Positions 1 through 25,886 of a stretch of DNA of 25,886 nucleotides are shown here, piece by piece. Every line of letters starts with the position of its first letter. Positions within the stretch are counted from its first letter, which is position 1. The notes under the pieces are model-generated. The model searched no databases and had not been told where the DNA came from. It was given only the letters and a program-made list of their open reading frames with translations. The stretch is from a virus. Location: the IMG/VR virus record IMGVR_UViG_3300042691_009502, positions 1 to 25,886 of that record; one strand, given 5' to 3'. Made by a program: the position numbers and the translations under genes.

Positions 1-1871
1 GAGCCTATAAGGCATCTCACATTATGAACAATAGAAAGACTGATTTCCATTGCCAATTAGATTTTGAGGTAGAAGGTGTACAATACTTCATTCGTAGGGA
101 AGCACGTACAATTAACAAAGGAAAGAATGTAAAGGTAGATGTACAATTTTGGAGAATAGTAGATGGGGTATCCGAATCTCTAAACGGAACGGAACGTAGA
201 GATACGAACCAAATCATTGAGGGATATGTAGGAAGGTATGAGGATTTCGTTATGACTGCTTTATCCCTACAAGGTAACAATGCTCTATTCATTGATAAAC
301 CACAATCGGAAAGGAAGGATTTACTTGCGCAGTTTATGGGATTGGATATATTTGATAAGCTGTATGAAACGGCATCAAATGAGATTAAGGAAGTGGCTGT
401 ACTTATCAGAAATTTCAAAAGGACAGATTTTACGACTGAACTAGCCCAAAAAGAGACCGACTTAAAAGAAACCAAAAAAGAATTATCCGACTTTGAATCC
501 CAATTAAAAAATTTAAACAAAGATAAAGAAGAAATTCAAAACGGAATATCTGATTTAAAGGAATCCCTAACACCAATTGATACTAAGTTAGATATTAAAG
601 CATTGGGTGTTTCTAAGAGCACTATTGAATCCAAAATACAAACCAATGAAACTGATAGAGAAAGTAAAAGAGCAAAAATAAACGAATATGGTGAGTTATT
701 AGGACAGGTATCCCAATCAATCAACCAACATGCAGTTGTGAACGGAATGGATATTGATGATGCTAAGAAAGAGTGGGATTTGGCTAAGGGTAAGATAGTA
801 GATGTACAAACTCAAATAGATAAATTAGAATCTCAATATGAAGCTAATTTGGAAAAACTTAAACATTTGGAACAGCATGAGTATGACCCGAATTGTAAGT
901 TTTGTATGAATAATGTATTTGTTAAGGATGCTATTGCTACCAAAGAAATTGTTAAGAATCAAGAAGCTCAATTAGAATCTCTTAATTTATCACATCAAAC
1001 GTTAATCAAAGCAACCGAACCATATTCGGAAGTTGAAGATGTTTGGAGTAAGTTAGTAGAACTTCGTAACAAATATCATAAGGGTATTGTAGTTAGGGAA
1101 AAGGCTGAGGCAGAGTTGGGAACATTGGAAACCCAAAATCAATTATTAGAAAATCAATTAGAAAGTGTACAATCTGATATTAACAAATATTATGAGAATG
1201 AAGCCACTATTCAAAAGAATGTAGAAATAAACGAACAAATCAAATCATTAGAAACTGATAAGAAAGAATTGGATAAGAAAATTGGTGATGTAAGTAAAAA
1301 GATTACGGGATGTACAATGAGGATGGGTTCTATTCAGGCTTTTATTGATTCTACAAAAAGACAAATGGAAGAAGTTAAGGATTTGGAAGCAAAGAGTACC
1401 CTATACACATATTACTTAGATGCGGTTAAGAAAGATGGTGTTCCATATGAATTAATTTCGAAAGCAATGCCTGTAATTGAATCTGAAGTAAACAATATAT
1501 TAGCACAAGTTGTAGACTTCTCACTCTCAATGGATACGGATGGAAAGAATATTAACGCTAAAATCGTTTACGAAGACCAGGAGTGGACTTTGGAAATGTG
1601 TAGTGGTATGGAGAAGTTCATATCAGGTCTAGCGATTAGAGTGGCTCTAATTAACATATGTGGACTTCCTAGACCTAACTTCTTAGTAATAGATGAAGGG
1701 TTTGGTACATTAGATGCTGATAACCTATCATCACTCTTTATGATGATGCAATATCTTAAAACTCAATTTGACTTTATTTGGGTAATTTCTCACTTAGAGC
1801 AGATGAGAGATATTGTGGATGGACTTATTGAAATTAAAAAAGAAAACGGATTCTCTAAAATTAAGTTTTAG
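1..1871 (+). CDS. 46: gp46/SbcC/Rad50-like recombination nuclease ATPase subunit (5' truncated)
   Basis: The frame is open from the left edge with no stop upstream of the first ATG (position 24), and the upstream codons read as protein (AYKASHI), so the gene begins outside the window and that Met is internal. The Walker A motif expected at the N-terminus is missing for this reason. Visible are a long charged coiled coil, a Rad50-type zinc hook CxxC (CKFC, nt 894-905), an ABC signature CSGMEKF (from nt 1599; the usual form is LSGGEKF) and a Walker B/D-loop VIDEGFGTLDAD (nt 1686-1721). In T4, gp46 pairs with the nuclease gp47 to resect DNA ends for recombination-dependent replication; gp47 should lie upstream. 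A hairpin terminator follows. The family is clear; assignment to the phage gp46 branch rather than a host-type SbcC rests on context. Confidence 0.88.
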   Translation, partial: AYKASHIMNNRKTDFHCQLDFEVEGVQYFIRREARTINKGKNVKVDVQFWRIVDGVSESLNGTERRDTNQIIEGYVGRYEDFVMTALSLQGNNALFIDKPQSERKDLLAQFMGLDIFDKLYETASNEIKEVAVLIRNFKRTDFTTELAQKETDLKETKKELSDFESQLKNLNKDKEEIQNGISDLKESLTPIDTKLDIKALGVSKSTIESKIQTNETDRESKRAKINEYGELLGQVSQSINQHAVVNGMDIDDAKKEWDLAKGKIVDVQTQIDKLESQYEANLEKLKHLEQHEYDPNCKFCMNNVFVKDAIATKEIVKNQEAQLESLNLSHQTLIKATEPYSEVEDVWSKLVELRNKYHKGIVVREKAEAELGTLETQNQLLENQLESVQSDINKYYENEATIQKNVEINEQIKSLETDKKELDKKIGDVSKKITGCTMRMGSIQAFIDSTKRQMEEVKDLEAKSTLYTYYLDAVKKDGVPYELISKAMPVIESEVNNILAQVVDFSLSMDTDGKNINAKIVYEDQEWTLEMCSGMEKFISGLAIRVALINICGLPRPNFLVIDEGFGTLDADNLSSLFMMMQYLKTQFDFIWVISHLEQMRDIVDGLIEIKKENGFSKIKF

Positions 1872-2037
1872 AATTTACTGGTAATACATTTTTAGGTGGG
1901 GTCTTCTTTGAGGATTCCACCTTTTCTTTTATAAGGGTTTCTACCAATCCATTTATTTTGTAACCTTTCTCTTTACAAAAATCCTTCAATAATTGATGAA
2001 TCTGGGCATCAATTTGTATCATTGCGTATTTTTTCAT
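1861..2037 (-). CDS. Small ribbon-helix-helix-like DNA-binding protein (58 aa)
   Basis: This minus-strand reading frame starts at ATG 2037-2035 and stops at TAA 1863-1861, overlapping the convergent gp46-like gene by 11 nt. The product begins MKKYAMIQIDAQIHQLLKDF. A short N-terminal beta strand (YAMIQID) is followed by two amphipathic helices (about 10-24 and 29-41) joined at GYKING, the layout of Arc/MetJ/ParG-type ribbon-helix-helix proteins. A Lys/Pro-rich tail follows. Such proteins bind operators as dimers and usually act as repressors or segregation factors. The gene fills what would otherwise be a 256-bp gap. An AAAGAAG stretch before the ATG is at best a weak ribosome site. Support comes from the fold-like pattern and a complete frame. 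The DNA target is unknown; the AT-rich divergent region at 2040-2127 is an obvious candidate. Confidence 0.6.
   Translation of the reverse strand: MKKYAMIQIDAQIHQLLKDFCKEKGYKINGLVETLIKEKVESSKKTPPKNVLPVNSKT
1894..1930 (+). terminator. Rho-independent terminator after the gp46-like gene
   Basis: A 10-bp stem (AGGTGGGGTC, 1894-1903, against GATTCCACCT, 1913-1922, with two G-U pairs) encloses a 9-nt loop and is followed by TTTCTTTT. It starts 22 nt after the gp46-like stop codon and faces the right way to end that transcript. It lies wholly inside the coding sequence of the convergent minus-strand gene. On the opposite strand no T-run follows the stem, so it should act in the plus direction only. 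Confidence 0.7.
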
Positions 2038-2097
2038 ATACTTCTTTAGTTTTCTTTAGAATTCTATATATAATTATGGAGATAAAAAATTATTGAA

Positions 2098-2112
2098 ATA
2101 TTTATTTTATAT
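2098..2112 (+). promoter_or_regulatory. AT-rich intergenic motif, candidate phage promoter (fibre gene)
   Basis: ATATTTATTTTATAT lies 15 nt before the ATG of the giant fibre gene. The ATATTTAT core recurs before the starts at 10013, 15854, 21015 and 23303, which suggests a regulatory element and not chance AT-richness alone. Promoter function is inferred. Confidence 0.35.
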
Positions 2113-2127
2113 AACCGAAAATAATTA

Positions 2128-5100
2128 ATGGCAGTAATAAAAAAATTCGCAGAAGTTTTAACGCAAAATTTAACTTCGTTTGGAGCATTCATATTAGATA
2201 CCAACCCAAATTCTGAATACTTTAAGATAACAGAGTTTAAAGATACATTTACGGGTGGTAAGAATGGATTTCTAATTGAAGGTAGCGAGCATTTAAAAGA
2301 ATCTACAGAAATTAAAATTCAAATTTTAGATGTTGATGGGAATCCAGTTTATTACGAGCCAGGTAATGGTATTCCTGAGTATTATGAAGGTACATCTAAA
2401 TTAGTAGCTGTTTACGTTTACGATGATACACCAATTGGTTCTGCTAAAATAACAATTTTAGGTGAATTAAAAACTTATGTAGATGAAGGTGGTGTAATAA
2501 AACCTATTCCAGATGAATGGAAAGATGTTTATAATGTAAAGTGGGAAAAAACTTTTCAAATAAACAAACTTCTATCAAATGAAGATAAAGTTAGATTTTA
2601 TAAAAGACCTGTTGTAAACATAGATGAGATAGTAAAGCCTATTTTTAATAATGTAACAACTACAATAACACAAACGGGTTCTTTAAGTGGTATTGCACAA
2701 TCACCAATAGCAGGACAAAGATTAGTAGATGTTACAACTCCAACAACGTACTTATTAAGAATTAATGATTCTACAAATTGGACAGGTTCGGTAGTAGGCA
2801 CAACAATTTCAGTACCATCTTTAGGATATTCCACAACAGTAGATAATGTAATAAATAATAAAGATGTTTTAGTAATAACACCCTATACTGAAAATGGATT
2901 GGTATCCAATTTTTCAAATAAAGGATATACCGCATCATTCAATTATACAGAAGGTGTAAACAATTTAAAAACAGCTCTCACCGGTTCTTTTGCTAAAATA
3001 AATTTATCAGATTTAACAACATTTGTTGGGGATTGTGCTAGGGTAAAAATATTTAGAAAATCTCAATCGGATTTAGCTGATTATCAGTTTATACAAGAAA
3101 TAAGATTAGAGTCTAACGAATTACTAAGAGATTTAGAATCAACAACTAAAAACGAAGAATTTTATGGTATCTTTGATGCTGTTAATTTTAAAAATTATTG
3201 GGTAACATCTTCAAACAATGTAACAACAACATTTAATCAAAATTATTTATTTAATTCTATAAAATTAGATAGTAATGGTGCTAATAATTTTTATACATCT
3301 AAGTCTTTAGATATAACGGAGGGTACTGAATATACACTAAACTTTAATCTTAGAGTTGGAAATGGAGAAGTTTTAGCAGGAAATTATTTAAGAGCATTTT
3401 TAAGTGGTTCTAGACAATCAACTATTAATGGTTCTCCTGTAACAATACAAGTTGAACAAAATATTTCAACAATAACATCGGATAGTTCTTTATTACAAAA
3501 AAATGAATTATCTGCTAATTTTAAAGCAGAACAAATTAATAATGGAAAACTTTACTTTGAGGTAAAGGGTGATGGTTGGCATTTAGCTGATGTTAGTTTA
3601 CGCGCTTCACAAGAAACAGCATACTCACCTGATGCAATCACATTTATCCAAAGTGTACCTAGAACATTACCTGAGGAAACATTTTTATATCGTTTTGAAT
3701 TTTATGATATAAATAACAATTATATTCCTGTTTTAGTTGAAGCAAGTAAAACTTTTAATGGTGGTAATTTGCAAAGAATACAAAAAGGATTGGTATTTAA
3801 TCCTCGTTCTTTACAATTTCAATTTGATTCTGGTTCACAACCAGTTCCACCAACTGTAGTAGGGTTTACAGTTACTAAAAACCTATTAACGGGTTCAGTA
3901 ACTTACACATCACAATCGTTTGACTTTGATGGTAATGAATTATTTGGGGATAACTATACTTCATCAATTACGGTAGGTGGCGGATTTCCTGGTTTATTAG
4001 ATGATATAACCTCTGATGCACCAACAATGACAGTACAACATTTTACAGGTTCAAGAACTGATAAAATTGTACAATTAGTTAAAATAACTGGAGAGGTAGA
4101 GGGATTTACCGATACAATAATATTCAGTAGAGTATTAGATGGATTTGGTGGTGTAAATTATGTAATCAGACCATATAGAGGTACACAAATCAGAAATAGT
4201 AGTACATCTTCATTAGAAATTCAAGCGGTTCGTATTGATGGTGTTAATGATATTGAGTTAAGTAGTTTAACTAAACCAGAAAAAGGATGGCCGGATACAC
4301 AACTTCACGTTATATCACGCTCTTTAGAAGGTAATGAAAAATTTGTAAACCTTGCATTCGCATCATCAAGTAGATATATTTTAGGATTAACAACTGGTTC
4401 ATTGGGTAGTGGGCAGATAAATTATAATGCAGTTTTTAATAGAGATTCTATTGATGTTAGAAGAACAGTCTATATGATGTCATCTGCATCTGCTGCATCT
4501 GGACCTGCATTCCAAACATCTGGCTCAGTTTTAGCAAGTATAATTTTAGAAGATTTGCAAGATGGATTGGATACACCAGTTGTTATATTCAATGCAGATA
4601 CTTTTAATATTGACCCTAGAAACGAAAGAACGTTTAGACCTCAATTTGGATTTGCAACCGCATCATTTTATAAAAGGGGTAGTACAGATTTAATAACAGC
4701 ATCATTTCAGGTATTTCCATCAATGTCAATTAATCAAGATTGGACTCCTGAGTATTGGTTTTATTATACAACACAAAGTGTAGACCCAACAATTTCAGTT
4801 GTAGCAATTGATGAGAATAGAAGAATTATTCCAGCGGGAGCATTGAATTCGGTTGTACGTTCTCCTTTATCTCAAAGTAAAAATATTACTGTTAAATTTA
4901 CATACACCGAACCATATACATCGCCATCAACCCCAACGGCTTCTATATCAGTAGATAAAACATTTACCATAGTTCCGCAAGGTACACCTGGAGATGAAAC
5001 AATTGTGTTTGAAGTAAATCCGGTTGCTATTACATTAGCAGCAAATTCAAAAGGTATTGTAAATGATTATAAACCAAGTATTACTGATATTAGAGTTAAG

Positions 5101-8100
5101 CAAGGTTCAAGATATTTATCATTTAGTTCAAGCGCTGCATCTCATCCATTCTTTTCACATGGACAGTTTTACATAGCAAGTTCTTCTATTATAGAACAAA
5201 ATGTAAAAGCAGGTAATATACATTTTACTTCATCATTTGGAGTTCCTTATACAGCATCTCTTATTGTATCTCAATCATCAAACTTAATAGATTTGAGTGG
5301 TAGTGTTACATATCCACTTGTAATTCATCCATATTTTACATCATCTATATACACTGCGAGTGTTGTAGTAAATTATACAAAAGTATTAGATGGACCTCCG
5401 CCAATACAAATTGTTATATCACCAACATCGGTAGCAATTCCTGCGGATGAGGTTGGATTTGTATCATCATATACAAATGCAAACACATCTATAACTGTAA
5501 AAGAAGGTGATGACTTTTTATTATACACAGCATCTCAGGCACCTGGTACTTGGAAAATAAATTCAATAGAAACTAGAACTGGTAACGTTTGGAATATAAG
5601 AACAGGCTCATTAGTAACTGGTTCTGCTAGTAGTTCATTCGGAACATTTAATCGTTTTGATTATCCATATGTTTCAGCAAGTGCAACATATACAATTCAA
5701 GTTTATCCAAACGCTTTAGGTAGCGGACATCAATACACATCATCTATATTCCAAAGAACTCAAACATTTACAAAGAATGTTTCAGTACCAAACGCAAGAA
5801 CAGTAGAATTAAAAGCAAACCCTTATACTATAAATTACGATAGAGATGGATACAAAGTTTCTCCTGAAGGTGATGTTGAATTAAAAGCAACTGCACAAAA
5901 CTATACTGGTTCTACTTGGTTTACTTTATTCTATGTGGATACTGATGGTAGTGAAACACTTTATGATGGACCTTATTATGAAGGAGTTCCTGAATATACA
6001 TTTATTGTTCCTGGTACTGATGCTGCTGGGCCTGAAGAAAATAAAACTTGGAGAGTAAAATTAACCGATGGAAATCCATACACATCATCAATTTTAAATC
6101 CATATAGAGCAGAAGGTCAATTAACAATTGCTGGTATCAAAGCAGGGGCTGACGCGTACCAAATTGCAGCAGATAATATAAACACATCTATAACTGCAGA
6201 ATTGTTTGATACTAACACAAGTGGAACAGCTATTAAACTACCAACTTTTAAAGGAATTAATCAGTTAATAAACGTAACATCGGGAACATATCCAGCTCCA
6301 CAACCTACCGATTACGATTATCTTTACAACTTAATTGGTATATTGGGATATGCATCCGCATCTATTTTTTATAAATCACCTTGGATTACATTAGGTTCTA
6401 ATAGAGTAACAACTAACCCAGCTTCAATGCCTGATATTGCCGCATGGGATAAACCTGGAATCAATAGGAGTGGTGAAATTGTTTATAAAGTTGAATTTGA
6501 AGGATACTCATCAAATTTAGGAACAAACCCACCAACAAGACACACAGAGTTTGTAACTCAATCAATAGCTGTACAATTTACAGAACCAGCTCCATATGAT
6601 GCTAAATTGCAAAATGATAATTCTTCAATTGTATATAAAGTATCTGGAGAAGTAACTTTAGGTTCAACTTCTAATCTAATACGAGCATATAGAGGTAACT
6701 ATGAATTAGTTAATAGACCTGCTGGATTTACTGGAGCTCAAATTGATGCATATGGAAGTTCATCTTATGAATATCAATGTAGAGTTCAAGTTTATTCAAA
6801 ATCATCTCACATTACTTTAGATAACGGAAACTTAATAGTGGGTAGTTATTTAAGTGGTACGCCGGCAAGTATGCCTGGTGTAACCGCATGGAGTAGTCCC
6901 GAAACAAACCCAACTGCTGAAATTGTATATAAAATTTATTGTGAAGGTAGACAAGAATTAATTAAAACACAATCTTTATCAATACAATATGAAGGTAATA
7001 CTGGTCCTGGTATTGTGATGAGAGGACAGTGGGTTGAAACGGAAGATTATATTGGTTCGGTAGAAACTACAAATCAACGTAGAGATGCAGTAATATTCCC
7101 AGACCCAACGGGTAGTTCTGGTGAAACCCACTTTTGGGCAGCTATTAGTGGGTCTGGTCCTGGTACGTTTGATAATAATGCTGTTTTAGTTGGAAAGCAA
7201 TTACCAACAAATCCATTATCACCATCTTATACTGATACTGCATATTGGCAGTATTTGGGACAACAAGATTTCTTCGTAGCAGCTAAGATTGCAATATTTG
7301 AAGAATCTTATGTTAAAAATACTATCAACGTTGGTACATACAATAACACATCAAAATATGCAAATATTGTATTAGCAGGTGGAAGGCCGGACCCATACAT
7401 TTCAATAGGTCAGCATGGTACGGTTGGTACTGGTGGTACAAGCGGAACAAGTATAAACCCATCAACAGCAGGAGCAGCTGGAACTTCTGGTACAGGTATT
7501 ATTGGATATGATAGACCTGGTATTTGGATGGGATTATATGAGCAAGGGGCTAGTGGAACATTTGGTAGATTATCAATCAAAGATTATTCCGGTACAAACT
7601 ATATGAATTGGGATGGCACTACTCTAATTCTTAGTGGTTTATTGAACGCAGGTGGAATGAAACTTGGTAGAGGTGTAAATGGTGCTAATAATGGTTTATA
7701 TTTAAACGCAAACAATTATTGGTATGATAGTGGTACTGCTTTTAAAGTTGGAGGTTCGACAAATTATTTAGAATGGGATGGTACTAATTTAACTTTAAGA
7801 GGTTCATTAAGACAAGTTTCAAGTGGAAATCCTGAAGGTGAATTTAGAGGAGCTTGGGCATCTGGGACACAATATTATATAGATGATGTTGTAACATATG
7901 GTACGGTTCCTGGTGTATCTTCATATATTTCTTCTACAAATCACGTTTCTACAAATGATACAAACGTTAATACGGGGTATCCACCAAACGCAACAAATGC
8001 TTGGACATTATATGCTGCAGCAGGTACATCTGGTACAGCTGGTACGGGTGGTAGCTCTGGAACGGCAGGTACAGCAGGTGCTACAGGTCCTGGTGTTGTT

Positions 8101-9972
8101 TATAGAGGCGAATATGATGCAGCAACAGCTTATATTTTTCAAACAGGAGTTCGTAGAGATATTGTAAAATACTCTGGAGCATATTATCTAACAAAGCAGA
8201 ACACAACAGGAAACTTACCAACAAATACAACATATTGGGAATCATTTGGTGCACAATTTAGTTCGGTAGCAACTGATATACTTTTAGCACAAGATGCAAC
8301 TATTACACGTGGATTAGTGATGGGTAGTGATGGTAGTACAAGCGGATTTGTTAGAAGTGCAAATGCAGATACACTCACAACGGGTTCAGCTCCAGGTTTT
8401 TATATGAGAACTGATGGTCAGTTTAGATTAGGATATAATCCTGAAGATGTACACCATCCAGCTGGTCAAAAACCACCATATATGTTGTGGGATAATACCA
8501 CACTTACAATTAGAGGTAAAATTGAAACTGACCAAAATACTGTATCTCAATTGGGTAACTGGAAGGTTGAAAACGGAGCATTTATGGATAGCTCTGAGCA
8601 AATGGTGTTAGATGCTGGTATTAAACAAATAATAATAAAAGATTCATCCGATACCCCAAGGGTGTTCATAAAGCAATCAAATATTTCTAGTCCAAGTGGT
8701 ACTTCTGCAACTGCGGTTATTAACCCATTATCAACTTATAGTTTTGGGGCGGGAGAGCAATTTACTATTGGTTCTATTGATGTTAGTGAATACACATATG
8801 ATACCACTGGATTTTATGTATCCCAACCTGGAACATATACAATTTCTTCTGTAAACTGGGGAACTGGTGGTGGAATATATGCACAAGCAGATATGAATTT
8901 CAATGGATATCTTAGTTTATATATGCAAGCTGTTATATATAATACCGATGACTTAACTGGTACTTATATTGGTGGTATAGGGTTGGGTTCGCTTACTGGA
9001 GGAGGAATATATACGGCCGGTGATGAGGATAATACATATTTTTATAATGGAGGTACATTATCATTAACATTCCCAGCGCCGGGTACATATTATGTGCATA
9101 CTTACCTAGCAGTATATGGGTATATATCCGGAGGAACTGTAACTTTAAGTGGAGCCGATAATCCAGCATCAAATACATTTACAATTCAACAATCTCAAAC
9201 TGAATTGGGACAAGATGGATTTTTAGTTGTAGCAGATGCAAATAACTATGCTAAGATTCAAAGAACTACCACAGACCCAATAATTGATATTAAAACAAAT
9301 GGTACAACTCCAGGTTTAAGAATTACAAACGCTAACGGTTCCGCATCAGCGAAAGCAATTGAAATATTAGCTGGGGATTTAACTTTATCTGGAGCTGGTA
9401 ATAATATAATGGTTAATGGTGGATATATTGGAACGGAAAATACGGCAGGCGGTATTCGTTTTCAAACCGATGGGTCTAACTCTGTATTAATAGGTCAAAA
9501 CTGGCCATCCCAAGCATCAAACGTAGCAACTGCAAGATTGAGAATTGGTACTAAACTTGGTATAAGTGGTAGAGAACTAATATTTGATTCATCTACTCTA
9601 AGAGTTAAAACCAATATTGAAGATTATCCTAATAATGCATACAATAGTATAAAAAATTTAAAACCAGTCCTATATACACCTTTAAAAGTGGTAGATAGTA
9701 CTAGATATATAACTGATGGTGAGGATGATTATAGCGATTCATATCCAATGCCAAACGCTAAAGAATACATAGGTAAGCAGGGTGGATTTATAGCAGAGTG
9801 GTTAGATGCAGATCCTGAAATGAGAAGATATGTATCATATGGTGTTAGTGGTAGTTTAATTACTAAAGATGCGATAAACTATGATATGATTGTAGTTCCA
9901 TTAACTAAAGCAGTTCAAATTCTTATGGATAAAGTAGAAGCGTTGGAGGCACATATTAGTGGTTCTTTGTAA
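2128..9972 (+). CDS. Giant modular tail-fibre/adhesin-like structural protein with C-terminal S74 chaperone domain (2614 aa)
   Basis: This is the largest gene in the window. The C-terminus (about 2488-2614) matches the peptidase S74 intramolecular chaperone: SSTLRVKTNI at 2488-2497, then GGFIAEWLD, a later NYDMIVVPLTKAVQILMDKV segment and a short terminal coiled coil. Such domains trimerise fibres and then cut themselves off. Upstream, residues about 960-1400 hold at least three related Ig-like beta modules rich in TSSI/TAS. Two related modules (ITLG... PASMP... EIVYK) start near 1419 and 1561. Gly/Thr/Ser collagen-like tracts lie near 1762-1790 and 1966-1989. Segments near 1904 (GEFRGAWASG) and 1989 (GVVYRGEYD) resemble CBM5/12-type carbohydrate-binding repeats. 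Three WDGT-type repeats lie between 1824 and 2130. No signal peptide or membrane segment is seen. The protein is probably a receptor-binding fibre or baseplate-attached adhesin. It is very rich in Ser/Thr and sits beside a glycosylation cassette. The N-terminal 150 residues may anchor it to the baseplate, but I do not recognise them. Confidence 0.8.
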   Translation: MAVIKKFAEVLTQNLTSFGAFILDTNPNSEYFKITEFKDTFTGGKNGFLIEGSEHLKESTEIKIQILDVDGNPVYYEPGNGIPEYYEGTSKLVAVYVYDDTPIGSAKITILGELKTYVDEGGVIKPIPDEWKDVYNVKWEKTFQINKLLSNEDKVRFYKRPVVNIDEIVKPIFNNVTTTITQTGSLSGIAQSPIAGQRLVDVTTPTTYLLRINDSTNWTGSVVGTTISVPSLGYSTTVDNVINNKDVLVITPYTENGLVSNFSNKGYTASFNYTEGVNNLKTALTGSFAKINLSDLTTFVGDCARVKIFRKSQSDLADYQFIQEIRLESNELLRDLESTTKNEEFYGIFDAVNFKNYWVTSSNNVTTTFNQNYLFNSIKLDSNGANNFYTSKSLDITEGTEYTLNFNLRVGNGEVLAGNYLRAFLSGSRQSTINGSPVTIQVEQNISTITSDSSLLQKNELSANFKAEQINNGKLYFEVKGDGWHLADVSLRASQETAYSPDAITFIQSVPRTLPEETFLYRFEFYDINNNYIPVLVEASKTFNGGNLQRIQKGLVFNPRSLQFQFDSGSQPVPPTVVGFTVTKNLLTGSVTYTSQSFDFDGNELFGDNYTSSITVGGGFPGLLDDITSDAPTMTVQHFTGSRTDKIVQLVKITGEVEGFTDTIIFSRVLDGFGGVNYVIRPYRGTQIRNSSTSSLEIQAVRIDGVNDIELSSLTKPEKGWPDTQLHVISRSLEGNEKFVNLAFASSSRYILGLTTGSLGSGQINYNAVFNRDSIDVRRTVYMMSSASAASGPAFQTSGSVLASIILEDLQDGLDTPVVIFNADTFNIDPRNERTFRPQFGFATASFYKRGSTDLITASFQVFPSMSINQDWTPEYWFYYTTQSVDPTISVVAIDENRRIIPAGALNSVVRSPLSQSKNITVKFTYTEPYTSPSTPTASISVDKTFTIVPQGTPGDETIVFEVNPVAITLAANSKGIVNDYKPSITDIRVKQGSRYLSFSSSAASHPFFSHGQFYIASSSIIEQNVKAGNIHFTSSFGVPYTASLIVSQSSNLIDLSGSVTYPLVIHPYFTSSIYTASVVVNYTKVLDGPPPIQIVISPTSVAIPADEVGFVSSYTNANTSITVKEGDDFLLYTASQAPGTWKINSIETRTGNVWNIRTGSLVTGSASSSFGTFNRFDYPYVSASATYTIQVYPNALGSGHQYTSSIFQRTQTFTKNVSVPNARTVELKANPYTINYDRDGYKVSPEGDVELKATAQNYTGSTWFTLFYVDTDGSETLYDGPYYEGVPEYTFIVPGTDAAGPEENKTWRVKLTDGNPYTSSILNPYRAEGQLTIAGIKAGADAYQIAADNINTSITAELFDTNTSGTAIKLPTFKGINQLINVTSGTYPAPQPTDYDYLYNLIGILGYASASIFYKSPWITLGSNRVTTNPASMPDIAAWDKPGINRSGEIVYKVEFEGYSSNLGTNPPTRHTEFVTQSIAVQFTEPAPYDAKLQNDNSSIVYKVSGEVTLGSTSNLIRAYRGNYELVNRPAGFTGAQIDAYGSSSYEYQCRVQVYSKSSHITLDNGNLIVGSYLSGTPASMPGVTAWSSPETNPTAEIVYKIYCEGRQELIKTQSLSIQYEGNTGPGIVMRGQWVETEDYIGSVETTNQRRDAVIFPDPTGSSGETHFWAAISGSGPGTFDNNAVLVGKQLPTNPLSPSYTDTAYWQYLGQQDFFVAAKIAIFEESYVKNTINVGTYNNTSKYANIVLAGGRPDPYISIGQHGTVGTGGTSGTSINPSTAGAAGTSGTGIIGYDRPGIWMGLYEQGASGTFGRLSIKDYSGTNYMNWDGTTLILSGLLNAGGMKLGRGVNGANNGLYLNANNYWYDSGTAFKVGGSTNYLEWDGTNLTLRGSLRQVSSGNPEGEFRGAWASGTQYYIDDVVTYGTVPGVSSYISSTNHVSTNDTNVNTGYPPNATNAWTLYAAAGTSGTAGTGGSSGTAGTAGATGPGVVYRGEYDAATAYIFQTGVRRDIVKYSGAYYLTKQNTTGNLPTNTTYWESFGAQFSSVATDILLAQDATITRGLVMGSDGSTSGFVRSANADTLTTGSAPGFYMRTDGQFRLGYNPEDVHHPAGQKPPYMLWDNTTLTIRGKIETDQNTVSQLGNWKVENGAFMDSSEQMVLDAGIKQIIIKDSSDTPRVFIKQSNISSPSGTSATAVINPLSTYSFGAGEQFTIGSIDVSEYTYDTTGFYVSQPGTYTISSVNWGTGGGIYAQADMNFNGYLSLYMQAVIYNTDDLTGTYIGGIGLGSLTGGGIYTAGDEDNTYFYNGGTLSLTFPAPGTYYVHTYLAVYGYISGGTVTLSGADNPASNTFTIQQSQTELGQDGFLVVADANNYAKIQRTTTDPIIDIKTNGTTPGLRITNANGSASAKAIEILAGDLTLSGAGNNIMVNGGYIGTENTAGGIRFQTDGSNSVLIGQNWPSQASNVATARLRIGTKLGISGRELIFDSSTLRVKTNIEDYPNNAYNSIKNLKPVLYTPLKVVDSTRYITDGEDDYSDSYPMPNAKEYIGKQGGFIAEWLDADPEMRRYVSYGVSGSLITKDAINYDMIVVPLTKAVQILMDKVEALEAHISGSL
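7417..7497 (+). repeat. Collagen-like Gly/Thr/Ser tract in the fibre gene
   Basis: The codons spell repeated GT/GTS/GTG units (GTVGTGGTSGTS, then AGAAGTSGTG) around residues 1764-1790. Such tracts commonly form flexible or triple-helical stalks between fibre modules. A second, denser tract follows about 530 bp downstream. Confidence 0.6.
7597..8517 (+). repeat. Three WDGT-type beta repeats in the fibre
   Basis: Three short related units occur: YMNWDGTTLILSG (nt about 7600-7638), YLEWDGTNLTLRG (about 7765-7803) and YMLWDNTTLTIRG (8479-8517). The pattern is Y-[ML]-x-W-D-[GN]-T-x-L-x-[IL]-x-G. Comparable units occur in the central, beta-structured parts of phage host-specificity proteins, where they precede a receptor-binding tip. 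Confidence 0.65.
8023..8094 (+). repeat. Second collagen-like tract (GTSGTAGTGG type) in the fibre gene
   Basis: Residues about 1966-1989 read GTSGTAGTGGSSGTAGTAG and end in ATGPG, just before a GVVYRGEYD segment. The earlier GNTGPGIVMRGQW segment (about 1622-1634) has the same GPG-[IV]V-x-RG junction. The tract therefore belongs to a duplicated stalk-plus-binding-module unit. Confidence 0.6.
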
Positions 9973-9982
9973 CGTTTTAAAT

Positions 9983-10000
9983 ATATTTATATATTTATAT
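9983..10000 (+). promoter_or_regulatory. Doubled ATATTTAT motif, candidate promoter for the oxygenase-like gene
   Basis: ATATTTATATATTTATAT contains the conserved core twice in tandem within the 40-bp gap after the fibre gene. It ends 12 nt before the ATG at 10013. Function is inferred from recurrence at other gene starts. Confidence 0.35.
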
Positions 10001-10012
10001 TTAATAAAGGTT

Positions 10013-10603
10013 ATGGCACAAAAAATGAATATAATTGTTGTAGATGATTTCTATGGCAATCCGTTTGAAGTAAGAAATTTTGCTTTACAACAAGAATTTA
10101 ATGTAACTGGTGGATTTCCCGGATTTAGAACCAAACCAATGATAAACGATACTATCAAAGATGCGATAGAATATGTTGTAAGTCCTTGGGGTGGTAGAGT
10201 AATTGATTGGTTTGAGGATGGTCATACTGGAGCATTTCAGTACACAACAGAAGAGCATCATTCATGGATTCATTGTGATGGTGGTAATAATTGGGCAGCA
10301 GTTTTGTATTTAACACCACATGCCCCAATTTCATCTGGAACTGCTTTTTATAGACACAAATTAACAAAATTAGAATCGTTTCAACATACAAATGAAATAC
10401 CAACCGAAGTGGATTTAAATCATCCATATTTGAGAGATTATAAAGATATTACAAAATGGGAAATTACGGATTATGTATCTAACAAATTTAATAGATTGGT
10501 TTTATATAGAGCTGATTTATTTCACAAATCTATGGATTATTTTGGAAAAGATAAACACAATGGAAGATTATTTCAAGTATTCTTCTTTAACACACAAAAT
10601 TAA
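10013..10603 (+). CDS. DUF6445-like protein with a 2-oxoglutarate/Fe(II)-oxygenase-type HxD...H...R signature (196 aa)
   Basis: The start is placed at ATG 10013 (MAQKMNIIVVDDF). A longer in-frame start at 9959 would overlap the fibre gene and add a hydrophobic leader encoded by the AT-rich promoter-like gap, so I rejected it. The protein shows WIHCD (H87, D89), LFHKS (H171) and GRLFQVFFF (R185), the iron-ligand and 2-oxoglutarate-binding pattern of the double-stranded beta-helix oxygenases. The N-terminus (VVDDFYGNPFEVRNFA) is typical of DUF6445-like proteins. If active it would hydroxylate a protein, sugar or small molecule; the substrate is unknown. It lies between the fibre gene and the sugar cassette, with only 5 nt to the next gene, so modification of fibre or glycan is conceivable but unproven. 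Confidence 0.68.
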   Translation: MAQKMNIIVVDDFYGNPFEVRNFALQQEFNVTGGFPGFRTKPMINDTIKDAIEYVVSPWGGRVIDWFEDGHTGAFQYTTEEHHSWIHCDGGNNWAAVLYLTPHAPISSGTAFYRHKLTKLESFQHTNEIPTEVDLNHPYLRDYKDITKWEITDYVSNKFNRLVLYRADLFHKSMDYFGKDKHNGRLFQVFFFNTQN

Positions 10604-10608
10604 AAAAT

Positions 10609-10866
10609 ATGCAAGAAAAAACTGAAAAATTGGATGAACAAATTTTAAATAATTTGAAAGAATATCAATCAAAGCTAAGTGATTTTACATTTGAATTAGG
10701 ACAAATTGAAATTAATCTTTTACAATTAAAAAGCTATAAAAGTTCAATTGAAACCGAATACAAAAAAACAAAACTTGGTTTTGACGAGGTAGTAAAAGGT
10801 TTGGAAGAAAAATATCCAAATGGAGAAATTAATTTAACTGAAGGAACAGTAACATATCAAGAATAA
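10609..10866 (+). CDS. Small coiled-coil protein (85 aa), paralogue of the protein at 15414-15824
   Basis: This short, charged, helical protein has heptad-like spacing over most of its length. It contains ELGQIEI (29-35) and a C-terminal EEKYPNGEINLTEGTVTYQ (66-84). The protein at 15414-15824 carries DFGQIYI and DDKYPQGRINMQDGTIQYQ in the same order, so the two are paralogues. There is no signal peptide, membrane segment or catalytic motif. The start follows the oxygenase-like gene by 5 nt, with no Shine-Dalgarno sequence. I do not know its function; a small structural or assembly protein is most likely. Confidence 0.75.
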   Translation: MQEKTEKLDEQILNNLKEYQSKLSDFTFELGQIEINLLQLKSYKSSIETEYKKTKLGFDEVVKGLEEKYPNGEINLTEGTVTYQE

Positions 10867-10867
10867 A

Positions 10868-10899
10868 TTTGGAAATTACAAAATAATTTCGTATATTTG
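10868..10899 (+). promoter_or_regulatory. Bacteroidetes-type promoter (TTTG-20-TATATTTG) for the sugar cassette
   Basis: TTTG at 10868-10871 and TATATTTG at 10892-10899 are separated by 20 bp. This matches the Bacteroidetes primary sigma consensus (TTTG near -33, TAnnTTTG near -7). It fills the 38-bp gap before the first cassette gene. Transcription would begin at about 10904-10907, at the ATG itself (10905), so the message would be nearly leaderless or use the second ATG at 10917. Confidence 0.5.
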
Positions 10900-10904
10900 T
10901 TACA

Positions 10905-13091
10905 ATGGCTAATAATATGAGAAAAAAATTGTTATATGTATGTCCGCACTTATCAACAGGTGGACAGCCTCAATATACCTACAAACAAATCAAACATTTT
11001 ATAAATGACTTTGATATTCAAGTTGTTGAAATAAACAATAGTGGTGGAGATGCTTTTGTTGTTCAAAAAAATAGAATAAAAGAATTAGTGCCTGTACATA
11101 CATTGGGTAGTAATAAAAAAGAAATTTTGGACCACATAAGAACTTTCAATCCAGATATAATACACTTTCAAGAAATACCTGAATACGATTTACCACTTGA
11201 TATAGTAGAAAGAATATTTTCAAAAGAAAGAAAATACTTCATAGTGTGTACAACACATGGTTCATTAACCAATCCATCTGATATTATTTACCAACCAGAC
11301 AAATATGTTTTAGTATCCGAATGGAGTAAACAAAGATTTGAAGGTGCTGACTTGGGTGTTGAACTTGATGTTTGGCAGTATCCTATCGAAGATTATATCT
11401 TTAGTAAAGATGATGCAAAAAAAGAATTAGGATTAGACCCAACATGGAAGCATGTGTTAATGGTTGGGTTATTCTCACCCGGTAAAAATCAAGGTGAAAT
11501 ATTTTCAATAGCTAGGCAATTAGAAAAATATAAAATTAAATTTCATTTTGTAGGCAATCAAGCTATGAATTTTGAAAGTTATTGGTCACCTATAATGAAA
11601 TACAAACCTGAAAATTGTATCATATGGGGTGAAAGAAATGATGTTGATACTTTCTACGCAGCTTGTGACCTTTTTTATTTTTCATCAAAATTAGAATTAA
11701 ATCCTTTATCAATTAAAGAAGCTCTTTCTTACAAAATGCCTTCTATATTTAGAAAACTTCATACCTATTTGGATACATATGATAATAACCCATTGGTAAC
11801 ATATATTGATGATGATTTAAAACTTACAAAGAGAATAATATTAGAAAAATTACAACCTGAGTTTAATGAAATACCTGGATGGTTTGCATATTCGGAATTA
11901 TATAATAGTATGGTTGATAGTGCATCTGGTGGAGAAACTTTTGTTGAGGTTGGTGCTTGGTTTGGTAAATCTACAAATTATTTATCATCAAAAATAAAAG
12001 AATCTGGAAAAGATATAAACTTTACATCAATAGACACTTGGAAAGGTACTGATGATGAAGATTTGCATCAAAATATTGTAAACTCTTTTAATGGAGATAT
12101 ATTTTATGAATTTGTTGATAACACAGTATTATCAGATAACTATGGTAGATTGAATACAATCAAAGATACTTCTAAAAACGCAGCTAATAACTTTGCAAAT
12201 AATAGTATTGATTTTATAATGATTGATGCAGGCCATTCTTATGAAGCATTGATGGAGGATTTAAATATTTGGTACAATAAAGTAAAACCAGGTGGTATAA
12301 TTAGTGGTGATGATTATGGGGTTTTTGATGGAGTTACACGAGCAGCAAATGAATATTTTTATGGACAATTTCATCAAGGATTTCGTTCATTTGTAAGAAA
12401 AAAACCTCGTATCCAAATTAAGCATATGTTGACTAGACCAACTGATATGAGAGAAAGAGTATCCATACAATCATTACAACAATTAGAAAGATATGGTATG
12501 TTCTATCAGCCAATTATAAACGAAGTATATGAAGGAATACCACCTTCTGAAAATTGTAGAAGACCGGAACACATTTCACCAACAAATACTCCAGGTGAAT
12601 TATGGCCTGGTGCCGGATTAGGTTGGATGACAGGTAGACACTATGGATGCTATTTGGCACATAGAAACGCATTGGAAACGATTGATGAAGAAAATTTTGA
12701 TTATACTTTGATATTTGAAGCAGATGCATTCATTTATACTGGATTGGAAGAATTTGTTGATGTTGTGAATAAAGCATGTTTCATGTCAGAGCTAAACGAT
12801 GCATACTTTATATCATTTGCAAATAATCCTTGTAGAGAAAGAACTAAGATAGATGAATTATTTTCTTTAACAGGACCTTCACAAGATTTGGCACATTGTT
12901 ATCTTATACCAAACCGAACTAAAGGTTGGTGGATGGACAGAATAAAAGATTGTGGATGGGATGTTGGTGACCTTTGGTATAATCATGTATTTTACCATCA
13001 TCCTATGAAACGTTATACAACAAACAAAATGTATAGTAAACAAGCCGAAGGATATTCACTATTAGATTTGACAGTTAAAACTTGGAGTTAA
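10905..13091 (+). CDS. Three-domain fusion: GT-B glycosyltransferase, SAM methyltransferase and GT25-like glycosyltransferase (728 aa)
   Basis: Residues about 7-320 look like a GT-B (GT4-like) glycosyltransferase: YVCPHLSTGGQ at the N-terminus, a VGLFSPGKNQGE hinge, and an E-x7-E motif (E264, E272) in LELNPLSIKEALSYKMPS. Residues about 330-490 form a class I methyltransferase with FVEVGAWFGKST (motif I, 346-356), FIMIDAGHSYEA (437-448) and GGIISGDDYG (463-472). Residues about 503-728 resemble GT25/LPS-type glycosyltransferases: HMLTRPTDMRER, GCYLAHRNAL (581-590) and the acidic IFEADA (603-608) in place of a DxD. The protein is soluble, without a signal peptide. The stop overlaps the next start in TAATG. 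It probably builds and methylates a glycan. Donor and acceptor are unknown, and each domain call is by motif only. Confidence 0.78.
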   Translation: MANNMRKKLLYVCPHLSTGGQPQYTYKQIKHFINDFDIQVVEINNSGGDAFVVQKNRIKELVPVHTLGSNKKEILDHIRTFNPDIIHFQEIPEYDLPLDIVERIFSKERKYFIVCTTHGSLTNPSDIIYQPDKYVLVSEWSKQRFEGADLGVELDVWQYPIEDYIFSKDDAKKELGLDPTWKHVLMVGLFSPGKNQGEIFSIARQLEKYKIKFHFVGNQAMNFESYWSPIMKYKPENCIIWGERNDVDTFYAACDLFYFSSKLELNPLSIKEALSYKMPSIFRKLHTYLDTYDNNPLVTYIDDDLKLTKRIILEKLQPEFNEIPGWFAYSELYNSMVDSASGGETFVEVGAWFGKSTNYLSSKIKESGKDINFTSIDTWKGTDDEDLHQNIVNSFNGDIFYEFVDNTVLSDNYGRLNTIKDTSKNAANNFANNSIDFIMIDAGHSYEALMEDLNIWYNKVKPGGIISGDDYGVFDGVTRAANEYFYGQFHQGFRSFVRKKPRIQIKHMLTRPTDMRERVSIQSLQQLERYGMFYQPIINEVYEGIPPSENCRRPEHISPTNTPGELWPGAGLGWMTGRHYGCYLAHRNALETIDEENFDYTLIFEADAFIYTGLEEFVDVVNKACFMSELNDAYFISFANNPCRERTKIDELFSLTGPSQDLAHCYLIPNRTKGWWMDRIKDCGWDVGDLWYNHVFYHHPMKRYTTNKMYSKQAEGYSLLDLTVKTWS

Positions 13092-14239
13092 TGATATACG
13101 AAAATTTAAAAAAGAATCTCAACAATAAAAGAAAAGTTGATAACAAAGTGTTTGTACATTTTGTTAGAGGCGCATTTGTTGAAATAAAAGGAAATATTCA
13201 AAAAAATTACAAAGTTAAATTTTTTGATAATAGAACGGGGAGATTGTTATTCAGTTCTGATATATCAACAAATATGTGGACAAAATGTAATGTTGAATAT
13301 TTTGTTGAATGGCGTATTGAAATATATGAAGGTGATAAGTTATGGTGGCATCATATATACAATGCACACAACAAAAGAGTTTATGTTGCTCTAGATTCTA
13401 AAGCATTGGGTGATAGTTTAGCATGGATTCCGTATGTAGAAGAATTTGGAAAAGTGCATGGAGCAAAAATGATTGTTTCAACTTTTATGAACACTATGTT
13501 TGAAGAAAAATACCCAAACATAGAATTTGTTGTTCCCGGTGTAAGTGTTGAAAATCTTTACGCTATGTACTCTATTGGTTTATTTTACAATGAAGATAAT
13601 ACAATTAATATTTACAAAAATCCAATAGACCCAAAGAAGCAAACAATGCAAAAAATGTGTTCTGATATATTGGGATTAGATTTTAAAGAAATAAAACCAA
13701 AATTAAAAGATAGAAAAATTTCAATAGATTCAAACTACAAACAAGTTTGTATAGGAATACATGGTACAGCTCAATCTAAATTTTGGAATAATCCAACTGG
13801 TTGGCAAGAAGTTGTAAATTGGTTAAATCAAAAAGGATATGTTGTGAAACTTCTTTCAAAAGAAGGTGAAAATTATATGGGAAACCAATTACCATCTGGA
13901 ATCGTAAGACATCCAGAAGGACCGTTAGAATTGGTTATGGATGAAATGAAAAAATCAAAAGCATTCATTGGTATTGGTAGTGGATTGAGTTGGTTGAGTT
14001 GGGCATTGGACGTACCAACAGTATTAATAAGTGGATTTTCTTATAGATGGGCAGAAATGGAAGATTGTATTCGTATTGGAGCACCCACTGGAAAATGTGA
14101 AGGATGCTTTAACCGATTGAGATTGGATCCTGGTGACTGGAATTGGTGTCCAGACCATAAAGGAACTGAAAGACAATTTGAATGTACTAAATCAATTACA
14201 TCCGAAATGGTAATCAAAGAATTGGAAAAATTTCTATAA
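13091..14239 (+). CDS. TibC/BAHT-like protein O-heptosyltransferase with a four-Cys iron-finger motif (382 aa)
   Basis: The start is taken as ATG 13091, sharing TAATG with the upstream stop. A TTG three codons earlier (13082) is possible but less likely. An N-terminal beta domain (about 18-95, with FVRGAFVEIKG and YKVKFFDNRTG) precedes ALDSKALGDSLAWIPYVEEF (100-119), a hallmark of bacterial autotransporter heptosyltransferases; D108 lies in ALGD, where the catalytic Asp of TibC is expected. The C-terminal part has IGIHGTAQSKFWNNPTGWQE and GIGSGLSWLSWALDVPT, typical of GT9-like sugar-nucleotide binding. Cysteines C336, C339, C353 and C365, ending in HKGTERQFECTKSIT, match the iron-finger region. 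Known members form dodecamers and move heptose from ADP-heptose to Ser residues of autotransporter repeats. The adjacent HldE-type genes fit this role. The phage acceptor is unknown. Confidence 0.88.
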   Translation: MIYENLKKNLNNKRKVDNKVFVHFVRGAFVEIKGNIQKNYKVKFFDNRTGRLLFSSDISTNMWTKCNVEYFVEWRIEIYEGDKLWWHHIYNAHNKRVYVALDSKALGDSLAWIPYVEEFGKVHGAKMIVSTFMNTMFEEKYPNIEFVVPGVSVENLYAMYSIGLFYNEDNTINIYKNPIDPKKQTMQKMCSDILGLDFKEIKPKLKDRKISIDSNYKQVCIGIHGTAQSKFWNNPTGWQEVVNWLNQKGYVVKLLSKEGENYMGNQLPSGIVRHPEGPLELVMDEMKKSKAFIGIGSGLSWLSWALDVPTVLISGFSYRWAEMEDCIRIGAPTGKCEGCFNRLRLDPGDWNWCPDHKGTERQFECTKSITSEMVIKELEKFL

Positions 14240-14631
14240 TGAAAAAGGTTTGGGTAAACGGAACTTTTGATGTTTTACACATCGGGCATATAAAACTTTT
14301 AGAATATGCATCATCTTTTGGAACTCTAAGAGTTGGCATTGATACTGATGAAAGAGTTAGAGAAAAGAAAGGTGAATCAAGACCATACAATTCATTGGAA
14401 GATAGAATGGGATTTATGCGTAGCATTAGATTTGTTGATAGTGTTGTTGCATTTGATTCCGATGAATCTCTTATAGAACACATAAAGCAATGGAGACCTG
14501 ATATTATGGTAATTGGGGATGATTACACATATGAACAAATAATAGGAAAAGAATTTATTCCTAAGATTGAATACTTTAAAAAAGTAGAGGGTATAAGCAC
14601 TTCAAAAATATTAGGAGATGGCAAAATATAA
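14239..14631 (+). CDS. hldC: HldE C-terminal/RfaE2-type heptose-phosphate nucleotidyltransferase (130 aa)
   Basis: This single-domain cytidylyltransferase-fold protein has NGTFDVLHIGHIKLLEYA (7-24) with the HxGH motif H14-H17. VGIDTDERV and RPYNSLEDR follow, then VIGDDY and the GISTSKI motif (118-124). This pattern is that of HldE/RfaE C-terminal adenylyltransferases, which convert D-glycero-beta-D-manno-heptose 1-phosphate and ATP to ADP-heptose. TagD-type glycerol-3-phosphate cytidylyltransferases share the fold and are the main alternative. The gene starts on the TAATG that ends the heptosyltransferase gene and overlaps the kinase gene by 14 nt, so the three are translationally coupled. 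It is a stand-alone domain; in many Gram-negatives it is fused behind the kinase as HldE. Confidence 0.8.
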   Translation: MKKVWVNGTFDVLHIGHIKLLEYASSFGTLRVGIDTDERVREKKGESRPYNSLEDRMGFMRSIRFVDSVVAFDSDESLIEHIKQWRPDIMVIGDDYTYEQIIGKEFIPKIEYFKKVEGISTSKILGDGKI

Positions 14632-15364
14632 AGTATTAGTAGTTGGAGAAAAATGCACAGATATTTTTGTATATGGTACAACCAACAGAAAATCACCAGA
14701 AGGAAATGGACCTGTTTTCATACCAAATAACGAAGTTTATGGAGATGGTATGGCATTAAATACGGCTAACAATTTAGCATCAATGGGATTACAAGTTGAT
14801 GTATTTTGTGATACTGGAAATATTACAAAAACAAGATATGTTGACGAAAATACTAATGAATTATACATAAGGGTAGACGAAAATGATATAGTAGAAAAGA
14901 TAAACTTATCAGATTTACCCAAATTAGACAACTATGATGCAATAGTTATATCCGATTATTGTAAGGGATTTTTGACTGAGGAAGATATATCTTATATTTC
15001 AAAACTACATAGGTTAGTAGTTTTAGATACAAAAAAATATTTAGGAAGTTGGTGTAAGGATGTATCTTTTATAAAACTAAATAGGTTTGAGGCTCAAAAT
15101 AACCATGATATAATAATAGAAAATAAATGGTTAGATGATAAGATAATAACCACTTTAGATGGTAGCGGAGCTTGTTATAAAGGTAATGTAATAAAAACCG
15201 AAAAGGTTGAAAATGCGGATGTAAGTGGGGCTGGGGATACTTTTGTAGCGGCGTTTGTTGCAAGATACTTAGATTCTGAAAATGTAGAAGAATCTATTGA
15301 TTGGGCAAATTATTGTGCCGGTTCTGTTGTACGAAAAAAAGGAGTTTCTGTATTTGGAAACTAA
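14618..15364 (+). CDS. hldA: HldE N-terminal/RfaE1-type PfkB-family sugar kinase (248 aa)
   Basis: PfkB features are clear: GEKCTDIFVYG (10-20), a SPEGNGPVF segment (26-34) reminiscent of the ISPEAPVPV of RfaE1, NTANNLASMG (48-57), VISDYCKGFL (110-119), and the catalytic DVSGAGDTFVAAF (201-213) with D207. HldA/HldE kinases phosphorylate D-glycero-beta-D-manno-heptose 7-phosphate to the 1,7-bisphosphate. At 248 residues it is shorter than the usual 310-330, apparently through loss of part of the lid region, so substrate preference could differ; another PfkB sugar kinase is the alternative. It overlaps the nucleotidyltransferase gene by 14 nt in another frame. The isomerase (GmhA), phosphatase (GmhB) and epimerase (HldD) steps are not encoded in this window and would have to come from the host or elsewhere in the phage. 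Confidence 0.78.
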   Translation: MAKYKVLVVGEKCTDIFVYGTTNRKSPEGNGPVFIPNNEVYGDGMALNTANNLASMGLQVDVFCDTGNITKTRYVDENTNELYIRVDENDIVEKINLSDLPKLDNYDAIVISDYCKGFLTEEDISYISKLHRLVVLDTKKYLGSWCKDVSFIKLNRFEAQNNHDIIIENKWLDDKIITTLDGSGACYKGNVIKTEKVENADVSGAGDTFVAAFVARYLDSENVEESIDWANYCAGSVVRKKGVSVFGN

Positions 15365-15379
15365 AAATTAGAAAATAAT

Positions 15380-15398
15380 ATAGTTATATATACAAATA
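15380..15398 (+). promoter_or_regulatory. 19-bp intergenic motif shared with 18640-18658, candidate promoter
   Basis: ATAGTTATATATACAAATA is identical at 18 of 19 positions to ATACTTATATATACAAATA at 18640-18658. The two sites lie at similar distances before ATGs (15 and 13 nt). Both precede the first gene of an apparent transcription unit, which suggests a phage promoter class. Confidence 0.42.
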
Positions 15399-15413
15399 AA
15401 AAAATAATAATTT

Positions 15414-15824
15414 ATGGCAGGTTTAGATAATATACCACAGCAACAACAAATTACAATTGAAACAGCAAAAATTGATGCGGAAACTATGCAATCAATTAAT
15501 GATTTAAATCAGAAAATTCAGGGTTTGGTTTTGGATTTTGGACAAATCTACATTCGTAGAAAAGAAATTCAAGACGAAATGGTAAGAATGGATGATTTCT
15601 TAGAGAAAGGCGAAGATGAATTTAAAGTACTAAATACTCAATTAAGAGAAATTATTGATGGTTTGGATGATAAATATCCACAAGGAAGAATCAATATGCA
15701 GGATGGTACTATACAATATCAACCAGGCGCACCAACAAGAAAGCAACTTGCAGAAATGCAAAGACAGCAACAATCATCAACAATGCCTGATGGTTCAACT
15801 GGTATGAAAGTTGTAAAAGAGTAA
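15414..15824 (+). CDS. Coiled-coil protein (136 aa), longer paralogue of the protein at 10609-10866
   Basis: A Gln-rich N-terminus is followed by a helical, heptad-rich middle (about 20-85). DFGQIYI (41-47) and DDKYPQGRINMQDGTIQYQ (85-103) correspond to ELGQIEI and EEKYPNGEINLTEGTVTYQ of the 85-residue protein before the sugar cassette. It carries an extra Gln-rich, probably disordered C-terminal tail of about 30 residues. There is no signal peptide, membrane segment or enzyme motif. No Shine-Dalgarno precedes the ATG, which instead follows an AT-rich candidate promoter. The function is unknown; this may be the ancestral copy, with the shorter protein as a duplicate. Confidence 0.8.
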   Translation: MAGLDNIPQQQQITIETAKIDAETMQSINDLNQKIQGLVLDFGQIYIRRKEIQDEMVRMDDFLEKGEDEFKVLNTQLREIIDGLDDKYPQGRINMQDGTIQYQPGAPTRKQLAEMQRQQQSSTMPDGSTGMKVVKE

Positions 15825-15829
15825 TCCTA

Positions 15830-15845
15830 ATATTTATTCATATAG
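15830..15845 (+). promoter_or_regulatory. ATATTTAT motif before the 919-residue protein gene
   Basis: ATATTTATTCATATAG fills the 29-bp gap and ends 8 nt before the ATG at 15854. It matches the core found before the fibre and head genes. Regulatory function is inferred. Confidence 0.35.
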
Positions 15846-15853
15846 AAAACTAT

Positions 15854-18613
15854 ATGAGAGGATTAGCAAAATTTTTAGTAGAAACAATATTGGGAGAAGC
15901 GGCTAAGGTAGACAAAGTGGTTGTTGTCTATTCAGGCCGCTTTCAACCATTTCATAAGGGTCACTACGCAACGTATGACCATTTGGTTAAGAAGTTCGGA
16001 AAAGATAATGTTTATATAGGAACTTCTGATGTAACCGATTCAAAAAAATCTCCATTTAATTTTAAGGAAAAGAAAGTCATTATGACAAAAATGTTTGGTA
16101 TCCCAACAAACAAAATTGTTAATGTCCGTAATCCTTATGCACCACAAGAAATACTTAATAAATTTAATGAAGATACTACTGGTTTTATAACTGTAGTTGG
16201 TGAGAAAGATGAAGCACGTTTAGGTGGTAAATATTTCATACCATATAAAGGAAAGGTAGTAGAACCTTATTTAGAAAGAGGATATGTTTATGCAGCACCT
16301 GCACAACCCAACGCTATTAGTGGAACTGATGTTCGTTATTGGTTAAGTGCTGGTAATGAGGCTGATAGAAAGAAAGGTTTTATGAAAGCATATCCTAAGT
16401 TTGATGAGCAAGTATTTAAAATGATTACTCTAAAACTTAAATCTCTTAAAGAATATATTAACGAAGAAATAAAATTAAATGTTAAGGTTGGTGATGAAAT
16501 TCTTATGGGTAAATTTAAGAACAAAAAAGTTCTTGTTAAATCCATAGGTAAAGATGAATGGGGAATGCCAACAATTAATGGTAAGAAAGCAGTAACTTTT
16601 AGAATTCCTAAAAAAGAAAATTTAAAGGAAGCAACTGGAGGAGCCGCAGGTTTTACAGCAGGTGACGAACCAGATATGTCATTTGTAGCAGATGGGCAAA
16701 AAAGAATATTAAACAAATATAAGCCTGAAAATTGGTATAAGCAAGGTGGGTATGTCCAGTTAGAAGAACCAACAGCAGATGCTATGCGTGGTAGAGGTAA
16801 AAATAAAGATAACGAATCACAATTTAGAAAAGCTATATACAAAGTAAAAAATGTAGTTCAAAGTACACTTAATCCAGCAGATGACCCTCACACTGTAGAA
16901 GATTGGCAGCAAATTAATAGAGAAACACCTTTGGAAAAACCTAAAAGATTTTGGGAACTTCCTAAAAATCAAAAACCTCAAATAATTTCAAAAGAAGATA
17001 TAAATGAAATCATTGATGAAGTTGAACAAGAATTATTAGATGAAATGGGTTTTCCTGGCGGAGCTGGTGTTGGTCTGAGTTTACCAGGTGGATATATTAA
17101 TGGAGCACCAAATCCAAAAGATGTTAAGAAATTAAAATCTAAATTGGATAAAGATGGTAGTGAAGAATACACTAAAGTAAAAGAAGATAAGATACCTGGT
17201 GGATTGGCAAAGGGAATGTCATTATCAGATATTGCAAAACATCATAATATAAGTCCACAAACTTTAAAAAATGAATTCATCAAAGGATATGCGGTTGAAA
17301 GAGAGCATACTACTGATGTAGAAGTTGCAAAAGAAATTGCATTAGACCATTTATACGAAGACCCAAATTATTATAGTAAATTATCAAAGATTGAAACTCC
17401 TTTAAGTGAGGGTTTACTTTTAGAAGGTGGTGCGTATGGACATATGGCACATCCATTTGATATTGAAATGGGTTTAACATTTGGTGACCTTAAACAAATT
17501 GTTGTAAAAGCATTAAATGGTGATTTGGAATTAGCAAGAGAAAAAACTGATGGACAGGCATTAGCAATTAGTTGGGTGAATGGTAGATTAGTTGCGGCTC
17601 GTAACAAATCACACCTAAAGAACAAAGGAGCTGGTGCTATGACAATAGGACAGGTAGCAGATAAGTTTGCCGGTAGAGGTGGATTGACGGATGCATATAA
17701 TTACGCAATGAAAGATTTATCTGCGGCAATAGCAGCATTATCCGAACCACAACGTAAAATGATATTCAAGAGTGGAAGTTGTTTTATGAATTTGGAAGTA
17801 ATATATCCAACTTCAGTAAATGTAATTCCTTATAATCAACCACTATTAGTATTTCATGGTACATTTGAATACGATAAAGAAGGAAATATAATTGGTGAAA
17901 ATCAACAAGCAGCTAGAATATTGGCTGGTATGATTAAGCAAGTAAATGCACATGTTCAATCTAAGTACACAATACAAGGACCACCAATGCAGAAACTCCC
18001 AAAATCAGAAAATCTTTCTAAACTACAAGGAAAGTACATTTCAATGATTTCAAAACTTCAATCTGAATTTGGATTAAAAGATTCCGATGGTGTGGCTGAT
18101 TATCATCAAGCATGGTGGACTAAGTTTGTAGAAAAAGGTGCAAAAAAATTAGATACACAAGAAAAAATAGGATTGGTTAAAAGATGGGCTTTTGGAGATA
18201 AATCATTCCGTATTAATACAATACAAGACCCTAAAATAAAAGCATGGGCTGAGGGAGTTGATAAACAAGACCAACAAAAAATATCAAAACAAAACTTAAT
18301 GAAGTTTGAAGAAATATTTTTAGGTGTTGGTGCAGAAGTTCTCTCATTTATGAGTTCCGTACTTACAGCAAATCCTGAATCTGCAAAAAGACAGATGGTT
18401 GGTAGATTGCAATCAACTATACAACAAGTGAAAGCAAGTGGAGACCCTAAAAAGATTGAAAAACTTAAATTAGAATTACAAAGATTAGAAGCTTTGGGTG
18501 GATTTGAAAAAATTGTACCAAATGAGGGTATTGTTTTTGTGTATAATGGTAATACATACAAATTGACAGGAGCATTTGCGCCGTTGAATCAGATATTGGG
18601 TATATTTTTCTAA
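15854..18613 (+). CDS. Multidomain protein: NadM-like nucleotidyltransferase, DUF5661-like and nucleic-acid-ligase-like domains (919 aa)
   Basis: Residues about 20-195 form a nucleotidyltransferase with SGRFQPFHKGH (27-37) and AISGTDVRYWL (154-164), closest by eye to NadM/PPAT-type adenylyltransferases. Residues about 444-512 (GLAKGMSLSDIAKHHNIS, then EREHTTDVEVAKEIALDHL) resemble DUF5661. Residues about 545-919 resemble a covalent nucleotidyltransferase/ligase: motif I K564-TDG, FMNLEVI (644-650), LLVFHG (664-669), EGIVF (891-895) and a late Lys in TYKLTG (K903). The linker at 200-440 is low in complexity. LxE motifs followed by a small residue lie near the N-terminus (LGE15/A16), at LKE259/A260 and at LLE524/G525, close to domain borders, so prohead-protease processing is possible. 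Its N-terminal FLVETILGEA resembles LLIETHLFEG in the protease itself. Substrates are unknown. Confidence 0.72.
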   Translation: MRGLAKFLVETILGEAAKVDKVVVVYSGRFQPFHKGHYATYDHLVKKFGKDNVYIGTSDVTDSKKSPFNFKEKKVIMTKMFGIPTNKIVNVRNPYAPQEILNKFNEDTTGFITVVGEKDEARLGGKYFIPYKGKVVEPYLERGYVYAAPAQPNAISGTDVRYWLSAGNEADRKKGFMKAYPKFDEQVFKMITLKLKSLKEYINEEIKLNVKVGDEILMGKFKNKKVLVKSIGKDEWGMPTINGKKAVTFRIPKKENLKEATGGAAGFTAGDEPDMSFVADGQKRILNKYKPENWYKQGGYVQLEEPTADAMRGRGKNKDNESQFRKAIYKVKNVVQSTLNPADDPHTVEDWQQINRETPLEKPKRFWELPKNQKPQIISKEDINEIIDEVEQELLDEMGFPGGAGVGLSLPGGYINGAPNPKDVKKLKSKLDKDGSEEYTKVKEDKIPGGLAKGMSLSDIAKHHNISPQTLKNEFIKGYAVEREHTTDVEVAKEIALDHLYEDPNYYSKLSKIETPLSEGLLLEGGAYGHMAHPFDIEMGLTFGDLKQIVVKALNGDLELAREKTDGQALAISWVNGRLVAARNKSHLKNKGAGAMTIGQVADKFAGRGGLTDAYNYAMKDLSAAIAALSEPQRKMIFKSGSCFMNLEVIYPTSVNVIPYNQPLLVFHGTFEYDKEGNIIGENQQAARILAGMIKQVNAHVQSKYTIQGPPMQKLPKSENLSKLQGKYISMISKLQSEFGLKDSDGVADYHQAWWTKFVEKGAKKLDTQEKIGLVKRWAFGDKSFRINTIQDPKIKAWAEGVDKQDQQKISKQNLMKFEEIFLGVGAEVLSFMSSVLTANPESAKRQMVGRLQSTIQQVKASGDPKKIEKLKLELQRLEALGGFEKIVPNEGIVFVYNGNTYKLTGAFAPLNQILGIFF

Positions 18614-18639
18614 AAAAATTGTTTTTATTTTATTTTGAT

Positions 18640-18658
18640 ATACTTATATATACAAATA
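18640..18658 (+). promoter_or_regulatory. Second copy of the 19-bp motif, before the terminase operon
   Basis: ATACTTATATATACAAATA matches the site at 15380-15398 with one mismatch and lies 13 nt before the ATG at 18672. The 58-bp gap has no clear GC-containing hairpin, so the signal here looks like initiation and not termination. Confidence 0.42.
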
Positions 18659-18671
18659 TATCGGATATAAT

Positions 18672-19352
18672 ATGTCAAAGGAATTCCAAAAAAAGTTTAT
18701 GCATCCAACTCGTAGAAAGTTGGTTAATATGGTGTTGCAGGGTGGTGATTACGAAAAAAATACTCAAATATCTTTAGCAAATACCGAAGTAAAACAAAAA
18801 AGAGAAGTTGGTGAGGTTTGGACTGATTCAGATGGAAAAACTTGGGAACAAAAAGAATATGGTAAAGTAAGAATAAATGAACTATCAGAAACTATGTCTG
18901 AAGTTAGAGATTACCTATCTAAATTGAACACTTGTAAATCTGAAGATTGTAATACAATTAAATTAAGTAGAGCTGATAAAAAACTTATATCTAAAACTGG
19001 ATATTGTGCAACTTGTTTAGGTAAGAGAGAAACTCTTATAAAAATAGATGGATTGTGGGAACAATATGAGCACTATAAAATGTTAAATAACATTATATCA
19101 AAGGGAAAGGATATTTTAGATAAATTACATCAAGCTTATAAAGATGCAAAGCAAGAATATGAATTTGTGCATGAAGATGGTAAGATTGAAAAGTGGGTAT
19201 TGGAAAAAGATGTAAATGAAATTAAAGCTGAAATTCTTGCCGATATTACATTTTATGAAGGTGAGGTTGAACAAGCTAAAAAATGGAGAAAAGAAGCTTG
19301 GGAAAAACTTAAAGATAAAAACTACGATTTAGTTAAACCACCAGTAGACTAA
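18672..19352 (+). CDS. Zinc-finger-like protein directly upstream of the terminase (226 aa), possible small terminase or packaging factor
   Basis: I do not recognise a named family. Four cysteines (C88-x4-C93 and C112-x2-C115, the second pair in GYCATCLGKRE) look like a zinc-binding treble-clef or ribbon. A Lys/Glu-rich helical C-terminal half (about 125-215) probably forms coiled coil. The N-terminus is basic (FQKKFMHPTRRKLVNMVLQ) and could bind DNA. The stop and the terminase start share TAATG, so the two proteins should be made together. In T4 the gene directly upstream of 17 is the small terminase 16, so the position fits a packaging role. The sequence does not prove it; a structural or regulatory zinc protein is the alternative. 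Confidence 0.7.
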   Translation: MSKEFQKKFMHPTRRKLVNMVLQGGDYEKNTQISLANTEVKQKREVGEVWTDSDGKTWEQKEYGKVRINELSETMSEVRDYLSKLNTCKSEDCNTIKLSRADKKLISKTGYCATCLGKRETLIKIDGLWEQYEHYKMLNNIISKGKDILDKLHQAYKDAKQEYEFVHEDGKIEKWVLEKDVNEIKAEILADITFYEGEVEQAKKWRKEAWEKLKDKNYDLVKPPVD

Positions 19353-20953
19353 TGGCTCAGAATTTAGGAATAACACAAAAGAAATCTTTAAAAGAGATTA
19401 TAGCTGAAGAATACAAAAAGTGCGCTAGTGACCCTATCCACTTTATGAAAAAATATTGTATGATTCAACATCCGGTGAGAGGTAAGATACCTTTTCACCT
19501 TTTCCCATTTCAGGAAAAAACTTTAACTGAATTTGCTGGAAATAGATTTAATATAGTTCTTAAATCAAGACAAACTGGTATCTCAACTCTTTCAGCTGGA
19601 TATGCACTTTGGAAAATGTTATTTAATACGGATTTTAACGTATTGGTTATTGCCACTAAGCAAGATGTAGCAAAGAACTTGGTAACTAAAGTAAGGGTAA
19701 TGCATGAGTTACTACCTAGTTGGTTAAAGGGTGGTTCTTTGGAAGATAACAAACTTTCACTTCGTTTAAATAATGGTTCTCAAATTAAAGCGATTGCATC
19801 TTCACCTGATGCAGGACGTTCTGAAGCACTTTCCTTACTGATATTTGATGAGGCTGCGTTTATTGATGATATTGATGAGATTTGGGTAGCGGCTCAATCT
19901 ACATTATCAACAGGTGGTAGTTGTATTGCACTTTCTACTCCAAATGGTGTGGGTAATTGGTTTCATAAAACTTGGTTGGGTGCTGAAGATGGAACAAATC
20001 CTTTTAACACAATTCGTTTACATTGGACAGTACATCCTGAGAGAGACCAAAGTTGGAGAGATGAGCAGGAAAAATTATTAGGACAGAAGAAAGCAGCTCA
20101 AGAGTGCGATTGTGACTTCGTATCATCCGGTGATACTGTAATTGATCCTGAATTATTGATGTTTTACAAAGAAACTTATTGTCAAGACCCAATTGAAAAG
20201 ACTGGATTTGATGGAAACCTTTGGAGATGGGAATATCCAACTGCAAATGGTTCGTATATGGTTGTAGCGGACGTAGCAAGAGGGGATGGGTCTGACTATT
20301 CAGCGTGTCATGTTATGGACATTATAAATGCAACACAGGTAGCTGAATATAAAGGTAAAATTGATACAAAAGATTTTGGAAACTTTTTAGTTAATTTAGC
20401 AACTGAATATAACGATGCTTTACTTGTTGTGGAAAACTCAAATATCGGATGGGCTTGTATTCAACAATGTATAGATAGGCAGTACAAAAATTTATTCTAT
20501 ATGAGTAAGGATTTGAAGTATGTGGATGTTGAACATCAAATGAGAAACAAATATAGAGCAGATGAAAGGGGTATGGTGGCAGGATTTTCAACTACATCTA
20601 AAACAAGACCACTTATTATTTCAAAATTAGACGAATATTTCAGAGAAAAATCAGTAACTATTCGTTCAAACCGATTAATTGATGAATTATTTACATTTAT
20701 ATTTGTGAATGGTAGAGCGGAGGCTATGAAAAGCTATAATGATGACTTGACAATGGCATTTAGTATTGGGTTGTGGGTAAGAGATACTGCACTTCGTTTA
20801 AGACAAGAAGGTATTGATTTGACTAAAAGAGCAATCGGAGGTATTTCATCTAATACTCAGCATGCTGGTGTATATGGTCCATCCGATAGAGATGATAACC
20901 ATTGGAAGATGAGAATTGGAGATGATTTTGAAGACCTATCGCAATGGTTATAA
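19352..20953 (+). CDS. 17: Terminase large subunit, T4 gp17-like (533 aa)
   Basis: This ATPase-nuclease packages DNA into the prohead through the portal and cuts the concatemer. The N-terminal ATPase shows an adenine/Q-like region (FHLFPFQEK, 48-56), Walker A SRQTGIST (72-79), Walker B LLIFDEAAF (162-170) with its catalytic Glu, and the coupling motif ALSTPNG (193-199). The C-terminal RNase H-like nuclease shows VVADVARGDGSD (D307), LLVVENSN (E361) and NDDLTMAF (D464/D465), the expected acidic triad. Length is somewhat below T4 gp17 (610). The gene is coupled by TAATG to the upstream zinc-finger gene. In T4 the next genes are tail sheath and tail tube; here a small DUF5872 gene follows and then the portal, so the tail genes have moved elsewhere. 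Confidence 0.96.
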   Translation: MAQNLGITQKKSLKEIIAEEYKKCASDPIHFMKKYCMIQHPVRGKIPFHLFPFQEKTLTEFAGNRFNIVLKSRQTGISTLSAGYALWKMLFNTDFNVLVIATKQDVAKNLVTKVRVMHELLPSWLKGGSLEDNKLSLRLNNGSQIKAIASSPDAGRSEALSLLIFDEAAFIDDIDEIWVAAQSTLSTGGSCIALSTPNGVGNWFHKTWLGAEDGTNPFNTIRLHWTVHPERDQSWRDEQEKLLGQKKAAQECDCDFVSSGDTVIDPELLMFYKETYCQDPIEKTGFDGNLWRWEYPTANGSYMVVADVARGDGSDYSACHVMDIINATQVAEYKGKIDTKDFGNFLVNLATEYNDALLVVENSNIGWACIQQCIDRQYKNLFYMSKDLKYVDVEHQMRNKYRADERGMVAGFSTTSKTRPLIISKLDEYFREKSVTIRSNRLIDELFTFIFVNGRAEAMKSYNDDLTMAFSIGLWVRDTALRLRQEGIDLTKRAIGGISSNTQHAGVYGPSDRDDNHWKMRIGDDFEDLSQWL

Positions 20954-20977
20954 AATGTAGGGTTTTGATAAATACTG

Positions 20978-20993
20978 ATATTTATGGTATATG
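20978..20993 (+). promoter_or_regulatory. ATATTTAT motif before the DUF5872 gene
   Basis: ATATTTATGGTATATG lies in the 61-bp gap after the terminase, 21 nt before the ATG at 21015. It shares the core with four other gaps in the window, which suggests a promoter that restarts transcription for the portal module. Confidence 0.38.
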
Positions 20994-21001
20994 TCAAAAT
21001 A

Positions 21002-21009
21002 AAAGGAGA
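21002..21009 (+). promoter_or_regulatory. Strong Shine-Dalgarno (AAAGGAGA), exceptional in this window
   Basis: AAAGGAGA ends 5 nt before the ATG at 21015. Every other gene start inspected here has an AT-rich leader or is coupled to the previous stop, without such a site. It fixes this start and suggests that the gene is translated at high level or was acquired from a background that uses Shine-Dalgarno sequences. Confidence 0.75.
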
Positions 21010-21014
21010 ACAAA

Positions 21015-21452
21015 ATGATTAAATTAACTAATATCCTAAAAGAAGATGAATACATAGATAAAGCGTATTCAAAAGGTGATACTCCGGCGGATAACCCAAT
21101 TGATGACTACGATGAGCTTGATGTAGAGCAAGAAGATATGGATGATTTTATCCAATATCTTAAATCTTATCAAACATCATTAGATGAAGCAAATTGTGGT
21201 TGCGTGTACGAAGCCGAATATCAGGGTAGAGAGGTAAAGTTGGGTAAACCAATGGCAGGTGATGTAAAGAAATTTAAGGTATATGTAAAAAACCCTAAGA
21301 CTGGTAAAGTTATTAAAGTAAACTTCGGTCAGAAGGGAGTTAAAATTAAAAAGAATAACCCTGGCAGGAGAGCAAACTTTAGAGCTAGACACAATTGTGA
21401 CAATCCTGGTCCAAGAACAAAAGCAAGATATTGGTCTTGTAGAAAATGGTAA
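21015..21452 (+). CDS. DUF5872-like protein with a capsid-targeting-like N-terminus (145 aa)
   Basis: The C-terminal part (about 68-145) matches what I recall of DUF5872: GREVKLGKPMAG, KKFKVYVKNPKTGKVIKVNF, and the Cys-containing end FRARHNCDNPGPRTKARYW. It is strongly basic, suggesting nucleic-acid contact. The N-terminus MIKLTNILKE resembles the T4 internal-protein capsid-targeting peptide (MKTYQEFIAE), followed by an acidic stretch (30-45). SLDE58/A59 offers an LxE cleavage site just before the mature domain. Together these suggest a packaged internal head protein trimmed by the prohead protease. It sits between terminase and portal, where T4 has tail sheath and tube genes. The activity is unknown. 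Family call moderate; packaging role inferred. Confidence 0.72.
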   Translation: MIKLTNILKEDEYIDKAYSKGDTPADNPIDDYDELDVEQEDMDDFIQYLKSYQTSLDEANCGCVYEAEYQGREVKLGKPMAGDVKKFKVYVKNPKTGKVIKVNFGQKGVKIKKNNPGRRANFRARHNCDNPGPRTKARYWSCRKW

Positions 21453-21460
21453 AATAAATT

Positions 21461-23236
21461 ATGGCAGAACAATTCCAAGACGATAGAAGTTTTTTTGGGA
21501 GACTTAAAAAACTATTTTCAACAAACGCAATCGTTACCGTTGATAAAGATGGTAAGCGTAGAGTAGTTGATGTTGAAGATAGACAAATGAATACTAACTT
21601 TGTTAATCTAAGAGATAGATACACAAAGCTCCAAAGGTCTTATTTCGAAACACATCAGGGTGCACAATCAATGGCATACCATCAAGTTCGTAGAGAACTT
21701 TTTAGAGATTATGATGCTATGGATATGGACCCAATTATAGGTTCAGCATTAGACATATATGCAGATGAATCCACAACGAAGAACGAATATGGTGATGTTC
21801 TTCAAATCAAATCAACAAATGAGAATGTAAGAGAAATGCTTCACAACTTATTCTATGATATAATGAATGTGGAGTTTAACCTATGGCCTTGGATTAGAAA
21901 CTTAGTAAAATATGGTGATGCTTTCTTAGCATTAGAGATTATGCCTGGTAAAGGTATCATTAACGTAGCACCACATTCAACCTATAACGTAGAAAGATTA
22001 GAAGGTACTGACCCAAACAATCCTGATTATGTTAAGTATAAGGTAGAATTGGATAGATTTGGTAAGAAGGAGTATGAGCAATACGAAATGGCTCACTTCC
22101 GTATGTTATCAGATACTAACTTCCTTCCTTATGGTAAATCAATGATTGAAGGTGCTAGAAGAATTTGGAAACAATTATCTCTTATGGAAGATGCGATGTT
22201 AATCCATCGTATTATGAGAGCACCTGAAAAGAGAGTATTCAAAATAGACATAGGTAACATCCCACCACAAGAAGTGGATAACTATATGCAGAAGATTATT
22301 AACAAAATGAAGAAAACTCCATTTGTTGATAAAAATACTGGTGATTACAACTTAAAATACAACATCCAAAATCTTACTGAAGACTTTTTCTTACCAGTTC
22401 GTGGTAGTGATAGTGGTACTAATATTGAAAACCTACAAGGTTTAGAATATGCAGCAATTGAGGATATTGATTATTTAAAAAATAAATTATTTGCAGCTCT
22501 AAGAGTTCCAAAGGCTTACTTATCATATGATGAGAATGTTAATGGTAAAGCTACATTGGCTGCAGAAGATGTTCGTTTTGCAAGAACCATTGAAAGAATC
22601 CAACGTACAGTTGTTAGTGAATTAGCAAAGATTGCAGTAGTTCACTTAGCGGCAAATGGTATTGAGGATTCAGAAATGACAAACTTTGAATTAACTTTGA
22701 CAAACGCTTCTACAATTTATGAGCAAGAAAAGGTTAATTTGTGGTCTGAAAAGGTTAGATTAGCATCGGATGTTAAAGCACTTAATATGCTATCATCCGA
22801 TTGGGCTTATCATAATGTATTTGGATTATCACAGGATGAGATAGATATCGAGAGAGCTAAAGTAATCTTAGACCTTAAAGATAGATTCAGACATACATCT
22901 ATTGAACAACAAGGACAGGACCCAGCTAATCCACCACAACAACAAAATGTTGAGGAAGAAATTCAAAAATTAAAAACTGAAATAGAATTGAATAGGAGTG
23001 TTGGTAGACCGAGAGAAGGAAACACTTATGGTAAAGATAAGCATCCATATGGTAGAGACCCATTGGGAGATGCAGAAAATCATAAGGAAAGAAAGAGAGA
23101 TGATAGAACTTTAAACACAAACGCTAAAAAATTGGCACGAGAATATATAAATGGGATTTCATCAAAAAAGAAGGTTTTAAACGAAAAATCGGGTATGCTC
23201 GATGAGAAAAACCTGTTGGATGATACTAAAATTTAA
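21461..23236 (+). CDS. 20: Portal protein, T4 gp20-like (591 aa)
   Basis: The portal is the dodecameric head-vertex ring through which DNA enters and leaves, and it nucleates prohead assembly. The conserved N-terminal region MAYHQVRRELFRDYDAMDMD and the following PIIGSALDIYADESTTKNEY (71-100) are characteristic of gp20-like portals, as are NVREMLHNLFYDIM, a central YGKSMIEGARRIWKQLSLME segment and LRVPKAYLSYDENVNGKATL. At 591 residues it is longer than T4 gp20 (524). The extra length is a charged, probably disordered C-terminus from about residue 485, which ends with LNEKSG and LDEKN motifs that might be trimmed. It follows the DUF5872 gene by 8 nt. A 66-bp gap with a candidate promoter separates it from the core genes. 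Confidence 0.94.
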   Translation: MAEQFQDDRSFFGRLKKLFSTNAIVTVDKDGKRRVVDVEDRQMNTNFVNLRDRYTKLQRSYFETHQGAQSMAYHQVRRELFRDYDAMDMDPIIGSALDIYADESTTKNEYGDVLQIKSTNENVREMLHNLFYDIMNVEFNLWPWIRNLVKYGDAFLALEIMPGKGIINVAPHSTYNVERLEGTDPNNPDYVKYKVELDRFGKKEYEQYEMAHFRMLSDTNFLPYGKSMIEGARRIWKQLSLMEDAMLIHRIMRAPEKRVFKIDIGNIPPQEVDNYMQKIINKMKKTPFVDKNTGDYNLKYNIQNLTEDFFLPVRGSDSGTNIENLQGLEYAAIEDIDYLKNKLFAALRVPKAYLSYDENVNGKATLAAEDVRFARTIERIQRTVVSELAKIAVVHLAANGIEDSEMTNFELTLTNASTIYEQEKVNLWSEKVRLASDVKALNMLSSDWAYHNVFGLSQDEIDIERAKVILDLKDRFRHTSIEQQGQDPANPPQQQNVEEEIQKLKTEIELNRSVGRPREGNTYGKDKHPYGRDPLGDAENHKERKRDDRTLNTNAKKLAREYINGISSKKKVLNEKSGMLDEKNLLDDTKI

Positions 23237-23253
23237 TAAAGAAAAATTTGTTT

Positions 23254-23297
23254 ATATTTATATGTGTTAGTTTATAGGGTAGAATAAATATAGGGTA
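23254..23297 (+). promoter_or_regulatory. Regulatory gap: ATATTTAT motif plus a 9-bp direct repeat
   Basis: ATATTTAT (23254-23261) is followed by two perfect copies of TATAGGGTA, at 23273-23281 and 23289-23297, 16 bp apart start to start. They end 5 nt before the ATG at 23303. The first element matches the candidate promoter core. The repeat could be an operator or a duplicated initiation region. Confidence 0.4.
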
Positions 23298-23302
23298 AGT
23301 AA

Positions 23303-24172
23303 ATGAAAAAAATTAAACACTCAAAGTTTAAGAATACTGGAGTGTTATTTGAGCTTTTGGTAAGACAAATAACGCTTGAAATTCTTAATGGCGATAAATC
23401 TGAAAACGCAAAGAAAATTGTAGCAGAATTCTTTGCTCCTAATACGGAGTTGAATAAAGAATTGAGATTATACGATATCTTATTGAAAGAAAAGTATAAT
23501 TCGGAAACAAAAGCTGATAAATTAGTGGAAACTGTTTGTGATGCTCATGCTAAATTAAATCAAATATCACTTTCCAAAGAAAAGTATAGTTTAATTAAAG
23601 AAATTTCTTCTAAGTTTAATATTGAAGAATTCCTTTCTTCTCCTATTTCTAACTATAAAGTACTAGCATCTATATATAAAGTATTTGAATCTAAAAGAGC
23701 AAGTGGATATGATATCAAAGATATCTTTAATTCTAAAATTACCTTAATAGAAAATATTACCTCCAAGCCAGCTCAACAAATTCAACCAGCTGAAGATAAA
23801 AAGTTGATTGAATCCTATAAACAACAAGACAAAGACCTTAGACTACTTACCTATAAGATTCTAGTAGAAACTTTCAACAAAAAATATACAAATCTTGATG
23901 ATTCTCAGAAGAACCTGTTGAAAGAATATATAAACAACATTTCTAATACCACCAAATTTAAAGATTACGTTGCAATTGAATTGCCAAAAATAATTTCTGA
24001 ATTAAATGGTATTAAAGCAAAATTAAAAGATAAAGTTACGCAAATTAAATTATCAGAAACTATTTCCGTTTTAGAAAAAATGAAAATTGGAAAGACTGTA
24101 TCTGATTCTCAAGTTTCATCAATTATGCTTTCTTATGAACTAATTAAGGAACTTAAATCTAAAGTAAAATAA
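23303..24172 (+). CDS. Helical protein between portal and prohead protease (289 aa), possible prohead core protein
   Basis: I do not recognise a named family. The protein is Lys- and Glu-rich and predicted mostly helical, beginning MKKIKHSKFKNTGVLFELLV, with no signal peptide, membrane segment or catalytic motif. It starts a tight run (289, 185 and 223 residues, then the protease) coupled by TAATG and 1-nt gaps. In T4 the space between portal gene 20 and protease gene 21 holds prohead core genes 67 and 68, so the position suggests a core or scaffold role. At 289 residues it is larger than either. Sequence similarity to T4 core proteins is not evident. Confidence 0.7.
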   Translation: MKKIKHSKFKNTGVLFELLVRQITLEILNGDKSENAKKIVAEFFAPNTELNKELRLYDILLKEKYNSETKADKLVETVCDAHAKLNQISLSKEKYSLIKEISSKFNIEEFLSSPISNYKVLASIYKVFESKRASGYDIKDIFNSKITLIENITSKPAQQIQPAEDKKLIESYKQQDKDLRLLTYKILVETFNKKYTNLDDSQKNLLKEYINNISNTTKFKDYVAIELPKIISELNGIKAKLKDKVTQIKLSETISVLEKMKIGKTVSDSQVSSIMLSYELIKELKSKVK

Positions 24173-24729
24173 TGGAAGCAAGATTAAAAGAAGCAATCCG
24201 TAAATACATTAGAGAGAAAAACATTCAAAAAACTTTGGATGAAATGTCAGTAACGGGTAATGTTGCAGGGTATAACACACCAGCTGCATTTACAAAACCT
24301 GGTTCTGAAAAGAAAAAGAACAAAAGATTAGCTAGTGTAACTGGTGGTACAATTGTAAAAGAGGGAGAAAAAGATTGGGCATTGGGTGATATACCTGCTA
24401 GTAAAGATGAAGCCCTTCCAATGAAACCAACCGCATCTAAAAAAGATATAGATGGTGGAAAGATAGCTGATATTAGTGGAATGATTGTTGCAGAAAATCG
24501 TTGGTTGGAATTAAAAAGAGAAGAATCTTCACCAAAAGCAAAAGTTGGTAGAGGAGTTTCTAATATACAAAAACAACTTTCTGAAATAGAGAAGTTTGTA
24601 AATTGGTATTCTAAAATTAAGACTGAAAACGGACTTAAAAAAGAAGATTACTGGAAAAGAACAAACGCATCTTTATATAAAATCAGAGAAAGGTTAATGG
24701 GAATAACTGAAAAATTAAGAACATTATAA
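24172..24729 (+). CDS. Small head-region protein with LxE processing motifs (185 aa)
   Basis: The gene starts on the TAATG ending the previous gene. The N-terminus is a basic amphipathic helix (MEARLKEAIRKYIREKNIQK), then TLDE24/MSVTGNVAGYNTPAAF. The VTGNVAGYNTP segment resembles sequences I associate with small proteins near prohead proteases in large phages, and the LDE just before it could be a protease site. The middle is low in complexity (Lys/Gly/Asp). The C-terminus from about 120 is helical. It is probably a prohead core or internal protein; the function is unproven. Confidence 0.68.
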   Translation: MEARLKEAIRKYIREKNIQKTLDEMSVTGNVAGYNTPAAFTKPGSEKKKNKRLASVTGGTIVKEGEKDWALGDIPASKDEALPMKPTASKKDIDGGKIADISGMIVAENRWLELKREESSPKAKVGRGVSNIQKQLSEIEKFVNWYSKIKTENGLKKEDYWKRTNASLYKIRERLMGITEKLRTL

Positions 24730-24730
24730 T

Positions 24731-25402
24731 ATGCCAGCAGTATCAAAAGCACAGCAAAAATTTATGGGAATGGTTCATGCAGTACAAAAAGGAGACATGG
24801 AAGCACCATCTAAAGAAGTTGAAAAAGCTGCAGATTCAATGTCGAAAAAAGATGCTAAAGATTTTGCATCAACTAAACACAAAGGACTACCTATGCACAA
24901 AGAAACTATATCAAAAGAAAGATTAAAAGAATTGGTAAGAGAAGTAATGAAAGAAGAATCTGAATATCAGGCTTTTTTCAAAAAGGCTTTAGAAAAAGCT
25001 GGTAAAGGAATCAATGATATGTCTGATGAAGAAAAGAAAGAATTCTTTAATAAGATTGATTCTGCATGGAATAACAAAGGTGAAAAGAATGAAGACCTTA
25101 AAGGTGACCAGCATAAGTTAGATGTAGATGGTGATGGTGATATTGAAGGTGATGATTTGGCAGATTTGAGAGCTGGTAAAACAAATGAAGATATCTCAAC
25201 TGAATTACCAAAAGCTCAAATTCCATCAAGTGTTAAGCAAAGATTAGGTATTGCAATAGATAAGATTAAAGATGCAAAGCTAAATAATGTTCAAAAACTT
25301 CAATTAATTGCTCAAGTTGTAGATGCAATTGGTGTTGACAAAAACCAATTGGCTATGATGGCTAGTAAGATTAGAAGTAAAATGGAATCAACAAAGAAAT
25401 AA
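24731..25402 (+). CDS. DUF3008-like protein with an EF-hand calcium-binding loop (223 aa)
   Basis: The N-terminus (MPAVSKAQQKFMGMVHAVQK, then KDFASTKHKGLP) matches DUF3008 as I know it. The middle has a helical ERLKELVREVMKEESEYQAF segment and a SDEEKKEFFNKIDSAW stretch. Residues 131-142 form a canonical 12-residue EF-hand loop, with Asp at positions 1, 3, 5 and 12, Gly at 6 and Ile at 8. The C-terminal 60 residues are helical. It begins 1 nt after the previous stop and ends 1 nt before the protease start, so it belongs to the head-assembly operon, where T4 has core genes. A calcium-responsive scaffold or internal protein is a reasonable inference. Confidence 0.75.
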   Translation: MPAVSKAQQKFMGMVHAVQKGDMEAPSKEVEKAADSMSKKDAKDFASTKHKGLPMHKETISKERLKELVREVMKEESEYQAFFKKALEKAGKGINDMSDEEKKEFFNKIDSAWNNKGEKNEDLKGDQHKLDVDGDGDIEGDDLADLRAGKTNEDISTELPKAQIPSSVKQRLGIAIDKIKDAKLNNVQKLQLIAQVVDAIGVDKNQLAMMASKIRSKMESTKK

Positions 25403-25403
25403 T

Positions 25404-25886
25404 ATGAAATCACTTTTAATTGAAACACACCTATTTGAAGGTAAAATAAAAGAAGATGATGGTGGTAGAACCTTGGTAAAAGGTGTTCTTCAAAGAGCTG
25501 GTGCGGAAAACCAAAATGGTAGAGTATATCCAAAACCAATTTTAGAAAGAGAAGCTAAAAAATATTTAACATTCATCAAAGAGCGTAGAGCTTTAGGTGA
25601 GTTAGACCACCCAGATTCAACTGTTATCAATTTAAAGAACGTTTCCCACAATATCAGAGAAATTTGGTGGGAAGGTGATGACCTTTGTGGTACTGTAGAA
25701 ATCTTAGGTACTCCATCTGGTAATATCTTAAAAGAGTTATTAAAAGCTGGTATCCTATTAGGTATTTCATCAAGAGGTATGGGTTCAACCAGACCTATGA
25801 GCGGAAACAAAGTAGAGGTACAAGAAGATTTTGAATTGATTGGTTGGGATTTTGTTTCTAACCCATCTACACATGGTGCATTTATG
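25404..25886 (+). CDS. 21: Prohead core protease, T4 gp21-like (3' truncated by the window edge, 161 aa visible)
   Basis: The frame runs from ATG 25404 to the window end without a stop. GVLQRAGAENQNGRVYPKPI (27-46) and ALGELDHPDS (63-72, H69 the likely catalytic His) are typical of phage prohead proteases. So are GTVEILGTPSGNILKELL and LLGISSRGMGS (118-128), with the likely nucleophile S122 or S123. In T4 this protease assembles in the prohead core and, on activation, cuts scaffold, capsid and internal proteins after LxE/IxE. Its own N-terminus MKSLLIETHLFEGKIKED carries such sites (LIE7, LFE12/G13), fitting self-removal. Scaffold (gp22-like) and major capsid (gp23-like) genes should follow outside the window. 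Confidence 0.92.
   Translation, partial: MKSLLIETHLFEGKIKEDDGGRTLVKGVLQRAGAENQNGRVYPKPILEREAKKYLTFIKERRALGELDHPDSTVINLKNVSHNIREIWWEGDDLCGTVEILGTPSGNILKELLKAGILLGISSRGMGSTRPMSGNKVEVQEDFELIGWDFVSNPSTHGAFM

What the first reader, a model, noticed from the sequence alone, without database searches (positions are those of the whole stretch)
10905..15364. Phage-borne protein heptosylation cassette
Four consecutive, coupled genes encode a GT/methyltransferase/GT fusion, a TibC-like O-heptosyltransferase, an HldE-type nucleotidyltransferase and an HldE-type kinase. The sequence directly shows the hallmark motifs and the TAATG or 14-nt overlaps. BAHT enzymes are known to use ADP-heptose, the product of the HldE nucleotidyltransferase. 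A phage carrying both donor synthesis and a protein-type heptosyltransferase suggests that it decorates its own virion or a host surface protein. I do not know of a described phage system of this kind.
Basis: partly seen in the sequence, partly recalled or inferred. Interest (0 to 1): 0.9.

Follow-up and report, generated by a model that had tools for sequence, protein, structure and literature searches.

The report
Phage sugar-coating genes for repeat-rich fibres
A large T4-like virus of bacteria carries a gene set that probably attaches sugars to its own serine- and threonine-rich fibres, using a distinct branch of an enzyme family known so far from bacterial adhesins; hundreds of viral fragments carry relatives, and the genomic partner is often a Gly-Thr-Ser, collagen-like repeat protein.

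Summary
The four genes are real, at the stated coordinates, and linked as described. The 13091-14239 product passes the curated cut-off for the TibC/AAH O-heptosyltransferase family (281 vs 200 bits). Its confident model matches TibC (TM 0.86), with the catalytic base, phosphate-binding lysine and all four iron-finger cysteines kept.

It belongs to a separate, mostly viral clade that has almost always lost the arginine that reads the donor's adenine, so ADP-heptose as donor is likely but unproven. The nucleotidyltransferase and kinase are HldE-like, below curated cut-offs; they come and go among relatives and are already known in marine cyanophages.

The main new result concerns the acceptor. 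Phage-type members track Gly-Thr-Ser collagen-like repeat proteins. Of 36 viral contigs picked by such repeats, 18 carry the enzyme, against 1 of 23 picked by Gly-Pro repeats (p = 1.6e-4). In one bacterial family, 7 of 9 phage-type genes lie within 0.8 kb of such a repeat, against 0 of 8 classical ones.

Best reading: a phage O-glycosylation line for Ser/Thr-rich virion fibres. In the window the acceptor is inferred: the adjacent fibre has only short tracts, and some relatives carry long-repeat fibres elsewhere. Nothing was tested biochemically.

The parts
13091..14239 (+). Phage-type TibC/AAH-like O-glycosyltransferase (382 aa), central enzyme
   Evidence: TIGR04414 281 bits vs 200; PDB TibC 4rap E 2.6e-51; AF2 pLDDT 92.7, Foldseek TM 0.86, rmsd 2.6 A to 4rap; D110, T226, K230, W305 and four iron-finger Cys kept, R286 to V, P300 to G
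10905..13091 (+). GT4 - SAM methyltransferase - GT25-like fusion (728 aa), proposed glycan elongation and methylation
   Evidence: PF00534 and PF13578 above cut-off, PF01755 below; same in 17/17 relatives for the first two, 8/17 for GT25; in other phages GT4 and/or methyltransferase domains are fused to the TibC-like enzyme itself
14239..14631 (+). HldE domain II-like nucleotidyltransferase (130 aa), optional donor gene
   Evidence: TIGR02199 102.7 bits, best family but under cut-off 181.5; phrog_7878; in 37 of 81 loci
14618..15364 (+). HldE domain I-like PfkB sugar kinase (248 aa), optional donor gene
   Evidence: TIGR02198 98.7 bits, best family but under cut-off 345; GAGD motif invariant in 15 sequences; cyanophage homologues; in 29 of 81 loci
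2128..9972 (+). Tail fibre (2614 aa, 20% Ser/Thr), candidate acceptor in the window
   Evidence: phrog_5073 tail fibre; upstream of the GT genes in relatives whose contig reaches that far; composition
7408..7452 (+). Short Gly-X-Y tract GQHGTVGTGGTSGTS in the fibre
7471..7497 (+). Short tract GAAGTSGTG in the fibre
8023..8094 (+). Eight-triplet collagen-like tract GTSGTAGTGGSSGTAGTAGATGPG in the fibre
   Evidence: 0 of 2000 shuffles of the fibre give a tract this long
10609..10866 (+). Small protein (85 aa) between fibre and glycosyltransferases in relatives, function unknown
   Evidence: found in nearly all loci, though the count is inflated by cross-matches to its paralogue at 15414-15824

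Best explanation
A phage-encoded O-glycosylation line for Ser/Thr-rich virion fibres. The TibC-like enzyme (13091-14239) would put a first sugar on Ser/Thr hydroxyls of low-complexity tracts, typically collagen-like Gly-Thr-Ser/Gly-Ser-Ser triplets. The GT4/methyltransferase/GT25-like fusion (10905-13091) would extend and methylate that sugar. The HldE-like kinase and nucleotidyltransferase (14239-15364) would boost supply of a nucleotide-heptose donor; relatives without them would use host ADP-heptose. Shown: family, fold, catalytic residues, conserved neighbourhood, optional donor genes, and strong linkage of this enzyme clade to Gly-Thr-Ser repeat proteins in phages and bacteria. Inferred: the transfer reaction, heptose as the sugar (about even odds or slightly better), and which protein is modified in this phage (adjacent fibre, or a long-repeat fibre outside the fragment).
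For: Enzyme. Clade: the phage-type branch is separated from classical members at SH-aLRT 100. Adjacency principle: several classical members lie 39-290 bp from large surface proteins, some with clear strand-loop-strand repeats (L185, L178, L202, L197). Linkage: 18/36 contigs chosen by a Gly-Thr-Ser DNA pattern carry the enzyme vs 1/23 chosen by Gly-Pro-X, p 1.6e-4; the single exception is also the only control with Gly-Thr-Ser tracts. At stretch level 8/120 vs 0/119. Within loci: 24/57 other phage-type, 4-5 of 5 bacterial phage-type, 0/39 classical. Whole chromosomes: in three of five bacterial genomes (2.6-4.7 Mb) every six-fold G[ST]x tract lies within about 1 kb of the gene. Family scan: 7/9 phage-type vs 0/8 classical within 0.8 kb. 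One phage-type exception has a homologous neighbour with a poly-Ser tract instead, pointing to Ser/Thr hydroxyls rather than the collagen fold. Window family: fibres with long GSS/GTS tracts occur elsewhere in two relatives' genomes. Domain fusions of the enzyme with GT4 and/or methyltransferase in other phages.
Against: In the window family no strict Gly-Thr-Ser tract of five or more triplets lies within the fetched loci (0/51); the adjacent fibre has Gly-X-Y tracts of five or more triplets in only 20 of 49, many truncated, cases. The four-fold pattern was found in 6 of 18 window-family contigs, which are fragments. Half of the contigs with Gly-Thr-Ser repeats lack the enzyme. R286, which TibC needs, is lost, so donor chemistry may differ. 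The contig samples are not phylogenetically independent. Heptose-type nucleotidyltransferase genes are only weakly enriched with the enzyme (9/38 vs 2/40) and contig length confounds this. No acceptor site has been measured.
Confidence: 0.62

Rival explanations
1. Same acceptor (Ser/Thr-rich fibre tracts) but a different donor: the phage-type clade transfers another nucleotide sugar, and the HldE-like genes make that sugar or serve something else.
For: Adenine-contact Arg286 is lost in nearly all phage-type members but kept in 41/41 classical ones; in PDB sequence searches the nucleotidyltransferase matches glycerol-3-phosphate and ethanolamine-phosphate cytidylyltransferases best, although the HldE family scores higher among curated models; donor genes are absent from more than half of the relatives.
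Against: K230, T226, W305 and D110 invariant; HldE domains are the best-scoring curated families for both donor genes; homologous cyanophage pairs sit beside phosphoheptose isomerase and transketolase genes.
Confidence: 0.33
2. The genes modify a host surface glycan or protein (for example LPS) to block superinfection, and sit next to fibres only because both belong to a host-recognition module.
For: This is the usual reading of phage glycosyltransferases and rfaE in marine myophages (PMC7029224); HldE-like genes belong to LPS core synthesis.
Against: The enzyme belongs to a protein-specific family, not to LPS GT9; its clade tracks Gly-Thr-Ser repeat proteins, including in bacterial chromosomes away from any recognisable phage gene.
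Confidence: 0.15
3. The linkage reflects shared phage lineage and habitat: large freshwater phages tend to have both repeat fibres and many glycosyltransferases, with no enzyme-substrate relation.
For: Contigs are not independent; half of the repeat-bearing contigs lack the gene.
Against: The Gly-Pro-X control is near zero; adjacency within 1 kb in bacterial chromosomes, with the tract absent elsewhere in three genomes; classical members in the same bacterial family show none.
Confidence: 0.12

Closest known systems
TibC / AAH bacterial autotransporter heptosyltransferases (BAHT, TIGR04414; PMC4358343)
   Same: Fold, GT-B core, catalytic Asp, phosphate Lys, Trp, four iron-finger Cys; gene next to the presumed acceptor gene
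   Different: Separate clade; R286 lost, P300 replaced by Gly or Ser; partner is a Gly-Thr-Ser repeat or fibre protein, not an autotransporter with strand-loop-strand repeats; often fused to GT4 and methyltransferase domains; carried by phages
Cyanophage HldE-like kinase and nucleotidyltransferase pair (T4-GC 304/305; P-SSM2, S-SM2, P-TIM68)
   Same: Homologous gene pair in T4-like phages, near tail fibre or sugar genes; kinase 33-43% identical
   Different: No TIGR04414 enzyme in the three cyanophages tested (P-TIM68, S-SM2, P-SSM2); they carry phosphoheptose isomerase, which the window relatives tested do not show
Microcystis phage Mel-JY01 gene annotated 'methyltransferase FkbM' (WWT39291.1)
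   Same: 46% identical enzyme; downstream of a Gly-Thr-Ser/Gly-Ser-Ser collagen-like ORF with one structural gene between
   Different: Single 1227-aa polypeptide with an N-terminal GT4 domain; no HldE-like genes seen beside it
Collagen hydroxylysine galactosyltransferase COLGALT1 (GT25)
   Same: Weak sequence (PF01755) similarity of the C-terminal domain of the 728-aa protein; COLGALT1 among the fold hits of the whole model
   Different: Below the Pfam cut-off; similarity could equally reflect LPS GT25 enzymes; low-confidence model

Membership tests
BAHT (TIGR04414) | Score above curated cut-off over full length | tested here: met
   281.3 vs 200, positions 10-373 of 374; all 47 sampled relatives match at E<=0.001
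BAHT (TIGR04414) | TibC fold including N-terminal barrel and iron-finger region | tested here: met
   AF2 pLDDT 92.7; Foldseek to 4rap TM 0.86, rmsd 2.6 A over 373 columns
BAHT (TIGR04414) | Four iron-coordinating cysteines | tested here: met
   All four invariant in window and phage-type relatives
BAHT (TIGR04414) | Catalytic Asp110, Thr226, Lys230, Trp305 | tested here: met
   Invariant in window and phage-type relatives
BAHT (TIGR04414) | Arg286 contacting adenine, highly conserved in the family (PMC4358343) | tested here: not met
   V in window and 64/64 window-family sequences; 48/50 other viral sequences non-R
BAHT (TIGR04414) | Partner with strand-loop-strand O-heptosylation repeats (TIGR04415) | tested here: inconclusive
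   None in the window fibre; none above cut-off in 17 related records, but most are fragments
BAHT (TIGR04414) | Dodecamer and transfer of heptose to Ser | not testable with these tools
   Needs biochemistry
HldE domain II (TIGR02199) | Score above curated cut-off | tested here: not met
   102.7 vs 181.5, though best of all NCBIfam families
HldE domain I (TIGR02198) | Score above curated cut-off | tested here: not met
   98.7 vs 345; protein shorter than the model
PfkB sugar kinase (PF00294) | Score above cut-off and GAGD catalytic motif | tested here: met
   59.3 vs 25.8; DVSGAGDTF invariant in 15 sequences
GT25 (PF01755) | Score above curated cut-off | tested here: not met
   19.9 vs 24; 8/17 relatives at E<=0.01
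GT25 (PF01755) | GT25 fold | tested here: inconclusive
   COLGALT1 among Foldseek hits at 3e-5, but model pLDDT only 62.9 and aligned range not given

The most novel reading that the evidence does not exclude
A widespread viral glycosylation system in which a derived TibC-type enzyme, alone or fused to further sugar and methyl transferases, densely glycosylates Gly-Thr-Ser collagen-like virion fibres with a donor other than, or broader than, ADP-heptose, giving phages mucin-like fibre coats; some methanotrophs carry a related two-gene pair, enzyme plus secreted repeat protein, that nests within viral diversity.
Probability: 0.35. Interest if true: 0.85.

Novelty: new variant of a known kind. 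Interest (0 to 1): 0.78.

Why it matters
Long Gly-Thr-Ser collagen-like fibres recur in environmental phages with no known role for their chemistry. Linking them to a specific protein O-glycosyltransferase clade gives a direct test of whether phages build glycosylated fibre coats, which could affect adhesion, particle stability and host recognition. It also gives the TibC family a second likely acceptor class and a natural set of donor-site variants.

Tried and rejected
Canonical BAHT acceptor repeats (TIGR04415) in the window relatives: none above cut-off. A complete heptose pathway in relatives: GmhA found in only one distant jumbo phage, not in the 136-kb relative. Collagen-like tracts as a universal feature of the adjacent fibre: rejected, only 20/49. 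Structure of the 728-aa fusion: low confidence, so the GT25 reading stays tentative. Pure coincidence of gene order: rejected by 80 relatives. P300 to G as evidence of a new donor: rejected, since several classical bacterial members also have G there.

Full report
Observation. The window is a 25,886-base IMG/VR fragment of a T4-like phage: tail fibre, terminase, portal and prohead protease flank the finding. The nearest cultured relatives by terminase are Flavobacterium phage immuto (57%) and Microcystis phage Mel-JY01 (54.5%), so the host is unknown.

The central enzyme. The 382-aa product passes the curated cut-off of TIGR04414 (281 vs 200 bits). Its best PDB match is TibC (E 2.6e-51), and its AlphaFold model (pLDDT 92.7) superposes on TibC with TM 0.86 and rmsd 2.6 A. 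TibC's published functional residues (PMC4358343) were mapped. D110 (base), T226, K230 and W305 and the four iron-finger cysteines are kept. R286, which contacts the adenine and whose alanine mutant loses activity, is V; P300, which sets stereoselectivity, is G. Over wider samples R286 is present in 41 of 48 bacterial-genome sequences, that is in all classical members, but absent in 64/64 window-family and 48/50 other viral sequences. A tree separates the two groups with SH-aLRT 100. I therefore call it a phage-type subfamily and do not file it as a classical BAHT.

Donor genes. The nucleotidyltransferase and the kinase are best matched by the HldE domains but under cut-off. The same pair is known in marine cyanophages as T4-GC 304/305, next to phosphoheptose isomerase, transketolase, tail fibre and 2OG-oxygenase genes in one or another of them. 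In 81 loci of the family and Mel-JY01, both are present in 29, only the nucleotidyltransferase in 8, neither in 44. On the enzyme tree the labels need eight changes in all, clustered but repeated. So donor supply is an optional module and the glycosyltransferases are the fixed part.

The GT fusion. GT4 and methyltransferase domains are firm in all 17 relatives; the C-terminal part is GT25-like at best. In other phages GT4 and/or methyltransferase domains are fused to the TibC-like enzyme in several orders, which links these activities in one process.

The acceptor. BAHT genes normally lie next to their substrate gene. In several classical loci inspected the neighbour is a large surface protein, in some cases with clear strand-loop-strand repeats. 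In phage-type loci the neighbour is often a very Ser/Thr-rich collagen-like protein built of Gly-Thr-Ser, Gly-Ser-Ser, Gly-Thr-Asn or similar triplets. I tested this in four ways. (1) Blind scan: viral contigs of 40 kb or more picked by a Gly-Thr-Ser DNA pattern carry the enzyme in 18 of 36 cases. Contigs picked by a Gly-Pro-X pattern carry it in 1 of 23, and that one also has Gly-Thr-Ser tracts (p 1.6e-4). At stretch level the counts are 8/120 vs 0/119. (2) Locus level: 24/57 other phage-type loci, 4-5 of 5 bacterial phage-type loci, 0/39 classical loci. (3) Whole chromosomes: in Polaromonas, Methylococcaceae and Methylomicrobium genomes of 2.6-4.7 Mb, every six-fold G[ST]x tract is within about 1 kb of the gene; in Methylobacter luteus 7 of 17 are; in Methylobacter BlB1 the hits lie on another contig, the local tract being just under the threshold. 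(4) Family scan of 237 genomes: 7 of 9 phage-type genes have a tract within 0.8 kb, 0 of 8 classical ones do (p 0.0019). One exception is cut by a contig end. The other has a homologous neighbour in which the Gly-Thr-Ser tract is replaced by a poly-Ser tract, which points to Ser/Thr hydroxyls as the conserved need. The bacterial neighbour proteins begin with what look like signal peptides (by eye), and one passes the Pfam collagen cut-off.

The window itself. The upstream 2614-aa fibre has three short tracts, one of eight triplets that no shuffle reproduces. Across the family only 20 of 49 fibres, many truncated, have tracts of five or more triplets, and no strict Gly-Thr-Ser tract lies within the fetched loci. 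Two relatives with longer contigs carry separate large fibres with long GSS/GTS stretches some 20-40 kb away. So the acceptor in this phage may be the neighbouring fibre, a distant one, or both.

Mechanism proposed. Initiation on Ser/Thr by the TibC-like enzyme, extension and methylation by the fusion protein, and donor supply helped by the HldE-like pair. The chemistry is inferred. Heptose is the best guess because of fold, phosphate and Trp contacts and HldE-like genes, but the loss of R286 leaves a real chance of another donor.

Novelty. No open-access paper found describes phage BAHT homologues or their link to Gly-Thr-Ser repeats; subscription journals were not searchable. From memory, phage virion glycosylation by phage enzymes has been reported in mycobacteriophages, so the general idea is not new; the enzyme clade and acceptor class appear to be.

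Noticed in passing
window 9959-10603: DUF6445 protein with an HxD...H pattern like 2OG-Fe(II) oxygenases, between fibre and glycosyltransferases; present in only 2 of 80 relatives (L002, L081). Cyanophage P-SSM2 also has 2OG oxygenases beside its fibre and HldE-like genes.
   Followed up: no
window 10609-10866 and 15414-15824: Two small proteins flanking the cassette cross-match each other in tblastn and look like paralogues.
   Followed up: no
window 15854-18613: 919-aa protein with an N-terminal nucleotidyltransferase domain and DUF5661, variable in length among relatives but always just before the terminase region.
   Followed up: no
L083 4750-8430 (Microcystis phage Mel-JY01): Annotated 'methyltransferase FkbM' but its C-terminal 360 residues are a phage-type TibC-like enzyme, downstream of a Gly-Thr-Ser collagen-like ORF (635-3052, annotated only in part).
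   Followed up: partly
L171 and L175: Contigs assigned to Rickettsiaceae and Bacteroidetes MAGs look like phage DNA (fibre, baseplate-like genes), so probably misbinned.
   Followed up: partly
L476 5600-6650 (minus strand): Homologue of the methanotroph repeat protein in which the Gly-Thr-Ser tract is replaced by a poly-Ser tract.
   Followed up: yes
LR756504.1 430182-430640 and 457160-458230: Jumbo phage with a GmhA above curated cut-off and a TibC-like enzyme 27 kb apart.
   Followed up: no

Follow-up and report, generated by a model that had tools for sequence, protein, structure and literature searches.

A phage member of the TibC/Aah O-heptosyltransferase superfamily and its association with collagen-like Gly-X-Y repeats

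Introduction

The TibC family of protein O-heptosyltransferases is known from autotransporter adhesins, and is represented in the structural database by TibC and AAH (BAHT; PDB 4rap and 4rb4). For the activity of TibC, the residue R286 is needed. The GT9 lipopolysaccharide (LPS) heptosyltransferases, including WaaC and WaaF, are the other described group to be considered; their acceptor is LPS and not protein, and they are not known to carry the beta domain or the Cys motif of TibC. A glycosylated collagen-like protein is also known in bacteria, namely BclA, of which the Gly-X-Y stalk carries O-glycans.

In the structural account of TibC (PMC4358343), R286 hydrogen-bonds N1 of the adenine. As to phages, a host-surface role is commonly proposed for the glycosyltransferases and the rfaE genes (PMC7029224), and phage glycosyltransferases are read as acting on the host surface or on phage DNA (PMC7029224, PMC10202952).

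Our literature search found no title or abstract linking the Aah/TibC O-heptosyltransferases to phages or to collagen-like repeats, and nothing relevant on phage heptose glycosylation, cyanophage ADP-heptose or glycosylated phage collagen, while automatic annotation has already given the name 'Glycosyltransferase Aah/TibC' to one uncultured phage protein. The TibC/Aah family and its fold are already known.

The TibC-like gene and its neighbours

The stretch of DNA analysed (hereafter the window) is an entire IMG/VR virus record of 25,886 bases, probably a fragment, with any genes beyond its ends unseen. Its source is a freshwater phage. An earlier note on this DNA had proposed that it carries the gene for a TibC-like heptosyltransferase outside an autotransporter context. 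The 382-aa frame (Table 1) proved to be real, running uninterrupted from its ATG to its stop codon, with the start ATG sharing bases with the stop of the preceding gene (TAATG) and with many stops on the reverse strand across the same interval. The product scored 281.3 bits against NCBIfam TIGR04414 (hepto_Aah_TibC), above the curated cut-off of 200 bits that is set at the equivalog level, and belongs by this measure to the TibC/Aah family in the wide sense. The motifs quoted in the note were all located, ALGDSLAWIPYVEEF at residues 105-119 and RQFECTKSIT at residues 361-370, together with the four Cys at 336, 339, 353 and 365 as given there.

When the PDB sequences were searched with phmmer, TibC (4rap) matched the window enzyme with an E-value of 2.6e-51, and LPS heptosyltransferase I with an E-value of about 0.4. 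The NCBIfam model heptsyl_trn_I gave 32 bits (cut-off 185), Pfam GT9 gave a weak match of 27.6 bits (cut-off 22), and Pfam PF21129 on its own gave 18.1 bits (cut-off 27).

Table 1. Features of the window discussed in the text (positions are those of the whole window)
Feature	Position	Strand	Basis
Tail-fibre-like protein, 2614 aa, candidate in-window acceptor	2128..9972	+	
Fibre Gly-X-Y run 1, 5 triplets, residues 1761-1775	7408..7452	+	
Fibre Gly-X-Y run 2, 8 triplets, residues 1966-1989	8023..8094	+	
DUF6445 protein (PHROG minor coat protein)	9989..10603	+	
GT4 glycosyltransferase + Methyltransf_24 + weak GT25-like, 728 aa	10905..13091	+	
TibC/Aah-like (TIGR04414) protein O-heptosyltransferase homologue, 382 aa	13091..14239	+	Profile score, predicted fold
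Nucleotidyltransferase, 130 aa, HIGH motif	14239..14631	+	Best NCBIfam HldE domain II, below cut-off
Short PfkB-type kinase, 248 aa, GAGD motif	14618..15364	+	Best NCBIfam HldE domain I, below cut-off

On the 5' side of the enzyme gene are located the fibre, the DUF6445 protein, an 85-aa protein and the GT4/methyltransferase/GT25-like protein, and on the 3' side the nucleotidyltransferase and the kinase, followed by a cytidyltransferase-like 919-aa protein, the terminase and the portal. The Ser plus Thr content of the fibre is higher than that of four other window proteins. The fibre gave no match at all against NCBIfam, and is therefore devoid of the TIGR04415 strand-loop-strand repeat; likewise, no autotransporter domain was found by Pfam scans of 10 of the main window ORFs, a part of the gene set that does not include the terminase or the portal. 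Within this range, the statement of the note that no autotransporter is in view was borne out. An AIDA-type autotransporter acceptor inside the window was rejected, the fibre being free of the TIGR04415 repeat.

Predicted fold and active-site residues

The AlphaFold2 model of the window enzyme, built from a 29-row alignment, reached a pLDDT of 90 and a pTM of 0.86. In this model residues 19-101 form eight strands, making up an N-terminal beta domain that precedes the GT-B core. After Foldseek comparison with the PDB, the top 21 matches were all TibC chains, with a TM of 0.86 over 373 columns for 4rap_D, whereas WaaC and heptosyltransferase II gave TM values of 0.44-0.50. The predicted fold is the TibC fold nearly end to end, the N-terminal beta domain included. 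A GT9 enzyme devoid of this domain was the contrary case named in the note; with the eight strands present and the close match to TibC, the model does not correspond to it. The GT-B fold and the weak Pfam GT9 match are shared with WaaC and WaaF, but the fold match to these enzymes is poor, and the identity as a GT9 LPS heptosyltransferase was rejected on the basis of the heptsyl_trn_I score and the TM values of the WaaC type.

The likeness to TibC extends to the active site. Residues D108, T226, K230 and W301 of the window enzyme correspond to the catalytic base D110 and the sugar-site residues T226, K230 and W305 of TibC, and the equivalents of the catalytic Asp, Lys230 and Trp305 are conserved in 79 out of 79 rows of the tree described below. 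Each Cys of the iron finger, common to both enzymes, is conserved in 78 of these 79 rows, and all four are present in all 38 phage rows. The thumb tip is Tyr262-Met263 in place of Phe-Val in TibC, remaining hydrophobic or aromatic as before, and F363 is conserved. Like the strict BAHT enzymes, the window enzyme may bind ferric iron and may assemble into a dodecamer ring.

The family signature claimed in the note is incomplete, because the motifs and the four Cys are present but the equivalent of R286, the Arg in contact with adenine, is V282 here. Arg at this position was found in all 20 classical rows, in 7 of the 21 second-branch bacterial rows and in 2 of the 38 phage rows. Judged from its sequence, a classification of the window enzyme among the strict autotransporter heptosyltransferases is not warranted, since both R286 and an autotransporter partner were tested for and neither was found in this probably fragmentary record.

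Two branches of the TibC/Aah superfamily

The tree was made for a total of 79 rows, of which 20 are classical TibC-class, 38 come from phages and 21 are second-branch rows of bacterial or MAG origin; two pairs of the classical rows are identical, and L598, a partial bacterial row, is not among the 79. The 20 classical rows form one clade (100/100). On the opposite side of the tree, the 38 phage rows are mixed with the 21 second-branch bacterial or MAG rows, several of which come from MAGs (Rickettsiaceae, Pacearchaeota and Nitrosotalea) and could be phage contigs that were binned wrongly. Ten second-branch bacterial rows, nearly all from methanotrophs, group together (100/100), and this methanotroph-rich group is nested among rows that are mixed but mostly from phages (99/96), its nearest phage neighbours being at 92/90. 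As read from this sequence tree, the TibC/Aah superfamily has a second branch, and the window protein is one of its phage members; it differs from TibC and AAH in its place on the separate branch, in the loss of R286 and in being carried by a phage. With respect to the note's question of a phage clade, the phage members do stand apart from TibC but form no clade of their own, being mixed with the second-branch bacterial sequences. A single phage-only clade as a general rule was rejected, as the tree includes five changes of label.

Single-protein scans of IMG/VR gave two overlapping sets of relatives, one of 217 and one of 299. Among annotated phages the enzyme was found in only four records, one of Microcystis phage Mel-JY01 and three of huge phages, of which two seem to represent one genome. 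A narrow scan using the LR756504 domain gave one locus. Of the 80 window-clade loci from IMG/VR, 78 have a glycosyltransferase/methyltransferase gene, and in all 49 loci that show the fibre it is located 5' in gene order; fibre, glycosyltransferase/methyltransferase, enzyme, terminase and portal form a conserved phage context. The TibC-like domain lies within an ORF of at least 690 aa in 29 of the 48 phage representatives (75% identity), and the extra domains of the fused ORFs examined are GT4 or methyltransferases.

Gly-X-Y partner proteins in bacteria

An S/T-rich Gly-X-Y ORF, defined as 10 or more triplets, was found within two genes of the enzyme for 13 of the 21 second-branch bacterial rows and for none of the 20 classical rows (Fisher p 1e-5, relatedness ignored), the flank being about 1.5 kb for the classical loci (except L183) and four second-branch loci and up to 10 kb for most others. 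The second branch differs from TibC and AAH in this partnership with Gly-X-Y repeat proteins, no autotransporter being seen, and in its frequent fusion to GT4 or methyltransferase domains. In a survey of 201 order-level genomes of Methylococcales, a close Gly-X-Y gene was identified for six of the seven second-branch loci, adjoining the enzyme gene in five and two ORFs off in one. The partner in methanotrophs carries (Gly-Thr-Ser)-type repeats, mostly with a signal-peptide-like start, and the chromosomes concerned have housekeeping genes as neighbours. At the classical loci of Methylococcales, TIGR04415 strand-loop-strand repeats adjoin the enzyme in three of the four tested.

The earlier note had argued that the acceptor must be different from an autotransporter, or else be a host protein. 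Its first part probably holds in view of the Gly-X-Y associations: the acceptor probably differs from the AIDA-type repeats, and because the association data point in this direction, Gly-X-Y fibre repeats would be the acceptor rather than a host autotransporter, the latter reading being disfavoured. A modification of the host surface by the phage enzyme (LPS or a host adhesin), for instance as a block to superinfection, would follow the usual view for aquatic T4-like phages (PMC7029224), and kinase genes related to that of the window do occur in cyanophages; we nevertheless regard such a role as quite improbable, because the family score and the fold indicate a protein acceptor class and not LPS, the enzyme is embedded in the conserved phage context with the fibre always 5' where it is seen, and the second-branch bacterial copies adjoin Gly-X-Y proteins rather than AIDA repeats.

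Gly-X-Y repeats in phage records

An exact five-unit Gly-[S/T]-[S/T] stretch was detected in 31 of 50 enzyme-carrying phage records, which were hand-chosen as diverse or large and several of which were known beforehand to carry repeats; after removal of the small pre-known repeat carriers L104 and L114, the count was 29 of 48. The same stretch was found in none of 50 random viral records, selected by size out of 80 listed. Of the TerL-related records (29 out of 62, with one Flavobacterium phage added), 10 of 30 carry the stretch, including one enzyme-positive record. Among the 29 TerL-related records lacking a known enzyme copy (19 searched for the enzyme, the Flavobacterium phage giving no match, and 9 small ones checked by stored stretches only), 9 carry the stretch; the contrast with these is weaker (Fisher p 0.007, relatedness ignored), and therefore the repeats do not require the enzyme, at least within one fragment.

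In the reverse direction, using a set of at least 80 records from at least 120 stretches coding for GTSGTSGTSGTSG, we found the enzyme in 20 of 80 records among the matches listed, 19 of them over the cut-off. It was not seen in the other 60 among the matches listed, but such absences are weak because nearly all the records may be fragments. In the controls, the enzyme was present in 0 of 50 random records, in 1 of 50 Gly-Pro-X collagen records (hand-picked from 65 that passed the filter, of 79, some of the 15 left out being richer in S/T or poorer in Pro) and in 1 of 20 TerL-related records (20 of 62, including the enzyme-positive G099).

Two longer contigs of the window clade code for extended repeats. 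In the L045 record one protein reaches 4539 aa and contains 444 triplets (Pfam Collagen, 441 bits); another repeat protein is coded there too, and a distance of some 30 kb or more separates the repeats from the enzyme. The L044 record has two repeat proteins of 897 and 1082 aa. The five-unit stretch was not found in the huge phage LR756504, which carries the enzyme; in many window-clade fragments no Gly-X-Y runs were found, and the window's own fibre contains two short runs only. A repeat gene is located within two genes of the enzyme in just 8 of the 48 phage representatives.

The Gly-X-Y link could be indirect if enzyme and repeats were both common in large freshwater phages and the true target were a different protein of the virion, for example the 2614-aa fibre at sites other than its short runs. 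The repeats of the TerL-related records without a known enzyme agree with this explanation, as does the distance, often tens of kb, between the enzyme and repeat genes of phages. In bacterial chromosomes, however, the enzyme is likewise paired with a repeat gene, at short distance, and the Gly-Pro-X collagen records showed no enrichment; we consider an indirect link unlikely.

Donor-type genes

For the two genes that follow the enzyme, the highest-scoring NCBIfam families are those of HldE, but the window has two short separate proteins, both far under the curated cut-offs: the nucleotidyltransferase scored 102.7 bits against HldE domain II (heptose-1-P adenylyltransferase; cut-off 181.5), and the kinase 98.7 bits against HldE domain I (heptose-7-P kinase; cut-off 345). 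Among solved structures, the kinase matches heptose-7-phosphate kinase, and the best matches of the nucleotidyltransferase are cytidylyltransferases (ethanolamine-phosphate, 1.9e-18; TagD, 8.1e-17). With respect to the 80 window-clade loci, both genes are present in just 28, the nucleotidyltransferase only in 8 and neither in 43, one locus being unjudgeable.

The loss of R286 from most rows outside the classical group, the resemblance of the neighbouring nucleotidyltransferase to cytidylyltransferases and the lack of both donor genes at more than half of the loci would all fit an enzyme of the same fold and protein target that employs another donor, i.e. an NDP-sugar other than ADP-heptose, with a different base or a non-heptose sugar. 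We hold this to be somewhat unlikely, as the HldE adenylyltransferase and kinase domains are the top families for the two proteins and the remaining sugar-site residues checked (D, K and W) are conserved in every row. The sugar on the fibre Ser is, we infer, probably heptose.

Proposed role of the second-branch enzymes

Taking these lines of evidence together, we think it fairly probable that the window enzyme starts O-glycans on the Gly-X-Y repeats of the phage's own fibre, with its neighbours extending and methylating them. Acting in the cytoplasm as TibC does, the enzyme would most likely move heptose from a nucleotide donor to Ser residues of a repetitive protein; its acceptor would be the collagen-like (Gly-Ser/Thr-X)n stalks of phage fibres instead of the strand-loop-strand repeats of autotransporters. 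The co-encoded GT4 and methyltransferase domains, fused in many phages, would then extend the sugar and subsequently methylate or cap it, and the kinase and nucleotidyltransferase coded next to the enzyme, which a part of the clade possesses, may top up the donor. The purpose may be a stiffer or shielded fibre, or altered adsorption. The main doubts about this fibre reading are the repeats found without the enzyme, the loss of R286 and the shortness of the runs in the window's fibre. The nearest described parallel for the acceptor is BclA, which has the same kind of collagen-like Gly-X-Y stalk; the O-glycan is observed there and only predicted in the phage, and other enzymes and other organisms are involved.

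More tentatively, with the balance just short of favourable, many freshwater phages from T4-like to jumbo may possess a self-contained glycosylation machine for the collagen-like stalks of the virion, and methanotrophs may have taken the enzyme over. Such a machine would consist of a TibC-branch starter, joined to GT4 and methyltransferases by fusion or linkage and in some cases accompanied by NDP-heptose synthesis, and would hyperglycosylate the giant collagen-like stalks of the fibres at hundreds of Ser/Thr residues; the methanotroph version of the enzyme would target the secreted Gly-Thr-Ser repeat protein. The methanotrophs offer small candidate pairs of enzyme and acceptor, some from isolates, that are directly testable in E. 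coli.

If the fibre reading is true, a purpose would be found for the long Gly-Ser/Thr-X stretches in the fibres of aquatic phages, and the glycosyltransferase and heptose genes of phages, usually taken as modifiers of host LPS, would be accounted for. The collagen-like repeats would then constitute a second natural class of acceptors for the TibC superfamily.

Repeat proteins of related phages and of methanotrophs

A phage closely related to that of the window encodes a 4539-aa protein (L622:294-13913) that carries 444 Gly-X-Y triplets, the collagen-like repeat, and of which serine makes up 25%. The five-unit pattern Gly-[S/T]-[S/T] was matched 1277 times in LR756501.1, the 735-kb record of a huge phage. 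In methanotroph loci (L166, L167, L170, L171, L172, L595 and L597) the TibC/Aah-like enzyme is adjoined by secreted-looking Gly-Thr-Ser repeat proteins; the four such methanotroph proteins that were scanned (L591, L592, L595 and L597) showed weak likeness to collagen-like adhesins. In some bacterial genomes, including G342 (locus L587) and G016, the classical TibC class is represented by two or three genes.

Gene products around the glycosylation genes

Protein-coding features near the glycosylation genes and the terminase module
Feature	Window position	Observation
Small protein	10609-10866	Seemingly cross-matches with the 15414-15824 product in relatives
Small protein	15414-15824	Seemingly cross-matches with the 10609-10866 product in relatives
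919-aa protein	15854-18613	N-terminus NMN-adenylyltransferase-like, plus DUF5661

The gene for the 919-aa protein is adjoined by the terminase module, and a NadR-like gene is found in the corresponding region of Flavobacterium immuto phage. In the loci of some relatives, p136 (the 15414-15824 product) occupies the place of p85 (the 10609-10866 product). Because of their seeming cross-matches, the two small proteins are perhaps paralogues, located on either side of the glycosylation genes.

Follow-up and report, generated by a model that had tools for sequence, protein, structure and literature searches.

A 919-residue candidate cargo polyprotein with conserved glutamate sites at its module borders in the head gene cluster of a T4-like phage

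The internal proteins of phage T4 are directed into the head by propeptides of 10-19 residues, and its head protease gp21 cuts after L/I-x-E (PMC9026906). Several glutamyl cuts per protein, made by a gp21 relative, are described for head proteins of the giant phages SPN3US and phiKZ, where the extra cuts remove propeptides (PMC10052503, PMC9026906). Polyvalent proteins, as presented by Iyer et al. 2017 (PMC5512222), are multi-domain polypeptides thought to be packaged and injected, for which domain release has been proposed and ascribed to an embedded metallopeptidase domain. Cyanophages such as S-SM2, S-SM1 and S-SCSM1 harbor the T4-GC 119 proteins encoded upstream of gp17 as well as virion NMNATs.

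Here we analyze an uncultivated virus record of 25,886 bp, referred to as a whole as the window, which stems from a water-borne bacterial virus with a T4-like head cluster. Like T4 IPI-IPIII and Alt, its 919-residue protein shows a short propeptide-like start ending in L/I-x-E, a gp21-type protease in the head neighbourhood and an enzyme cargo; unlike those single products, it chains several enzymes, each joint bearing a candidate site (PMC9026906). It carries at least two functional domains in one polypeptide, as polyvalent proteins do, but no peptidase family is found among its Pfam matches, and its sites fit a separate head protease. In contrast to the SPN3US and phiKZ head proteins, cuts in the window protein would separate enzymes. 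The cyanophage T4-GC 119 proteins and virion NMNATs share similar gene position, modules and junction motif with it, whereas T4-GC 119 proteins show other module sets and those inspected have no N-terminal propeptide. The window protein combines two known kinds, the targeted internal proteins of T4 and the polyvalent injected proteins, and in the open-licence PMC literature on phage polyproteins and cyanophage virion proteolysis no description of a multi-enzyme phage cargo cut by a head protease was found. The evidence presented below makes it a probable cargo polyprotein of the head, with the gp21-type protease as the likeliest to cut it, and its pieces would be injected; we infer packaging, cutting, injection and a role in defence alike.

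Head gene neighbourhood and module architecture

The genes relevant to the argument, all on the plus strand, are the following (a slash in a motif marks the candidate cut).

15854..18613, plus strand: ORF of the candidate cargo polyprotein, 919 aa
19352..20953, plus strand: terminase large subunit, second gene downstream of the polyprotein ORF
21015..21452, plus strand: second candidate cargo protein, 145 aa, start MIKLTNILKE/D, a propeptide type as in the relatives' separate kinase genes
21461..23236, plus strand: T4-type portal protein (PF07230, E 1.9e-69)
25404..25886, plus strand: head maturation protease of gp21 type, truncated where the window ends, with its own N-terminal HLFE/G (PHROG 207, E 6.7e-48)

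The PHROG 207 match covers the 161 protease residues present. In the capsid protein of relatives the maturation motif reads [ILV]xE, with Glu in 80/80 and A or S following in 69/80, the site being placed by position and not by an observed cut. Given this motif and the gp21 specificity, the module borders described below fit the phages' own protease.

Three other stretches of the window deserve mention. The ORF at 21015-21452 contains more xxE junctions and has a C-terminal module in common with HTVC008M AGE60465; judged by these features, it is probably a second cargo protein. The ORF at 24731-25402, whose N-terminus resembles that of S-SCSM1_93 (labelled virion protein) and which matches PF11450 (DUF3008, E 2.6e-6), is possibly another packaged protein. 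At 14239-15364 two adjoining ORFs match CTP_transf_like (PF01467, 1.8e-16) and PfkB (5.1e-16), next to glycosyltransferase-like ORFs; we take the pair to resemble the two halves of an HldE-type ADP-heptose pathway enzyme.

Within the 919-residue protein the following modules can be delimited.

15854..15898, plus strand: capsid-targeting-like N-terminal propeptide, residues 1-15, end ILGE/A (conserved E15, gp21 motif, propeptide length)
15899..16465, plus strand: NadM-like NMN adenylyltransferase module, residues 16-204, end INE/E (PF01467, PDB matches, E204)
16466..16630, plus strand: small beta module (IKLNVKVGD...), residues 205-259, end LKE/A (junction Glu in 18/18 non-redundant contexts, E259 in 23/23)
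16631..17185, plus strand: exchangeable linker and spacer (GGAGVGLSLPGGYINGAP...), residues 260-444, end VKE/D (swapped or absent in homologues, low pLDDT at 254-449)
17186..17425, plus strand: DUF5661 module and tail with the double site LSE/GLLLE/GG, residues 445-524 (PF18905, E519 and E524)
17426..18610, plus strand: RNA-ligase-like nucleotidyltransferase module, residues 525-919 (EKTDG motif, weak structure matches, PF09414 in relatives)

The first-pass annotation had recognized NadM-like, DUF5661-like and ligase-like domains in this one protein; Pfam and PDB matches agree on the first two, and weak profile and fold matches lean towards the third. PF01467 (CTP_transf_like) matches residues 25-161 (Pfam E 1.4e-7), residues 23-87 match PDB NMN adenylyltransferases including 2qjt and 1ej2, and the domain displays GRFQPFHxGH at residues 28-37 and ISGTxxR at residues 155-161, which we take to be the motifs of NadM-type NMN adenylyltransferases. 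DUF5661 (PF18905) lies at residues 459-514 (Pfam E 4.6e-11). For the C-terminal domain alone a convincing Pfam match was not found, and when its profile was run against PDB sequences, the matches were at chance level only; in a diverse 32-member alignment of the domain, 17/32 members weakly match PF09414 RNA_ligase (best E 0.0036). Its EKTDG sequence (residues 563-567) reads E-K-x-D-G in all of four divergent members, and the E, K, D and G are equally invariant among the 31 ligase regions of alignment A4, all below 80% identity; the lysine motif KxDG is presumably the mark of the RNA ligase and covalent nucleotidyltransferase superfamily. The AF2 model of the domain (mean pLDDT 78.5) finds mostly RNA, tRNA and DNA ligases as top structural matches, all of them weak (best Foldseek E 0.062; VIA Z 5-6.7). 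We name the domain RNA-ligase-like and do not regard it as a proven ligase.

Conservation of the candidate cutting sites

The earlier reading had placed L-x-E followed by A or G at residues 15, 259 and 524, near domain borders; all three are there, and a fourth at 519 (LSE/G) had been missed. Such L.E[AG] sites occur four times in the protein against 0.81 in shuffles (P=0.0072), whereas the looser [LI].E (14 against 9.4, P=0.07) and [LI].E[AGS] (4 against 1.9, P=0.12) show a weak excess, so that whole-protein motif counts were set aside as a decisive argument. Further border sites are INE/E at E204 and VKE/D at E444. Since the excess in one protein is modest, the claim is carried by conservation and not by the single sequence.

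Conservation was followed in 55 complete ORFs, 33 of them distinct with the window's own counted in, drawn from 81 loci; apart from L022, ORFs truncated at a contig end were left out, as were those shorter than 700 aa, and 31 were aligned. E15 and E524 are found in 31/31, E259 in 23/23 where the residue is present, and E204, E444 and E519 are likewise invariant in all 31 aligned relatives. The proposed sites are conserved, though in the form [LIVMF]xE and not as L-x-E followed by A or G; at the second site the A or G does not hold. Site 1 reads [LI]xE[AGS] in 32/33 distinct complete homologues (x being G, L, D or E), with A next in 32/33 and one N-terminus reading LLE/K. At site 2 the Glu is followed by A, T, S, G, I or V, the module being absent in 8/33; at site 3 x varies and GG comes next in 33/33. 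The DUF5661-ligase linker holds long insertions in relatives and its neighbouring positions are variable; over residues 500-524, E519 and E524 are the sole unchanged residues ahead of the GG that starts the ligase module. In two contigs (L039 and L067) the cargo gene is split into two ORFs, by sequencing error or a true split.

Whole-protein AF2 with the 31 close relatives was poor (mean pLDDT 43.8) and was used solely to locate low-confidence stretches, i.e. 1-16, 254-449 and 512-541, the ligase-domain AF2 model giving 512-534. The expectation that the sites are exposed agrees with the position of 15, 259 and 524, and also of 444 and 519, in such stretches; 204, a site outside the original list, lies in a predicted helix. 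The likeness of the first 16 residues to the N-terminus of the phage's own protease ([FL]L[VI]ETxLxE[AG]), also remarked on earlier, is visible in both sequences, and a 15-residue propeptide with ILGE/A falls within the T4 capsid-targeting definition (10-19 residues, L/I-x-E end).

Glutamate at the borders of exchangeable modules

Relatives of the ligase domain in environmental phage contigs are mosaic proteins, some 650-1600 aa long, built in differing order from NadM, P-loop kinase (AAA_33/Zeta_toxin-like), beta, KKGQ, AVRG, DDGP and ligase modules. When module starts are aligned, the sequence upstream is unrelated save for one Glu column. In non-redundant contexts, merged in this and the second set when at least 9/14 upstream residues were alike, Glu precedes the beta (18/18), kinase (13/13), AVRG (4/4) and ligase (41/50) modules at fixed columns picked after inspecting the sequences, and the KKGQ (9/10), DDGP (13/18) and CWKGY (9/14) modules at the best column taken from the data. 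Two residues before it, L, I, V, M or F is found in all those contexts except 2/18 of the beta module, which shows the full [LIVMF]xE in 16/18, the background of this motif being 1.7% per position. First-set modules with at most four contexts, AVRG excepted, remain outside the argument (KDACY 2/4, AAWT 2/4, RDWF 0/3, CxxG 1/2, VRxP 3/3, KGRKS 1/1), and most of these small-count modules were re-tested in a second set of 80 further loci, retrieved with a cyanophage protein as query. There, with the best column picked from the data for every module, Glu precedes VRxPxxTG in 10/10, NKYKKSIDC in 3/3, GCMHN in 4/4, KKGQ in 3/4, CWKGY in 21/27 and RDWF in 9/12, the cyanophage modules AAWT (9/14), KDACY (5/16) and CxxGxYYCYT (2/5) being weaker.

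At the ligase border of 115 relatives the residue is Glu in 86, Met in 28 and Cys in one, five of the 86 being out of register (scored G in the count) and Glu on direct reading. In the Met clade LLLM replaces LLxE ahead of the ligase, as in the KELLLM before GGAYGHM of L108, L113, L163 and other loci; L108 and L163 retain a propeptide-like N-terminus and L113 an xxE at its kinase border. LR756508 has no LxE/GG at the ligase start. The idea of a full propeptide copy before every module was dropped, as 2/89 ligase-border windows score at least 4 against 24/1233 elsewhere in a scan whose register was imperfect and whose profile ended at the first xxE; by eye such copies are seen in single loci only (L219, L222, L229, L231).

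The same modules are also found as separate genes. A short kinase ORF is present in ten loci, and in seven of these the kinase is encoded by a gene of its own, with a MIKLxxILxE/G-type start, upstream of the NadM-ligase gene (one of these with a V codon instead of ATG as start, another with a few residues ahead of the motif), while elsewhere the kinase lies inside the polyprotein with xxE/G at its border. In a 462-kb uncultured phage the ligase is a single protein with an N-terminal leader ending in LILE/GG (...NLILE/GG), and Methylophilales phage Melnitz and Pelagibacter phage HTVC008M have single kinase modules with a similar short leader ending in xxE/G. That modules are fused or separate with the Glu kept is expected of a cleavable border. 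In a 274-kb relative, L.E[AG] within residues 1-20 occurs in 14/319 proteins, with 5.9 expected. Another modular protein is encoded between protease and capsid gene at L099:14529-15443 (G001 234529-235443, minus strand), with borders IKE/DSPCWKGY and VVNE/AGLYGG and modules common to cyanophage and Flavobacterium phage proteins.

Virion data come from cyanophages. An NMNAT-like protein or cytidylyltransferase has been detected in virions of S-SM1 (PMC3037559), S-CREM2 (PMC10665884) and S-SCSM1 (PMC9602691), and the same is told of S-CBWM1 and S-SZBM1 in these papers; the authors of two of the proteomes consider carry-over of abundant proteins possible (PMC10665884, PMC9602691). The S-SCSM1 NMNAT has a propeptide-like N-terminal stretch ending in LKE/A, and the record of this phage labels as "virion protein" a modular protein encoded a short way ahead of the terminase, a label that would reflect mass spectrometry, since 45 S-SCSM1 proteins are reported as detected (PMC9602691). 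In S-SM2, Bellamy and S-SCSM1 the modular proteins have no N-terminal propeptide and open directly with a module. In S-SM2 and Bellamy (L315:2067-4618 and L314:2340-4348) the large modular ORF shares its first 4 bases with a small propeptide-bearing ORF that starts MKTLKQFLKE.. or MKSFKQFQE.., and the missing targeting signal could come from coupling or frameshifting at this overlap. For one such cyanophage modular protein, matches are present in 544 of the 50,697 phage records.

Proposed route of the cargo, competing explanations and biological meaning

Taken together, the idea that the protein is packaged, cut by gp21 and injected as separate enzymes holds at the sequence level and appears broader than originally put, i.e. 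as a modular cargo polyprotein with border signals. In the proposed route the first 15 residues would act as a T4-like capsid-targeting propeptide that brings the protein into the core of the prohead. While the head matures, its gp21-type protease would cut after [LIVMF]xE, both directly after the propeptide (E15) and between modules (E204, E259, E444 and E519/E524). The finished head would then contain as separate small proteins the NMN adenylyltransferase, the beta module, the DUF5661 module and the RNA-ligase-like enzyme. They would pass into the cell together with the DNA and be active immediately, most plausibly in NAD+ restoration and RNA repair against host defence.

The main competitor, which we regard as unlikely, is that only the propeptide is cut, the rest being injected as one multi-domain polyvalent protein whose internal xxE are scars of fused propeptide proteins. 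Separate propeptide-bearing versions of the modules do exist, so that fusion would bring the motif inside; one clade has no ligase-border Glu, and for polyvalent injected proteins packaging in unprocessed form is known (PMC5512222). Scars should decay, however, whereas E519 and E524 are kept in 31/31 amid variable positions and large insertions and E444 in 31/31 although the adjoining T440-K443 vary, and it is the Glu and the hydrophobic P3 alone that persist, not the remainder of the propeptide.

Less probable still is an ordinary intracellular late enzyme of NAD+ synthesis and RNA repair, not a virion protein, with xxE as a linker preference: the enzyme domains and the possible carry-over in two cyanophage virion proteomes would suit it, but the gene lies in the head cluster adjoining terminase and portal, its N-terminus is targeting-like, and the Glu spike before modules sits in a single column, with no diffuse bias. 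An origin of the LxE sites by chance, the motif being short, as the mild rise of [LI].E in the 919-residue protein might suggest, can practically be dismissed in view of site conservation and module-border statistics.

Concerning function, phage countering of NAD+ loss and of RNA cleavage by host defence are both themes of PMC9503650, and an injected NMN adenylyltransferase with an RNA-ligase-like enzyme would fit NAD+ and RNA repair against such defence. The same source states that phages with NadM always have NadV as well; a search of six records, all of which may be fragments, gave no NadV in any of them. The 274-kb NadM-bearing phage record (G001, L088-L101) is without a NadV match, contrary to that statement.

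Returning to the cargo polyprotein, we lean, with less confidence than for the window protein itself, towards a wider reading in which the T4-like phages living in seas and lakes, among them cyanophages, pelagiphages, phages of methylotrophs, of Flavobacterium and of Agrobacterium and many uncultured ones, would share an exchangeable library of injected modules, each with its own N-terminal [LIVMF]xE head-protease signal, and thus usable as a separate propeptide-bearing gene or within a polyprotein cut in the maturing head. If true, one gene would load many different enzymes into a head, in a phage analogue of the polyproteins of eukaryotic viruses that is processed inside the capsid. The [LIVMF]xE before a module would then be a sequence rule predicting injected proteins, and true N-termini, among hypothetical genes, and the old question of which proteins T4-like phages inject would become testable from existing virion mass-spectrometry data.
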